Part shown: positions 1 to 52,818 of the stretch, piece after piece
How the letters are laid out: the number at the start of each line of letters is the position of its first letter
Position numbering within the stretch: position 1 is the stretch's first letter
Source: Dehalococcoidia bacterium
Lineage (GTDB): Bacteria > Chloroflexota > Dehalococcoidia > JAUSIH01
Assembly: GCA_030648205.1 (NCBI GenBank)
Contig: JAUSIH010000020.1
Location: 1 to 52,818 of the forward strand
Direction: 5' to 3'
Length of the DNA stretch: 52,818 bases
Translations under genes and position numbers: made by a program
Notes under the pieces: generated by a model
Told to the model about the DNA's origin: nothing
Database searches by the model: none
The model's input: the letters and a program-made list of their open reading frames with translations, nothing else

Positions 1-359
1 TCCGCCATATCCAGCATGCCCTCGTACAGCTCGTCCATCGCCGAGACGTCCGTATCGGCGGGCAGGCCGAGGGTGACGACGGCGTACCGGGGCACGCCGC
101 CCATCGCGGCGATATCACTGACGTTGACCGCCAGCGCCTTCCAGCCCAGGTCGCGCCATGTGCCGACGCCCAACCGGAAATGCACGTCCTGCATCAGCGT
201 GTCGGTGGTGAGCAGCTCAATGGCGTCGTCGGGACGCCATGCGGCGGCGTCGTCGCCAATGCCAATGACCAGGCGCGCGTTCCTCTGCCGTTCGTCGCGG
301 GCAATGCGGTCGGCCAGCCGTTGAATGAGGCCAAACTCCCCGAGGCTCTGCACCTTCAT
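1..359 (-). CDS. thiL: Thiamine-monophosphate kinase, N-terminal part (runs off the window)
   Basis: Reading the minus strand from an ATG at 359 gives an open frame to the window edge, about 119 residues. ThiL phosphorylates thiamine monophosphate to the diphosphate cofactor in the cytoplasm. The sequence shows the family's N-terminal hallmarks: the GIGDDAA motif near residue 34, the TTDTLMQDVHF metal/nucleotide segment, and KALAVNVSDIAAMGG, all of the AIR-synthase-like ATP/Mg fold. The C-terminal domain is outside the window. The gene is divergent from the small membrane protein at 480. Identification is secure from the motifs; whether the gene is intact cannot be judged. Confidence 0.93.
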   Translation of the reverse strand, partial: MKVQSLGEFGLIQRLADRIARDERQRNARLVIGIGDDAAAWRPDDAIELLTTDTLMQDVHFRLGVGTWRDLGWKALAVNVSDIAAMGGVPRYAVVTLGLPADTDVSAMDELYEGMLDMA

Positions 360-479
360 AACACGTCAATTATACGGGCAGCACCTTCCCTGGAACAACG
401 GCGGCTGGGCGATTGCCACGACGGGCCGCGCGCGGCGTACAATAGGTGATAAAGGCCGGGCTGTCCGAGGTATCGCGGT

Positions 480-785
480 ATGTATCATCAAAAGCCAAAG
501 CCCACCCCCTGGTGGCTGGTAGAGCTATTTAACAACACCTTCGTGTACTGGATCCTGGGCGCGACTCACGGCGCATGGGTCGGGGCCATTCTGGGCGTCC
601 TTGCGGGCGTTGCCGTGGGCGTTGAGGTGGCGAAGGCGGGCCTGACGGGCGCGGTGATCGGCATGCTGGTGGGCGCGATTACCGGCGCGCTGGCGGGCGT
701 CATCCTGGGAGGGATTGGCGGAGCAACGTTCGGCGCCATGAAGGCCGGATACGTCATCATGCGCACGCGATGGTGGAGCCGCTAA
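480..785 (+). CDS. Small Gly/Ala-rich membrane protein of unknown function
   Basis: 101 residues. After a short polar N-terminus (MYHQKPKPTPWW) the protein is almost wholly hydrophobic, with many small-residue GxxxG-like stretches (GAWVGAILGVLAGVAVG, GAVIGMLVGAITGALAGVILGG), giving two or three close-packed membrane helices and a basic C-terminus (RTRWWSR). A GAGG-like Shine-Dalgarno stretch lies about 9 nt upstream. It ends 7 nt before the phosphoesterase at 793, so the two are probably cotranscribed. Glycine-zipper patterns like this occur in small envelope proteins, but no family is recognised. The antisense frames here look like shadows. Confidence 0.6.
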   Translation: MYHQKPKPTPWWLVELFNNTFVYWILGATHGAWVGAILGVLAGVAVGVEVAKAGLTGAVIGMLVGAITGALAGVILGGIGGATFGAMKAGYVIMRTRWWSR

Positions 786-792
786 TAGCGCC

Positions 793-1527
793 ATGCGCGT
801 CCTCGTCGTGGCGGACGTTCACGGAAACCTGACCGCCTTCGAGACGGTCATCGCGGACGCCCGCCGCAGGGGCGGCTTCGACGCTATCGCCTGCGCGGGC
901 GACATCGTGGGCTACGGGCCCGCGCCCGGTGAGTGCCTGGCGCTGCTGCGCTCCTTCCCGCACGTAGCGGTCGCCGGCAACCACGACTGGGGCGCCGTCG
1001 GCAAGGTCAACCTGCGCGACTTCAACCCGGCCGCCGCCGAAGTGTGCCGGTGGGCGGGCGCGCAACTGAACGCCGAGCAGCGGACGTACCTGGAGGACCT
1101 GCCCCTGACGACGACCGTAGGCGACCTCACCCTGGCGCACGGCAGCCCGCGGGACCCCGTCTGGGAGTACCTGGTCTCCGAGAGCGCCGCGCAGCAGTGC
1201 TTCCCCCTCTTCAGCACGCCCGCCTGCCTGGTGGGCCACTCGCATCTCCCGCTCCTGTTCGAGCAGCGGGCCGGCGGCTCGTGCAATGTTCGGCTACTGG
1301 AGCCCAACAAGACGGTCTCGCTCGAAGGGCGTCGCCTCATCTTCAATCCGGGCGGCGTCGGTCAGCCCCGCGACCGGGACCCACGGGCGGCGTACGCACT
1401 GTACGACCACAAGGCCCGCTCTCTCACCCACCACCGCGTCGCGTACGACGTAGCCGCCACGCAGGAGGCCATGCGTCTGCACCGCCTGCCGCAGTCCCTC
1501 ATTGAGCGGCTGAGCCACGGCGTGTAG
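793..1527 (+). CDS. Calcineurin-like metallophosphoesterase
   Basis: 244 residues. It carries the ordered metal-binding motifs of the calcineurin/YfcE phosphoesterase family: DVHGN (about residue 8), GDIVGYGP (about 36), GNHDW (about 61), HGSP (about 115) and GHSHLP (about 147). These place two divalent metals for hydrolysis of phosphoester or pyrophosphate bonds. The GDIVGYGP variant is common in a cytosolic subgroup acting on small nucleotides or unknown substrates. There is no signal peptide. It probably shares a transcript with the small membrane protein ending 7 nt upstream. The substrate cannot be assigned. Confidence 0.92.
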   Translation: MRVLVVADVHGNLTAFETVIADARRRGGFDAIACAGDIVGYGPAPGECLALLRSFPHVAVAGNHDWGAVGKVNLRDFNPAAAEVCRWAGAQLNAEQRTYLEDLPLTTTVGDLTLAHGSPRDPVWEYLVSESAAQQCFPLFSTPACLVGHSHLPLLFEQRAGGSCNVRLLEPNKTVSLEGRRLIFNPGGVGQPRDRDPRAAYALYDHKARSLTHHRVAYDVAATQEAMRLHRLPQSLIERLSHGV

Positions 1528-1665
1528 GACGGCGCGTCCGCCCCCTGGTCTCTCAGCGTCCGCAACCCCCATCTCACGCGGATTTGGGCCTCCCGCCATG
1601 CATCCGGCGCGGGGCGTACGGCGTATAACCAGGTGACATCCAAAAACTGAAGGAGGAAACCAACA

Positions 1666-2994
1666 ATGTCAAAGCAACTCGCCATATTAGCCCTGCTGCT
1701 CGGGACCGCCATCGCCGTGTCCGCCTGCACCGCGGCACCCGCTCCCGCGCCACAACCACCCGCTCCGGCGGCCCAGGCACCAGCGCCCGCCGCGCAACCA
1801 CCTGCGCCAGCGCCCGCAAAGCCCGCTGAGGTGGCGTCCACGACCTCGCCCACCGACGCGACGTCCATCATGGTGAGCAAGGACCCCACACTTGTGTCCA
1901 TCATGACAGACGGCAAGGGCCGCGCGCTCTACCTGTTCACCAAGGACGAGAGGAACAAGTCGAACTGCGTGGATGCCTGCGCCCAGAACTGGCCGCCGCT
2001 CACCGTCAAGGGTGACGTCAAGGCCGGGGCTGGCGCCGGCGCCATGCCCGGGCTGATCGGCACCACCGCCCGCGCCGACGGCTCCACCCAGGTCACCTAC
2101 AACGGCTGGCCGCTGTACTACTTCGCCAAGGACGAGAAGCCTGGCGACGTCAAGGGCCAGAACGTGGGCGCTGTCTGGTTCGCCCTCTCCATGGACGGAG
2201 CGCCTGTCCAGAACGCCGCGCCGGTCAAGACCGCGAAGAACGCCACACTGGGGACAGTTCTCGCCGAAGCCAGCGGCCGCACTCTGTACATTTACACCAA
2301 GGATGAGAGAAACAAGTCGAACTGCGCCGGAGCCTGCGCTCAGAACTGGCCTCCCCTGCTGACCAGCGGCGATCCCAAGGCCGGAGAGGGGTTGACGGCG
2401 GGACTCATCGGCACCACCGCCCGCGCCGACGGCTCCACCCAGGTCACCTACAACGGCTGGCCTCTCTACTACTTCGCCAGGGACGAGAAGCCCGGCGACG
2501 TCAAGGGCCAGAACGTGGGCGCTGTCTGGTTCGTGGCCAATACAGACGGCGCGTTTGTCCAGAACACCGCGCCGGTCAACATTGCAAAGAACGCAACGCT
2601 GGGGGCCGTCCTCGCGGACGCCAGCGGCCGCACGCTCTACCTGTTCGCCAAGGACGAGAAGAACAAGTCAACCTGCACCGGCGGTTGCGCGCAGACCTGG
2701 CCGCCGCTGCTGTCGAAGGACGCGCCGAAGGCGGGCGAGGGCGTGACAGCCGCGATGCTGGGCACGATCACCCGCGCCGACGGCTTCACTCAGGTCACCT
2801 ACAACGGCTTGCCCCTGTATTACTTCGCCAGGGATGAGAAGCCAGGGGACGTCAAGGGCCAGAATGTGGGTGGCAACTGGTTCGTCGTCAATCCCGCGGG
2901 CGAAGCCATCAAGCCCGCCGCGGCGGCGGCTCCATCCGCGCCCGCCACGGCGCCGATGTCCGCGCCCGCATCGTCATCCAACTCCAGCTACTAG
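1666..2994 (+). CDS. Secreted lipoprotein with three tandem double-repeat modules (PF03640-like)
   Basis: 442 residues. A signal peptide ends in the lipobox VSAC (Cys21), followed by an Ala/Pro-rich linker to about residue 60. Three modules of about 105 residues follow. Each has a GRxLYLFxKDExNKSxC...C...WPPL half (two Cys, probably a disulfide) and a TQVTYNGxPLYYFAxDEKPGDVKGQNVG half, the hallmark of the PF03640 'secreted repeat of unknown function'. The tail is low-complexity Ala/Pro/Ser. An AAGGAGGA Shine-Dalgarno sits about 10 nt upstream, and a strong hairpin terminator follows at 3015. PF03640 proteins are cell-surface or periplasmic; some occur near electron-transfer genes, but function here is unknown. 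Near-identical DNA in modules 1 and 2 points to recent internal duplication. Confidence 0.95.
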   Translation: MSKQLAILALLLGTAIAVSACTAAPAPAPQPPAPAAQAPAPAAQPPAPAPAKPAEVASTTSPTDATSIMVSKDPTLVSIMTDGKGRALYLFTKDERNKSNCVDACAQNWPPLTVKGDVKAGAGAGAMPGLIGTTARADGSTQVTYNGWPLYYFAKDEKPGDVKGQNVGAVWFALSMDGAPVQNAAPVKTAKNATLGTVLAEASGRTLYIYTKDERNKSNCAGACAQNWPPLLTSGDPKAGEGLTAGLIGTTARADGSTQVTYNGWPLYYFARDEKPGDVKGQNVGAVWFVANTDGAFVQNTAPVNIAKNATLGAVLADASGRTLYLFAKDEKNKSTCTGGCAQTWPPLLSKDAPKAGEGVTAAMLGTITRADGFTQVTYNGLPLYYFARDEKPGDVKGQNVGGNWFVVNPAGEAIKPAAAAAPSAPATAPMSAPASSSNSSY

Positions 2995-3014
2995 CGCATC
3001 CGCCCCGCGCGGCA

Positions 3015-3050
3015 CGAGACCCCGAAGGAAAACCTTCGGGGTCTCGTTTT
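3015..3050 (+). terminator. Rho-independent terminator after the lipoprotein gene
   Basis: A perfect 14-bp stem, CGAGACCCCGAAGG with CCTTCGGGGTCTCG, closes an AAAA loop and is followed by TTTT. It lies 20 nt after the lipoprotein stop codon and before the convergent MFS gene that ends at 3080. Confidence 0.93.
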
Positions 3051-3079
3051 GCCCACCGGCAACCGTGCCATGAGTTAAT

Positions 3080-4312
3080 CTAGTCATGAGCACCCACGGT
3101 ATTCGCGCTCCGCCGCTGCTCGGTACTGAGTATCTTCCAGACTATCAGCCCCAGAACGATGAACAGCGCCGTGTCAGCGATGAAGATTGACCGCACGCCG
3201 AGCACGACGGTCATCGTACCGGCGACAAGCGCAGCCAGGCCGACGCCGAACGCATTGACACTCTGGGCCACACCGAATACCGCGCCCTGCTTCTCCCGTG
3301 GCACCGCGGCGCTGAGGAGCGTACTCGTCGCCGTCAGAAGCGTGCCCTGGCACAGGCCGACCGCCCCGAACAGGACTGCGGCCGCGACCGGCGACCTGAG
3401 CCACACCTGAAGAAGATACAGCGCGGCGGCGGCGAACGCCGCGACAAGCACCGCGAGATACAGGCTGTAGCCCCGGCTCAACCTTGCAACGGCCAGCGAT
3501 GACACGGCGCTTGCCAGTCCAAACACGGACAGAGCGAGGCCCGCGAACGTGGCCGCTCCTTCGGCGACCATGTCCTGCATGTAGACAGCCATGATGGGCT
3601 GCACCATGAATGGACCGAAGTAGATAATCATCAACACGCCTAGCAAAGGCACCACTTTGGGCATGGTCAGGACGACGCGCATATTCCGTAGTGGATGGAT
3701 GTGGCGGCCCTTCCCCTGCGGAGGCTCGAATCGCTCACGTACGAACAGCAGTACGACAAGAAAACCCATGAACGCCACGCCGGCAGCCAGAAAGAAGGGC
3801 GCACGGTATCCCAGGGCGTCGCCGACCATACCACCGGGCAGTGGACCGGCCATGCTGCCGAGAAACATCGCCATCTGCACGAGGCCAATCGCGAAGGCGA
3901 TACGAGCGGACGGCGATTGAGACGCCGCCAGCGCGGATGAAGCCGCGGTGATGCCCGTCATGGCCCCGTAGATCGTCCGCAGCACTATGAGGACGGGAAC
4001 GTTCGGCGAAAGGCCGACCAAACCCGCCATGACCGCGCCGCCCAACAAGGCCCGCAGCACCATCGTCCGGCGACCGAAGCGGTCGGCCAGCGCCCCCCAC
4101 AGCGGACCGACGGCGAACGCGCCCAACCCTGTCGCGAACTGCGTGACGCCCGTCCAGAACGCCGCCTTGCTCGGCTCAGCCACGCCGAGCTGCTGGATAA
4201 AGAGGGGCAGAAGCGGGCTTGCCGCATTGAACGCAAAGGCGCCGAGAAACTGCGCCAGAGCCAGGGCATAGAGGCTCCGCTGCCAACTGGGGAGATGCTG
4301 CGTGGAACGCAT
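3080..4312 (-). CDS. MFS transporter (copy A of a tandem pair)
   Basis: 410 residues from the ATG at 4312, chosen because a GGAAAG site precedes it and because the protein then aligns with its neighbour from SWQRxLYxLxxAQFL onward. There are twelve predicted membrane helices. The MFS signature in loop 2-3 is visible (GPLWGALADRFGRRTMVLR, about residues 70-88), with the repeated counterpart in the second half. This resembles drug/metabolite:proton exporters of the inner membrane; the substrate is unknown. It lies 23 nt downstream of a paralogous MFS gene on the same strand, so the two probably form one transcript. A much longer upstream reading of this frame runs antisense to nothing useful and overlaps the neighbour, so it is rejected. 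Confidence 0.93.
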   Translation of the reverse strand: MRSTQHLPSWQRSLYALALAQFLGAFAFNAASPLLPLFIQQLGVAEPSKAAFWTGVTQFATGLGAFAVGPLWGALADRFGRRTMVLRALLGGAVMAGLVGLSPNVPVLIVLRTIYGAMTGITAASSALAASQSPSARIAFAIGLVQMAMFLGSMAGPLPGGMVGDALGYRAPFFLAAGVAFMGFLVVLLFVRERFEPPQGKGRHIHPLRNMRVVLTMPKVVPLLGVLMIIYFGPFMVQPIMAVYMQDMVAEGAATFAGLALSVFGLASAVSSLAVARLSRGYSLYLAVLVAAFAAAALYLLQVWLRSPVAAAVLFGAVGLCQGTLLTATSTLLSAAVPREKQGAVFGVAQSVNAFGVGLAALVAGTMTVVLGVRSIFIADTALFIVLGLIVWKILSTEQRRSANTVGAHD

Positions 4313-4335
4313 GCTTTCCTTGCTCAACAAAGCTA

Positions 4336-5544
4336 TCAGGCGCTGGCCTGCGTTCCCACGCGGTTTTTCGTTGTTCTCCTGTACATCCACCACGCCCCCA
4401 ACCCCAGGAGGAAGTACATGCCCGCGTCCACCGCAAATATGGACCGTACGCCGAATGCAATGGTCAGCGTGCCCGCGGCCAGCGCCGCGACTCCCTGCGA
4501 CAGCGCTCCCGCGCTCTGGGCCACGCCGAACACCGCGCCCTGGCGCTCGCGGGAGACAGATGCGCTGAGCAGGGAGTTGATGGACGTGAGGAGGCTGCCC
4601 TGACAGAGGCCCACCAGCCCGATCAGCAGCGCCGACTGGATGGCGGACTGCACCCAGAGTTGGGGCAGGAACAACACGGACGCGACGCACCCGGCTATGG
4701 CGACCACCAGCAGGAAGCGCTCGGCGTGACCCCATCGTCCGATGACCACGGATGAAAACGCGCTCGCAAGCCCCAGCAGCGATAGGGCCAGTCCGGCGGC
4801 CGTCGCGGCTCCTTCAGTGACCAGGCCCTGCATAAACACCGCCAGCACCGGCTGAAGCATGAAGGGCCCGAAGCGGATGATCATCAACATGCCCAGGAAA
4901 GGAATCACGTTCGTTATACCCAGGACCATGCGTACATTGTCTATCGGGCTCTGGTGCGAGCCAGACGTCTCAGCGAGCTTGAAGTCCTCTCGGACGAACA
5001 GTACCACTATCAGACACGCGACGACCAACGACACGCCCATTACGAAGAACGGTGCACGATATCCCAGCGCGTCCGCGATTATCCCGCCCGCCAGAGGGCC
5101 AGTCATGGAACCCAGGAAGAACGCCATCTGGATTAGTCCCACCGCGAACGGGATTCGGGAACGCGGCGCCTGAGAGGCTACCAACGCGGAGGTCGCCGTG
5201 CTCACGCCGGCGAGCACGCCGTGGATGGCGCGCATGGCGATCAAGACTCCCAGGCTGGGAGATAGTCCCGACAGGACGAGGATGCACGCGCCCCCGGCGG
5301 TCGAGCGCAGGACCATGGACTTCCGCCCATAGCGGTCCGCCAACGTCCCCCAAATCGGGGCGGCGAGAAAGGAGCCGAAACCGCTCGCAAACGTGGCCAC
5401 GCCCGCCCAGAAGGCCGCTTCACTTGGATTCTTTATCCCCAGGTCCTGGATGAATAGCGGAAGAAGCGGGGTCACGCCGCTGAACGCCGCCGTGGAGAGG
5501 AATTGGGCGATGACCAGTGTATAAAGGTTGCGTTGCCAGCTCAT
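4336..5544 (-). CDS. MFS transporter (copy B of a tandem pair)
   Basis: 402 residues from the ATG at 5544; a GTG at 5565 would add seven residues and give the same N-terminal length as copy A. Twelve helices, with the MFS loop motif APIWGTLADRYGRKSMVLR at about residues 66-84. It is clearly paralogous to copy A (shared SWQR, LPLFIQ, LGYRAPFF and GSLLTxxxxLLSA/VxREKQGAVFGVAQS segments). No strong Shine-Dalgarno is seen. A TATAAT box sits on this strand at 5577-5572, only 6 nt before the GTG, so a leaderless transcript is possible. Probably an inner-membrane exporter. Divergent from the gcv operon. Confidence 0.92.
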   Translation of the reverse strand: MSWQRNLYTLVIAQFLSTAAFSGVTPLLPLFIQDLGIKNPSEAAFWAGVATFASGFGSFLAAPIWGTLADRYGRKSMVLRSTAGGACILVLSGLSPSLGVLIAMRAIHGVLAGVSTATSALVASQAPRSRIPFAVGLIQMAFFLGSMTGPLAGGIIADALGYRAPFFVMGVSLVVACLIVVLFVREDFKLAETSGSHQSPIDNVRMVLGITNVIPFLGMLMIIRFGPFMLQPVLAVFMQGLVTEGAATAAGLALSLLGLASAFSSVVIGRWGHAERFLLVVAIAGCVASVLFLPQLWVQSAIQSALLIGLVGLCQGSLLTSINSLLSASVSRERQGAVFGVAQSAGALSQGVAALAAGTLTIAFGVRSIFAVDAGMYFLLGLGAWWMYRRTTKNRVGTQASA

Positions 5545-5727
5545 CACGCCGCGCTTGCTAGTCACCAGGGCATTATAACCAATGTCAGGCAGGACAGAGA
5601 AGGCACATGACCCGCGCAGCGCTGTTCGTCCACGTATGCATCGTGCGAAAGGCATGGCCTGTGAGGGAACCGTTCCGCGCCGGTGCCGAGCGCTCGGCAA
5701 GCGCAAGGCGGGATCCACGCGCAACCC

Positions 5728-5756
5728 TCGACAGCGGCACTCCACGCGAGTAGAAT
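5728..5756 (+). promoter_or_regulatory. Candidate sigma-70-type promoter of the gcv operon
   Basis: TCGACA at 5728-5733 (5/6 to TTGACA), a 17-nt spacer, and TAGAAT at 5751-5756 (5/6 to TATAAT). The predicted start, near 5763, leaves a leader of about 20 nt before the gcvT ATG with its GAGG site. That is too short to hold a glycine riboswitch. Confidence 0.65.
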
Positions 5757-5783
5757 AGTTTCGCAACAACGTCCGAGGTCCGT

Positions 5784-6896
5784 ATGCCACCCGGATATAA
5801 GCGCACGCCGCTCTACACCGCCCACGTCAGCGCCAGCGCCAGGATGGTACCCTTCGCCGGATGGGAGATGCCTATCTCTTTCCCGTCCGGCATCATCGCC
5901 GAACACCGCGCAGTCCGCTCCTCCGCGGGCATCTTCGACGTGTCCCACATGGGCCGCCTGGAGTTGCGCGGCGCGATGGCAGGCGCTTTTCTGGACACCG
6001 TTTTGACCGCGGACATCCCGCGCCTGACCGAGGGCCGCGCCCGCTATACCTTCGTCCTCCGAGAGGACGGCGGCATCCTGGACGACTGCATCATCTACAA
6101 GCTGAAGCCGGAGCGGTTCCTCCTCATCTGCAACGCCTCCCGGCGCGACGAGGTGGTCGCCTGGCTCGTGGAGCGCTTTCCGTACCCGCCGCCCCAGTTC
6201 ATTGACCGCACCGAGGGCACGGTGATGATCGCCTGCCAGGGACCGGCCGCGCGGGATCTCGTCGTCGGGCTGCTGGACTCGGACGTGGACGAGCTGATGC
6301 CCTACAGCAACAAGGAGATGGACGTGGGAGGCAGGCGCATCCTCGTCGCCCGCACCGGCTACACCGGCGAGGACGGGATGGAAATCATAGCGCCGGGAGA
6401 GATGAGCACCCTGCTGTGGGAGCGTCTGCGCCAGAAGGGCGCGACGCCCTGCGGCCTCGGCGCCCGCGACACCTTGCGGCTGGAGGCAGGCCTGCGCCTC
6501 TACGGCCAGGACATGGACACGTCCACCAACCCCCTTGAGGCTGGACTGGAGCGGTTCGTTGAGTTCTCCAAGGCCAGCTTCATTGGCCGGGAGGCCCTGC
6601 TGAATACAAGAGAGCGCGGCGTGGCCCGCAAGCTGGTTGGCCTGGAGATACTGGGACGCAGCATCCCGCGTCACGGCTACGCCATCCTGAGCGACGGCCA
6701 GCCCGTGGGCGCCGTCGCCAGCGGTAGCTACGCTCCCACCCTGGACAAGAATATCGCCATGGGATATGTGCCCACGGGATTGAGCGCGCCCGGCACAAAG
6801 CTCTGGGTGGACATCCGGGGCAAGCCCGTTGAGGCTGTCGTCGCTCACATGCCTTTTTATTCCCGGACGCGTCCGCTCGCGCCCGCGGGGAGGTGA
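5784..6896 (+). CDS. gcvT: Glycine cleavage system T protein (aminomethyltransferase)
   Basis: 370 residues, the usual family length. GcvT transfers the methylene group from aminomethyl-lipoyl-GcvH to tetrahydrofolate and releases ammonia. Diagnostic segments: FAGWEMPISFPSGIIAEH near residue 26, FDVSHMGRLELRG near 53, EDGGILDDCIIYKL near 95, the ARTGYTGEDGMEI folate-domain motif near 190, and GLGARDTLRLEAGLRLYGQD near 227. It is the first gene of a four-gene operon; its TGA overlaps the GTG of gcvH by 4 nt, consistent with translational coupling. Confidence 0.97.
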   Translation: MPPGYKRTPLYTAHVSASARMVPFAGWEMPISFPSGIIAEHRAVRSSAGIFDVSHMGRLELRGAMAGAFLDTVLTADIPRLTEGRARYTFVLREDGGILDDCIIYKLKPERFLLICNASRRDEVVAWLVERFPYPPPQFIDRTEGTVMIACQGPAARDLVVGLLDSDVDELMPYSNKEMDVGGRRILVARTGYTGEDGMEIIAPGEMSTLLWERLRQKGATPCGLGARDTLRLEAGLRLYGQDMDTSTNPLEAGLERFVEFSKASFIGREALLNTRERGVARKLVGLEILGRSIPRHGYAILSDGQPVGAVASGSYAPTLDKNIAMGYVPTGLSAPGTKLWVDIRGKPVEAVVAHMPFYSRTRPLAPAGR

Positions 6897-7288
6897 ACGT
6901 GTACCCTTCGGACCTGAAGTACAGCAAGGAGCACGAGTGGGTGCGCCTGGGCAACGACGGCGCCGCCGAGGTCGGCATCACCCAGTTTGCGCAGGAGCAG
7001 CTCGGCGACGTGGTGTACATTGACCTGCCCGCCGTGGGCGCGCACATAGAGCAGTTCAAAAAGATGGGTGAGATCGAGTCGGTCAAGGCCGTCTCCGAGG
7101 TTTTCGCCCCGGTGAGCGGCGAGGTCATGGCCATCAACCAGGAGCTTGTTCAAACGCCGGAGGCGGTGAACAAAGACCCCTACGGAAAGGGGTGGATGGT
7201 GCGCGTGCGCCTCAAGGACAAGGGCGAGGCCGCCCGGCTCATGGACGCCCGCGCCTACCAGGAGATGCTGGGGAAGGCAAAGCACTAG
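6893..7288 (+). CDS. gcvH: Glycine cleavage system H protein (lipoyl carrier)
   Basis: 131 residues from a GTG that overlaps the gcvT stop (GTGA). GcvH shuttles the aminomethyl group between the P, T and L proteins on a lipoyl arm. The lipoylated lysine is Lys65 in the motif GEIESVKAVSEV. The N-terminal KYSKEHEWVRL and the VGITQFAQEQLGDVVYIDLP segment are classical. The gene sits between gcvT and gcvPA, in the usual stoichiometric operon order. No lpd (L protein) is present in the window. Confidence 0.97.
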   Translation: MNVYPSDLKYSKEHEWVRLGNDGAAEVGITQFAQEQLGDVVYIDLPAVGAHIEQFKKMGEIESVKAVSEVFAPVSGEVMAINQELVQTPEAVNKDPYGKGWMVRVRLKDKGEAARLMDARAYQEMLGKAKH

Positions 7289-7291
7289 CCT

Positions 7292-8602
7292 ATGCCCTCT
7301 CCCTACATCCCGAACACGGACGCCGACCGCCGCGCTCTGCTTGAGGCCATTGGCGCGCGCTCCGTGGACGAGCTTTTCGCCGATATCCCGCGCGCGCACC
7401 GCGACCCGGAGCTGCGCCTGCAGCCGCCGCTGTCGGAGGCGGAGCTGAAGCGCGAGCTTGCGGCCCTGGCGCGGCGGAACGCGGCCCCCGGCGAGTACGC
7501 CTGCTTCCTGGGGGCGGGCGCCTATCATCACTATATCCCCGCCATCGTCCCCTACCTCACCGGACGCGCGGAGTTCGCCACCTGCTACACCCCCTATCAG
7601 CCGGAGATCAGCCAGGGGACGCTCCAGGCCACCTACGAGTTCCAGTCGCTGGTCTGCCAGCTCACCGGCATGGAGGTGGCCAACGCCGGCATGTACGACG
7701 GCTCCACCGCTCTGGCGGAGGCCGCCCTGATGTCCTGCCGCATCACGGGCCGTAGCGCCATCGCTTACACGGACGCCCTGCACCCGCGCTACTTGGACGT
7801 GCTCCGCACGTACCTGGAGAGCCAAGGCCTCACGCTGGTCATGACCAGCGGCGCGTCGGCCCTGCCCCTGGATACGGCGGGCGTCATCGTCCAGAGCCCG
7901 AACTTCTATGGCTGCCTGGAGGACATGTCCACCGCGGCCCAGGCGGCCCACGCCGCGGGCGCGCTGCTGATCGCCGCATTCGACCCCATCGCACTGGGGA
8001 TGTTCCGGCCGCCGGGCGACTTCGGCGCGGACATCGCGGTGGGCGAGGGCCAGCCGCTGGGTCTGGGCATGAGCTTCGGCGGACCGTACGTGGGCCTCTT
8101 CGCCACGCGCACGCAGCACCTGCGCCAGATGCCCGGTCGGCTGGTGGGCCGCGCGAAGGACTCGCAGGGGCGCGACGGCTTTGTCCTCACGCTGCAGACG
8201 CGGGAGCAGCACATCCGCCGCGAGCGCGCCACGTCCAACATCTGCACCAGCGAGTCGCTCATGGCCACCGCCGCCACCATCTACCTGGCCGCCCTGGGAC
8301 GGCGCGGCCTCCGGCGCGTGGCCGAGTTGTGCTACCACAAGGCCCATTACACAGCGGAGCGCATCGCGGCACTCACGGGCTACACCCTGCCGGTCCGCGG
8401 GACATTCTTCCGGGAGTTCGTCATTCACTGTCCGGCGCCGCCGCACCTGATCAACCAGCGATTGCTGGAGCAGGGCATCATCGGCGGGCTGGACGTGAGC
8501 GACCGCTTCCCTAACGCCATGCTGCTGTGCGTGACAGAGATGACCACCCGCCAGGAGATAGACCGGCTGGTGGACGCGTTCCGCAAAGCGGGAGGGCGCT
8601 AG
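7292..8602 (+). CDS. gcvPA: Glycine dehydrogenase (decarboxylating) subunit 1
   Basis: 436 residues, normal for the N-terminal half of a split P protein. Visible hallmarks are [17 protein letters not shown] at the N-terminus, [13 protein letters not shown] near 76, [15 protein letters not shown] near 101, [19 protein letters not shown] near 129, and the [21 protein letters not shown] and [15 protein letters not shown]-like stretches later on. This subunit contributes half of the PLP site. It starts 3 nt after gcvH and ends 2 nt before gcvPB. Confidence 0.97.
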
Positions 8603-8604
8603 CC

Positions 8605-10068
8605 ATGCCAGGACTGGAGCGCCGCCCCCTGCTCATGGACCAGAGCAAGCCCGGCCGCACTGGTTGCACCGTGCCCGCTCTGGACGTGCCGGAGTCGCCG
8701 CTGCCGCCCGCGGCCATGCTGCGCGACGACCTTCCCCTGCCGGAGGTGAGCGAGCGCGACATCGTCAGCTACTTCCACAGGCTGAGCCAGCTCAACTACT
8801 CGGTGGATGAAGGCTTCTACCCTCTTGGCTCCTGCACCATGAAGTACAACCCCAAGTGGCACGATGAGGTGGCCCGCCTGCCCGGCTTCGCGCAGGTGCA
8901 TCCCTTGCAACCTGAGGAGACCGTCCAGGGCGCGCTCCAGATGATGTACGAGCTGCAACAGATGCTCGCCGAGATCCTGGGCATGCGCGCGGCGAGCCTG
9001 TGCCCCATGGCGGGCGCTCACGGCGAGCTGACGGGCATCATGATGGTCCGCGCCTATCACGTCTCCCGCGGCGACAAACGTCGGACGAAGATACTGGCGC
9101 CGGACTCTGCCCACGGGACGAACCCGGCCACGGCGGCCATGTGCGGCTTCCGCGTCGTAACAGTGCCATCGGACGGGCGGGGCGACATGGACCTGGCGGC
9201 GCTTCAGGCCTCCCTGGGGCCGGACATGGCCGGCCTCATGATAACCCTGCCCAGCACGCTCGGCCTCTTCGACCCGCACATCACGGAGATCACCGAGCGG
9301 GTGCACCGCGCGGGCGGGCTGGTGTACGGCGACGGCGCAAACCTGAACGCCATCCTGGGCAAAGTGAAGCTGGGCGCTCTCGGCTTCGACGTGGTGCACA
9401 CCAACCTGCACAAGACTTTCACCACGCCGCACGGCGGCGGCGGTCCGGGCTCAGGGCCCGTGGCTGTGGGGGAACGCCTGACGCCCTTCCTGCCGACACC
9501 CCACGTGGCGCACCGGCGCGATGAACACGGCGAGCGGTACGTGTTCGTGAGGCCGGAGAAGTCCATCGGGCGGATTGGCGCGTTCCAGGGCAACTTCGGG
9601 ATGCTGGTGCGGGCCTACTGCTACATCCGCCAACTGGGCGCGCCCGGCCTGCGGGAGGTCGCGGAGAACGCCGTCCTGAACGCCAACTACCTCCTGGCGA
9701 GGCTGAAGGACGCCTACCACCTGCCCTACGACCGCCGCTGCATGCACGAGGTTATCCTGTCGGCGTCCCGGCAAAAGGCCAGGGGCGTCCGCGCCCTGGA
9801 CATCGCCAAGCGGCTCATTGACTACGGCTTCCATCCGCCGACCATGTACTTCCCGCTGGTCGTGGACGAGGCGCTGATGATCGAGCCGACGGAGACGGAG
9901 AGCGTGGAGACGCTGGACGCCTTTGTGGAGGCGATGCTCGCCATCGCCCGCGAGGCGGAGCAGGACCCTGAAGTAGTGCGGAGCGCGCCCCACAAAGCGC
10001 CCATCACGCGCCTGGACGAGGCCACCGCCGCGCGCAAGCCCGACCTGCGCTGGCAGCCGCGGAGCTAG
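8605..10068 (+). CDS. gcvPB: Glycine dehydrogenase (decarboxylating) subunit 2
   Basis: 487 residues from the ATG at 8605, just after the gcvPA stop. A longer reading from 8527 would overlap gcvPA and is not supported by homology. This subunit holds the PLP Schiff-base lysine, Lys270 in [18 protein letters not shown]. Other family segments are [12 protein letters not shown] near 72, [12 protein letters not shown] near 168 and [10 protein letters not shown] near 243. With GcvPA it decarboxylates glycine and loads GcvH. It is the last gene of the operon, followed by a strong terminator at 10112. Confidence 0.97.
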
Positions 10069-10111
10069 ACGGGCCGCCGTCCGCAGCACGGCGGCGTCTT
10101 CAGCCCAAAGC

Positions 10112-10144
10112 AAAGGCCCCCTTCTTGAAAGAAGGGGGCCTTTT
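10112..10144. terminator. Bidirectional terminator between gcvPB and rplY
   Basis: AAAGGCCCCCTTC and GAAGGGGGCCTTT form a 13-bp stem around a TTGAAA loop. It is flanked by A/T runs on both sides, so it can serve the convergent gcvPB (plus) and rplY (minus) transcripts. Confidence 0.92.
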
Positions 10145-10183
10145 GGTCTCCAGAGAAACGGGAAAAGCTGGCCGACGGGGCGC

Positions 10184-10942
10184 CTACTTCTTTTCGCCCT
10201 TGGCGGGAGCAGCACCCTTGGCGGGAGCAGCGCCCTTGACCGGAGCACCACCCTTGGCCGCCTCGGCTTTACCGGCTTCGCCCTTGGCGGCGCCGGCTTC
10301 GGCGGCGGGAGCGCCTTCAGCAGCCTCAGCGCCCTCGGCAGGCACCTCAGCCTTGACTTCCTCCTCCGCCCGCTCAAAGTGGATGGCGGCTACCACGGCA
10401 TCAGGGTCTGTACGGACGCTGATGTTGGGACTCAAGCGGATGTCCATCACGCGAATGACCTGGCCGATCTCCGCCAGCCCGGATACATCCACCACCACCT
10501 GGCGCGGCAGGTCGAGAGGCAGGCACTCCACCTCCAGCAACTGAAGGGGCCGCGTCAGGACGCCGCCCGGCAGCTTGGCCGCCGGAGCTTCGCCTGTCAG
10601 GACAATGGGAATGCTCATGCGGACCTTCTCCGTCAGGCTGACCTGGCGAAGGTCCACGTGGACGATGGAGCTTGTCACAGGGTCACGCTGGAGACCCGAC
10701 ACGAACGCTAGGTGCTTTTCCGCGTCGCCTTCCACCACCACGGACACAGGCGCGCTGCGGCCCACCTTGGCCAGCACCTTTTGAAGTACGGCTGTCTCCA
10801 CTTCCACGGACAGGGAGGCAATGCCACTACCGTAGAGGCGCGCGGGCGTGAGGCCCTGGCGGCGCAAAAACCGGACGCGCTTGCCGAGGGCGTGGCGGAC
10901 GCGCGCGGGGAGCTGGACCTGGTCTGCTGCTGAGGTAGTCAT
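10184..10942 (-). CDS. rplY: 50S ribosomal protein L25/general stress protein Ctc
   Basis: 252 residues from the ATG at 10942. The N-terminal part is the L25 5S-rRNA-binding domain (VRHALGKRVRFLRRQGLTPARLYG). It is followed by the TL5/Ctc C-terminal beta domain (FVSGLQRDPVTSSIVHVDLRQVSLTEKV, VLTRPLQLLEVECLPLDLPRQVVVDVS). The last 60 residues or so are low-complexity Ala/Glu/Lys/Pro, partly encoded by an 18-bp tandem repeat. The protein binds 5S rRNA in the large subunit. A good promoter lies upstream at 10991-11019. Long acidic or Ala-rich tails of this kind are typical of Ctc proteins in Chloroflexota and relatives. Confidence 0.95.
   Translation of the reverse strand: MTTSAADQVQLPARVRHALGKRVRFLRRQGLTPARLYGSGIASLSVEVETAVLQKVLAKVGRSAPVSVVVEGDAEKHLAFVSGLQRDPVTSSIVHVDLRQVSLTEKVRMSIPIVLTGEAPAAKLPGGVLTRPLQLLEVECLPLDLPRQVVVDVSGLAEIGQVIRVMDIRLSPNISVRTDPDAVVAAIHFERAEEEVKAEVPAEGAEAAEGAPAAEAGAAKGEAGKAEAAKGGAPVKGAAPAKGAAPAKGEKK
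10197..10250. repeat. 18-bp tandem repeat in the 3' end of rplY
   Basis: Three units of 18 bp (10197-10214, 10215-10232, 10233-10250). The first two differ at one position and the third is more diverged. They encode the AAPAKG-type hexapeptide repeats of the L25/Ctc tail. Confidence 0.85.
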
Positions 10943-10990
10943 CGGTTCATTCCTGACGAGTAATCTGGTACAATCAACCCACAAACACCC

Positions 10991-11019
10991 ATTATATCCA
11001 CATTGGCTCCCACAGACAA
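10991..11019 (-). promoter_or_regulatory. Candidate promoter of rplY
   Basis: On the minus strand, TTGTCT (11019-11014), a 17-nt spacer, and a perfect TATAAT (10996-10991). The predicted start lies about 40 nt before the rplY ATG. It sits just before the divergent membrane-protein gene at 11038. Confidence 0.7.
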
Positions 11020-11037
11020 GCGCAAGGAGGAACTGAC

Positions 11038-11505
11038 ATGGGAGACGTCCTCCGGTTCCTGCACCTGGTCACCGCGCTCTGGTTTTCCGCGGGAGTCGGC
11101 CTCCAGATGGTCGTTCTTGCCCAGGGCGCCCGCGCCAAAGACCTCACGGTGGTGGCTTTTTCGTTCGGCCTGGCCCAACGCGCGCAGAAGGTATTCATCA
11201 TACCCGCCCTGCTGGTCCTGGGGCTGACCGGCGGCCTGACCATGATTGCGCTGGGCGTGAGCGGCAGAAAAGTGTGGATCATGCTCTCCGTCGCGCTGAC
11301 GCTCCTGCTGCTCCTGGTGGACGTCCTCTACCTGCAGCCGCACCTGGCGGAGGCCGAGAAGACCGCCCGCGAGGCTGTAGCAAGGGGCAAGCTGACGCCG
11401 CGCCTCTCCATGTGCGTGCAGGACCGCCGACGCGGCGCCGTCAGCCACGGAATGGCATTGGTCCTCGTCGTCATCGTCGCCCTGATGGCCTTCCAGCCTT
11501 TCTAA
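11038..11505 (+). CDS. Four-helix membrane protein, DUF2269/CopD-like
   Basis: 155 residues with a strong AAGGAGG site 7-8 nt upstream. Four membrane helices at about residues 5-27, 55-78, 82-102 and 135-153. The N-terminal FLHLVTALWFSAGVGLQ is reminiscent of DUF2269 and the CopD-related superfamily, whose members have membrane His residues and are often annotated as predicted integral membrane proteins. The third helix is leucine-rich, followed by a charged loop (LAEAEKTAREAVARGK). No substrate or partner is evident. Divergent from rplY and convergent with the large minus-strand cluster. Confidence 0.82.
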   Translation: MGDVLRFLHLVTALWFSAGVGLQMVVLAQGARAKDLTVVAFSFGLAQRAQKVFIIPALLVLGLTGGLTMIALGVSGRKVWIMLSVALTLLLLLVDVLYLQPHLAEAEKTAREAVARGKLTPRLSMCVQDRRRGAVSHGMALVLVVIVALMAFQPF

Positions 11506-11566
11506 AATGGGAGTTGCTCTCCGAGGGCACAAGCTACATCGCTTGCGTTCACCCCTCGTGTGACGT

Positions 11567-12619
11567 CTATCGGGGCTTGGCGGGCCACGCGACGGGTCGC
11601 ATCACGGAGCGCGTATCACCGAAAGTCGGCATGACCGTCGTGTGGTAGTCTTCCGGCCCTCCCGCAACGAGGACAATGATGTCCTCGGCCTTTTTCGCAG
11701 GCTTTGCCAGTCCGGCGACGACGTTGCCTTTCGTCGTCCGTTCCGCCCGCCTGTTCATTTTGGCCTCGAGACCCTGGACGGGAATTCCAGCCTTCTCATA
11801 GATTCCTGCCTTAACCGCGGCTTTCGTGTAGCCCTCATCGGCGAGACGTATGGCGAGGCCTACGCTCGCGATAATCACCGGCTCACCACCGCCAAGCTGA
11901 ATATCGTTATGACCAATGTTTGAAAGGCTCTGCGCCAAGCACTCCAGCAGGTAGGGCGTCTTCATTTTGCCCAAGTTCAGGCTTATCGTCCCCTGGACAG
12001 CGACAACCGTGATCGCGCTGGCGCCTCTGGCAAAGCCCCGTTCAACGTGGTATGGCTCCCATGGACTCTGTGCCTCAGCCTCACCCAGACAGCATGTGTA
12101 CTTCCCGGGAAACCCCAGAATCGCCTTGTCCACCTCCTCCGGCACGCCGCCGCCAATGTTCAGGAGCAGCAGCCGGACGGCTCTGCCCAGCGTCGCGTTC
12201 GCGCGGTTTCCTGGGCCAAGGGCGTTACGCCCCGTATTCATTTTCAGGTCCTGGACTACGGGCCCGTTCACGATGACAAAGGGGCAACAAGGACTTGTCG
12301 TGGACTGGACGCCATCCAGATTGAAGGCTGGGTCAGCAAGGGCCTCCACTATCGCCAGAATGACGGGCATGTATTCCGGCATGCAGCCAGCCATGACGGC
12401 CTGGGCCGCAATCTTTTCCACGGTGGCCAGGCCCTTTTTCGGCCCGAGCACACCAACGATATCGGAACCCTGTCGCGAAGAACCATTGACCATTAGCTGC
12501 ACGCGCTCCTCGGTCGGCGGGACCACGGGCAGCCCATCTGTCCAGCCCTGGGCATAGGCATATTCGTTCACAGCCTCGAATGATGCGGGTAGCTCGATGA
12601 CTCGCGGTCTGGACGTCAT
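11567..12619 (-). CDS. Conserved partner protein of UGSC selenoprotein, copy 1
   Basis: 350 residues; GGAGAA lies about 6 nt before the ATG. It follows UGSC gene 1 by 58 nt and is homologous to the genes at 30339 and 34039, which hold the same position after UGSC genes 2 and 3. Motifs shared by all three: W[TI]DGLPxxPPTxxRV (residues 26-40), AVMAGC[ML]Pxx[MF]PV (conserved Cys79), GPGxRANATxGRA in the middle, and PWEPxHVERGF. There is no signal peptide or membrane helix, so it is probably cytoplasmic. I do not recognise a named enzyme family. The fixed pairing suggests it forms a complex with the selenoprotein, perhaps with Cys79 as a thiol partner (inference). Confidence 0.88.
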   Translation of the reverse strand: MTSRPRVIELPASFEAVNEYAYAQGWTDGLPVVPPTEERVQLMVNGSSRQGSDIVGVLGPKKGLATVEKIAAQAVMAGCMPEYMPVILAIVEALADPAFNLDGVQSTTSPCCPFVIVNGPVVQDLKMNTGRNALGPGNRANATLGRAVRLLLLNIGGGVPEEVDKAILGFPGKYTCCLGEAEAQSPWEPYHVERGFARGASAITVVAVQGTISLNLGKMKTPYLLECLAQSLSNIGHNDIQLGGGEPVIIASVGLAIRLADEGYTKAAVKAGIYEKAGIPVQGLEAKMNRRAERTTKGNVVAGLAKPAKKAEDIIVLVAGGPEDYHTTVMPTFGDTRSVMRPVAWPAKPR

Positions 12620-12677
12620 GTCGTTCTCCGAAAAAGAGCCGCTTTATCTGGATGACTCAAACGGATGCTTCCCTGGG

Positions 12678-13238
12678 TCACGAAGTGATCGGCGGCTTCG
12701 CCGGTGCGCTCAAGCGATTCCGCACGTCGGGAAGGAGTTTCTCCGCCAAGGCGCGCAGGTCCGCCGGACTTCGCACCTCAACGTCCGCGGGCAGCACGAG
12801 CAACGTGAGGTTGGGGACTCCCCGCGCCCGCATAATAGATGTGGCAAGAGACACGAAGCGTTCAGTTACGAGCGTCACTGTGGGGACCCCGCGCTGCTCC
12901 AGCTCAACGCTGTCGTGGATACTCCACGTTGTGCAGGCGCCTCAGTTCCCCAGGCCGTTGATGACAAAATCACTGTCGCGCGCCAAATCGTCGAGCATCG
13001 CCTTCGGGGCGCCGATGCCGTCGCTTCTCTTCTCACAGAGGAGCGCCTGACTCACATCATCCCGCTGCTGCAGCAAGTCACGAAAGGCTGGCAGCAGGGT
13101 GTCCATGCTCCTCCAGCCGTTGTCCAGCAAGCCGATGCGTTTGCCACGCAACGTGTCGATACGCGGGGCCAGACTCGCCGGCTGACCACGTGTATCGACA
13201 TCTGCAATGGGATCAACGATACGCCATGTGGCTGTCAT
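12678..13238 (-). CDS. UGSC-family selenoprotein 1 (in-frame UGA at 12944-12942)
   Basis: 186 residues if the UGA is read as Sec99; strong AAGGAGG site before the ATG. Conventional calling breaks it into 98-residue and 66-residue pieces. The frame reads GLGN-U-GACTTWSIHD, then continues VELEQRGVPTVTLVTERF to a stop at 12678, so both sides of the UGA are one domain. The U-G-x-C-T motif is a redox UxxC and resembles the Sec site of glycine/proline reductase GrdB/PrdB. A hairpin starts 13 nt after the UGA. It follows a solute-binding protein and DppB-DppC genes and precedes its partner. UGSC-type proteins are known as occasional selenoproteins; their reaction is not established. Here x is Ala, not Ser. 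Confidence 0.88.
12914..12928 (-). promoter_or_regulatory. Bacterial SECIS-like hairpin of UGSC gene 1
   Basis: On the mRNA, CGTGG-AGTAT-CCACG forms a perfect 5-bp stem. It begins exactly 13 nt after the UGA, which puts the apical loop 18 nt downstream. The loop has G at its second position, as expected for SelB-recognised bacterial SECIS elements. The same position and loop occur in copies 2 and 3. Confidence 0.75.
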
Positions 13239-13308
13239 ACATCCCTCCTTCTACCGTAGAGAGGCTACGCATGTCCGAATGCAAGGAGACGCGGTGGGTA
13301 CTACAACA

Positions 13309-14205
13309 TCATTGACCCCGCAGGCGCGGGTCCATCTCGTCGCGCAGCGCGTCTCCCAGCATGTTAGCTGCGAAAACCGCCGTGGCGATTGCAACGCCGG
13401 GGGCAATGGTGAGCCACGGTGCGTCAAGCACGAATGTGCGGCCTGAGCCGGATAGCATCCCTCCCCATGTCGGGTTCGGCGGAGGAACCCCCACACCAAG
13501 AAAGCTGAGGCTCGCCTCCGTGATGATGGCCTGGGCGAGCTGAGCCGTCACAATAACAACGAACGGGCTGACCGCGCTGGGCGCCACGTGGTGAAAGATG
13601 ATACGGAACCTGCTGCACCCAATGGCTTTTGCCGCGTCCACAAAGGGGGTTGCGGATATGGCAATGGCGCTCGCCCGCACGACGCGATTGATCCGTGGCG
13701 TGATGACCGTGGCAATTGCCAATGTCACGATCAGCAGGGACGGCCCGAACACGGCCACGATCGCAAGCCCCAGCACCAGAGTCGGGAGGGCCATCATGGA
13801 GTCCATGAAACGCTGGATAACATCATCCGCCCAGCCGCCTACGTATGCGCCGACCAGTCCCAGTGTGCCTCCTATGACGCCACCAATCGCCACGGAGCTG
13901 AAGCCCACGGCAACCGTAATACGCGCGCCCCAGATAAGGCGGCTCAACACATCTCGGCCTGACTGGTCCGTGCCCAGTAGATGGCTCCACGACGGGGGCT
14001 GGCGCAGGACGCTTGCATCCATGACAACCGGGTCGTAAGCCGCCACGATGGGAGCCGCGACAGCGAGGACCAAATAGCCAAGCACAACAAGCGCACCCAG
14101 CGCACCCAGGGGCTTGCGCGCAAAGAACTTACCCACCCATCTTAGAGCGCCATGGGACTGGGTCCTCAGTGCGCCCCGCTTTTCCAGTGCTGACGTATAA
14201 CCCAT
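13309..14205 (-). CDS. ABC transporter permease, DppC/OppC type
   Basis: 298 residues from the ATG at 14205, which lies 7 nt after the upstream permease stop; a longer start would overlap that gene. It has the N-terminal OppC segment (KFFARKPLGALGALVV) and the marker HLLGTDQSGRDVLSRLIWGARI. The inner-membrane EAA-type loop is VDAAKAIGCSRFRIIFHHVAPSAV (long form, near residue 195), followed by SLSFLGVGVPPPNPTWGGML. It forms the channel of a peptide/nickel/opine-type importer with the DppB just upstream. No ATPase gene follows; UGSC gene 1 comes next instead. Confidence 0.95.
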   Translation of the reverse strand: MGYTSALEKRGALRTQSHGALRWVGKFFARKPLGALGALVVLGYLVLAVAAPIVAAYDPVVMDASVLRQPPSWSHLLGTDQSGRDVLSRLIWGARITVAVGFSSVAIGGVIGGTLGLVGAYVGGWADDVIQRFMDSMMALPTLVLGLAIVAVFGPSLLIVTLAIATVITPRINRVVRASAIAISATPFVDAAKAIGCSRFRIIFHHVAPSAVSPFVVIVTAQLAQAIITEASLSFLGVGVPPPNPTWGGMLSGSGRTFVLDAPWLTIAPGVAIATAVFAANMLGDALRDEMDPRLRGQ

Positions 14206-14212
14206 GCGTCTT

Positions 14213-15175
14213 TCAGCGAACTGATACTCTGGGATCCAGAAGGCCATACGCCACATCTATGAGCAGGTTAACCAGCAGCACTGACACACCAATGAGAAGG
14301 ATGAGGCCCTGGACGATGAAAATATCGCGCTGGACGACAGCTTCAACCAGCGCATTCCCGAGCCCGGGGAGGACGAATATGCGTTCAACGATGACCGCGC
14401 CGCTCATGAGGACGGCGAACAGAACGCCCACCAGCGCCACGATCGGCAGGAGAGCGTTGCGGAGGGCGTGTCGCAAGATCACGACCCGCTCCGCGAGGCC
14501 TTTCGACCGGGCCGTTCGCACGTAGTCCTCGCGCATGGTCTCCAGCATCTGGGCACGCGTCATGCGCGTGATGTACGCAGCGAAGGCGTAGCCAAGCACC
14601 AGCGAAGGCCAGATGAACTGAGATAGATTACCCAATGGGTCTTTCCAGAAAGACTCAACGAAAAACGAGGGCGGTAGCCAGTCAAAGATTGTAGCAAGGC
14701 CCAAGATCAGCAGGGTGCCCGTCCAAAAGGTCGGCATGGACAGCCCGGCGACGCTGGCGATACGCGCCAGGTGGTCAATCCAAGTGTCTCTGTAGATTGC
14801 GGCAATCACACCCAGCGGAACGCCCACGATAATAGCGATAAGTGTGGAGAGCAGCGCCACCTCCATGGTGACCATGCCGGTGCGGCCCACAATGTCCCAA
14901 ACGGTCTCGTCCCGGTAAAGCGAGCCGCCCAGGTCGCCGCGTAGGGCTCGCGCAAGCCAGTCCACATATTGCACGGTGACGGGCTGGTCCAATCCAAGTT
15001 TACCGCGCACAACGCGCGCATCCTCTTCTGAGACTCGTCCGCCTTCAGCGCCTCCCCCAAGGATCGTCGTGGTGACATCGCCGGGCATCACGCGCAATAG
15101 CGCAAATATGAAAATGGACAAGAACAGGATGCTTGGCACGACCTGTGCAAGCCTTGTGACAACATGTCGCCGCAT
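14213..15175 (-). CDS. ABC transporter permease, DppB/OppB type
   Basis: 320 residues from the ATG at 15175 (AAAGG upstream). Typical DppB features are the N-terminal helix LAQVVPSILFLSIFIFALLRVMPGD, LNLDQPVTVQYV-like LGLDQPVTVQYVDWL in the periplasmic loop, the YITRMTRAQMLETMREDYV and ARSKGLAERVVILRHALRNALLP coupling loops, and the C-terminal DVAYGLLDPRVS. It pairs with the DppC starting 7 nt downstream and with the lipoprotein encoded 120 nt upstream. Confidence 0.95.
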   Translation of the reverse strand: MRRHVVTRLAQVVPSILFLSIFIFALLRVMPGDVTTTILGGGAEGGRVSEEDARVVRGKLGLDQPVTVQYVDWLARALRGDLGGSLYRDETVWDIVGRTGMVTMEVALLSTLIAIIVGVPLGVIAAIYRDTWIDHLARIASVAGLSMPTFWTGTLLILGLATIFDWLPPSFFVESFWKDPLGNLSQFIWPSLVLGYAFAAYITRMTRAQMLETMREDYVRTARSKGLAERVVILRHALRNALLPIVALVGVLFAVLMSGAVIVERIFVLPGLGNALVEAVVQRDIFIVQGLILLIGVSVLLVNLLIDVAYGLLDPRVSVR

Positions 15176-15295
15176 GCCTTTGCTCTTCAGTACGGGAGCA
15201 GTACCAGGCGCCTCCCGTCGTTGCAGGCTGACACACAACCGTGAGGGCACGCGCCCCTGTGGGGTGGGCGCGTCACGAGCGAGATGGTGCTGAGC

Positions 15296-17104
15296 CTAGC
15301 GGGAGTCGGAGTCGCGCCACACGCGTTCGAATCTGTGGTTGTTGTGCGGGCCCCATCCCGGCTCGTAGTTCTTCACATGGTTCCAGTAAGCGTTGTAGGC
15401 GACCAGCCAATAGCTGGTGACGAACGGGGCCTCATTAATCAGCAAGTCCTCCAGCTCACGAATTGCCTTCGCCCGGAGGTCCTTGTTTTGCTCCTTCTCC
15501 TGGGCGAAATACAGGTCGCGCGACCGCTCATTGCCATAGTTGGTCTCGTTGTAGCCCGCCACATCGCCCTTTACGGGTGGCATCCAGTAGACGTTGCGGC
15601 CCACCGCATAGGCGTTCAGTGGGTTTGCGGCCACGACGGTCATGTCCATGTCACGACGCGCGCGCGTCAGATCAAACTTGGCTGTGTCCTCCAACGAAAT
15701 CGAGGCGCTGATACCCAGTTTTGTGGACAACTCGTTGGCGAAAAACTCGGCGCCAGATACATACGTGGTAAATCCGGCCCTCGTCCTGATAGTGGTCTTG
15801 AAGCCCTCCGGGTAGCCGGCTTCGGCCATTAGTTTCTTGGCCGTTCTGAGGTCTTCCTGACCACCCGGCGAGTCCTTGGGGCGAAATCCCGGGAGGCTGA
15901 GGTACGCCTGCTGAGAACGGGCGAATTGGCCGACGGGCGGAAACAGCGTGCCTACCTGACCTACGCCTTCGCCGAGGATGTTTATGGCCTTTTGCCGGTC
16001 CACGGCCAGGGAAATGGCGCGACGCACGCGGATATCATCAAAGGGCTTGCGGTTGTTGTTCATCATGAGCGTGACGGACTCGCCCCGGAAGAACGGTTTG
16101 ACTGCTATGGCGCGTCCCGAACGCTCAATCTGCTCCTTGTTGCTCCGCGAGAGCGCAATATTGCCTCCCGTCAGGTCTATACGACCAGCCAGTAGAGCGG
16201 CAACTTGAGTGCCGGCATCCTGTATTTCCACGATGCGTAGCTCGTCAATGTAAGGCATGCCCGTCCGAAAATAGTCTTTGTTCCTCTTCAGAATGGCGCC
16301 TACACCACGGCTGTATTGTTCCAAGCGGAACGGCCCTGTCCCAATGAACTTTGACACGCTGCTGATCTGCTGGTCTGGCTCAACAATATGCTTGGGCATG
16401 ACGTAGATGTTCCCGTGCGCAATCCAGTTGATGAATCCGTTCGACGGGTCCTTGAGCTGAAACTCCAACGTGCGCGGCCCGCGGGCTACAACGTCCTTGA
16501 CCATGGTGAACTCAGCCGCGCGATTACTCGCCTTGCCTGGCGGCGGCTGGAGCCACAGTTTCCACTTCGCCACTTCATCGTCAGCGGTGAACGACTTGCC
16601 GTCATGCCACTTGGCCTCGGTCAGTTGAAACGTGACTTTTGTCCCGTCCGGACTCACGTCCCAGCTTGTCGCAAGGTCCGCGATAATCTCGGTGTTGCTA
16701 GTGGGGTCATACTGGAGCAGTCCGTTATAGACAGGCGCCGCCAGGATCACAAGAGCGGAGCTTACCTGCCACAATGCATCCAGTGTGGGTGGGGGCGTGG
16801 GATTGATCTCTGTCACCATGCCACCCAGTTTTGGACGGGCGCTGTCGCCAGACGCGGCAGGAGTAGCAGGTATCGCCGTTGCGGCCGGGGAAGAAGGGCG
16901 ACTGGGTGAAGCCGGGACTGGCGTCGCCTGAGCCGTTTGAGTAGGGGCCGAGACCTGAGTCGGGAGAGGGCTGGAGGGTGCGCTAGGAGGTGTCGTTGGT
17001 GTGGCTGCTGGAGCACAGGCACTCAAGATAATGCTACCAGCAAGACAAACGGCCATGACTTTGATGAACGGGAGTCTGGCGCGTGAACCGACATTGCCTG
17101 GCAT
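15296..17104 (-). CDS. Family 5 extracellular solute-binding lipoprotein
   Basis: 602 residues from the ATG at 17104, preceded by GAGGGGGAG. A basic N-terminus, a hydrophobic segment and the lipobox LSAC are followed by a Thr/Pro/Ser-rich tether of about 70 residues. The SBP_bac_5 domain then shows LATSWDVSPDGTKVTFQL, KWHDGKSFTADDE, IGTGPFRLEQY and RVRRAISLAVDRQKAI. It captures peptides or other organic ligands at the cell surface for the DppBC permeases encoded directly downstream. Ligand unknown. It is the first gene after a 400-nt gap, so it may have its own promoter. Confidence 0.95.
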   Translation of the reverse strand: MPGNVGSRARLPFIKVMAVCLAGSIILSACAPAATPTTPPSAPSSPLPTQVSAPTQTAQATPVPASPSRPSSPAATAIPATPAASGDSARPKLGGMVTEINPTPPPTLDALWQVSSALVILAAPVYNGLLQYDPTSNTEIIADLATSWDVSPDGTKVTFQLTEAKWHDGKSFTADDEVAKWKLWLQPPPGKASNRAAEFTMVKDVVARGPRTLEFQLKDPSNGFINWIAHGNIYVMPKHIVEPDQQISSVSKFIGTGPFRLEQYSRGVGAILKRNKDYFRTGMPYIDELRIVEIQDAGTQVAALLAGRIDLTGGNIALSRSNKEQIERSGRAIAVKPFFRGESVTLMMNNNRKPFDDIRVRRAISLAVDRQKAINILGEGVGQVGTLFPPVGQFARSQQAYLSLPGFRPKDSPGGQEDLRTAKKLMAEAGYPEGFKTTIRTRAGFTTYVSGAEFFANELSTKLGISASISLEDTAKFDLTRARRDMDMTVVAANPLNAYAVGRNVYWMPPVKGDVAGYNETNYGNERSRDLYFAQEKEQNKDLRAKAIRELEDLLINEAPFVTSYWLVAYNAYWNHVKNYEPGWGPHNNHRFERVWRDSDSR

Positions 17105-17506
17105 ATTCTCCCCCTCGTGTAGCCATTCGGATCCGCGATACGCGAACCCTGCGGCAAGCAATACGTGCCGTGGAATGTATCACGGCTTGCACCACTACGT
17201 CAACAAGCGGCCTCAAGATGCGAAGGGGCTTCCGGCGAAGTTTACGTTGAGGCCCATCGGGGCGCCGCAACGCCCCGGCTCGTCCCTTTTCCTCCACCAA
17301 CGCCTCAATATCGGGCCTCAGACAGGGCACTGGACCCCGGTCGATTGTACCTGCGCAACCAGCGACGGTTGACAGTCTACTACAAAGGGACTCCCTGTTG
17401 GTCAGATGCAAGAGTATTGCTAGAGGCTACGCGGGCTCTTGCCATACTCTTTCTGACCATCGCTTTCTTCGCCGAGGCGGGTCTCTAGTCCCCCAAAGCA
17501 AGCCCG
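17105..17506. other. Gap within the minus-strand cluster
   Basis: No convincing gene. On the minus strand a TACAAT box (17349-17344) lacks a good -35 partner, and CCGTG-ATACATTC-CACGG (17185-17168) can form a small hairpin in the leader of the downstream solute-binding protein. This is the only break longer than about 250 bp inside the 24-kb cluster, so it may separate two transcription units. Confidence 0.5.
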
Positions 17507-18700
17507 CTAGAGGCTCTGGTAGGGATTGCCCGGCTGGTCGCGCGTGGGAAGCACGACCTCGGCGCGCCCGGGCATCGTTATACCCCGTTGGTTCTCCGCC
17601 CAGACTTCCACTGCCACGACATGATGGCCGTCCTTCACGTATTTGTCCTTGACGACGCCCTTGCATCGGGTGATGTCCATGATGTGGTTCATAGCCCGCG
17701 CTTCGATTTGCAGCGACTTCAGGAACCCATCATCGCCGATCCAGTTCGTCAGGAGATGGGTGACCCACGACACACGCTGCGGACCGACGTCATAGGCGCC
17801 TGGCGCGCCGATGCGCTTGGCGAATTCATTGTCCCAGTGAACACGGTTGGGGACATCCCGCACTCCGTGCTCATTGGTCACGCCCGCCGCCGGGTGGCGC
17901 TGGAAGTACTTCGTGCGAATTTCGAGAGCGAGATTAAACCGGCCGCCGCGCCCCGCGTACCAGCACACCATGTCCGTGATGAGGAGAGGCCCCTTGACCA
18001 CAGGCTTGAGGCTCTCGCCTATCTGCACGTCCTCCCAGTAGCGGGGGTTGGCGCCCCTGATCTCTTCGGAAAGGATCTCCTCCTCAATCTGAGCGATCTC
18101 TTCCGCGGTATACGTCGGGGCGGTGACAGCGCCGTATTTCTTGGTTTCGTGACCCTTGTCCCGCTCGATGCGCATGGAGTAGTCCTGACACTTGGCAACA
18201 ATTACTCCCTTGCCGTTCCTGAAAACCTTCTCCTGGGTTTCAAGCAATTGCCGCCCCGCGAAACGCCCGCGCTTTTCCTGGACGTCAGCCAGGTACTCGG
18301 TAGGCGCCAATCGGTCGCCCAGCCTTACGGGGACATACCACTCCCACTTGCAACCGGACCAGAGGCCGTGAATGCCCGGCAAGGCGCCTCCCCTCCCGCG
18401 CCGCTTCTCCTCTTCGGTAAGCTTCCTCTTTTTCGACGTGTCATCGTAGCCGCCCCCGTACCAGCAGCAGTACAGAAAAGCGGGTGGCGCGATAACAGTC
18501 TTCCAGCCCGTTTTCGCCGCATACTCCTCACTGCGATAAAGAGGGTTCATGTCGCCGATGCCGTCGCAGAAGTGCCGAATGTTGTCAGGATGGGCCCATT
18601 CACAATAGGGCTGAGTCCAGGGACGTTCAATTCCAATGCGGCCGCGCAATGCGGCTATGGCCTCGTCAGTGATCTTTGGAAACGTCTGCTGTGTTGTCAT
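17507..18700 (-). CDS. MaoC/FAS1-like double-hotdog acyl dehydratase
   Basis: 397 residues with an AGGAGAGG site. The N-terminal half (about 25-170) looks like the FAS1-like dehydratase domain: FCDGIGDMNPLYRSEEYAAKT and VIAPPAFLYC. The second half (from about 230) is a second MaoC-like hotdog: YWEDVQIGESLKPVVKGPLLITDMVCWYAGRGG, then HWDNEFAKRIGAPGAYDVGPQRVSWVTHLLTNWIG. Such proteins hydrate or dehydrate 3-hydroxyacyl- or enoyl-CoA thioesters. The position after two CaiB/BaiF genes and an SDR supports a CoA-thioester pathway. The substrate cannot be read from the sequence. Confidence 0.9.
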   Translation of the reverse strand: MTTQQTFPKITDEAIAALRGRIGIERPWTQPYCEWAHPDNIRHFCDGIGDMNPLYRSEEYAAKTGWKTVIAPPAFLYCCWYGGGYDDTSKKRKLTEEEKRRGRGGALPGIHGLWSGCKWEWYVPVRLGDRLAPTEYLADVQEKRGRFAGRQLLETQEKVFRNGKGVIVAKCQDYSMRIERDKGHETKKYGAVTAPTYTAEEIAQIEEEILSEEIRGANPRYWEDVQIGESLKPVVKGPLLITDMVCWYAGRGGRFNLALEIRTKYFQRHPAAGVTNEHGVRDVPNRVHWDNEFAKRIGAPGAYDVGPQRVSWVTHLLTNWIGDDGFLKSLQIEARAMNHIMDITRCKGVVKDKYVKDGHHVVAVEVWAENQRGITMPGRAEVVLPTRDQPGNPYQSL

Positions 18701-18785
18701 AGCCTGTCCTCTCCTTGAATTTGGTATTCCGGCGAAGGGCCGCTACCCGGAGGCGATACGCCAGGGGATCGCCAACGCAGCACCG

Positions 18786-20006
18786 CTAGTAGATGACCTT
18801 GCTTTTCTCCTTCTCCTGCACCGTTTCGCGACTCATGCCCAGCAGTTCATTAAAGACAAGCCCGTTATGCTCTCCAAACAATGGAGCGGGCTTTGCCGTG
18901 TCCAGAGGCGTGGCAGAGAACTTCCATTGGGGGCCGATGACCGTGCGCTTCCCGAGGGCCTTGTGCTGAAACTCTTTGTAAATGCCCCGTGATTGAGTGT
19001 GTGGGTCAGTGAAGAGGTCCTTGCTGCTCATGGACGGCATGGCCGCGACTCCGGCGTTCTGGAGCGCATGCATGACGTCGTAAGGCTTGCGCGTCCTCGT
19101 CCACTCAGCGACCGCGGAGTCCAGGGCCGCCCTGTTCTTCCAGCGCACGTGGGGGTCCGCGAACTTGACATCGGTTATCCACTCTGGCCGCCCCAGTACC
19201 CGGCAAAAGGCCTGCCACTCCCGCTCGGCCCCCACGGCGATGCTCACCCAGGAGTCCTTGTCCGCGCAGGGGTACACATTGTGGGGAGCCATGACGTGGT
19301 CTTCATTGCCCTTGCGTGTCGGATTCCTGCCGTTCATTGTGTAGTCAAGGTACATGTCCCCCAACAGGGCTCCCACAGCTTCCCGCGCGGACAAATCAAT
19401 GTGTTGGCCTTCGCCCGTCTGTTTTCTGTGGAACAGCGCGGCGGCGGTGGCGAATGCGACGGTCGTCGCGGCTGTGGCATCAATGGTGGCCCGCCCCTCC
19501 GTAGGCTGACCCCCGACGTATCCGGTCGCGTCGGAAAGGCCTGAAAGCGCCGCGAATATGCCTGCGTAGCCTGCGTACTGCCGTTCAGGGCCGCGGCTTC
19601 CCATGCTGGACAAGGATAGGACGATGATGTCCGGCCTTTCCCTCCGCATGTCGGCGTAGCCCAGGCCAATCTTGTCCATCTTCCCCGGGCGCATGTTGGC
19701 CACCGCCACGTCCGAGATGCGGAGCAGGCCTCTCACTATGTCTCGACCGTCGGGGTTGGTAAGGTCAACAGTGACGCCTAATTTGCACTGGTTGTTGTCG
19801 TTGAACCGCGGAACCATATTGAGGAAATTCGGATCGTCGCTGAGCCCCGGAGAACGGCGTCCCGAGTCCAAATGGCGCCTGCTCTCCACCTTGATGACCT
19901 CAGCGCCCATGAAAGCGAGCAACGTGGCGCCGTATGGACACGCCATCTGCGTGCTGAAGTCCAAGATGCGGACCCCGCTCAGAGGGTATATCGACATGGA
20001 CGTCAT
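18786..20006 (-). CDS. CaiB/BaiF (family III) CoA-transferase, pair 1 subunit B
   Basis: 406 residues; GAAGGAAGAAGG precedes the ATG. The fold markers are LSGVRILDFSTQMACPYGATLLAFMGAEVIKVES at the N-terminus, LTNPDGRDIVRGLLRISDVAVANMRPG near 80, GLGYADMRRERPDIIVLSLSSMG near 115, and GEGQHIDLSAREA near 198. The presumed catalytic Asp is in TIDATAA. Such enzymes move CoA between acyl-CoA and carboxylic acids. It lies 15 nt after a second CaiB/BaiF gene; the two may form a heteromer like benzylsuccinate CoA-transferase BbsEF (inference). It is closest in layout to the gene at 27754. Confidence 0.94.
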   Translation of the reverse strand: MTSMSIYPLSGVRILDFSTQMACPYGATLLAFMGAEVIKVESRRHLDSGRRSPGLSDDPNFLNMVPRFNDNNQCKLGVTVDLTNPDGRDIVRGLLRISDVAVANMRPGKMDKIGLGYADMRRERPDIIVLSLSSMGSRGPERQYAGYAGIFAALSGLSDATGYVGGQPTEGRATIDATAATTVAFATAAALFHRKQTGEGQHIDLSAREAVGALLGDMYLDYTMNGRNPTRKGNEDHVMAPHNVYPCADKDSWVSIAVGAEREWQAFCRVLGRPEWITDVKFADPHVRWKNRAALDSAVAEWTRTRKPYDVMHALQNAGVAAMPSMSSKDLFTDPHTQSRGIYKEFQHKALGKRTVIGPQWKFSATPLDTAKPAPLFGEHNGLVFNELLGMSRETVQEKEKSKVIY

Positions 20007-20021
20007 CGCCTTCTTCCTTCC

Positions 20022-21239
20022 TTATATCACGCCGGCCAGTCGCAGCTCGACCATTTCCGTCTTGCTGATGCCCAGGCGCCCTGAATAAACCTCTTCATTG
20101 TGCTGGCCCAAAAGAGGCGCGGGCCTCTTGAACGACACCGGCGTCTGAGAAAAATGGTACCCGGCTGTGGGGTACGCGAACTTACCCGCGACTGGATGTT
20201 GAACGTCGGCCATGAAGCCCTGGACGCGCGTCTGCGCTGAGTTGATCGCTTCACCGATCGTGTACACGGGGCCAACCGCGCAGTCGTGGGCCTGAGCCTG
20301 GTGGTACACCTCGTCCTTGGTGTGGGTCTTGAGCCATTCAATGACCAGGCCGTTGACTTCCTTCTTTAGCGCGACTCTGCTTTCGGCGTTCTTGTAGCGT
20401 TCCTCCTGAGTCCACGCCGGCCTCCCCATGATCTCCACGAGTCCCTCCCACATGCGCGCCTCGAAGGCCATGACCACCGCGAACCCGTCCTTGCACGGCA
20501 TGAGGCCACCGATAGGGAGCTCACGCACTGACCGTGTCTCTACAAAGTCCTCGTTCGGGTACCGCGCCAGCACAACCCGGCTCAGAGCCATCAGCGCTTC
20601 CTGCTTGGAGATATCAATGTGCTGCCCTGACCCGATGGCGTCCCGTCCATACAGAGCGCATGCAGCGGCGATTGCGGCCGTGAGACCGGCGACGTACTCT
20701 CCAAAGTACCCAGCAATCTTGATGGGTTCTCTGTCCGGGTACGTCGCGTAGCCCAGGCCGCCGGGAAGAGTGTACCCTTCGCCTCCCGCATGGAACGTAT
20801 TCAACGGATATGCCTTGTAGTTCTTGTACGGGCCTGATTGCCCGAATGGAGTGATGGACACCATAATCAACCGGGGATTGATGGCCCGCAGCGTCTCGTA
20901 TCCAAGTCCCGCCTTGTCGAGTTCTCCCGGCTCACGGTCTTCAATCAGAACATCCGCGTTCTTCAGCAGTTGCAGCAGTATGTCCTTGCCTGACACTGTG
21001 TTGCAGTTGAGCGTCACGCCGCGCTTGTTGGTGTTCGCGTAGAGGAACAGCCCGCTTTGCTCGCTGTTCGGTATATCGCCCAGGAACGGGCCTCTGGACC
21101 GCGCCCTGTCCCCGACCAGCGGCGGCTCGACTTTGACGACATCGGCGCCCAGGTCGGCCAATAGCTTGCCGCAGTAGGGCGCCGCCGCGAGTTCACCTAT
21201 TTCGACAACGTTAACGCTTTCGAAAACGTTCTTGCTCAT
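20022..21239 (-). CDS. CaiB/BaiF CoA-transferase, pair 1 subunit A (Glu at the catalytic Asp position)
   Basis: 405 residues; AAAAGGGGAC lies before the ATG. N-terminal VVEIGELAAAPYCGKLLADLGADVVKVE and NTNKRGVTLN are family hallmarks, as are GLGYETLRAINPRLIMVSITPFGQSGPY and GSGQHIDISKQEAL. Where the family normally has the catalytic Asp (Gly-Asp or x-Asp-Tyr before an Ala/Gly-rich helix), this protein reads GYFGEYVAGLTAA. The acid may therefore be Glu, or this may be a non-catalytic subunit. It is paired with the gene 15 nt downstream and resembles the gene at 28999. Confidence 0.93.
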   Translation of the reverse strand: MSKNVFESVNVVEIGELAAAPYCGKLLADLGADVVKVEPPLVGDRARSRGPFLGDIPNSEQSGLFLYANTNKRGVTLNCNTVSGKDILLQLLKNADVLIEDREPGELDKAGLGYETLRAINPRLIMVSITPFGQSGPYKNYKAYPLNTFHAGGEGYTLPGGLGYATYPDREPIKIAGYFGEYVAGLTAAIAAACALYGRDAIGSGQHIDISKQEALMALSRVVLARYPNEDFVETRSVRELPIGGLMPCKDGFAVVMAFEARMWEGLVEIMGRPAWTQEERYKNAESRVALKKEVNGLVIEWLKTHTKDEVYHQAQAHDCAVGPVYTIGEAINSAQTRVQGFMADVQHPVAGKFAYPTAGYHFSQTPVSFKRPAPLLGQHNEEVYSGRLGISKTEMVELRLAGVI

Positions 21240-21325
21240 GTCACAGTCCCCTTTTTATGCATGACTTGCTACAATGCCGTATGGCGGCTCATCACCCAAA
21301 AGGCGCAGGTCCTTCTCCCGCATGG

Positions 21326-22153
21326 CTAGACGGAGTAGTACGCTCCCCCATTGATTTGAATGGACTGGCCGGTGATGTAAGCGGCGTCGTCCGAAGCCAG
21401 GAAGCCCACCAGCTTGGCCAATTCCCACGGCTCCCCGCGTCGTCCAACCGGGATGCCGGTTTCCAGCGGGCTTCCCGAAACGCGCCCGCCACCATCAATC
21501 GCTGCTGTTGAAACGGTGGGAGATTTGCCTCCGGCGAAGGGCTCGGCGTTCCGAAGGCCTTCGTGCCACACAATGGGCCGCGTTGTGTTGAACGGACCGG
21601 GGACGACGCAGTTGACCGTGATGCCATAGCGGGAAAACTCTGACGCCTGCGCTCTTGTCAGACCGGAGATGCCTGACTTGGCGGCCACGCAATGCGCCCT
21701 CTCTGTCTTGCCGTAATAGGCGTCACGTCCCGAGATGTGGATGATGCGTCCCCAGCGCCTTTTTATCATGTCCGGCAGGGTCAGTTTCGTCGTACGGAAG
21801 CACCCGCCAAGGTTGACCGCCAGGACGAGGTTCCATTCTTCTTCCGATATGTCCAGGAACGGCGTGGGCGGGCGAATGCCAACCATGTTGACTACGATGT
21901 CCACGCGCCCAAATGCTTCATTGGCGCTCTTGACGATCCGCTCGACATCCGACATGGAACCCACATCGCCGATCGCGGCCATCGCCCTGACGCCTTTCGC
22001 ACGACACTCAGCCACCACGCTCTCAATCTCGGCCTTGTTCGTGCGGGCATTGACCACTACGTCAGCGCCTAGTGAGGCCAGCTCCAACGCCGTAGCTTTG
22101 CCCATGTTCCGGCCCGCGCCTGTTACCAAGGCAACCTTGCCTTTTAGTCTCAC
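21326..22153 (-). CDS. SDR-family oxidoreductase with an atypical active site
   Basis: 275 residues from a GTG at 22153, chosen because GAGAGGGG lies 5 nt upstream and the protein then opens with the canonical RLKGKVALVTGAG. It has a Rossmann fold with TGAGRNMGKA, NMVG and ISGRDAYYG. At the usual YxxxK catalytic pair the sequence is AHCVAAKSG: Lys is kept but Tyr is replaced by Cys. C-terminal GQSIQINGGAYYSV is normal. The nucleotide sequence supports the Cys codon (TGC). It probably oxidises or reduces a hydroxy/keto intermediate with NAD(P), or has changed chemistry. It lies between the dpp permeases and the CoA-transferase pair. Confidence 0.93.
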   Translation of the reverse strand: MRLKGKVALVTGAGRNMGKATALELASLGADVVVNARTNKAEIESVVAECRAKGVRAMAAIGDVGSMSDVERIVKSANEAFGRVDIVVNMVGIRPPTPFLDISEEEWNLVLAVNLGGCFRTTKLTLPDMIKRRWGRIIHISGRDAYYGKTERAHCVAAKSGISGLTRAQASEFSRYGITVNCVVPGPFNTTRPIVWHEGLRNAEPFAGGKSPTVSTAAIDGGGRVSGSPLETGIPVGRRGEPWELAKLVGFLASDDAAYITGQSIQINGGAYYSV

Positions 22154-22203
22154 GGAAACCCCTCTCACTGGTTCTTTCCTCTGCCCTGCATACCCATTTA
22201 TAT

Positions 22204-23103
22204 CTAACGGAGTCTTGGGTCCAGAACGTCCCGCAGGCTGTCGCCCAGAAGGTTGAATCCAAATACGGCCAGGCTAAGGGCGACCCCAGGATATATCGCC
22301 ATCCACGGCGCCACCTCCATGTATTCCCGTCCCGCGCCGGCCAGCATGCCTCCCCAGGACGGAGTTGGAGGGGGAGTGCCCACGCCAAGAAAGCTCAAAG
22401 AAGCCTCTACAATGACAGCCGCACCCAGCGCACCCGTGGCGTACACGATGTACGGAGCGACGCAGTTGGGAACAACATGCAAAAACACGACGCGCAGCGG
22501 GCCAGCGCCAACTGCTCTGGCAGCCTCAATGTACTCCCTTTCTCTGACAGATATCGCGGCGGAGCGCACGATGCGGGCTGAGCGCGGCATCTGAACAGTC
22601 CCTATGGCGAGCACCACGTTGCCCACCGATGGTCCCAGTACCGACACCATCCCGAGAGCCAAGACCAGGGTAGGAAACGCCATGATCACATCCACGAGCG
22701 AACGCTGCACGATCATGTCGAACCGGCCCCCAATATAGCCGCTCAGGACACCCAGGATGGCGCCCGCACTCGTGCCAAGGCCTACCGACAGCAATGCGAC
22801 GTAGAGCGAGATGCGCGCGCCGAAGATGACTCTGCTCAGCACATCACGGCCAAAGTTGTCCGTGCCGAACGGGTATGTGACGCCCGGAGCTGTCAGAGGA
22901 GTCGCATAATTCATGGCGATGGGGTCATAAGGAGCGACTATCTGAGCCCCCAGCGCAAGCAAGACCATCAGGCAGATTAGCAAACCTCCGATGGCGCCCA
23001 GGGGCTTGCGTCTGCAAAAGCGAACCAAAGAGGCGGCCACGCCGGAATAGCCGCCTGTGCCCGCGGCTATCACGCGGGTCCCGACGGACGCGGTCCGAGC
23101 CAT
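22204..23103 (-). CDS. ABC transporter permease, DppC/OppC type
   Basis: 299 residues; GGAGAG before the ATG. It shows SLVRFCRRKPLGAIGGLLICLMVLLA, YPFGTDNFGRDVLSRVIFGARISLYVALLSVG, the coupling segment EYIEAARAVGAGPLRVVFLHVVPN and SLSFLGVGTPPPTPSWGGML, and the C-terminal GDSLRDVLDPRLR. It partners the DppB encoded 32 nt upstream. It is a paralogue of the permease at 13309. No ATPase gene follows; the SDR gene does. Confidence 0.95.
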   Translation of the reverse strand: MARTASVGTRVIAAGTGGYSGVAASLVRFCRRKPLGAIGGLLICLMVLLALGAQIVAPYDPIAMNYATPLTAPGVTYPFGTDNFGRDVLSRVIFGARISLYVALLSVGLGTSAGAILGVLSGYIGGRFDMIVQRSLVDVIMAFPTLVLALGMVSVLGPSVGNVVLAIGTVQMPRSARIVRSAAISVREREYIEAARAVGAGPLRVVFLHVVPNCVAPYIVYATGALGAAVIVEASLSFLGVGTPPPTPSWGGMLAGAGREYMEVAPWMAIYPGVALSLAVFGFNLLGDSLRDVLDPRLR

Positions 23104-23135
23104 GCTCTCTCCCCATCTAGCCTGGGCCAGCTTGA

Positions 23136-24092
23136 TCAGCTAAAGCGGATACGAGGATCCAACCACCCGTATGTGATATCAACGAGGAGGTTGACGACCA
23201 TAACGATAAGGGTCAGGACGAGCATGAAGGTTTGTATGACGGGATAGTCCCGCTGCTGAATCGCCCCGACAAGAGCCAATCCCATCCCTGGCAGCATGAA
23301 GATAGACTCCGCCACAACAGACCCTTCCAATGCCACGGCTATTTGAATGCCCGCCAGCGTAACAACGGGAAGCATCATGTTCTTCAAGGCATGGCGAATC
23401 ACTACGGCGCGTTCTTTGAGGCCTTTGGACCACGCGGTGCGGATGTAGTCCTGGCGCAACACCTCGAGCATCGTGGCGCGCGTCATCCGGGCCAGATACG
23501 CTGACAGGAAATAGCCCACGGCCAGCGCCGGCCATATGACCTGCTGAAGATTGACCAACGGGTTTTCAAACAGTCCTGTATATCCCATTGGAGGAAACCA
23601 GTTGAACCATACGACAAGGGAAAAGAGTATCAACGTCCCCGTCCAGAAGGATGGCATGGTCAGGCCGAAGACGCTCACAATACGCAACAACTGGTCAACG
23701 AGCGTGTCCTGACGAAGCGCGCATATTACTCCTGTGGGAATCGCGATGAGTATAGACATCAGTACGGTCAGAACGGCAAGCTCAAAGGTCACGGGGAACC
23801 GCAGCTTGATCTCATCAACGATTGGCCGACCAGAGTGCCAGGAGTGTCCGAGGTCCAGACGAACAATACGCCACAGCCACTCCACATACTGGATGTGCAG
23901 GGGTTGGTCCAAGTTTAGTTCCGCTCGGACTCTGGCCATGTCCGCCAGCGTGCCAGCGCCCTGCCCGCCTCCGGTAACGATTGCCATAGCGGCATCTCCA
24001 GGCATCACGCGCATGATGACAAATGTCAACACGGTGACACCGAGGAGCACAGGCACCGTCAAGAGCAACCGCTTTATGACATAGGCGCGCAT
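23136..24092 (-). CDS. ABC transporter permease, DppB/OppB type
   Basis: 318 residues. N-terminal MRAYVIKRLLLTVPVLLGVTVLTFVIMRVMPGD, then RAELNLDQPLHIQYVEWLWRI, the coupling loop YIRTAWSKGLKERAVVIRHALKNMMLP, and the C-terminal DITYGWLDPRIRFS, all typical of DppB. It follows two solute-binding lipoproteins by 38 nt and precedes DppC, so the order is SBP-SBP-B-C. The duplicated binding proteins may widen the ligand range of one channel. Confidence 0.95.
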   Translation of the reverse strand: MRAYVIKRLLLTVPVLLGVTVLTFVIMRVMPGDAAMAIVTGGGQGAGTLADMARVRAELNLDQPLHIQYVEWLWRIVRLDLGHSWHSGRPIVDEIKLRFPVTFELAVLTVLMSILIAIPTGVICALRQDTLVDQLLRIVSVFGLTMPSFWTGTLILFSLVVWFNWFPPMGYTGLFENPLVNLQQVIWPALAVGYFLSAYLARMTRATMLEVLRQDYIRTAWSKGLKERAVVIRHALKNMMLPVVTLAGIQIAVALEGSVVAESIFMLPGMGLALVGAIQQRDYPVIQTFMLVLTLIVMVVNLLVDITYGWLDPRIRFS

Positions 24093-24124
24093 GTTCCCAC
24101 TCTGCCGTCCACTTCTCTTGTTTT

Positions 24125-24306
24125 GACGCCTTACTCAGGCGTCTTCCACGCATCCTCATAGCGCTGACTATCAAGCTGCCCCGCGTTTTGAAGATGCAGG
24201 TTGCGCACGCGGTTCCATGCCGCGCGATAGCCGTCCGGATGCACCAGCACCACACCGTAGACTTGCTCGACCGACAGGTACCGATCAAGAGCCGCGGACT
24301 TCTTCC
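24125..24306. repeat. Near-identical 3'-end segment shared by two tandem binding-protein genes
   Basis: Comparing 24131-24306 with 25946-26121 by eye gives about 4 differences in 176 nt. The match then drops sharply, with many substitutions immediately after 24306/26121. Both copies include the stop codon inside a GACGCC-TGAGTAA-GGCGTC hairpin on the coding strand (24143-24125 and 25958-25940). Confidence 0.85.
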
Positions 24307-25894
24307 TCGCCTCAGCCATATCCACGGTCTGCGCGACTTGGTCAAACATCGCATCCAACCTGGCATCGGAGAGCTGGCTGAATATCTGACCCGAGCTGAC
24401 GTAGTACTCCGCGACATCGTCAGGGTGCCCTGTGGGCATGGATAGGAGTCCGAAGTAGGCCGGGAACTCTCGCTTGGAGCCCGATTCCCAGTAAGGCACT
24501 TGGGCCAATACGCGCAGGGTGGCGCGTATACCTAGCTTTCGCAGCTCGTTCTGGAACCACACGGCCGCGCTCTGGTCCTCTTGCCTCACTGCCATGACAA
24601 CGTCTGTGCCCGCAGCATATCCAGCGTCGGCCACAAGCTGCTTTGCCCTTGCCGCGTCCTGGTCCTTCGGCTGGCGAAAACCAGGCATGGCGAGGACTTC
24701 TTCCTGAGGCATGGACCACGGGTTCGGATAGAAGGCGCCGCCGATGACTCCCACGCCGTCCGCCAGTAACTTCAGGGCTGCCTGCCGGTCAGTCGCAAGG
24801 TGCACGGCCTGTCGCACACGGAGGTCATCAAACGGCTTCTTAGCTGGATTGAAGCGAACGGTGTATTGAAGTGCGGTTTTGATCTGGTAGATGCTCACCT
24901 TGCCAGCAAGCTGGCTTTGTACAATCTGCAACTCCGCGGGGGTCAGGTAAGTACCTCCGCCAACGGACGTGATATCTACTCGTCCCGCTCTAAAGGCGGC
25001 AAATTGGGTGGCCCTGTCGGGAATGATGTAATACGTGATGCCATCCAGATAAGGCAGCTCCTTTATCCGGTACTGCGGATTCCTTTCAAGCACGACCGAA
25101 ACGCCGTGCTTCCACTCCTTCAGCTTGAACGGACCTGTTCCCACTGCCTGTGTATCAAGAACCCTGTCGGTATATTTCCCATCCGCGTCTTTCATCAAAT
25201 GAGCGGGGGGAATTCCCTGACGCGACTCGCTGATGTGCAGCAGAAACACCGAGTCGGGCCTGGCGAGTGTTACCCGCACGGTGTACGGATCAACCACGTC
25301 TACCTTTGTAATAGAGCGATAGTAGGCGGTGAGGGCTATCCGGGTAACAGGCGGGTCCGCCTTGATCCGCAGGAAAAACGCTACGTCCTCAGCGGTGAAA
25401 GACTTTCCATCCTGCCACCGCACGTCCTTGCGCAGCCGGAACGTGTACTGCAACCCGTCAGGGCTGGCTTCCCAGGACTCCGCCAGGTCAGGGATTATCT
25501 TGTCCCACGGCGCCGTGGGGTCGCGCCGCAGAAGATATTCGTAGATCGGAAAAATCACGTGGTGCGTGGTGATGCTCGAGTCTTTAACCGCATTCAAGCT
25601 GGGCGGCTCTCCACGTTGCGCGATAGTCAGCATGCCGCCGTAGACCGGTTTCTCTCCTGGCCGGACCGAGGGCACCGGTGTTGCCACAGATGTGGGAGTT
25701 GGCACGACAACGGGTCGAGGGGTGCTCACCGACGGCACGGACGTCGCCGTCGCACTGGCGCTTGGCTGCGCCGGGGCTGACGTCGGCGCCGCACTTGGCG
25801 TCACCGCCACAGGAACAGCGGGAGCGCATGCCACTCCCACCAGCAGAAGTGCTGCCACTATACTGTTGCCTCTCAGAGCCTTAAGCCTATGCAT
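24131..25894 (-). CDS. Family 5 solute-binding lipoprotein (tandem copy 2)
   Basis: 587 residues from the ATG at 25894, the start that aligns with the tandem copy upstream. Signal peptide with the lipobox region GVAC, a Pro/Ser/Thr tether, then the SBP_bac_5 domain: GMLTIAQRGEPPSLNAV, DLAESWEASPDGLQYTFRLRKDVRWQDGKSFTAEDVAF, VGTGPFKLKEW and LRVRQAVHLATDRQAALKLLADGVG. Its last 176 nt are almost identical to those of the neighbouring copy at 25946, while the DNA just upstream is far more diverged. Likely ligand: a peptide-like or other organic compound, unidentified. Confidence 0.95.
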   Translation of the reverse strand: MHRLKALRGNSIVAALLLVGVACAPAVPVAVTPSAAPTSAPAQPSASATATSVPSVSTPRPVVVPTPTSVATPVPSVRPGEKPVYGGMLTIAQRGEPPSLNAVKDSSITTHHVIFPIYEYLLRRDPTAPWDKIIPDLAESWEASPDGLQYTFRLRKDVRWQDGKSFTAEDVAFFLRIKADPPVTRIALTAYYRSITKVDVVDPYTVRVTLARPDSVFLLHISESRQGIPPAHLMKDADGKYTDRVLDTQAVGTGPFKLKEWKHGVSVVLERNPQYRIKELPYLDGITYYIIPDRATQFAAFRAGRVDITSVGGGTYLTPAELQIVQSQLAGKVSIYQIKTALQYTVRFNPAKKPFDDLRVRQAVHLATDRQAALKLLADGVGVIGGAFYPNPWSMPQEEVLAMPGFRQPKDQDAARAKQLVADAGYAAGTDVVMAVRQEDQSAAVWFQNELRKLGIRATLRVLAQVPYWESGSKREFPAYFGLLSMPTGHPDDVAEYYVSSGQIFSQLSDARLDAMFDQVAQTVDMAEARKKSAALDRYLSVEQVYGVVLVHPDGYRAAWNRVRNLHLQNAGQLDSQRYEDAWKTPE

Positions 25895-25945
25895 ATCCGT
25901 TCTCCCTTGCGCACTCTGCCAGGCCGTATCCTTCACATTGACGCC

Positions 25946-27724
25946 TTACTCAGGCGTCTTCCACGCATCCTCATAACGCTGACTGTCGAGCTGCCCCGCG
26001 TTTTGAAGATGCAGGTTGCGCACGCGGTTCCATGCCGCACGATAGCCGTCCGGATGCACCAGCACCACACCGTAGACTTGCTCGACCGACAGGTACCGAT
26101 CAAGAGCCGCGGACTTCTTCCGTGCTTCCGTCATGTCCACCGTGCGCGCTACGGCATTGAACAGCTCGTCCACTTTCGGGTCTTGCAGCTGGGAGTATAT
26201 CTGCGCCGTGCTCAGGTAATAATCGCCCAGGTCGTCCGGGTGCCCGGTCGGCATGGACTTGGTCCCGAAGTACACGGGAAACTCTTTCTTGCTGGACGAA
26301 TCGTAGTAAGGAGTGTTCGCCATCGGCCTAAGCGTGGCGCGGATGCCTATCTGTCGCAGCTCGTTCTGGAACCACTCCGCCGGCTTCTGGTCTTCCTGTC
26401 TGACCCCCATGATGATGTCCGTGCCGCTGGTGTATCCGGCATCCGCCATAAGCTGTTTCGCCTTCGCTACGTCCTGGTCCTTGGGCTGGCGGAACCCCGG
26501 CATGGACACCACCTCTTCCGGAGGCATGGACCATGGGCTGGGATAGATCGCGCCGCCTATCAATCCGACCCCGTCCGCGGTCAGTTTCAAAGCGGCCTGC
26601 CTGTCGGTGGCCAGATGGACGGCCTGCCGTACGCGAAGGTCGTCAAAGGGCTTCTTGGCGGGGTTGAAAAGGACGGAGGTCTGAAGCGCCGTCTTTGTGT
26701 AATAAATGCTCACCTTGCCCGCAAGCTGGCTCTTCGTGACCTGAAGCTCCGCGGTGGTCAGGTAGGCTCCGGCGCCGACGCCCGTGATGTCAACGCGCCC
26801 GGACCTGAACGCCGCGAACTGCGTGGCCCTGTCTGGAATGATGTAGTACGTGATGCCGTCTAGATACGGCAGGCCCTTGATGCGGTACTGGGGGTCCTTC
26901 TCCAGCACCACGGACGTACCGTGCTTCCATTCCTTGAACTTGTAGGGGCCCGTGCCTACCGCCTGCGCGTCAAGGACTTTGTCCGTGTACTTGCCGTCCG
27001 CGTCCTGCATCAAGTGAGCGGGGGCCACTGACTGCCGCGACTCGCTGACGTGCAAAAGGAACGACGAGTCAGGCGCGGCCAGAGTGACGCGCACGGTGTA
27101 GAGGTCAACCACGTCCACCTTGGATATAGAGCGGAAATAGGATGCCAGAGCTATGCGAGGGACAGGCGGATTGGCCTTCGTCCTCAGATAAAACGCCACA
27201 TCCTGGGCACCGAAAGGCTTGCCGTCCTGCCACTTCACGTCTTTGAGAAGGCGGAACGTGTACTGCGTTCCGTCGGAACTCACATCCCACGACTCCGCCA
27301 GATCAGGAATGATCTTGTCCCACGGGGCCTTCGGGTCTCGGCGCAGTATGTATTCATAAATTGGGAACGTGGCATGGTGCGTGTTGATGCTCGGTTCCTT
27401 GACCGGATTCAGACTGGGCGGCTCCGTCCGGTGCACGATGCTAAGCATGCCCCCGTAGACGGGCTTCTCGCCGGGTAGCACAGCCGCAGCCGGTGTCGCC
27501 ACCAGCGTGGGCGTCGGAGGAAGAATAGGCCGCGGCGTGCTCGTCGGTGGCGCCGCTGGAGCGGCCGGAGCCGCCGGAGCCGTGGGCGCGCTTGACGCCG
27601 TTGGCTGGTTGGGTGGTGGAGCGGCGGGACCTGGAGCGGGCGACGGAGCGGGAGCGCACGCCACCCCCGCCAGCAGAAGTGCTGTCACTATACTGTTGCC
27701 TCTTAAAGCCTTAAGCCACGACAT
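25946..27724 (-). CDS. Family 5 solute-binding lipoprotein (tandem copy 1)
   Basis: 592 residues from the ATG at 27724, chosen over an ATG 12 nt earlier because GGAGAAGGA directly precedes it and because it matches the start of the tandem copy. Signal peptide SWLKALRGNSIVTALLLAGVAC, then a long Ala/Pro tether. The binding domain repeats the motifs of copy 2 (GMLSIVHRTEPPSLNPVKEP, KDVKWQDGKPFGAQDVAFYL, VGTGPYKFKEWKHG). Both copies precede one DppBC pair. The signal-peptide and 3'-end DNA are near identical between copies; the middle is diverged. Confidence 0.95.
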   Translation of the reverse strand: MSWLKALRGNSIVTALLLAGVACAPAPSPAPGPAAPPPNQPTASSAPTAPAAPAAPAAPPTSTPRPILPPTPTLVATPAAAVLPGEKPVYGGMLSIVHRTEPPSLNPVKEPSINTHHATFPIYEYILRRDPKAPWDKIIPDLAESWDVSSDGTQYTFRLLKDVKWQDGKPFGAQDVAFYLRTKANPPVPRIALASYFRSISKVDVVDLYTVRVTLAAPDSSFLLHVSESRQSVAPAHLMQDADGKYTDKVLDAQAVGTGPYKFKEWKHGTSVVLEKDPQYRIKGLPYLDGITYYIIPDRATQFAAFRSGRVDITGVGAGAYLTTAELQVTKSQLAGKVSIYYTKTALQTSVLFNPAKKPFDDLRVRQAVHLATDRQAALKLTADGVGLIGGAIYPSPWSMPPEEVVSMPGFRQPKDQDVAKAKQLMADAGYTSGTDIIMGVRQEDQKPAEWFQNELRQIGIRATLRPMANTPYYDSSSKKEFPVYFGTKSMPTGHPDDLGDYYLSTAQIYSQLQDPKVDELFNAVARTVDMTEARKKSAALDRYLSVEQVYGVVLVHPDGYRAAWNRVRNLHLQNAGQLDSQRYEDAWKTPE

Positions 27725-27753
27725 GTCCTTCTCCATCAGGGTGCTGAATATGG

Positions 27754-28980
27754 TTAGCGTATGACGCCTTCTCGCGCCATTTCTTGGAACTCCAAATCTG
27801 TAAACCCCAGCAGGCTGCTGAAAATATAGCCATTATGCTCCCCTACGAAAGGAGCATGGCGCCTGAGAGACCCCGGCGTGCGGCTGAATTTCCATGGAAT
27901 TCCCGAAACCACCTCTCCGGGCAGTAGGGGATGGTCCAGACGTTCGTAGGTATGGCGAGCCTTGAAGTGAGGATCCTCATATTGTTCCGCATAGGTTATC
28001 ACAGCCGTCGCCGCTACGCCAGCTTTCTGAAGCATCTGGGCGGCCTCCTGGGGCGTATGGTTCAGAGTCCACTGAGACAACTGCTCGTCAAGCGCCTGGG
28101 CGTGGAGCACGCGTTGATCGGAAGTCGCGAAGCGCGGATCCCTCGCCCACTCCGGATCGCCCAGGACACGGCAAAGGCTCCGCCATTCACCGTCGCTGCC
28201 AACGGCAATGGCGACCCATCGGTCATCTCCCTTGCAGCGGTAGTTTCCGTGCGGCGCCATGTTGGGGTGCCAGTTCCCCCTGGGCTGCGGCACGCGCCGC
28301 GTAAGCACGTACTCCAGGAACGCCTGCCCCAGAACTGTCGCGGTTGCTTCCCACGCGGAAAGGTCTATGTACTGGCCCTGTCCCGTGCGGTTCCTGTGCA
28401 AAAGAGCGGTAAGCACAGCAACAACCGCGTAGGCGGCCGCGGTGGCGTCGCCATAGCCGGAACGCAGCCCCGCGAGAGGGCCGTCCCGATAGCCCATCAC
28501 GCTGTCCGCGCCAGCGAGCGCTGACATTGCGGGAGCATACACCACGATGCTGCTCAATGGGCCGCGCTGCCCCGCCGACGAAAGCGACACCATCACCAAC
28601 TGTGGGTTGAAGCGACGCAGAGAGGGGTAGTCCAGACCAGCGCGGGCAAGCACGCCTGGAGTGAAGTTCTCGAACACAACATCACTCTGAGTCACGAGTC
28701 TGCCAATCACATCTTGCGCTTTCGGCTGCGTGATATCCACCGTGATGTCGAGCTTGTTACGACCCAGGCTGTGAAAGCTCGGCCTGCGCTCTTCGGGGTC
28801 CGTGACGCCCTTTCCGGGATTGCCCAACCGGAAACCGTCAAGGTGCTGGCGCGATTCCACCTTGATTACTTCAGCGCCCATGTCAGCCAGCATCTGACCG
28901 GGCTGTCCGCCCGCGAGGGCCGTGCCGAAGTCGATAACGCGATAACGGCGGAGAGGCAGTACGCTAGTCGTGTTCTGCAT
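27754..28980 (-). CDS. CaiB/BaiF CoA-transferase, pair 2 subunit B
   Basis: 408 residues from the ATG at 28980 (a GTG at 28986 is possible). N-terminal LRRYRVIDFGTALAGGQPGQMLADMGAEVIKVES, FENFTPGVLARAGLDYPSLRRFNPQLVMVSLSSAG near 100, the catalytic Asp in GYGDATAAAYAV, GQGQYIDLSAWEA near 203, and the C-terminal FVGEHNGYIFSSLLGF. It starts 18 nt after its partner CoA-transferase and is most like the pair 1 gene at 18786. Transfers CoA to an unknown acid. Confidence 0.93.
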   Translation of the reverse strand: MQNTTSVLPLRRYRVIDFGTALAGGQPGQMLADMGAEVIKVESRQHLDGFRLGNPGKGVTDPEERRPSFHSLGRNKLDITVDITQPKAQDVIGRLVTQSDVVFENFTPGVLARAGLDYPSLRRFNPQLVMVSLSSAGQRGPLSSIVVYAPAMSALAGADSVMGYRDGPLAGLRSGYGDATAAAYAVVAVLTALLHRNRTGQGQYIDLSAWEATATVLGQAFLEYVLTRRVPQPRGNWHPNMAPHGNYRCKGDDRWVAIAVGSDGEWRSLCRVLGDPEWARDPRFATSDQRVLHAQALDEQLSQWTLNHTPQEAAQMLQKAGVAATAVITYAEQYEDPHFKARHTYERLDHPLLPGEVVSGIPWKFSRTPGSLRRHAPFVGEHNGYIFSSLLGFTDLEFQEMAREGVIR

Positions 28981-28998
28981 GCACACAGATCCTAACCG

Positions 28999-30204
28999 CT
29001 AAATCACGCCGGAACGACGAAGCTTCTCAAGGTCGTCATTGCTCAGGCCGAGGTCCCCGCAAAAGACGTTTTCATTATGCTCTCCCAACTTGGGAGGCGG
29101 GCTGTGCGCCGCGCAGGGGGTCTCCGAGAAGTGATACGGTGACCCTGGCGCTGAGATTTCTCCGATGTCTTCTCTGAATATGCGGGTGAAAAAGCCTCGA
29201 TACTGCAACTGCTCATCCCGCATGACTTCGTCTATCGTCTGGACTGGCGCGACGGGGACGTGCGCCTCCCGACAGAGTGCGAATATCTCATCTTTGGTAT
29301 GTTCCATCAGCCAGGGAGCCAGAAGGGCGTCCACCTCCTCCGGGTACTTCGTTGCCATTGCGTGACGGTCCCGGTATCGAGGCTGCTTCGTCCACTCAGG
29401 GTCTCCCATGACCTTGACGAACCGGATCCATTGGGCTACCTGAGGAGCTATCATGCTGATATACCCGTCCTTGCAGCGCCATAGGCCGTTGGGGAAAACC
29501 TCCCCCCTGCCGCTTCTGCCAGACCGTCTTCCCACCGTAAGCCCATCCCAAATATAAAGACCTGTGTGCATCGCGGCGATGCAGTCACTAACGGAGACAT
29601 CAACATGCTGACCAAGCCCGCTCATGTCCCGTTCAAGGAGCGCCACGCAGGAAGTGGCGCAACCGTAGAGCCCTCCCGCATAGTCCATCAGATCATAGGG
29701 CGGCGCCAGCGGCTCCCTGTCCGAGCTTCCATTGACTGTCGTGACCCCGCCCATGGCGCTCGCCTGGATGCTGTACCCCCGAAAATCGCGGTAGGGACCA
29801 CTCTGTCCAAAGGGAGTGATGGAGGTCGCGACCAGAGCAGAGTTCACACCTTGCAGCGTCTGATAAGTGAGCCCCAGGCGCTCCATGTGGGCAGGAGCGT
29901 TGTTTTCTACCAAAAGGTCAGCGCGTTTCATGAGACGAAGGAACAGATCCCGACCTCGTGCGTCCTCCACATTAAGCGTGACCCCGCGCTTGTTGGTGTT
30001 GAGGTAAAGAAAGAGCGCGCTTTTCTCCGAGTCAGGCACGTCATTGGGGAACGGGCCGCGCTGACGGGACTCATCGCCCTGGAGTCGCTCCACCTTGATG
30101 ACCTCCGCGCCGAGGTCGCCCATCAGCTTCGCGCAAAAGGCGGCGGAGATGTTGTTCCCATATTCGACAACTCGGAACCCTGCCAAGGCGGACGAAGGAG
30201 TCAT
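28999..30204 (-). CDS. CaiB/BaiF CoA-transferase, pair 2 subunit A
   Basis: 401 residues. It opens LAGFRVVEYGNNISAAFCAKLMGDLGAEVIKVE and shares the SRQRGPFPNDVPDSEKSALFLYLNTNKRGVTLN layout with the pair 1 gene at 20022. The presumed catalytic Asp is in DLMDYAGGLYG, so unlike that homologue it keeps Asp. GLGQHVDVSVSDCI and the C-terminal LGEHNENVFCGDLGLS are typical. It is preceded by UGSC module 2 and followed by its partner, consistent with CoA activation in the same pathway. Confidence 0.93.
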   Translation of the reverse strand: MTPSSALAGFRVVEYGNNISAAFCAKLMGDLGAEVIKVERLQGDESRQRGPFPNDVPDSEKSALFLYLNTNKRGVTLNVEDARGRDLFLRLMKRADLLVENNAPAHMERLGLTYQTLQGVNSALVATSITPFGQSGPYRDFRGYSIQASAMGGVTTVNGSSDREPLAPPYDLMDYAGGLYGCATSCVALLERDMSGLGQHVDVSVSDCIAAMHTGLYIWDGLTVGRRSGRSGRGEVFPNGLWRCKDGYISMIAPQVAQWIRFVKVMGDPEWTKQPRYRDRHAMATKYPEEVDALLAPWLMEHTKDEIFALCREAHVPVAPVQTIDEVMRDEQLQYRGFFTRIFREDIGEISAPGSPYHFSETPCAAHSPPPKLGEHNENVFCGDLGLSNDDLEKLRRSGVI

Positions 30205-30338
30205 TCCCTGCCTCTAATGTGCGCATTCCGGCGAGTGGCATTTCATCCCGCGGCTCCCGAATGTGGTCCCGCCGCAACGCAGCCTCATGCTATTGGTCAT
30301 CACACGGCTTGTCAAGAAATTGATCCCGTCCGTTCTGT

Positions 30339-31373
30339 TCAAGAGGGAATGCGTCTCGTAACGGCAAAGGCCATGCCAAGAGTGTGACACGCCACCGAAT
30401 GGTATCCGCCATGCCCGCCGGCCACAACGATCAGAAACTGGTCAGCCCGAGCCGCCAGCCGAACATAGTCACCCTGGATTTGGTCTGGGACACCAGCCCG
30501 CATTGACTCGAGCCGGGGCGGAGGGAACCACGACGCGGGCATTTTGCTCGTTAATTCGAGCAGACGTTCTTTGGCCTGCTGCTTGGAAAAGTCCTGAGCG
30601 ATCAGCGCCGCATGATCAGGGCACAAGATTATCACTATCTCACCGTAACCATAGCGAATAAACACGTTGTTGCTGCCGATGACCTCCATCGAATGGGCGA
30701 GCGTCATGAGCATATGCTCGGCGCGCTTGCTGTCCTTGTCATGCACGTTTATCGTACCTGTGGGCGCCGCCACAGTTACCGTACTGTCCTCGGCCTTGAA
30801 ACCGCGCTCGACATGCAACGGCTCCCACGGGTTTTTCTCTTCATACTCTCCGAGGCAAAAACTATAGCGGCCGGGTTGAGAGTGGGTGGATTTGGAGACT
30901 TTTCCTGGAACGCGGCCCGCCAGGTTGATCATGGCGAGGCTGACTGCCCGACCTATAGTTGCGTTGGCGCGGTTCCCTGGACCGAGAACGCTCCATGAGC
31001 AGTTGATATCCAGTTTGGCCCGAATAGGCCCATTTATTATCAGCATGGGAGCAGATGGGTTTGTCGAAGTGTTCATCATGAGCAATGCATATTTAGGATC
31101 GGTGAGCGCCTCAATAGCCGTCACCACCACGGGGAAGTACTGCGGCAGGCACCCCGCCATGACGGCATTGACCGCCAACGCTTCGATAGTAGCGGCAGCA
31201 CGCCTGGGGGGTAACTCAGCGACTACTTCCTGCGGCGAACGTGGCACACTCGCCATCATTTTCTCGACGCGGTCGGCCGTCGGGGGTATGATCGGCAGGC
31301 CGTCGGTCCATCCGCGTTCATATGCCCAGGCATAGACGTCATCAATGGACCCGAGTAGCTCATGGACATCCAT
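30339..31373 (-). CDS. Conserved partner protein of UGSC selenoprotein, copy 2
   Basis: 344 residues from the ATG at 31373. A GAGG site overlaps the stop codon of UGSC gene 2, only 7 nt upstream, which argues for translational coupling and rules out the longer frame starting at 31439. It shares with copies 1 and 3 the GWTDGLPIIPPT stretch (residues 21-32), NAVMAGCLPQYFPV with Cys75, GPGNRANATIGRA and KNPWEPLHVERGF. The C-terminus has a Gly-rich VVAGGHGGYHSV, also seen in copy 3 (VAGGNGGLHSL). Probably cytoplasmic; function unknown. Confidence 0.88.
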   Translation of the reverse strand: MDVHELLGSIDDVYAWAYERGWTDGLPIIPPTADRVEKMMASVPRSPQEVVAELPPRRAAATIEALAVNAVMAGCLPQYFPVVVTAIEALTDPKYALLMMNTSTNPSAPMLIINGPIRAKLDINCSWSVLGPGNRANATIGRAVSLAMINLAGRVPGKVSKSTHSQPGRYSFCLGEYEEKNPWEPLHVERGFKAEDSTVTVAAPTGTINVHDKDSKRAEHMLMTLAHSMEVIGSNNVFIRYGYGEIVIILCPDHAALIAQDFSKQQAKERLLELTSKMPASWFPPPRLESMRAGVPDQIQGDYVRLAARADQFLIVVAGGHGGYHSVACHTLGMAFAVTRRIPS

Positions 31374-31380
31374 AGGCTTG

Positions 31381-31983
31381 TTACCTCTTTCGCGCGGGAA
31401 TCTCACGCCCACGGCAGGCGGCGCGTATGATCTCGTCAAACTTCGCCTCGGCGATGGACCGCACCTCCGCTACTGAAAGCGTCTCAAAGGGGTGGGGCAC
31501 AACGACCATGGGCAAATCCGGATAACCTAACGACTTCGCGCAGCTATCCGCGAGATTTTTAAAAGCCTCCGCGACAATCGACACAGTAGGAATTCCCCGC
31601 TTCTCGACCTCGACGGCGTCGTGGATACACCACGCTGTGCAGCCTCCTCAGCCGGCCAGACCAATCACAGCCCAATCACAACCGGAAGCGAATGCGTCGA
31701 ACTGTTTGGGCAGAGTGACCTGGTCTCGCCTGCTGCGGAGAGCCACATCTACGCGCCACGTTTTCTCGAGGTTCCATTCGTGTATTCCCGCGGGGTGCTC
31801 CCGCGCCAAGAGTAACTCCTTGAAGCGTGCCATAAACACATCAAAGTTGGACCATTGAATCCGGAAACCGGCAGTCTTACCGGCGACGGTGTCAAGCCGT
31901 GGCGACAGCTTGTGCCTGACAACATGTGTCTGGCCTGACGGATCAATAAGACGCCAGAGCACCTGTTCCCCAGTCGGGTTCAT
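31381..31983 (-). CDS. UGSC-family selenoprotein 2 (in-frame UGA at 31650-31648)
   Basis: 200 residues if the UGA is Sec112; a GAGGAGG site precedes the ATG. The codons read VIGLAG-U-GGCTAWCIHDAVE, then KRGIPTVSIVAEAF and on to a TAA at 31381. The downstream half holds FEKL-like VVPHPFETLSVAEV, matching VLPHPFETLPPDV in copy 3. Because the region after the UGA is plainly the same domain as in copies 1 and 3, an independent second gene is unlikely. The hairpin at 31634-31620 is the SECIS candidate. It precedes its partner by 7 nt and follows a solute-binding protein. Confidence 0.88.
31620..31634 (-). promoter_or_regulatory. Bacterial SECIS-like hairpin of UGSC gene 2
   Basis: On the mRNA, CGTGG-TGTAT-CCACG, a perfect 5-bp stem that begins 13 nt after the UGA. 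The second loop nucleotide is G. The position is identical to the other two copies. Confidence 0.75.
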
Positions 31984-32232
31984 AGCGACACCTCCTCAAT
32001 CGTAGGGCCGGGCTTGCTATTCTCGGGCAATCCGCGCGTCCTCGCAGCGCGGTAACCTTCGGAAAGGGTACCCGGAGCTCTCTCCGTACGCTTTCTCTGC
32101 CCGTCATTCCCCACTGTCATGCGGCGCCGGGCCAGCGCGTGGATGACGTGTACCTTCAACTCTTGCCCTTGTTTGCAGAGCAACGTGCTTCGGAACGCCA
32201 AGTTATACCTGTGTCCAAGACATCGTTATGTC

Positions 32233-33984
32233 CTATCGGTCCAGCCAGACTCTGTCCATCTTCAGATTGACGAAGGAGCCCGGCGCAGGATCGTAGTCCT
32301 TGACTTCGTTCCACCAAGCTCGTTGAAACACAAACCAGAATGCTACGGGATGGATGGCCAACTCCAGAATACGTTGCTGCGCCTTGACCGTCAACGCCTT
32401 GCGTTGGGCAACATCTAGCGTCTTTTTCTCTTGCTCAAAGAGGTTGTCGATTTCCTTGTCGCTGAACGCTCCGTAATTTCTCGGGCTGCCCGTGACGTAA
32501 TACGCAAAAAACGTGTCGGGGTCGTCCAGAGCCTCACCGAAAGAAGTGAACACCAAGCTGAATCGAGCTGCCTCCAGCCGCTCATAAAGAACAGGAAGAG
32601 CCAATGGCTCAATGGGTTCGGTCAGGATTCCAACGGCAGCTAGTTGCTGCTGAATCACAGGCGCCAACTGATCCAGTCCCGCCAGAGTCAGCATCCCCGT
32701 CTTATAGCCATTTCCATATCCTGCTTCTGACAAGAGCCGTTTGGCTGAGGCAATGTCAGAGTCTTTGGGCTGGCGATAACCCGGGAAATTCCGTAGTTCT
32801 GCTTCTGAGAGGCCCCACTGACCAAGTGGCGGCATGGCCGCACCGATAGCGCCCAAGTTGTCGTTTACCTTTATCAGGTTTTGGCGGTCTAGAGCCATCT
32901 GCACAGCCTGTCGCACTCTCACGTCTTTCCAGGGTTCACGGGAGGTGTTCATGAACAACACGTACCGTGAGAAAGCGGCGTGCTCTTTCATGGTTGCCTT
33001 ATCCGCCATCTCCCGCTTGATGACTGCCGCCTGGCTTGGAGTCATCGCTGTCCCGCCCATGGAAGTCATGCGCACCCGTCCAGTGCGGAATGCGGCAAGC
33101 CGCGTGTTCCCGTCTAGAATGACAAAGAAAGTTATCCCGTCCAAATACGGCAAAGACTTATCGTAGTAGGCGTTGTTCTTCGTCAACTGCATGCTAACGC
33201 CTCGGTCGTGCTTGGTCCAGAGGAAAGGGCCCGTACCGTTCACAACCCTCTTCATGTCCCCGGACGCCTGAATCGTGTGCTTGGGCATCACGGGAATCCA
33301 ATCGGTTGCTATGCTCGGCAAGAAGGAAGCGGAGGGATACTTCAGTTTTACCTGAATAGTGGATGGATTCACGACATCCACTTTGTCCAATGCGGTCAAA
33401 AGAGCGGACCCCCGAGGACTCACACTGTTGTAATTTTCGGGATGGGCCATCCGCATCAAGCTAAATGCGGCATCATCCGCGGTGAATGGCCGACCATCAT
33501 GCCACTTGACGTCAGCTCTCAGGTGGAAGGTATACACGGTGCCGTCTGCGCTGACATCCCATTTATCAGCGAGTTCGGGCACTATTTCGCTGTGCTGCAG
33601 ATAGTGATACTTAACGAGTCCTTCGTAAACATTTCGGAGCGGAAAGATGACGGGCAGGCCAGTCTCCTGTTGCACATCATAGGTTGGGGGTTCTCCGTGA
33701 GCTGCTATGAGGAGTACCCCACCGCGCTTGGGAGCAACTTTGCCAGCAGCGGGAGTAGCAGTTGGGCCAGATAGCGATGGAGCAGGAGCAGGCGTGGGCT
33801 GACCAGACGGAGTTCGAGGCCCCAGCGTCGGGATAGGCGTCTGCGGAGCATTGGCGCTGGGCCCGGTCGCGGGAATGTTGGCAGTGGCGGGAACGGAGGG
33901 ATTAGCCTGCGGGGCGCAAGCTTGCGCCAGCATGCTAACCATGACAAGGCAACTGAGCAAAAAGCCGGCAGCGTGCTTCTTCAT
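32233..33984 (-). CDS. Family 5 solute-binding lipoprotein
   Basis: 583 residues from the ATG at 33984, preceded by GGGAGGGG. The signal peptide is MKKHAAGFLLSCLVMVSMLAQAC with a slightly unusual lipobox (Gln at -2), then a Pro/Thr/Ala tether. Binding-domain motifs: GGVLLIAAHGEPPTYDV, LADKWDVSADGTVYTFHLRADVKWHDGRPFTADDAAF, VNGTGPFLWTKHDRGV and VRVRQAVQMALDRQNLI. It lies between UGSC modules 3 and 2, with no permease gene next to it. Its codon use looks somewhat more AT-rich than the 5' part of the window. Confidence 0.95.
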   Translation of the reverse strand: MKKHAAGFLLSCLVMVSMLAQACAPQANPSVPATANIPATGPSANAPQTPIPTLGPRTPSGQPTPAPAPSLSGPTATPAAGKVAPKRGGVLLIAAHGEPPTYDVQQETGLPVIFPLRNVYEGLVKYHYLQHSEIVPELADKWDVSADGTVYTFHLRADVKWHDGRPFTADDAAFSLMRMAHPENYNSVSPRGSALLTALDKVDVVNPSTIQVKLKYPSASFLPSIATDWIPVMPKHTIQASGDMKRVVNGTGPFLWTKHDRGVSMQLTKNNAYYDKSLPYLDGITFFVILDGNTRLAAFRTGRVRMTSMGGTAMTPSQAAVIKREMADKATMKEHAAFSRYVLFMNTSREPWKDVRVRQAVQMALDRQNLIKVNDNLGAIGAAMPPLGQWGLSEAELRNFPGYRQPKDSDIASAKRLLSEAGYGNGYKTGMLTLAGLDQLAPVIQQQLAAVGILTEPIEPLALPVLYERLEAARFSLVFTSFGEALDDPDTFFAYYVTGSPRNYGAFSDKEIDNLFEQEKKTLDVAQRKALTVKAQQRILELAIHPVAFWFVFQRAWWNEVKDYDPAPGSFVNLKMDRVWLDR

Positions 33985-34038
33985 AAACCCCTCCCTGTAA
34001 CTCCTTATGTATGTCTTTCCCAAAGATTGTTCCCAGAC

Positions 34039-35070
34039 CTACTCGCGGATAAGTCGAGTTACCATCGCCGAATTACTTAGACTCGGTAGGAACAAGGAGT
34101 GCAGGCCTCCATTGCCGCCGGCAACGGCGATGATGAAACTATCAGGGCTCGGCGCTCCTTGGACAGTACCCTCAAACACTCTCCCATCTTTGATGAAGTG
34201 TTCTTGCTCTGGTTTTGAGAAGTCGGTCAGCGGAATACGTTTCGTATGCTCAAACAGAAACTCTCGTAGGGACTGCTTGGAATACCCATCACGATGCATG
34301 ATAGCTGCATGGTCCGGGTTCAGGACTACAAGATTCCTGCCTTTGTGTTTACGAACGACGTGTATACTTGGCCAGTGCATAGCCGATGACAATGTGGTCA
34401 AGATGTCTTCTGCTGTCCGACTCCAAATATCTGAGACGTTACAGAAACTTGAAACGCCCAAAATAGAAATGGTGCTATCCCCTGGGCGAAAACCGCGCTC
34501 CACATGCAACGGCTCCCACGGGTTTTTCTCCTCGTTCTCTCCAATAACCCCGGTATACCGCCAGGGAGAACCCATAGTTGACTTGGAAACCGCTTCTGGG
34601 ACTGATCCTGCTATGTTCAATTGAATGAAGCGGATCGCTCGACCAATCGTCGCGTTTGCACGCCACCCTGGCCCAAAGCATCCATAGCTGCCATTGATCT
34701 CAAGCTTGTGGCGGATTGGACCATTGACGATGGATATTAGTCCTACCGAATTCGTGGTCGTGTTCACGTAGTACATGCCCAAAGCGGGATCCGCCATAGC
34801 CTCGGCAGCAGCGATGACTACGGGGAAGTAGGATGGCAGACATCCAGCCATCACCGCGTTCACAGCTAAGCACTCTAAAGTAGCCTCGCCGTTCTGCGGC
34901 TCAAGTTGTGTGATGACCTTCTCAGGTGGTCTGTTACCTAACATCTGTATCACTCTGTCTTCCGTAGGTGGCACTATAGGGAGACCGTCAATCCAATTCT
35001 GGGAACATGCAAATGCATAGATATCATCATACGAATCCTTCACAATTACGCGTTCAACAGGAGAAGGCAT
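34039..35070 (-). CDS. Conserved partner protein of UGSC selenoprotein, copy 3
   Basis: 343 residues. Shared family motifs are NWIDGLPIVPPTEDRV (residues 25-40), NAVMAGCLPSYFPV with Cys77, GPGWRANATIGRA, ENEEKNPWEPLHVERGF and the C-terminal VAGGNGGLHSL. It follows UGSC gene 3 by 53 nt and precedes a solute-binding lipoprotein by 54 nt. With the other two copies it shows that the selenoprotein/partner order is fixed. No catalytic family is recognised. The ATG has only a weak upstream GGAG. Confidence 0.87.
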   Translation of the reverse strand: MPSPVERVIVKDSYDDIYAFACSQNWIDGLPIVPPTEDRVIQMLGNRPPEKVITQLEPQNGEATLECLAVNAVMAGCLPSYFPVVIAAAEAMADPALGMYYVNTTTNSVGLISIVNGPIRHKLEINGSYGCFGPGWRANATIGRAIRFIQLNIAGSVPEAVSKSTMGSPWRYTGVIGENEEKNPWEPLHVERGFRPGDSTISILGVSSFCNVSDIWSRTAEDILTTLSSAMHWPSIHVVRKHKGRNLVVLNPDHAAIMHRDGYSKQSLREFLFEHTKRIPLTDFSKPEQEHFIKDGRVFEGTVQGAPSPDSFIIAVAGGNGGLHSLFLPSLSNSAMVTRLIRE

Positions 35071-35123
35071 ACGGCGAGCTCCAGGAACCCTTCAGTAATT
35101 CCGGATTTCCCTCAGACGCACTC

Positions 35124-35702
35124 TTACTGCGACACTACCGGAAGCGTCTTACGATGGGTTGTCAATGTATCGACGATCTGCCGGAGTTGTTCGTCAGCCA
35201 TGTGTGTCGCCACATCCGGGGGGAGCGTTTCAAATGGGTGCGGCAAGACAACGAAAGGGATATCAGGCCACCCTCGCCCTCGCGCACACGCCCTCCCCAA
35301 CCCTTCGAACTCTTTCGTTACGACCGCGACGACAGGTATCCCGGCTTTTTCCAGACGTACGGCATCGGAGATACACCCCGCAGTGCATGCGCCTCAAGCG
35401 CCCAAGCCGACGATAGCGGTATCGATTTGTGTGACAAAGGCGTTCCAGTCTGTATCGCTGATGCGATTCCACTTGTTGGAGGTTGCGTCCGCGCCGGCAA
35501 GTCGGGCCACATGTGCTACACCAATTTCCGTACGCAGCAGCTCTTCCAGCCGATCAGCAAAACGTCCGTAATTAGCCCATAGAAAGTTATCCCAAATACC
35601 CACACGCATCCCCCTCAAAGTGCTGAGGCGGTCGTTTAGTCTATGACTGGCCTTTTGGAGAACGGGCACGGGACTGAGTAAGACAGTCGTGCGCTCAAGC
35701 AT
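35124..35702 (-). CDS. UGSC-family selenoprotein 3 (in-frame UGA at 35396-35394)
   Basis: 192 residues if the UGA is Sec103; GGAGAG lies about 6 nt before the ATG. The frame is AIVGLGA-U-GACTAGCISDAV, then RLEKAGIPVVAVVTKEFEGLG, PFVVLPHPFETLPP and a TAA at 35126-35124, with no other stop. Conventional ORF calling sees only the first 102 residues and loses the rest. It shares the domain layout of copies 1 and 2, including an N-terminal segment with RLxTLRGMRVGIWDN (compare IDTLRGKRIGLLDN in copy 1). It is the first gene of the 24-kb cluster and has a good promoter at 35790-35762. Confidence 0.88.
35366..35380 (-). promoter_or_regulatory. Bacterial SECIS-like hairpin of UGSC gene 3
   Basis: On the mRNA, CGGGG-TGTAT-CTCCG, 13 nt after the UGA. 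Relative to copies 1 and 2, a U-A pair has become G-C and a G-C pair has become G-U. The stem is kept although two encoded residues change (Trp to Gly and His to Ser). Confidence 0.77.
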
Positions 35703-35761
35703 TGTATCTCTCCAATGCGCCGGTTACGTGCTATTGCGACCAGTCCATTCTGAATCTGGGC

Positions 35762-35790
35762 AGTGTAGCATATGCCATGATGCGCGTCAA
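35762..35790 (-). promoter_or_regulatory. Candidate promoter of the 24-kb minus-strand cluster
   Basis: On the minus strand, TTGACG (35790-35785), a 17-nt spacer, and TACACT (35767-35762). The predicted start, near 35755, lies about 53 nt before the ATG of UGSC gene 3. Confidence 0.65.
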
Positions 35791-36094
35791 CTGTCTGTAC
35801 TCGTCGGTTCTGATTCCTTGGGGTCGGCAATTCCTTCACATGTGCTTCTGATATCGAAGGAAACAACCGAAATAAAACGGTACCGCATTAAAGATTGGCT
35901 ACAGCGACCGACTATCCTTGATCAGCACTAGTGGGACAGTCGGGGAATGGACACTCGAGCAAGGTCAGGAGAGATGTGGGAGTTCCCCCGAAGCCAGAGT
36001 GTCCAGATGATACCGCACCTCTTCGTGCCCATGATCGCTGAAAACCACTGCTCGCCGCATGTCTGTCGTCTTTTCAAGAAGTTCCAGGGGGTGC

Positions 36095-36123
36095 TTGACA
36101 ACTAGATGGACGGGGGGTTAGAT
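36095..36123 (+). promoter_or_regulatory. Candidate promoter of the dienelactone hydrolase gene
   Basis: Perfect TTGACA (36095-36100), a 17-nt spacer, and TTAGAT (36118-36123). The transcript would start around 36130 and have a leader of about 90 nt. Confidence 0.68.
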
Positions 36124-36138
36124 TTCGGTTGAACCGAA
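36124..36138. promoter_or_regulatory. Operator-like perfect palindrome over the transcription start
   Basis: TTCGGTT-G-AACCGAA, two 7-bp arms around one base, directly abutting the -10 box of the hydrolase promoter. A dimeric repressor bound here would block initiation. The regulator is not in the window. Confidence 0.6.
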
Positions 36139-36218
36139 GTGGAGGCGCAGCACGTCTCCCGCCGAAGTCAGGGTGGGAAATTCCGTGTAAACGGGTCCGC
36201 CGCTGAAGGAGGAATGGC

Positions 36219-36986
36219 ATGTGGAACCAGTTCAGGACAGACGCCTATGAGGGGATGCTGGCGGAAACCATCTCTATCAAGGGGCATAACGGTGATCTGA
36301 TCAACGCCTACTTCACGCGGCCGCTGGGGCCGGGCCCATTTCCGGGAATTGTGCTGGTCCATCACCTCCCCGGGTGGGACGAACTCTTCAGGGAGATGGC
36401 CCGTCGGTTCACTCAACACGGCTACGTGGTCATCTGTCCGAACCTGTTTTATCGCTTCGGACATGGAAGGCCGGACGAGGTGGCAGGGAAGGCACGCGGG
36501 CAGGGCGGCGTGCCTGATGACAGCGTGATAGCCGACTGCGACGCTGCCTTGCACTATCTGCGGTCACTCCCCTACAGCAACGGCAAAGTAGGTGTCATTG
36601 GCACATGCTCGGGTGGGCGGCACGCCTTCCTGGTGGCGTGCCGAGTGAGCAGGTTCGATGCCGCGGTGGACTGCTGGGGTGGCCGCGTGGTTGCGTCCCG
36701 GCAGGACCTGACACCCCAGCAGCCAGTGGCGCCCATTGATTACACCAAAGACCTGTCGTGCCCGCTGTTGGGCCTCTTCGGCAATGAGGACCAGAGCCCT
36801 TCGCCGGAACAGGTGAACCAGCTTGAGGCAGAGCTGAAAAAGCACGGCAAGACCTACGAGTTCCACCGGTACGATGGCGCGGGGCACGGGTTCTGGTACT
36901 ACGACCGGTCGAATTACCGCCCGCAGCAGGCCATGGATGGCTGGCAGAAGGTATTCGCTTTCTTTGGCCAGCACCTGCCAGCGTAG
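36219..36986 (+). CDS. Dienelactone hydrolase family protein
   Basis: 255 residues with an AAGGAGG site 7 nt before the ATG. It is an alpha/beta hydrolase with the dienelactone hydrolase triad: nucleophile Cys130 in GTCSGG, Asp191 in GNEDQSP and His223 in GAGHGF. The N-terminal part has the expected AYFTRPLGPGPFPGIVLVHHLPGW strand-turn and oxyanion region. The family opens cyclic ester intermediates of aromatic degradation, but many members have other ester substrates. There is no signal peptide. It is transcribed away from the large cluster and has its own promoter and palindrome. Confidence 0.93.
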   Translation: MWNQFRTDAYEGMLAETISIKGHNGDLINAYFTRPLGPGPFPGIVLVHHLPGWDELFREMARRFTQHGYVVICPNLFYRFGHGRPDEVAGKARGQGGVPDDSVIADCDAALHYLRSLPYSNGKVGVIGTCSGGRHAFLVACRVSRFDAAVDCWGGRVVASRQDLTPQQPVAPIDYTKDLSCPLLGLFGNEDQSPSPEQVNQLEAELKKHGKTYEFHRYDGAGHGFWYYDRSNYRPQQAMDGWQKVFAFFGQHLPA

Positions 36987-37126
36987 GGACGGCTGGCGAA
37001 GGTAGGAGATGGGAGAGGGTCAGACGACGCCTATATCAACCAAAGAAATTCAAGTGACGTGCTCCTGGCTGGCGTCTTGAGCACTCACTTGCGCTGCACC
37101 GGGCCAGAGCTGGAAGGAGGCAGGCC

Positions 37127-37387
37127 TTGCCCTCTGTGAAATTCCTTGTGGACGATTTGTGCGCCAAATTCACGGAGCAAATATTGTTCCACTTGATTAA
37201 GACGCTGCTTGCCGAAAGACCATGCACCGTCAACGACATCGCTCGCAAGATCGCAGACCAGGATCGCTCTCTGGACATGAAGAGTGCGCAGGCCCTCGCC
37301 GAGGCCGCTGTTGAAGCCCTGTGGCGCATCGACGAAGTAACGGTAGACGGCGATTACATACACTCGGCGGGGTCAACGCCGCGTTAG
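37127..37387 (+). CDS. Small protein, possibly winged-helix, unknown function
   Basis: 86 residues from a TTG at 37127, favoured because GGAAGGAGG lies 7 nt upstream; a GTG at 37136 is the alternative. The sequence is largely helical, with a segment FHLIKTLLAERPCTVNDIARKIADQ that looks like a helix-turn-helix, then a second helix and a short beta hairpin (RIDEVTVDGDYIHS) as in winged-helix folds. The composition is balanced and soluble. A DNA-binding or adaptor role is a guess. The antisense frame is longer but lacks a ribosome site. Confidence 0.6.
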   Translation: MPSVKFLVDDLCAKFTEQILFHLIKTLLAERPCTVNDIARKIADQDRSLDMKSAQALAEAAVEALWRIDEVTVDGDYIHSAGSTPR

Positions 37388-37543
37388 GGCGGTTTCTCGG
37401 TGGTGTGTCTGGCAGGCTTCGGGACAGTCAGCCTTGGGATCGGGCCAGGCGCTGAAACCAATGCTTCTTTGCATCGTCACCAGGACGACTCGGACATGAC
37501 ATGCTAGCTCATTCCTTGGGCAATGGCCGTGTGGCAGGGACAT

Positions 37544-38911
37544 TCAGTCAAGTGCGGGAGATTCGCCGTGTGACACTACGCCCCCGGCGGCGCTCGCGTT
37601 CAATTCGACTCTCAGCTTGGCAAACCCGGGTGTCAGCAGTACCACGGCCCAGACAACGATAATGCACCCAGCGCTCATGATGAGGAGTGCTGTCGGCGCG
37701 CCCAATGCTGCTGCGAGGCTGCCCGCCAGAAGCGTGGCGACGGGTATCAGTCCCCGGCTCAGAAGGTAGATGCTCATGACGCGGCCCCGGAAGTGGCGAG
37801 GCGCAATGATCTGCGCCAGGGTCTGGGTCTGAGTCTGGTACGTGACGTTGAAGACACCAACAATCGTGATGAAGATGGCGGACAGAACAAACCAGTGGGA
37901 TTGCGAGAACGCCATGAGGCCAAGCCCGAATGCTGTGGCTCCCACAATAACAGGCCAACTGTAGGCATACCGCCTGTGCATCGAGGCGACGACGAGCGCG
38001 CCAGCCAATGCGCCGATGCCCCCAAACGTGAGGAGCAGGCCCTGGGTCTGCGCGTCACCGTGCAGGATATCTACGGCGAAGATGGGCATCAAGCTGATAT
38101 ACGGGAACCCAAGGGTCAAGGGTCCCAATGCCAGAATCATGAGCGCGCGGAGGTCTCGGTGTCCCGCGACGTAGGCCAATCCCTCTTTCGTGGAGGAGAG
38201 CAGCGATTCCGTGGCTTTGCTGGCGATCGAGACTGCTCGGTCAGGAACTCTCATTTGCATGGTCCAGATGGTCGCAAAGAAATACATGGCGGCCTGCATG
38301 TAGTAAGAACCATCCGAGCCTATAAGAACGATGAGAAAGCCCGCGATGGCCGGGCCGACGGTACGGCTGCCATTTATGACAGCGGCGTTGAGGGCGAGAG
38401 CGTTCATAAGGTACTTATTGCCCACAATGTCCGTTATGAGGGTCTGCCGAGCGGGTTGCTGGAACGCCTGGGCGGTGCCCGCTAGGAAGCCGCTGACGTA
38501 GATATGCCACGGCTGGACTTGCTGAGTGAGCACGAGCGTGGCAAGAATAACGTTGAGGACAACGTTTGTGCTTTGTGCAATGATGAGCTGACGCTTGCGC
38601 CCGTACCGGTCGGCGACGGCGCCAGCAAGAATACCGAAGATCAGCAGCGGGATGCCCCGCATGGCCGCCGCTATGCCCAACTGGACCGCCGAGCCAGTCA
38701 TGGTATAAATGAGCCAGCCTCGAGTGACCTGGTCCATCCATTGGCCCATGCTGGTACCGACCTGGCCCAACCAAAGAAGACGGTAGTCGCGAATATGCAG
38801 GGACTCAAAGGTGGACAGATGCGTGAGTCGCCGGATGATGCCGCGCGGCTTGCCCTCAATCTGTTGAGCCCCCACTAGAACGACGCCCTGCGTGCAGTCA
38901 TGCTCCTCCAA
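37544..38911 (-). CDS. MFS exporter, MFS_3 (EntS-like) type
   Basis: 455 residues. After about 40 polar residues it shows FESLHIRDYRLLWLGQVGTSMGQWMDQVTRGWLIY, typical of the MFS_3 group of exporters such as EntS. The loop 2-3 motif is GAVADRYGRKRQLII. Twelve helices are apparent, and the second-half repeat carries RHFRGRVMSIYLL. Substrate unknown; exporters of this type move siderophores, drugs or metabolites out of the cytoplasm. It stands alone between the small gene at 37127 and transposon remnants. The start may lie a few codons downstream, since the first residues look atypical. Confidence 0.92.
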   Translation of the reverse strand: MEEHDCTQGVVLVGAQQIEGKPRGIIRRLTHLSTFESLHIRDYRLLWLGQVGTSMGQWMDQVTRGWLIYTMTGSAVQLGIAAAMRGIPLLIFGILAGAVADRYGRKRQLIIAQSTNVVLNVILATLVLTQQVQPWHIYVSGFLAGTAQAFQQPARQTLITDIVGNKYLMNALALNAAVINGSRTVGPAIAGFLIVLIGSDGSYYMQAAMYFFATIWTMQMRVPDRAVSIASKATESLLSSTKEGLAYVAGHRDLRALMILALGPLTLGFPYISLMPIFAVDILHGDAQTQGLLLTFGGIGALAGALVVASMHRRYAYSWPVIVGATAFGLGLMAFSQSHWFVLSAIFITIVGVFNVTYQTQTQTLAQIIAPRHFRGRVMSIYLLSRGLIPVATLLAGSLAAALGAPTALLIMSAGCIIVVWAVVLLTPGFAKLRVELNASAAGGVVSHGESPALD

Positions 38912-38995
38912 GAGCGGACATCTTCACGTGGTTTCTCGGACAAAACGCCACCGTTCCGCCCTTGATGTTTCTTGAACACTCACCTTCCCCAATTT

Positions 38996-39250
38996 TCAGG
39001 CCGCAGGCTGTTGGAATCTCCTCCCGCCTTCCGCGAATTCCCGAGGCGCCCGGCCGTCCAATGAGCTGTGGAGCCTCGCGCTATTGTAGTCATTCCAGCA
39101 CGCCTGGACGATTCCCCTGGCTCCTTCAGACGGTGAATCAGTTCCCGCTCGGACATTCATCCTGCAGACGGCCGATGAAGCTCTCTGCAAAGGCATTCCC
39201 GACCGGCTTTCGGAGAACGCCACCCAACTCCTGGACGCAGCCTGAAGTGT
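38996..39250 (-). pseudogene. IS3-family transposase (integrase core) remnant
   Basis: Minus-strand reading from about 39250 gives KPVGNAFAESFIGRLQDECPSGN and then a stop. A frameshift leads into the C-terminal ACWNDYNSARLHSSLDGRAPREFA of IS3-type integrase cores. The first part holds the final catalytic-region motif (N-A-F-x-E-S-F-x-G-R-L-x-D-E-C). The upstream parts of the transposase and the terminal repeats are absent, so this is a decayed fragment. It sits beside a truncated MFS gene, which suggests the element or its loss broke that gene. Confidence 0.82.
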
Positions 39251-39290
39251 TGGCCCACGCGAAAGGCGTCTTGACCACCAATCTATTAGA

Positions 39291-39680
39291 CTACACCTTT
39301 TTGCGCAGGATCTGTCCCAGCGCTACTGCCAGGAACACGAGAACAACGCCCACACCTGCAACCATCAGCAGTCCGCTCAAGAAGCCACCGGACACGTCGG
39401 CCATGACCCCGATGAGCGCTGGCCTAAGTACGCCGTCTATCTCTCCGGCTGTGAAGTACAGACCGGCGGCGGCTCCCATTTTCCTCAATCCTTTCTCCGG
39501 CGCATCCATAAGGACCAGCATAGCAATAGGCGCTACACCTCCTTGTGCAATCCCCTGAAGGAGCAACCCGAAGACCAGCGGGACTCCGGCGGAGGTGGCA
39601 ACGAGTAAAACACCAACTGTCGTGCTCAGGAACAGGGTGATGAGGATGGGTACGTGGCGAGCAGGTGGCGGCATAAACAC
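39291..39680 (-). pseudogene. C-terminal fragment of an MFS transporter
   Basis: 129 residues of open frame (GTG at 39680) corresponding to the last four helices of an MFS protein: TTVGVLLVATSAGVPLVFGLLLQGIAQGGVAPIAML, then a loop PEKGLRKMGAAAGLYFTAGE and two more helices ending LGQILRKKV. In-frame coding-like sequence extends upstream to about 39755 (RTERHAPAEEATRFGLAQ) without a credible start or the N-terminal helices. Most likely a truncated gene next to the IS3 remnant; translation is doubtful. Confidence 0.75.
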
Positions 39681-39856
39681 GGTCTGTGCCAGGCCAAACC
39701 TCGTCGCTTCCTCCGCTGGCGCATGCCTTTCTGTACGGACCTTGCTCCCGCATGGAGCAGCGAAATAGACTAGAGGGGAACCATGTCAGAGCGCTTCACC
39801 CTTTGCCAACGCACCGTGCTCTATCAACAGCTTGTCGCTCCGTCCTTGGTTCTTCC

Positions 39857-40819
39857 TTATCGAGATGCAACGGACGACCGCCGTGTGTGCGACTCCATAG
39901 CCGCTAGGAGTTCCTTGTAGCTGGCGGGCTTCTTCCCGTCAAAGGCGTCTTCCAAGCGAAAACCCTTGGCCCACTTGAGCCGCTGGGCAATCGCCTTCGC
40001 CATAACCGGCTCCACGCCGATGTCTTGCAGCATGCTCGCGCATTCCATCATCTCGTCGGAGCGGCGCTCCAGGTGGCTGACTCCGGAGATGGGATGCCGG
40101 GGGTCGGCGGTGAGCTCGGCCAGGAAATGGGGGAGGCTGACCTCCGCGGGGGCAAAGACATCGCCTTTGAGCGCGTCCGGGTCCAGGCCCGCCTTCCACG
40201 CCGCGAGCGCCGCCTCCCACTGGAGCGCCATGATGCCTTTAGTCAGGAGGCTCCGTATCAGCTTGGCGCGGGTGGCGTTCCCCGCCGGCCCGGGAATGAT
40301 CGCCAGGTCCATTCCGTACGGCTCCATGAGCTTCTTGAAAGCCGCCGCGGACGTGGAGGCGATGGGCATATGTATCCTGTGACCCGCGATTGTGACGTGG
40401 GGCATCGTCCGCGTGTCGCGGGCGATAATCGCGTCAATGTAGGCCGCGCCGGACGCCTCGATAAGTCGCGCCGCCTCCTCTTTCTGACTGGGATGCGACG
40501 AGTTCACGTCAACGTAAAACTGGCCCCGCCGCGTGCAGCGGGCGGCCTCGCGGGCAATGGACAGGGCCGCGACAGGCACGACGACGGAGAACACCACGTC
40601 CGAGTCGCGGACCACTGACTCCAGGGAGTCGCGCAACTCGACTCCCTGCTCTGTCGCACGCGTCCGGAAGGCGGCGGAGTACGGTGGCTTGTTGTGTGCC
40701 CCATGAGCGCAGGCCAAGACCTGCGGCGCTCCCGCAGCCTTGAACCCCTTACCCATGTTGTAGCCCACTTCCCCGAAGCCGATGAATCCGAACCTGACTC
40801 CTAAAGCAGTACTCCGCAC
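39857..40819 (-). CDS. NAD(P)-dependent dehydrogenase, 3-hydroxyisobutyrate DH-like with DUF1932
   Basis: 320 residues from a GTG at 40819. N-terminal Rossmann motif GFIGFGEVGYNMGKGFKAAG, a DSDVVFSVVVPVAA substrate-loop region and YVDVNSSHPSQKEEAARLI. The C-terminal half (TRAKLIRSLLTKGIMALQWEAALAAWKAGL) matches the DUF1932 all-alpha domain; Lys in the TRAKLIRS segment is the likely catalytic lysine. It probably oxidises a small 2- or 3-hydroxy acid. It starts 1 nt after the stop codon of the solute-binding lipoprotein, so the two are tightly coupled and the imported ligand may feed this enzyme. Confidence 0.9.
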   Translation of the reverse strand: MRSTALGVRFGFIGFGEVGYNMGKGFKAAGAPQVLACAHGAHNKPPYSAAFRTRATEQGVELRDSLESVVRDSDVVFSVVVPVAALSIAREAARCTRRGQFYVDVNSSHPSQKEEAARLIEASGAAYIDAIIARDTRTMPHVTIAGHRIHMPIASTSAAAFKKLMEPYGMDLAIIPGPAGNATRAKLIRSLLTKGIMALQWEAALAAWKAGLDPDALKGDVFAPAEVSLPHFLAELTADPRHPISGVSHLERRSDEMMECASMLQDIGVEPVMAKAIAQRLKWAKGFRLEDAFDGKKPASYKELLAAMESHTRRSSVASR

Positions 40820-40820
40820 G

Positions 40821-42497
40821 TTAGTTTTCCAGCCAGATATCCCGCAGGCCGTTCAGACTGTAGTCCGACGGCCCGGACACCCATCCGTGCACGTTGGGGG
40901 CAACCGCCAGAAAGCTGTAAGGCCAGACAACGGGCAAGGCGGTGTAGCTCTCCGTCAGGATGTAGCGCTCCACCTGCTTCAGGGTCTCCTGTCGCTTGAC
41001 GACATCCAGGCTGCGGCGCTGGACATCCCACATCTCAACCAGACGAGAGTCGTCCTCGTTGCCGCTAAAGTCGAGGCGTCCGCCGGGGATGAAGTAGTCC
41101 GTCATGATGATGGGGTCGGGGATGGTCGCGCCCGGGGTGAAGACCATCGCCGCGAATTGGTGGTCGGCGCCTCGCTTCCAGAAGATCGCGTCTTCCTGGA
41201 CCTCGACGGTGGCGTTGATGCCCAGGTTGCCGAGCTGGGAGGCCATGAACACCGCCGAGTTCTTGGTCAGCCGCTCACCTCTCGACAGTATGGAGAGGGA
41301 GAAGCCGTCGGCGTAGCCTGCCCCAAACAGGAGTTTCTTCGCCGCGGCGATATCCTGTTCCTTCTGCTCGGAGAAGCCAGGCAGCTTGGACAGTTCATCC
41401 TGGGTCAGGCCCCAGGTGTCAAAGGGGAAGACGCTGCCCCATTTTCCCGCACCTTCCGCGACGACCTTCAGCGCCGCCTGCCGGTCCAGCGCCAGGGAGA
41501 CCGCCTGGCGAACGCGAATGTCCTGGAAGGGCTTGGCCCGGAGATTCCAAAACAGCCAGGGGCCACGGAGGGTGGCGGACCTGAACATCTGCATATTCGG
41601 GACGTCTTTCTTCAGGGCGTCCACTTCCGAGGGAGAAAGCGTGCCGGAGAAACGGCCCGTCATGTGCGCCCGCCCCGTCCGCATGGCCGAAAGGCGTGTC
41701 TGCTGGTCTGGGATAATGCGGACGCTGACGCCGTCCAGGAACGGCCTGCCTTTCATGTAGTAGTCCGGATTGCGGGCCAACTCGACGCTGACGCTCGGTG
41801 TGTAGCTGACGAACTTGAACGGCCCCGTGCCCATGACGACGTTGCGCATATCCTTACCGTCATCGGCCAGTTGCTTTGAATAGATGGGGCTGAAGTCCAT
41901 GGCAAGGATGGTGAGTGTTGGAGCAAACGGGTACTTGAGGACGAGTTTTATCTGGCCCCCGTTGCTCTCGACCCGCTCTACAGCGGGGCCCAGGATGGCG
42001 CCAATGCTGCTCGTGGTGCCTTTAGGTGGCTTCAGCAGCCTGTTCAGGCTGTACACGATGTCCGCTTCGTTCAGGGGTTTGCCGTCGTGCCAGGTGACGC
42101 CTTTTCGGATGGTGAATGTGTACGTCGTGCCATCGGCGCTGACGTCCCACTTTTCAGCGAGGTCGGGGACGACCTCCTTCCCCGCGCCGGGGTCGAACTG
42201 GACGAGTTTGGAGTACGCCGGACCTGCCGCGACCTGAATCAGGCCGTTTTGCGCGGCGGCGGTGTCGAAGTCGGGAGGGTTCCCTCCCTGAAGAATGACA
42301 AAGGCGCCGCCAGAGCGGGGAGCCAGCGCGGTGGGCGTGGGCGGTGCGGTGGGCGTCGGCGCAGATGCAGGGCGTTGCGCCAGCGCCTGCGCCGGGGCGC
42401 TCGGGCTGGCGGCGGGGGCGCAGGCGCTCGCCGCGATGAGTATGCCACAAGCTAGCAGCCCCAGTAGCCGCCTGGGGATATGTCGTTCAGAACGCAT
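40821..42497 (-). CDS. Family 5 solute-binding lipoprotein
   Basis: 558 residues. Signal peptide RRLLGLLACGILIAASAC with a good lipobox (ASAC), then an Ala/Pro/Thr tether. The SBP_bac_5 domain has GGAFVILQGGNPPDFDTA, DLAEKWDVSADGTTYTFTIRKGVTWHDGKPLNEADIVYSL, VMGTGPFKFVSYTPSV and IRVRQAVSLALDRQAAL. It is first in a two-gene operon with the dehydrogenase and has a near-consensus promoter (42677-42649) and a long leader carrying a hairpin. No permease genes are adjacent. Ligand unknown. Confidence 0.95.
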   Translation of the reverse strand: MRSERHIPRRLLGLLACGILIAASACAPAASPSAPAQALAQRPASAPTPTAPPTPTALAPRSGGAFVILQGGNPPDFDTAAAQNGLIQVAAGPAYSKLVQFDPGAGKEVVPDLAEKWDVSADGTTYTFTIRKGVTWHDGKPLNEADIVYSLNRLLKPPKGTTSSIGAILGPAVERVESNGGQIKLVLKYPFAPTLTILAMDFSPIYSKQLADDGKDMRNVVMGTGPFKFVSYTPSVSVELARNPDYYMKGRPFLDGVSVRIIPDQQTRLSAMRTGRAHMTGRFSGTLSPSEVDALKKDVPNMQMFRSATLRGPWLFWNLRAKPFQDIRVRQAVSLALDRQAALKVVAEGAGKWGSVFPFDTWGLTQDELSKLPGFSEQKEQDIAAAKKLLFGAGYADGFSLSILSRGERLTKNSAVFMASQLGNLGINATVEVQEDAIFWKRGADHQFAAMVFTPGATIPDPIIMTDYFIPGGRLDFSGNEDDSRLVEMWDVQRRSLDVVKRQETLKQVERYILTESYTALPVVWPYSFLAVAPNVHGWVSGPSDYSLNGLRDIWLEN

Positions 42498-42564
42498 ATA
42501 GCACCTCCCTCGTCACTTGTGGCTTTTGCGCTCGCACACGCCGCCGTTCGCAAGCTGTTTTGTG

Positions 42565-42588
42565 AAGCACCGGACAAGACCGGTGCTT
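42565..42588. promoter_or_regulatory. Leader hairpin upstream of the binding-protein gene
   Basis: AAGCACCGG-ACAAGA-CCGGTGCTT, a perfect 9-bp stem in the 5' leader, about 68-91 nt before the ATG at 42497. There is no T tract after it, so it is not a standard terminator. Confidence 0.6.
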
Positions 42589-42648
42589 GGCAAAAGCGCC
42601 CGTGCGCATGCCGTTTGCGACACATCTCCGCACTTTCTTGGCGACCAG

Positions 42649-42677
42649 ATTCTATTCTTGGTTGGTTGTGCTGTCAA
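42649..42677 (-). promoter_or_regulatory. Near-consensus promoter of the binding-protein/dehydrogenase operon
   Basis: On the minus strand, perfect TTGACA (42677-42672), a 17-nt spacer, and TAGAAT (42654-42649, 5/6). The predicted start, near 42642, gives a leader of about 145 nt. Confidence 0.8.
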
Positions 42678-43081
42678 GCGCCTTTGTTTTGGTGTTCTAC
42701 ATCGAAAACTGGCATGTATAACGCGCATGAGTGTGATCTGCCCCCCGACAACTGCCCGCGGGTAATGAGAGTTCCACACGGATGTTGCCGTTGGTCTGCT
42801 GAGCAAACTGGTTGGGGGGAGGCAGGTCAGGCCAGCCGGTGTCCCTGCGCTTTGGCCCGCTCAACCGCGAGATACCCGCTCGGGTGAAGGAGATGTCTCC
42901 CGTACCGTTGCCTCCGGAGGTTGGCGTCTCAGAGCAGAGGCGCAGGATACGCAAGTACGCGGTGACTGTGGAGCTTCTGGAGCCGGTGCCGAACATCAGC
43001 CGGGAAATGGGCGTGCGCGGAAAGGTCTTCCTCAACCAGTAGGAGCCCATCCGGAAACCGGGAGTACTCATTCGCTCGCTC

Positions 43082-43172
43082 TTCGACGGGCTCTCCGAAG
43101 GAGTCCGGTCAGCATCCGCAGAGCGGACTCCGCAAGGCGGAGAGTCCTTCGGACAGGGCAGGCTCTGTCGAA
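43082..43172. repeat. Complex palindromic repeat downstream of nadC
   Basis: Three nested inverted repeats: TTCGAC (43082-43087) with GTCGAA (43167-43172); CCGAAGGA (43095-43102) with TCCTTCGG (43145-43152); and an inner GGACTCCGC-AAG-GCGGAGAGTCC hairpin. This is REP-like architecture and might also terminate nadC transcription. Confidence 0.6.
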
Positions 43173-43246
43173 CCAAGGCGGCGAGTTATCGGAAAGGCTC
43201 TAGTCGCGCGAGAAGGGCCGGGTACTCCACGGCGGCGTGCCGCGCG

Positions 43247-44116
43247 TTACTGCTCCAGGTCCAGGCTGATATCCAGGGCGGGCGCGGAGTGGGTCAGCGC
43301 CCCCACGGAGATCAGGTCCACGCCCGTCTCGGCCACCGCCCGCACCGTCTTCAGGTTGACGCCGCCGGATGCCTCCAGCAGCGCCTCCCCGCTGACCATG
43401 CGCACCGCTTCTACCATCTGAGGGACAGGCATGTTGTCGAGCATGATGACGTCCGCGCCGGCGTCCAGCGCCTCCCGCACTTGCGCCAGCGACTGCGCCT
43501 CCACCTCCACCCGCGTCATGTGGGGGGCCGCCCTGCGCGCCTGCTCCAGCGCCTGCTTGAGGCCGACGCCGCGCCGCTTCAGCGACTCCAGATGGTTGTC
43601 CTTGACCAGGACGCCGTCGCTGAGGCAGAAGCGGTGATTGTAGCCGCCGCCCACACGCACCGCGTACCGCTCCAGAAGGCGCAGGCCGGGCGTGGTCTTG
43701 CGCGTGTCCAGGATGTGCGCCCGCGTGCCGCGCACCGCCTCCACGTACATGGCCGTCAGCGTGGCGACGCCGCTCATGCGCTGGAGGAAGTTCAGGGCGA
43801 CGCGCTCCGCCTTCAACAGGCTGGCGGCGGGGCCGCTGAGCGTGGCGAGGCAGTCGCCGGGCGCGACGCGTCTGCCGTCGGGCTTCAGGACGCGGAACGC
43901 GACGCTTGCGTCCACGGCGTGGAACACGCGCTCCGCCACCGGCATCCCGGCCAGCACGCCCCGCGCCTTGGCCGTAAGCCTGCCCGCGCCGGGGGCGTCC
44001 GGCGGCACCAGGGCGTCGGTGGTGATATCGCCCCAGGGCATGCCCTCCCGGAGCGCCGCCCGGACGATGCGGTCAAGGTCCAGGGAGGGCAGTCCCGCGG
44101 GCGCTGATTCAGACAT
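43247..44116 (-). CDS. nadC: Nicotinate-nucleotide diphosphorylase (carboxylating), quinolinate phosphoribosyltransferase
   Basis: 289 residues, normal length. It converts quinolinate and PRPP to nicotinate mononucleotide in NAD synthesis. Diagnostic segments: REGMPWGDITTDAL near residue 23, ERVALNFLQRMSGVAT near 103, ILDTRKTTPGLRLLERYAVRVGGGYNHR near 133, VKDNHL near 170, and VEVEAQSL and DVIMLDNMP later on. nadA lies upstream on the same strand, but 229 bp of palindromic sequence separates them, so cotranscription is uncertain. nadB is not in the window. Confidence 0.97.
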   Translation of the reverse strand: MSESAPAGLPSLDLDRIVRAALREGMPWGDITTDALVPPDAPGAGRLTAKARGVLAGMPVAERVFHAVDASVAFRVLKPDGRRVAPGDCLATLSGPAASLLKAERVALNFLQRMSGVATLTAMYVEAVRGTRAHILDTRKTTPGLRLLERYAVRVGGGYNHRFCLSDGVLVKDNHLESLKRRGVGLKQALEQARRAAPHMTRVEVEAQSLAQVREALDAGADVIMLDNMPVPQMVEAVRMVSGEALLEASGGVNLKTVRAVAETGVDLISVGALTHSAPALDISLDLEQ

Positions 44117-44133
44117 CGTTCACTCCTGGGAGA

Positions 44134-44163
44134 TTCCTCGTCCTTCCGTGGAAGGACGAGGAA
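44134..44163. repeat. Perfect 14-bp hairpin upstream of nadC
   Basis: TTCCTCGTCCTTCC and GGAAGGACGAGGAA separated by two bases, 18 nt before the nadC ATG. It could mask the ribosome site or be a mobile palindrome. There is no T tract. Confidence 0.75.
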
Positions 44164-44239
44164 CGACAGGGGACGACTGGCCTGTCCGGCCCCTGACACC
44201 GCGCTAGTACCTACTTGCGAAAAAGGGCGGTATCATCAA

Positions 44240-44302
44240 CCGCTCGTGGTGAGCTTGTCGAACCATGAGTGGCTCGCCCTTCGACAAGCTCAGGGTGAGC
44301 GG
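44240..44302. repeat. REP-like inverted repeat with GAGCTTGTCGAA arms
   Basis: CCGCTC (44240-44245) pairs with GAGCGG (44297-44302), and GAGCTTGTCGAA (44251-44262) pairs with TTCGACAAGCTC (44280-44291). Palindromes with this core are widely dispersed in environmental bacterial genomes and usually lie in intergenic DNA. Confidence 0.8.
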
Positions 44303-44345
44303 GGCTGGGTTCGGCTGTGTGTACGCTGATTTCTGCAACTGAGTA

Positions 44346-45284
44346 CTAGCCGATGGCCAGCATGCGCTCGATGGACACGCGGGCGCGATCCGCTATCGCC
44401 GGAGGCACCTTCACCACGTACACGTCGTCGCGGAGGGAGCGGTGCAGCTTCTCCAGCGTGATCATCTTCATGTACTTGCAGACCGACTCCTCGCTGACCG
44501 GGAAGAAGGCCTTCTTCGGGCTTTCCTTGCGCAGGCGGTGCAGGATGCCCGTCTCCGTGGCTATAACAAACTCCTTCGCCGGCGACTTCCGTGCGAAGTT
44601 GATCATGCCGCCGGTGGAAAGGATATGTGCGCCTTTAGCCACGGGGTCGCTCTGGCTCGCCAGGTACATGCAGTTGCTGACGCACCCACACTCGGGGTGG
44701 ATGAGGAACTCGGCGCCCTTGTGGGCGTCGCGCGCCTTCGCGATCTCCTCCGGGCGGATGGCCGCGTGCACGTGGCACTCGCCCCACCAGATGTGCATGT
44801 TCTTCCGGCCCGTCTCGTGCTGCACGAACGTGCCCAAGAACATGTCGGGGAGGAACAGGACCTCTTTGTCCTCCGGAATGGCCCGCACCACCTTCACCGC
44901 GTTCGTCGAGGTGCAGCAGTAGTCGGTCTCCGCCTTGACCTCCGCCGTGGTGTTGACGTAGGAGACGACCACGGCGCCGGGGTGCTCGGCCTTCCAGGCG
45001 CGGAGTTGGTCGGCGTTGATGGTGGCGGCCAGGGAGCATCCGGCCTCCAGGTCGGGGATGAGCACCCGCTTGTCGGGGCACAGGATGGAGGCCGTCTCGG
45101 CCATGAAGTGCACGCCGCAGAACACGATGAGGTCCGCCGGAGTCTTGGCGGCCTCCTGGGCCAGACCCAGGGAGTCTCCCACGAAGTCGGCGATGTCCTG
45201 GATTTCGCCGATCTGGTAGTTATGGGCCAGGATGACGGCGTTGCGCTGCCGCTTGAGCTTCAGTATCTCTGATGCCAGGTCCAT
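44346..45284 (-). CDS. nadA: Quinolinate synthase A
   Basis: 312 residues from the ATG at 45284, preceded by GGGGAGG. NadA condenses iminoaspartate with dihydroxyacetone phosphate to quinolinate on a [4Fe-4S] cluster. Visible features: ILAHNYQIGEIQDIADFVGDSLGLAQEA, FCGVHFMAETA, the PDLEAGCSLA cysteine, the CTSTNAVKV segment, and HPECGCVSNC near residue 200, which hold the cluster ligands. The C-terminal KRMxLI-like SEESVCKYMKMITLEKLHRSL is typical. It has its own promoter overlapping the end of the upstream gene. Confidence 0.97.
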   Translation of the reverse strand: MDLASEILKLKRQRNAVILAHNYQIGEIQDIADFVGDSLGLAQEAAKTPADLIVFCGVHFMAETASILCPDKRVLIPDLEAGCSLAATINADQLRAWKAEHPGAVVVSYVNTTAEVKAETDYCCTSTNAVKVVRAIPEDKEVLFLPDMFLGTFVQHETGRKNMHIWWGECHVHAAIRPEEIAKARDAHKGAEFLIHPECGCVSNCMYLASQSDPVAKGAHILSTGGMINFARKSPAKEFVIATETGILHRLRKESPKKAFFPVSEESVCKYMKMITLEKLHRSLRDDVYVVKVPPAIADRARVSIERMLAIG

Positions 45285-45380
45285 GACGCCCTCCCCTCTG
45301 GGCCACATAGCTCGGAGGAAGCGACGCCCGGCAGGACGACGGGCCTGTCCAGGACGTGCGCAGAAGACTCCGTATCCTCT

Positions 45381-45409
45381 ACTGTAGTGGACGTAATGAG
45401 GACGGTCAA
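45381..45409 (-). promoter_or_regulatory. Candidate promoter of nadA
   Basis: On the minus strand, TTGACC (45409-45404), a 17-nt spacer, and TACAGT (45386-45381). Its -35 box overlaps the stop region of the upstream solute-binding gene. The leader would be about 90 nt. Confidence 0.55.
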
Positions 45410-47142
45410 GGAGTCCGCCTGTCCAGCCAGCCCTCCTCCACCAGTCCGTAGCGGTTGCGCGGGGTAGGCCACAGCCCTTTCACCCACGGCTGGACCACAG
45501 CCCAGCCCTCGCCGGTGTAGATGTGCACCTGGTACACCCTGTCCAGGATGAGCCGCTGGGCCTGCAGCACAAGCTCCCTGCGCTGGGCGAAGTCCAGGGC
45601 GCCGCGCTGCCTGTCAATGAGCGCGTCCAGTTCCGGGTCTTGAATGCCGCCGTAGTTGCGCGTCCCCGCGCTGTGGTAGCGGGTGCGGAGCTGGTCGTCC
45701 GGCTCGTCGAAGGCCAGGAACCCGCGGGCGCGGAAGGCAAACTGCCGCCGCACCTCCGTGTCCTTGTACGCGGCGAAGTCCATCATCTTGATGTCCAGGT
45801 CAATGCCGATGCGCTGCAACTGGGACGCGGCTGCCTCCAGCGGCGCGAGTTGCAGCCACGAGTACTCCCGCGCGGCCTCGGCCTGCAGCCTGTAGCCGCG
45901 GGGAATGCCCATCTCGGCCAGCAGCCGCTGCGCCTCCGCTATGTCCGCGTGCTTTGGCTGGCGATAGCCGGGCCGCTGCAACAGCTCCGCCTCCGTGATG
46001 GCCCACTTCGGCAGAAGCTTCCACGACAGGGGTCCGCTGATGTGGCCGCCGCCGTCCATCGCCACCTTGAGCGTCTCCTGGCGGTCCGTCGCCAGGTCAA
46101 TGGCCTTGCGGAAGCGCAGGTCGTTGAAGGGCGGCTTCGTCAGGTCCATCACCAGCTCCACCGGGTACGCCAGCGGCACCGGAATAAAACCTATTTGCGG
46201 GTTTGTCCGCTCCAGGGCCAGCTTCTCCGGATAGGTGACGCCGCCCAGGCTCTCCGACCCGTAGTCAAGGCGCGCCGTCCTGTACGCGGCCAGGCGCGCG
46301 GCGTCGTCCACGATGACCACCCAGGAGACGCCGTCCAGGTACGGCTTGCCCGGCATCCAGAAGTCAGGGTTGCGCTCCAGTGTCCCGCCCACCGAGGGGA
46401 CGTGCTCCTTGACCATGAAGGGGCCGGTGCCGATGGCCTGCTCCGGGTCCCTGATCTCATCCGTCTTCTCGAGTATCTCCGGGGGCATCATGGCGTTGCG
46501 CTCCCATGAGAGGTACGCGAGAAAGGGAACGAAGGGTTCTTTGAGGGTGACCTCCACGGTGTACCTGTCCACCGCCTTGACCGTGTCCACCAACTCGAAC
46601 TGGCCTTGTCGGGCGAATCTGGGCGCGGGCGTGCGGATGCGGTTGATGCTGAAGACAACGTCCTGCGCGGTAAACTCCCGTCCGTTCACCGGCGGGCGGT
46701 TGTGGAACCTGACGCCCTGCTGCAAGTGGAGCACAAGCGTCCGCGCGTCCTTCCACTCCCAGCGTCTGGCCAGGCCGGGAATCAGGTCACGGGTCCGGGG
46801 GTCTTCCCGCAGCAGGCTCTGGCCAACGAACTCCCCCACGACGCCGGACGGCCCGGTGGAGGTGTGCTCATCCCAGGTGGGCGGCTCCGAGCTGATGGAT
46901 GCCCGCAGGACGCCGCCGCGCCGGGGCTGGGCCGTTGGCGTCGCGGGCGCGGGATGCGCTCCGGCGACCGCCTGCGTGGGCGTCGCTGTGGGCGGAGATG
47001 CGGGCGCGCAGGACGCCACGATGAGGGCCAGCGCCGCCAGGAGCCACAGGAAGCGCCGGAGAATGGTCGGGCGCGTTGCGCGTCCGGCGCGCTCGGTGAG
47101 CGCACGGAAGTGATACGAGAAGGGGTGGCCTTGTTTCTTCAT
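45406..47142 (-). CDS. Family 5 solute-binding lipoprotein
   Basis: 578 residues. A long basic N-terminus precedes the hydrophobic core FLWLLAALALIVASC with a lipobox (VASC), then a Thr/Pro/Ala tether. The binding domain shows GGVLRASISSEPPTWDEH, LVLHLQQGVRFHNRPPVNGREFTAQDVVFSI, IGTGPFMVKEH and RKAIDLATDRQETLK. The C-terminal part has the usual YGLVEEGWLDR. No permease or ATPase genes are adjacent. It lies directly downstream (same strand) of the tRNA fragment at 47164-47214. Confidence 0.95.
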   Translation of the reverse strand: MKKQGHPFSYHFRALTERAGRATRPTILRRFLWLLAALALIVASCAPASPPTATPTQAVAGAHPAPATPTAQPRRGGVLRASISSEPPTWDEHTSTGPSGVVGEFVGQSLLREDPRTRDLIPGLARRWEWKDARTLVLHLQQGVRFHNRPPVNGREFTAQDVVFSINRIRTPAPRFARQGQFELVDTVKAVDRYTVEVTLKEPFVPFLAYLSWERNAMMPPEILEKTDEIRDPEQAIGTGPFMVKEHVPSVGGTLERNPDFWMPGKPYLDGVSWVVIVDDAARLAAYRTARLDYGSESLGGVTYPEKLALERTNPQIGFIPVPLAYPVELVMDLTKPPFNDLRFRKAIDLATDRQETLKVAMDGGGHISGPLSWKLLPKWAITEAELLQRPGYRQPKHADIAEAQRLLAEMGIPRGYRLQAEAAREYSWLQLAPLEAAASQLQRIGIDLDIKMMDFAAYKDTEVRRQFAFRARGFLAFDEPDDQLRTRYHSAGTRNYGGIQDPELDALIDRQRGALDFAQRRELVLQAQRLILDRVYQVHIYTGEGWAVVQPWVKGLWPTPRNRYGLVEEGWLDRRTP

Positions 47143-47163
47143 CGTGAAGTTCGTTTACAGGTA

Positions 47164-47214
47164 GGTGGGCCCGGAGGGAAGCGAACCCACGACACCTGGA
47201 TGAGAGTCCGCTGC
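47164..47214 (-). repeat. Degenerate tRNA 3' half (possible att site remnant)
   Basis: On the minus strand this 51-nt stretch starts GCAGCGGACT and ends TCCGGGCCCACC. Aligned by eye with the tRNA-Lys gene at 50714-50642 it matches at about 44 of 52 positions, with one deletion. There is no matching 5' half, and the T stem has one mismatch. The anticodon region (CTCTCAT) would read CUC, so an origin from tRNA-Glu is also possible. It lies in the same orientation as the intact tRNA, 3.4 kb away. Confidence 0.75.
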
Positions 47215-47224
47215 CAGGCCGAGT

Positions 47225-47464
47225 CTAGCGCGAGCGTGGGGTGAGCAGCCTGAGGAACTCTTCACGGGTCAGCCGAGCGTCTCGCAGAATCTTTGACAGG
47301 AGGCCGGGGCCGATATCTTCACCCGCGTGTATTGGGACAACGGTTGATCGTCCATCGGGGTGTCGCAGGATGCGATGGCTTCCCTTTTGACGAATGTCCT
47401 CAAACCCTTCTCTTTTCAGGGCTTGGATTACTGCCTGTCCAGTCAAGGCTGGCAGGCGACTCAT
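47225..47464 (-). CDS. hicA: HicA-type toxin (mRNA interferase)
   Basis: 79 residues. HicA toxins are small double-stranded-RNA-binding-fold RNases that cleave mRNA during stress. The sequence has the family core GQAVIQALKREGFEDIRQKGSHRILRHPDG, with catalytic His30 in KGSH, and ends with a short helix. The gene starts 4 nt inside the 3' end of the antitoxin gene, the usual coupling when the antitoxin comes first. It ends 11 nt before the tRNA fragment. Confidence 0.93.
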   Translation of the reverse strand: MSRLPALTGQAVIQALKREGFEDIRQKGSHRILRHPDGRSTVVPIHAGEDIGPGLLSKILRDARLTREEFLRLLTPRSR

Positions 47465-47685
47465 ACGACGACTTGATGGACACCTACAAGACGCAGGCCG
47501 ACCTTGACGTTCTGGCCTTGCTCTTCCAGGCAGAGGCTTATGGCTTCTCGAACGCGCTTGAGCAACTCGTCCAGGGAGCGAGCTTGCGTGTGGCAGCCGG
47601 GCAAATCAGGCACGCTGGCGACGAGATACCCCTCGTCGTCCTGCTCAATGACAACCGTGAAATTGCGTGGTCGTTGCATTCTCAT
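47461..47685 (-). CDS. hicB: HicB-type antitoxin
   Basis: 74 residues from the ATG at 47685; an ATG at 47709 would add eight residues. It shows the partial RNase H fold of HicB antitoxins: FTVVIEQDDEGYLVASVPDLPGCHTQARSLDELLKRVREAISLCLEE. It binds and neutralises HicA. There is no evident C-terminal DNA-binding domain, so autoregulation may be weak or act differently. It is cotranscribed with, and overlaps, hicA. It is downstream of the AbfD-like gene by about 85 nt. Confidence 0.92.
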   Translation of the reverse strand: MRMQRPRNFTVVIEQDDEGYLVASVPDLPGCHTQARSLDELLKRVREAISLCLEEQGQNVKVGLRLVGVHQVVV

Positions 47686-47770
47686 ATCTCTGCCGCCGAT
47701 ATCCATCATATCGCATTTGAGTCAGCTTTGCCATCGGAGACGCGAGGAAGACATGTGACCACGACTGCTG

Positions 47771-49219
47771 TCATCGCGGCGTCCCGTCCTCCATACCCAG
47801 CAGGGCCTTCGCCATGTTCATGCGCTCCGGGAGATTGGCCTGGCGGGCGATGCCGATCTTCAGCGCCTGCGGGGATCCCGCCCCGTGCATGGACTCCACC
47901 AGGGCAGAGCAGCCGCTTATGTTTTCGATGAGGCGGGCCACCCGCAGCCGGGCCTCGACGGGCGTCCCGTTCACCCCCTGGAAGTACTTGCGAACGTAGG
48001 GGCCCACCACGGGATGAGACAGGTCCTTCTCCGAGGGCGCCGTGCCCAGCAGCCCGCCCGCGATGTCGTGGGACAGGCGGCATATCTCGTACATGAACCT
48101 GGTGGTGTTCAGCTTGGCCGAGTTCGCCAGCACGGGGTCCACGTAGCAAGTGCCCGCGGGGGTCATCTTGCCCTCGGCGGAGCACGCTATGGAGCACCCG
48201 TACAGCGTCTCGGCCAAGTGGACCATTTCCACCAGCTTGTCGCGGACGTGGGCCGCCTGGTCCACGCCGTTGTACTGGGCGATGAGAGCGGTGGCCCCGA
48301 TGAGGACATCGGCCACGCCTGTCTTGCAGCCGCCGTAGTTCTGCCGGTGATAGCTGGTGAACATCTCCACCAGGGGCAGGGTGAACTCATGCTCTCCGCA
48401 CAGGAACACCCTCTCCCAGGGAACGAACACGTCGTCGAAGACGATCATGGCCTCGCCGCCCACGAAGCCGTACGAGGCGTTGCCCTGGTCTATCTCGCCG
48501 CCGAACTTGCGCTCGTCGTTGCTCTGCCGGCCGAAGATGAAGGTGAGGCCCGGGGTCTCGGCGGGAACGGCGAAGGCCACGGCGTAGTCCTTGTCCTCCT
48601 CCCGCATGGAGGTGGTGGGCATGACGATGACCTCGTGGGAGTTCACCGCGCCCGTCTGGTGGAGCTTGGCTCCCCGCACCACGACGCCGTCCGGGCGCCT
48701 TTCCACTATGTGCAGGTAGGCGTCCGGATCCGGCTGCCTGCTGGGCGGGAGGCTGCGGTCCCCCTTCGCGTCCGTCACGGCGCCGTCGCTCATCAGGTCG
48801 TTGTCCTGGACGTAGGTGAGAAAGCGGCGGAACCGCTGGTGGTAGCCGGTGCCGTGCTTCTGGTCAGCCTGCAAAGTGATGTTGTACAGAGCGTTCAGTG
48901 CGTCCAGCCCCACGCACCGTTGAAAGCATGTCCCCGTCTTCTGCCCCAGCAGTCGCAGCATCTTCACCTTTTTCACCAGATCGCCGGTGCTTTGCTGGAT
49001 GTGGGTGAACCGATTGATGGTCCGGCCCGTGAGGTGGGATGTGGCCGTCATCAGGTCCGCGTAGCGCGGGTCGTGGGCCAGGTCGTAGGTGAGGGCCGCC
49101 GTGTTGACGTGGGGTCGGGTGAGGGGGTGGTCCACCACGTCCTCAATCTTCTCCCCCAGGGCGTACACCGGCCTCCTCAGCCTGCGTATGCTCTCCTTGT
49201 ACTCGCTGCCGGTCATCAT
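47771..49219 (-). CDS. 4-hydroxybutyryl-CoA dehydratase-like protein (4-HPA 3-hydroxylase family)
   Basis: 482 residues; GGAGGTG precedes the ATG. Overall it is an HpaB/acyl-CoA dehydrogenase-fold flavoprotein. Unlike plain hydroxylases it has the [4Fe-4S] ligand pattern of 4-hydroxybutyryl-CoA dehydratase/vinylacetyl-CoA isomerase: Cys98 and Cys102 in GTCFQRC, His291 and Cys298 followed by Lys299 in YHRQNYGGCK. These match C99, C103, H292, C299 and K300 of the clostridial enzyme almost one for one. Other family segments are GDRSLPPSRQ, GAKLHQTGA and VPWERVFLCGE. The reaction would be radical dehydration of a hydroxyacyl-CoA; the exact substrate is not provable. Confidence 0.92.
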   Translation of the reverse strand: MMTGSEYKESIRRLRRPVYALGEKIEDVVDHPLTRPHVNTAALTYDLAHDPRYADLMTATSHLTGRTINRFTHIQQSTGDLVKKVKMLRLLGQKTGTCFQRCVGLDALNALYNITLQADQKHGTGYHQRFRRFLTYVQDNDLMSDGAVTDAKGDRSLPPSRQPDPDAYLHIVERRPDGVVVRGAKLHQTGAVNSHEVIVMPTTSMREEDKDYAVAFAVPAETPGLTFIFGRQSNDERKFGGEIDQGNASYGFVGGEAMIVFDDVFVPWERVFLCGEHEFTLPLVEMFTSYHRQNYGGCKTGVADVLIGATALIAQYNGVDQAAHVRDKLVEMVHLAETLYGCSIACSAEGKMTPAGTCYVDPVLANSAKLNTTRFMYEICRLSHDIAGGLLGTAPSEKDLSHPVVGPYVRKYFQGVNGTPVEARLRVARLIENISGCSALVESMHGAGSPQALKIGIARQANLPERMNMAKALLGMEDGTPR

Positions 49220-49343
49220 GGCTGCACCTCCAGGCCCTTTCGGGCCCGCGCGTTGTCGCCGCCCGCGAACGCCAGCGAAGCGAGTCGGCTGATGCGCTGG
49301 TTACCCAGCGCCCTTTGTTTGGCGCACAGACACCAGTAAAACG

Positions 49344-50579
49344 TTACCGCTTTCTTGCTGCAATCGCGGACGCAATAAAGTCGGCGTCTTCTCCGACACC
49401 GATGAGCAACCCGGACTTTTGTTTGTATAACCAGGGCAAGCCAATAAAGAATAACCCGGGGTAGTCAGTCACGCCACGTTTCTGGACCGGATACCCGTCG
49501 CTATCAAAGATGGGCAACTTGACAAGACTGAAGTCGAACACATATCCCATCGCCCAAATGATGGTCGTGATACCAACAGAGTGCAGGTCTAGTTTGGTGA
49601 TCGCGTCCGCGTCATAACCATCGCGGAGTTGCGGCAGATTCTCCGGAGGAGCATTCAGCCCGTTCTGCGCGATGAAGTTATCGGTCAGTTTTACGACCTC
49701 GGCTTCGAACTTGTCCGCCTTGGCGAGGCTATCCTTCAGGTCGTCGGCTAACCAAATGGTGTTGTCACGCGCGCCTTGGAGGCGCCCCAGCAACACCACG
49801 CCGTCTCGTGCAAACTGGTGCAGATTGAGTGCCCGTCCACCATCCCGGCCAGAGACGTGCGGATTGCCTGTGAACTTGGCTTTGGGCGATGGCAGCTTGT
49901 CCGCCGTTCGGTCCAGAAACCCGCTCAGGTGCAGCCACTCGTAAACGTCCTTACCTCGATACCGACGGGGAACACGCCCAGCGCCGCCGACACATAAGTA
50001 GACCCTGCGTCCATTCTGGTACAACTCCTCTGCGATCTGGCAACCTGACTGGGCGCTGCCGACCACCAGCACCGCACCGGGCGGTAGCGCCTGGGGATTG
50101 CGGTATTTACCCGAGTCAAGCTGGGTGATCCGTGCGGACAGGTCGGTACGGCAGGAGGGTATTTTGGGCTGCTGAAACAGGCCCGTAGCCATCACCACAT
50201 GTTGCGCTTCCCAAGCGGTCTCCTCTGTTCTGACCAGATAGCCCTTGCCATCTGCTTTTCGAACGACTGAGGTGACCCGCACCCCGTAGCGGACAGGGAG
50301 ATGAAAGCGTTCGACGTATTGCTCGAAGCAAGCGACGATGTCGTCACGCGCCATGAAACCATCTGGCGCGTTGCCATGATACTCTGCGCCAGGCAATCGA
50401 AACGACCAGTTAGGGGTGAGGAGAGTGAAGGAATCCCAGCGGCCGTTACGCCAGGCATTGCCTGCTTGCGCGGCTTGTTCGAGCACGATATGTTCGCAGC
50501 CTCGTTGCGCCAGGTGGTAGCTGGTGGATAACCCAGCCTGTCCCCCGCCAATGATGATTGTTTCTATTGACTGACCCAT
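49344..50579 (-). CDS. FAD/NAD(P)-dependent flavin monooxygenase-like protein
   Basis: 411 residues from the ATG at 50579, preceded by GAGG; an upstream in-frame ATG at 50612 lacks support. It has two Rossmann motifs: the FAD site IIIGGGQAGLSTSYHLAQRG at the N-terminus and a second dinucleotide site VLVVGSAQSGCQIAEEL near residue 185. Between them is the ATGLFQQPKIP segment typical of the flavin-containing monooxygenase group. C-terminal FFIGLPWLYKQKSGLLIGVGEDADFIA is characteristic of the subgroup often labelled MSMEG_0569-like. It lies between tRNA-Lys and the AbfD-like gene, possibly within a transferred segment. Substrate unknown. Confidence 0.92.
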   Translation of the reverse strand: MGQSIETIIIGGGQAGLSTSYHLAQRGCEHIVLEQAAQAGNAWRNGRWDSFTLLTPNWSFRLPGAEYHGNAPDGFMARDDIVACFEQYVERFHLPVRYGVRVTSVVRKADGKGYLVRTEETAWEAQHVVMATGLFQQPKIPSCRTDLSARITQLDSGKYRNPQALPPGAVLVVGSAQSGCQIAEELYQNGRRVYLCVGGAGRVPRRYRGKDVYEWLHLSGFLDRTADKLPSPKAKFTGNPHVSGRDGGRALNLHQFARDGVVLLGRLQGARDNTIWLADDLKDSLAKADKFEAEVVKLTDNFIAQNGLNAPPENLPQLRDGYDADAITKLDLHSVGITTIIWAMGYVFDFSLVKLPIFDSDGYPVQKRGVTDYPGLFFIGLPWLYKQKSGLLIGVGEDADFIASAIAARKR

Positions 50580-50641
50580 GTATGCCTCGTTACTTGGTGC
50601 GATAGCTGACAATGCGTAACAACTGGAGTCTTAAAAAGTGG

Positions 50642-50714
50642 TGGGCCCGGAGGGGATCGAACCCTCGACACGCGGATTAAAAGTCCGCTGCTCTACCAAC
50701 TGAGCTACAGGCCC
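50642..50714 (-). tRNA. tRNA-Lys(UUU)
   Basis: The minus strand folds into a complete cloverleaf. Acceptor GGGCCTG pairs with CGGGCCC; the D arm is TAGCTCAGTTGGTAGAGCA; the anticodon stem-loop is GCGGA-CTTTTAA-TCCGC with anticodon TTT; the T arm is GAGGG-TTCGATC-CCCTC. The discriminator is A, and CCA is encoded (50641-50639). Confidence 0.97.
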
Positions 50715-50752
50715 ACGACGCAGCAAAAGCATACGGAGACTTGGTCTCGGCG

Positions 50753-51337
50753 TCACACCTTGGCGGAGGATGACTGCGAGCCGCCCAGCGCTCTGAGTGG
50801 CACCCCCTTCGCGCACAGAGGACACTCCGCGGGAGCGTACGTGGGCAGGTCCATCCGGTGGCACGCGAAGTAGGGCACATCCAGGTCGGCCTTGCCCCCC
50901 GAGCGGTCCACAAGGATGCCCAGGCCCGCCACCACGGCGCCGTGCCGCCGGACCGCGTCCAGCATCTGCACCACCGACCCGCCCGTCGTCAACACGTCGT
51001 CCACCACCAGCACGCGCTCCCCCGGCGCCAGCGTGAAGCCGCGCCGGAACTCCCTGTTGCTGGCGCTCTGCTCGGCGAAGATGCCCCGGACGCCGAGCTG
51101 CCGCCCCACCTCGTAGGCCAGGATGACTCCGCCCACGGTCGGCCCCGCCACGGTCTGGATGCGCTGGTCGCGGAAGTGCTCGGCGATGAGCCGGCAGAGG
51201 CGCTCCGTGTGCCAGGGGTACTGCAGGATGTGGAACTTCTCCATGTACTGCGAGGAATGCATGCCGGACGTGAGCAGGAAATGCCCGTCCAGCAAAGCGC
51301 CGGACTCGCGCAGGATACCCTCGACCTCGGTGGACAC
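50753..51337 (-). CDS. pyrE: Orotate phosphoribosyltransferase
   Basis: 194 residues from a GTG. PyrE joins orotate to PRPP in pyrimidine synthesis. The PRPP-binding signature is RVLVVDDVLTTGGSV near residue 108. LLTSGMHSSQYMEKF near 22 and AGPTVGGVILAYEVGRQLG near 64 are standard, and FAEQSASNREFRRGFTL carries the flexible-loop region. The C-terminal CPLCAKGVPL with two cysteines is often seen in this type of PyrE. It starts 12 nt after lepB, suggesting a shared transcript. Confidence 0.96.
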   Translation of the reverse strand: MSTEVEGILRESGALLDGHFLLTSGMHSSQYMEKFHILQYPWHTERLCRLIAEHFRDQRIQTVAGPTVGGVILAYEVGRQLGVRGIFAEQSASNREFRRGFTLAPGERVLVVDDVLTTGGSVVQMLDAVRRHGAVVAGLGILVDRSGGKADLDVPYFACHRMDLPTYAPAECPLCAKGVPLRALGGSQSSSAKV

Positions 51338-51349
51338 GCTCGTCTCGGC

Positions 51350-52015
51350 CTAGCTGTTGGGTTTGGCGTAGGTGTAGTTGGGGATGAGCCCCCAAGCGCT
51401 GAGAGGCCAATAGGTGACCCACGCCTTGCCGATGATGTACTGCCGGGGAACCGGGCCCCAGTCGCGGGAGTCGTTGCTCCCCCTGCGATTGTCCCCCATC
51501 ACGAAGTAGGAGTCCGCGGGCACCACCGTCGCCGCCATGGAGAGGCGGTCGCGTTCGGCGTCGAATACGTAAGGCTCGTCAAGGGACTGTCCGTTGATGA
51601 AGACCTGGCCGGAGCGTATCTCCACCTTGTCGCCCGGGTCGGCGATCACGCGCTTGATGAACTCACGCGTGGGGTCCCGCGGGAACCGGAAGACGATGAT
51701 GTCGCCCCGCTGCGGCTGGCCGAAGAAAAAGACGGGGTTCCTCGTATCCAGCAACAGGAAGGGGAACAGGCCGTTCAGCCAGGCAGGGTCAACATACAGG
51801 TACGCCAGCTTGGTCACGACCAGGTGCTCCCCGTCGTGCAGGGTGGGCTCCATGCTGGCGCCCTTTACACGGAAGTTCTGCAGGGTGATCTGGATAAGCA
51901 GGAAGACAAGCGCGGCGAGCAGTATAGTCTCGATGACCTCGCGGGCCACCGACTTCATCACCGCCTCGGGCTGGCTTGCAGAAGTGTCTCTTGGCTTTTC
52001 CACAGCAAACTTCAT
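51350..52015 (-). CDS. lepB: Signal peptidase I
   Basis: 221 residues. One N-terminal membrane helix (about 28-46, ETILLAALVFLLIQITLQNF) anchors the enzyme. The catalytic Ser54 is in GASMEPTL, and Lys121 is in EFIKRVIADPGD. Box D/E appears as YFVMGDNRRGSNDSRDWGPVP. It cleaves signal peptides of exported proteins on the outer face of the membrane; note that the lipoproteins in this window would instead be processed by LspA. A single membrane span fits Gram-positive-like or Chloroflexota enzymes. Confidence 0.96.
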   Translation of the reverse strand: MKFAVEKPRDTSASQPEAVMKSVAREVIETILLAALVFLLIQITLQNFRVKGASMEPTLHDGEHLVVTKLAYLYVDPAWLNGLFPFLLLDTRNPVFFFGQPQRGDIIVFRFPRDPTREFIKRVIADPGDKVEIRSGQVFINGQSLDEPYVFDAERDRLSMAATVVPADSYFVMGDNRRGSNDSRDWGPVPRQYIIGKAWVTYWPLSAWGLIPNYTYAKPNS

Positions 52016-52064
52016 TATACCGCAACCCTCCCTGCCATGTCATGAGACACTGGCCTTGGAACAG

Positions 52065-52206
52065 GGCAATCGCGCTTTATTCTCCTAAAGGAGAGGTCCG
52101 CGCGGAGAAGTGGAGCCCCCGTGCTGCGGGATTCGCGTTGTACGCTTTGCTCATCAGAGGAACAGGTCTAGACTGATACGAGACGTATCAACAAAGCGCG
52201 ATTGCC
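52065..52206. repeat. Intergenic segment bounded by 14-bp inverted repeats
   Basis: GGCAATCGCGCTTT (52065-52078) and AAAGCGCGATTGCC (52193-52206) are perfect inverted repeats 114 bp apart. Just inside the right arm is TGATACG-AGA-CGTATCA (52174-52190). No gene is inside. The size and shape fit a MITE-like element or a large structured RNA region. Confidence 0.65.
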
Positions 52207-52296
52207 TTGGGCCCGCCCCCCCCGGTTCGAGTCTATATTCGGTACGTATGCTATACTTAACAGCCACTTCCATCCTCGACGAGAAGGTGTTTCCGC

Positions 52297-52818
52297 ATGG
52301 AGCGCGGCGGAGGGTTCGACAAGGAAGCGTTCGATAACCTCCTGAAGCAGATCCTGGAGACCAGGGAGAAATCCGCGGAGCCGTCCGAGGAGAAGCATGC
52401 CGCTGCCTCCAAGAAAGACCAGGGTGACGCCGCCCCTTCCGCGTCGCCGGAGCCAACCGCGGAGGAGCCCGGGGGCGTCATAGCGCCTCCCGCGAATCCT
52501 CCCGCAGCCGCCACGAAGGCGAGCAGCGACCACCCCGCGGAGAGCGCGGCGAGCAAGGAGACGCAGGCGGAGCGTGCCGCCTCTCAGCAAGGCGCGGTCC
52601 ACTCGGAGATGGACACGCTCAAGAAGCGCCTGGCTGACATGGAGGCGACGCAGGGCCGACTCATGGAGCAACTTCAGCAGAGCACTGACCAGATCGCAGC
52701 GGCGGCGCAGAAAGCGAGCGCGCCGCCGACGACGGAGGCCCCATCGTCTCAGCCACCCCAGGCCGCTCCATCGGCGACCAGCGAACCAGATGTCTTTGAT
52801 GAGCCGGTGGCCGCTGAG
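52297..52818 (+). CDS. Ala/Glu-rich protein with coiled-coil segment, 5' part only
   Basis: 174 residues are open from the ATG at 52297 to the window end. The start MERGGGFDKEAFDNLLKQILETREK looks like an amphipathic helix. It is followed by about 80 residues of low-complexity Ala/Pro/Glu/Ser, then a likely coiled coil (MDTLKKRLADMEATQGRLMEQLQQ), then Pro/Ala-rich sequence. No family is recognised from this part. No antisense frame has comparable support. A scaffold or envelope-associated protein is possible, but the C-terminal domain that would decide it is outside the window. Confidence 0.7.
   Translation, partial: MERGGGFDKEAFDNLLKQILETREKSAEPSEEKHAAASKKDQGDAAPSASPEPTAEEPGGVIAPPANPPAAATKASSDHPAESAASKETQAERAASQQGAVHSEMDTLKKRLADMEATQGRLMEQLQQSTDQIAAAAQKASAPPTTEAPSSQPPQAAPSATSEPDVFDEPVAAE

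Follow-up and report, generated by a model that had tools for sequence, protein, structure and literature searches.

Does the TGA codon inside the gene at 12678..13238 mark the end of a broken reading frame, or does it encode selenocysteine (Sec) in a working protein, and if so, what might that protein do? The window, i.e. the whole stretch of 52,818 nucleotides that was analysed, belongs to a metagenome-assembled genome (MAG) of a Dehalococcoidia bacterium (2.69 Mb, 95% complete, 0.95% contamination), referred to below as the host genome.

The gene and its family

On the minus strand, the frame runs from an ATG at 13238 through the inner TGA at 12944-12942 to a TGA at 12680-12678 without any other stop, and the ribosome site AGAAGGAGG lies shortly 5′ of the ATG. 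This confirms, to the base, what a first-pass annotation made from the letters alone had described as a frame with a strong ribosome site that is broken only by this TGA. The read-through sequence around the codon is ...VINGLGN-U-GACTTWSIHD..., and the two features in question are:

12678..13238, minus strand: UGSC-family selenoprotein gene (186 aa, Sec as residue 99, stop TGA at 12680-12678)
12942..12944, minus strand: in-frame UGA decoded as selenocysteine, opening U-G-A-C (same column in 41 of the 41 TGA-containing copies of the genome)

The sequences on both sides of the UGA had been assigned to a single domain, and indeed the read-through protein matches the Pfam family UGSC (PF24696) across the codon, over residues 7-177 and profile positions 2-171 of 172 (148.8 bits against a curated score of 25, E 2.2e-43). 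Against the NCBIfam equivalog NF041046 (UGSC_fam) it scores 106.2 bits, under the cut-off of 125, and the gene is assigned to PF24696 only. With Sec at the UGA, the UxxC redox motif foreseen in the first-pass annotation is found as U-G-A-C at residues 99-102, Sec being its first residue.

Decoding of the UGA as selenocysteine

The machinery by which a selenoprotein reading was to be checked is present in full in the host genome: selA (564 bits), selB (351 bits) and selD (366 bits) are full length and above their profile cut-offs, and there is a tRNA-Sec with anticodon TCA (UCA in the RNA). The selD gene itself carries one in-frame UGA at the classical position (CAGUAAK). A second tRNA-Sec candidate (on C40) proved to be a tRNA-Ser. 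UGSC genes are also found less than 2 kb from the tRNA-Sec (C102:18137-18230) and from selA (C1:29744-31084).

The host genome holds 46 PF24696 matches, 41 of them with exactly one TGA, and in every one of these 41 the inner TGA is the U of UG[S/G/A/V]C (UGSC 27, UGGC 8, UGAC 5, UGVC 1). The observation that the third motif residue of gene 12678..13238 is Ala, not the Ser of the family name, is thus true and describes an ordinary state; Ser is not required, because this residue varies across the family. Identity among the copies is higher after the UGA (34.5%) than before it (22.9%), and therefore the part 3′ of the codon is translated and selected. Almost every UGSC gene in partner-bearing loci of Chloroflexota, Proteobacteria, Rokubacteria and Entotheonella has UGA at the site, and Cys homologues (CGSC) occur in Natrialba (L100), Sphingomonas/Sphingomonadales (L101, L118) and locus L135. 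Sec or Cys is retained in the homologues checked, save a few fused copies without the motif.

Bacterial SECIS elements are hairpins placed close 3′ of the UGA, and such a hairpin is found in gene 12678..13238:

12914..12928, minus strand: bacterial SECIS-like hairpin CGTGGA-GTA-TCCACG (16-30 nt past the first base of the UGA)

Across the 41 copies of the host genome, the sequence at this place folds with a lower free energy than its synonymous recodings do (mean z of -0.65; p 2e-5 by Wilcoxon test); five control offsets show smaller shifts, with a mean z between -0.04 and -0.31. More specifically, the pair between offsets 17 and 29, both third codon positions, is formed in 36/41 copies against 26 expected, and it appears as GC, CG, AT and GT, i.e. 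with compensatory change at wobble positions. In JACPQD01, a relative of the same class (Chloroflexi, groundwater, 5 Mb MAG), the pair is formed in 146 of 156 copies (80 expected), and two control pairs are likewise above chance there; the pairing in the host genome is the cleaner test, because relatedness inflates counts and these two control pairs exceed chance.

A true stop at 12944-12942, whether from a pseudogene, a split gene or an assembly error, would account for a stop codon in the frame, and the sequence of a MAG may hold errors. It is nevertheless very improbable, given that the same codon recurs at the same motif in all 41 copies and, across several phyla, in almost every relative, that the half after it is the better conserved one, and that a full Sec machinery and hairpin covariation accompany it. 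Reassignment of UGA throughout the genome to, e.g., Trp or Gly, which occurs in other lineages, can practically be dismissed, since TGA terminates this gene and five other copies, no TGA-containing copy has more than one inner TGA, the alternative residue at the site is Cys, and tRNA-Sec, selA, selB and selD are all in the genome. Six lines (the machinery, the UGA of selD, the 41/41 site, the other phyla with their Cys forms, the hairpin and the downstream identity) concur on Sec. Insertion of Sec at UGA 12944-12942 is close to certain, and the selenoprotein reading of the first-pass annotation is supported: the gene is a genuine UGSC selenoprotein, a new member of a known family.

A near-constant partner protein

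The first-pass annotation had not noticed an expansion to about 40 copies, a near-obligate partner gene and a predicted fold that is not thioredoxin-like. Three UGSC-partner pairs lie in the window, among genes of importer and CoA-transferase type:

11567..12619, minus strand: partner gene (350 aa, invariant Cys79; no family in Pfam or NCBIfam; other copies occur as a fusion with UGSC)
31384..31950, minus strand: UGSC selenoprotein gene of the second pair (a single in-frame TGA, at a UGGC motif)
30339..31439, minus strand: partner gene of the second pair (from the partner search)
35127..35681, minus strand: UGSC selenoprotein gene of the third pair (a single in-frame TGA, at a UGAC motif)
34039..35070, minus strand: partner gene of the third pair (from the partner search)

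The partner at 11567..12619 had no Pfam or NCBIfam match in the profile search; an iterated search of the fetched loci gave 52 partner hits. In the host genome, 35 of the 37 stand-alone UGSC genes have a partner gene on the same strand at most 400 nt away, and nine copies are fused UGSC-partner chains, so that pairing and fusion are directly visible in the computed data. Because the two proteins also occur as one fused chain, the UGSC protein and its partner of about 350 residues very likely form a two-subunit enzyme; the joint claim, that Sec is inserted and that the product belongs to such an enzyme, is held to be highly probable. Residues that are invariant or nearly so in the partner include D28, G29, P31, P35, C79 (in VMAGC) and G119-P120, as well as N141, R146, E180, W187 and G320. 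We infer that the 'Unknown_1' domain described in the GOS study of 2008 (PMC2398784) is probably this partner.

The Sec motif has been lost from the UGSC half of three fused copies of the host genome (C16:17933-18349, C43:1739-2233 and C14:12468-12986) and of five fused copies in JACPQD01. The three in the host genome keep the invariant partner residues examined, and the partner may therefore have an activity that is independent of Sec.

The partner family has several hundred members in Bacteria and an archaeon, with neither a Pfam model nor a recognisable PDB relative, and probably merits a new family entry and a structure. Four of the MAG records (L089, L095, L104 and L136) are named 'Bordetella parapertussis'; their UGSC-partner genes resemble those of freshwater betaproteobacteria, and the names look misassigned.

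Predicted fold and remote similarity

The UGSC protein is modelled (pLDDT 94, pTM 0.87) as a domain of alternating beta-alpha order, in which Sec is predicted to lie between a strand (91-97) and a helix (100-115). Its best PDB neighbours, at modest TM, have flavodoxin-like, response-regulator (REC), SIS and P-loop folds, and no thioredoxin fold is among the 50 best PDB structure matches; the domain is thus predicted to be flavodoxin/Rossmann-like, not thioredoxin. A model of a fused UGSC-partner chain (pTM 0.91, mean pLDDT 91.9) fits a defined joint arrangement of the two parts. When this model was searched with Foldseek, the lengths of the PDB hits corresponded only to the UGSC-like domain, giving no recognisable PDB relative for the partner, and sequence searches of the PDB with the UGSC and partner profiles gave no meaningful match.

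These results bear on the proposal that UGSC is an antioxidant thiol or selenol oxidoreductase, similar to thioredoxins or peroxiredoxins, and that its copies are paralogues for redox defence. UxxC is indeed a redox motif, and a thioredoxin-like fold was assumed for UGSC in the GOS study (PMC2398784). The predicted fold does not agree with this, however, and a dedicated partner in neighbourhoods of transporters and CoA-transferases fits catabolism better, which makes redox defence an unlikely function, though the most credible of the competing readings.

A remote similarity between the UGSC domain and the Sec domain of the glycine and proline reductases is suggested by a single profile comparison, made with 5 GRDB-type sequences. 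Over 72 columns, hhalign aligns the two Sec residues and gives 87.5%; the value is 30% when the CGxC motif is masked and 0.1-6% for unrelated control families. At the level of Pfam, no direct match to PF07355 was seen for 70 members at E<=5 (best 25 of 33 families). A kinship of the partner with GrdE/PrdA was tried and ruled out (hhalign 0.4%).

Copy number in the host genome and in JACPQD01

Among 301 genomes sampled evenly across the phylum, 33 have the family, mostly with 1 to 8 copies (at most 11 candidates were scored per genome). The roughly 41 Sec copies of one family in 2.7 Mb are far beyond this norm; the selenoprotein count of the host genome covers UGSC and SelD. In JACPQD01, all 150 UGSC candidates scored were matches, and reading the DNA gave UGA at the motif in 156 copies (UGSC 65, UGAC 33, UGGC 30, UGTC 21 and others, including one UGTU). 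Five more copies lie on other contigs, and the number of UGSC genes with UGA is therefore at least 161. The UGTU copy (L155, C101, offset 5684, minus strand) has UGA at both redox positions and is a possible double-Sec site. JACPQD01 has a full-length selB; its tRNA-Sec was not found among the 150 of 734 candidates scored or by ARAGORN over about 1.5 of the 5 Mb, and either lies in unsearched DNA, is absent from the MAG or is divergent.

High copy numbers could in principle arise if the MAGs combined several strains. JACPQD01 is estimated to be 7% contaminated, and a recent review voices the same caution for a MAG with 63 selenoprotein genes (PMC13188914). Against this, nearest paralogues are 34-68% identical in the host genome, with its 0.95% contamination, and its copies are spread over 29 separate clades of the family tree; in JACPQD01 the median identity of nearest paralogues is 70%, and values of at least 90% occur in only 2 of the 161 sequences compared. 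Such an artefact is quite improbable, and the expansion itself stands as a computed result. In the family tree, the scattered set of the host genome is old and diverse; the copies of JACPQD01 include large clades particular to that genome, which mark a more recent radiation.

Gene neighbourhood and a proposed enzyme

Upstream of the first pair lie the components of an importer:

13309..14256, minus strand: Dpp/Opp-type ABC permease, upstream of the pair (profile match)
14213..15250, minus strand: second Dpp/Opp-type ABC permease (similarity group c5)
15296..17161, minus strand: family-5 solute-binding protein (SBP_bac_5) belonging to this importer (profile match)

Raw counts in the UGSC loci include 25 SBP_bac_5 proteins, 19 CoA-transferases of family III, 17 Dpp-type permeases, 8 luciferase-like monooxygenases and 6 enoyl-CoA hydratases, which suggests that these loci serve to import and degrade a wide range of small organic molecules, and that the two-subunit protein may be a selenol-dependent catabolic enzyme diversified over many substrates. 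The density of importers in the window is unusual in itself: between 15296 and 47142 there are six SBP_bac_5-type binding proteins with permeases and four CoA-transferase III genes. SAR202, another group of Chloroflexota, is known for expanded paralogues of catabolic enzymes (PMC10444878).

A mechanism can be proposed along the following lines. After insertion through SelA, SelB, SelD, tRNA-Sec and the hairpin just 3′ of the UGA, Sec would sit at the tip of the flavodoxin/Rossmann-like domain and attack or reduce a substrate that would be held mainly by the partner, through its invariant Asp28, Cys79, Asn141, Arg146, Glu180 and Trp187; the Cys of UxxC may then resolve the selenenyl intermediate, as is assumed to happen in the Sec domain of glycine and proline reductases. 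A reductive step that depends on Sec is proposed because of the profile link to GRDB and because the Sec subunit of those reductases takes part in the reductive C-N cleavage of a bound amino acid (PMC13188914). The pyruvoyl step is not transferable, because the partner is unrelated to the GrdE/PrdA subunit, and for the same reason its way of holding the substrate must differ. Each UGSC-partner pair may act on a different small organic molecule, many of which ABC importers of the peptide/opine type would take up, with CoA-transferase and hydratase steps following.

The joint active site, the reductive chemistry and the range of substrates are what we infer from these data. Chemistry like that of GrdB/PrdB is a tentative analogy, rather doubtful on present evidence. 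The full picture, in which UGSC and its partner radiated in Chloroflexota to between 40 and more than 160 Sec paralogues per genome, forming the largest selenoproteome of any organism and using Sec for the reductive cleavage of bonds in diverse molecules together with a partner of new fold, is somewhat better placed, a serious possibility that still falls short of probable.

Selenoproteins of the UGSC family rank with the most common ones in natural waters, and their near-constant partner, fused forms and transporter neighbourhoods make their function directly testable. Sec is costly and normally confined to few proteins per cell; tens to more than a hundred paralogues of a single enzyme upend the supposed limits. 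Moreover, standard annotation tends to split UGA-containing genes, and whole enzyme systems have therefore probably been missed.

Comparison with known systems

The protein shares with the named UGSC family (PF24696; NF041046; PMC2398784) the domain and the position of Sec in UxxC, mostly with Sec over Cys, and a fusion of UGSC to 'Unknown_1' was already seen in 2008 (Zhang and Gladyshev, PMC2398784). It differs in having Ala for Ser in the motif, in its NF041046 score (106 versus 125 bits), in the roughly 41 paralogues of one genome, in the tie of nearly every copy to a partner gene and in a predicted fold that is not thioredoxin-like. No report of UGSC expansions in Chloroflexota or SAR202 was found in the open-access literature.

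The Sec domain of GrdB/PrdB (PF07355), from glycine and D-proline reductase, is alike in the surroundings of Sec, which has a hydrophobic strand before it and G-x-C with a stretch similar to 'IExxGIPTV' after it, and also in acting with a second subunit. UGSC differs from it in the lack of a direct Pfam match and in a partner unrelated to GrdE/PrdA (PF09338). Neither PF07355 nor PF09338 was found in the host genome, and PF09338 is absent from JACPQD01 as well.

As regards selenoproteome size, the largest published bacterial sets are those of the Olavius delta-1 symbiont (57) and a Methylomirabilota MAG (63; both PMC13188914), and the largest published for any organism is that of Emiliania huxleyi, with 96 (PMC7539508). 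The genomes described here resemble the two bacterial cases in having a very large selenoproteome, but differ in that one family alone accounts for the count; with at least 161 genes, that of JACPQD01 would be the largest selenocysteine gene set reported in any organism.

Follow-up and report, generated by a model that had tools for sequence, protein, structure and literature searches.

A probable UGSC-family selenoprotein gene, its many paralogs, and their near-constant partner in a Dehalococcoidia bacterium

How is the in-frame TGA read in a minus-strand gene that stands at the head of a 24-kb cluster in the genome of a Dehalococcoidia bacterium? The gene (35124..35702, minus strand; copy 3 in the following) lies in the window, i.e., the whole analysed stretch of 52,818 nucleotides, and runs from an ATG at 35702 to a TAA at 35126-35124, with the TGA as its codon 103 (35394..35396, minus strand). 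Read through this codon, the frame gives a product of 192 residues with a predicted selenocysteine (Sec) at position 103, in a U103-G-A-C106 motif. An earlier note had placed the TGA at 35396-35394, followed by 89 sense codons up to the TAA, and these coordinates are exact. It was also right that ordinary ORF calling misses the 3' half (the called ORF covers only 35394-35702, 102 aa) and that no start codon occurs early in the downstream half, the first in-frame ATG, GTG, or TTG being a TTG 32 codons on; since this restart lies beyond the motif cysteine, 3 codons past the TGA, a split-gene reading loses that residue, as had been argued. Upstream of the gene, a Shine-Dalgarno-like GGAGAG (35708..35713, minus strand) can be read directly from the sequence. 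The "good promoter" of the same note is weak: one extended -10 site (TTGACG-17-TACACT, 35762..35790, minus strand) does occur there, but its 9 of 12 matches are near chance, and the promoter scan finds 3 sites in the region versus 1.1 ± 1.0 in shuffles.

Taken alone, the open stretch of 89 codons is weak evidence, as 769 of 20,000 mononucleotide shuffles (about 4%) are open over the same length. This, together with the normal use of TGA as a stop in this genome (6 of the 27 window genes; 54 of the 218 called ORFs), speaks for a true stop, stemming from a sequencing error, a decayed gene, or a short product, with the downstream frame being a relic or a separate gene. Such a reading is rendered very improbable by 41 paralogs with a TGA at the identical codon, by the conservation of the sequence past it, and by the missing early restart and the complete Sec machinery (see below). 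It is this protein conservation, with 41 of 46 family matches bearing a TGA at the same motif, rather than the openness of the 89 codons, that is the real evidence for the presumed readthrough.

The product of copy 3 matches the Pfam family PF24696 over residues 8-181, thereby spanning the TGA, with E 2e-38 and 132.6 bits (gathering score 25). Two further genes of the window on the minus strand, copy 2 (31381..31983; TGA 31648-31650) and copy 1 (12678..13238; TGA 12942-12944), also match PF24696 with one internal TGA each, in agreement with the claim that all three encode the same domain. Against the NCBI equivalog NF041046, copy 3 scores 80.6 bits, below the curated 125-bit cut-off, and is therefore a diverged member of the UGSC family that lies outside the equivalog. 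UGSC-containing selenoproteins are described from the GOS metagenome in the part of the literature considered here (PMC2398784); copy 3 shares with them the domain, the predicted Sec in UxxC, and the rarity of Cys forms, and differs in its motif (UGAC, not UGSC) as well as in its score against the equivalog. By its sequence, it adds one more member to a family that has been known since 2008.

The genome containing the window (2.69 Mb in 120 contigs; completeness 95%, contamination 0.95%) has 46 matches to PF24696, 45 of them over the cut-off. Exactly one TGA, always at the UxxC, is found in 41 of these 46, so the three UGA-split copies previously recognized in the window belong to a set of at least 41 such genes. 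The motif is UGSC in 27 copies, UGGC in eight, UGAC in five, and UGVC in one; none of the 46 matches has Cys in place of Sec. The remaining five comprise three full-length matches without the whole motif and two contig-end fragments (C70:2-229 and C87:23506-23718), possibly halves of one copy, which were excluded from the 41. With the second extended to C87:23506-23800, the two could be joined into a further copy that is close to copy 3. The downstream half of copy 3 compared with the near-copy on C70 gives a dN of 0.22 and a dS of 2.64, the latter being nearly saturated. Three frames, L040, L027, and L041 (C16:17933, C43:1739, and C14:12468), are fusions of the UGSC domain to the partner described below that lack both the UxxC motif and the TGA; they are possibly non-redox paralogs.

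The same genome encodes SelA, SelB, SelD, and a tRNASec with the anticodon TCA (ARAGORN), and its SelD gene itself contains one TGA. The distance from SelA to a divergent UGSC gene is 478 nt, and that from the tRNASec to another UGSC gene is about 1.5 kb (C1:28985-31045 and C102:16143-18230). This inventory bears on the notion that UGA has been reassigned in this organism to an amino acid other than Sec, to which the frequency of in-frame TGA codons within a single family could point. Yet TGA ends 54 of the 218 called ORFs and is therefore not reassigned; even copy 1 has a TGA as its final stop (12678-12680) besides the one read as a Sec codon, so that UGA has both meanings within one gene. 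As the TGA is, moreover, always located at the catalytic motif and the Sec machinery is present, including a SelD with a TGA of its own, we regard reassignment as the least probable of all the readings weighed here.

Sec insertion in bacteria calls for a hairpin after the UGA, and a candidate stem is present in 41 of 41 genes, with its loop at positions 22-26 counted from the U. In copy 3, this SECIS-like apical hairpin (35366..35380, minus strand) has five pairs and a UGUAU loop that lies 18 nt downstream of the UGA. Comparing the global folding energy of the whole segment with synonymous recodings reveals no excess at the SECIS position (z about -0.4, like control segments), and the fold energy of copy 3 is no better than that of dinucleotide shuffles, though the stem does occur in the folded structure; the null result of the recoding comparison probably arises because much of the stem is fixed already by the amino-acid motif. 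A fixed-register test, adopted after the energy comparison gave no signal, counts pairs at set positions: the 41 genes of this genome form 5.22 of 7 pairs versus 4.00 ± 0.16 after synonymous recoding (z 7.4), the 30 best loci of the related Chloroflexi bacterium NC_groundwater_644 form 5.97 versus 4.24 (z 8.4), and 78 loci from a scan of other-genome contigs, some of them from that same relative, form 6.15 versus 4.30 (z 14.3). The register was picked on sequences of the window's genome, the other two sets not being used for choosing it, and controls with the pairing partners slid by 1-3 nt or with a codon-shifted register are lower, at most 4.68. Copy 3 itself forms five of the seven pairs; its pair 19-29 is G-C where T-A is commonest, accompanied by the amino-acid changes W->G and H->S. 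The hairpin expected of a bacterial selenoprotein gene is thus, at the level of sequence, detected by this test in three gene sets.

Since the family match extends across the UGA, the paralogs have their TGAs at the same place, the Sec machinery is complete, the hairpin is locked in register, and TGA serves as a stop elsewhere, the reading of the UGA in copy 3 as Sec is well supported. We propose that SelB would carry the Sec-tRNA to this UGA, guided by the hairpin that starts 11-13 nt downstream, and that Sec would be inserted at residue 103; the strength of the comparative evidence makes this nearly certain in our estimation.

An ORF of one further family, 343-366 aa long, follows each of the three UGSC copies in the window on the same strand: at 34039..35070 (343 aa, 53 nt downstream of copy 3), at 30339..31373 for copy 2 (probable ATG at 31373), and at 11567..12619 for copy 1. 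This partner of about 340 residues, whose invariant segments include DG.P and M.GC, is without a family in Pfam and NCBIfam, finds no relative in a PDB sequence search, and is not matched by GrdE-like (only 2 sequences), GRDB, or UGSC profiles. Across the genome, which has 57 partner matches, it is fused to the UGSC domain or lies on the same strand no more than 400 nt away in 44 of the 46 UGSC matches, with nine of the 46 frames being fusions of at least 570 aa. The partner encoded on C70 is 84% identical to the window's partner. In-frame stops occur in the partner matches L138:4998-6032, C37:15500-16558, and C70:8957-10039 (TGA in the latter two), which may reflect match overrun, a frameshift, or a second Sec.

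Searching genome contigs with the partner recovers 573 relatives, and the 80 loci kept belong most often to Pseudomonadota (35) and Chloroflexota (20). The UGSC domain is present at 69 of these 80, and of 83 UGSC domains at partner loci only one, from Sphingomonas (L150), has Cys in the motif. Among the 11 loci without UGSC are four from Poribacteria, while some others are cut by contig ends; a scan of these loci finds no replacement domain. The poribacterial partner genes (L127, L141, L147, and L149) have no UGSC gene nearby; the partner may also function independently. At one locus (L128), the long frame has an N-terminal portion that is apparently a spurious open frame. A natural UGSC-partner fusion is predicted as a confident whole (pLDDT 92.5, pTM 0.93). 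In view of the pairing and the natural fusions, the UGSC protein and its partner very likely work as one two-component enzyme. A fusion of UGSC to a domain called Unknown_1 appears in the portion of the GOS study considered here (PMC2398784), and the partner may be this domain.

The predicted model of copy 3 (pLDDT 92.3) is a five-strand alternating α/β domain, with the Sec sitting after strand 3, between the strand at 95-101 and the helix at 104-119. Such a five-fold strand-helix alternation differs from the order of strands and helices in thioredoxin. A PDB sequence search with copy 3 yields weak repeat-protein matches only, and fold searches return general flavodoxin/Rossmann-like matches: the UGSC domain alone has a best Z of 10.2, and the fusion reaches a Z of 11.0 with 8s7v chain H (rmsd 2.7, 125 aligned residues), the partner half being barely covered. 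The alignments assembled for the two families comprise 68 of 73 prepared rows for UGSC, and 65 rows for the partner, drawn from 89 partner stretches and 3 window stretches. In a comparison of profiles (hhalign), UGSC aligns with GRDB at a probability of 90-92 and a score of 48-51, the two Sec positions coinciding; the highest decoy scores are 19.8 for 60 column-shuffled profiles and 17.3 for reversed ones. This alignment covers mainly about 50 columns, including the helix and strand after the Sec, and the GRDB sequence set retains two short fragments.

The UGSC proteins resemble GrdB/PrdB (PF07355) in having a UxxC motif and a homologous Sec site. They are unlike them in the spacing of the motif (UxxCxxxC here versus UxxCxxC in GrdB, as given in the part of PMC13188914 considered), in having no direct Pfam match (at E<=1, the 41 UGSC proteins have 19 Pfam families listed, and GRDB is not one of them), and in having a partner unrelated to the tested GrdE-like proteins; nor is there a GRDB match in the window's genome. 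As the partner is unrelated to the GrdE-like, GRDB, and UGSC families, the analogy rests on one half of the pair. The comparison suggests that the Sec site of copy 3 might work like that of GrdB/PrdB, without copy 3 being a member of the GRDB family.

As the earlier note had it, copy 3 heads a cluster, which we find to run from 35702 to 11567 wholly on the minus strand. Besides the three UGSC-partner pairs, this run contains four CoA-transferases, four solute-binding proteins, four permeases, one short-chain dehydrogenase, and one FAS1-like dehydratase-region protein. In order from copy 3, these are an ABC solute-binding protein (SBP_bac_5; 32233..34023), two CoA-transferase family III genes (27754..30204), two solute-binding proteins with two ABC permeases (22204..27736), the short-chain dehydrogenase, two CoA-transferases, and the FAS1-like dehydratase-region protein (17507..22168), and a solute-binding protein with two ABC permeases (13309..17161). 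The commonest neighbor families at other loci are likewise importers, MFS transporters, and CoA-transferases (raw counts among 118 ORFs: SBP_bac_5 14, MFS_1 7, BPD_transp_1 6, CoA_transf_3 5). Elsewhere in the window, the minus strand has two neighboring open frames (5565-8446; 428 and 529 aa) that overlap opposite-strand ORFs and have no Pfam family.

Neighbors for ABC uptake, CoA transfer, dehydration, and dehydrogenation point to the catabolism of imported organic compounds, and it is fairly likely that the selenoprotein and its partner form an enzyme acting in a catabolic setting, the exact reaction apart. A different function has been assumed for the family: the UGSC proteins could be thiol/selenol redox or detoxification proteins, rather than substrate-cleaving catabolic enzymes, and the 2008 GOS paper, in the part considered here, takes them to have a thioredoxin-like fold (PMC2398784). 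The likeness of UxxC to redox CxxC motifs fits this view, which we nevertheless consider unlikely, as the five-fold alternation of the predicted model departs from the thioredoxin order, among functional Sec sites the closest one found belongs to GrdB, and the copies sit in uptake/CoA clusters. For the catabolic enzyme, we envisage that the flavodoxin-like domain would place Sec at the start of a helix, in line with its alignment to the GrdB/PrdB site, that the selenolate would attack a partner-bound substrate, and that the UxxC would form a selenenyl-sulfide and then be reduced again, the net outcome being the reductive cleavage of a carbon-heteroatom bond. This selenol chemistry, proposed by analogy, is tentative, with its chances somewhat below even. 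Many diverged paralog pairs might further serve different substrates, and this, along with the catabolic setting indicated by the gene neighbors, is about equally likely to be right or wrong.

The ~40 UGSC copies of this bacterium, nearly always beside the same partner family, constitute an expansion. The family is present in 132 of 393 genomes sampled from the class and in 23 of 60 relatives, with counts of mostly 1-8, three genomes having 12, 15, and 17, and one outlier. The latter, NC_groundwater_644 (genome of JACPQD01), has at least 150 UGSC matches (all 150 scored of 208 candidates), 143 of them with one TGA, three with two, and four with none; its listed contamination is 7%, and many of its UGSC copies share contigs. 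No tRNASec is found among 150 scored of 734 candidates in this genome, the best being a tRNA-Ser (ARAGORN). Four genomes that are each recorded as one chromosome (L118, L131, L161, and L163) have 6, 8, 4, and 5 copies, respectively. In a tree of 148 rows, chosen by length and score filters, the copies of the window's genome are scattered with 16 label changes, at least eight of them forced by supported branches; as they are spread over several separate parts of the tree, these paralogs are old. Literature searches, mostly without reach into subscription papers, found nothing in print on such an expansion, and in the parts of PMC2398784 examined neither a genome-scale expansion nor a near-constant partner appears; it is by their scale and company that these genes go beyond the known family.

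What surprises is how many paralogs there are and that the partner is nearly always present, the kind of gene being known and the reaction a proposal. Standard annotation ends copy 3, and no fewer than 40 paralogs with it, at the Sec codon, thereby hiding an enzyme family and its active site; given so constant a companion, natural fusions, and a GrdB-like Sec site, an orphan selenoprotein family becomes a testable two-component enzyme. Genes with a predicted Sec number 41 in the 2.7-Mb genome studied here and at least 146 in the 5-Mb relative NC_groundwater_644. The largest bacterial selenoproteomes are given as 57 and 63 in the part of PMC13188914 considered, so that, if the counts hold, one Chloroflexota genome more than doubles that printed maximum of 63 genes. 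UGSC and its partner might represent a large catabolic superfamily in some Chloroflexota, with each pair being a GrdB-like selenol lyase or reductase for a different carbon-heteroatom bond, a conjecture to which we give somewhat less than an even chance; if true, selenium would be a main catalytic element of organic-matter degradation in those Chloroflexota, and theirs would be the largest bacterial selenoproteomes known.
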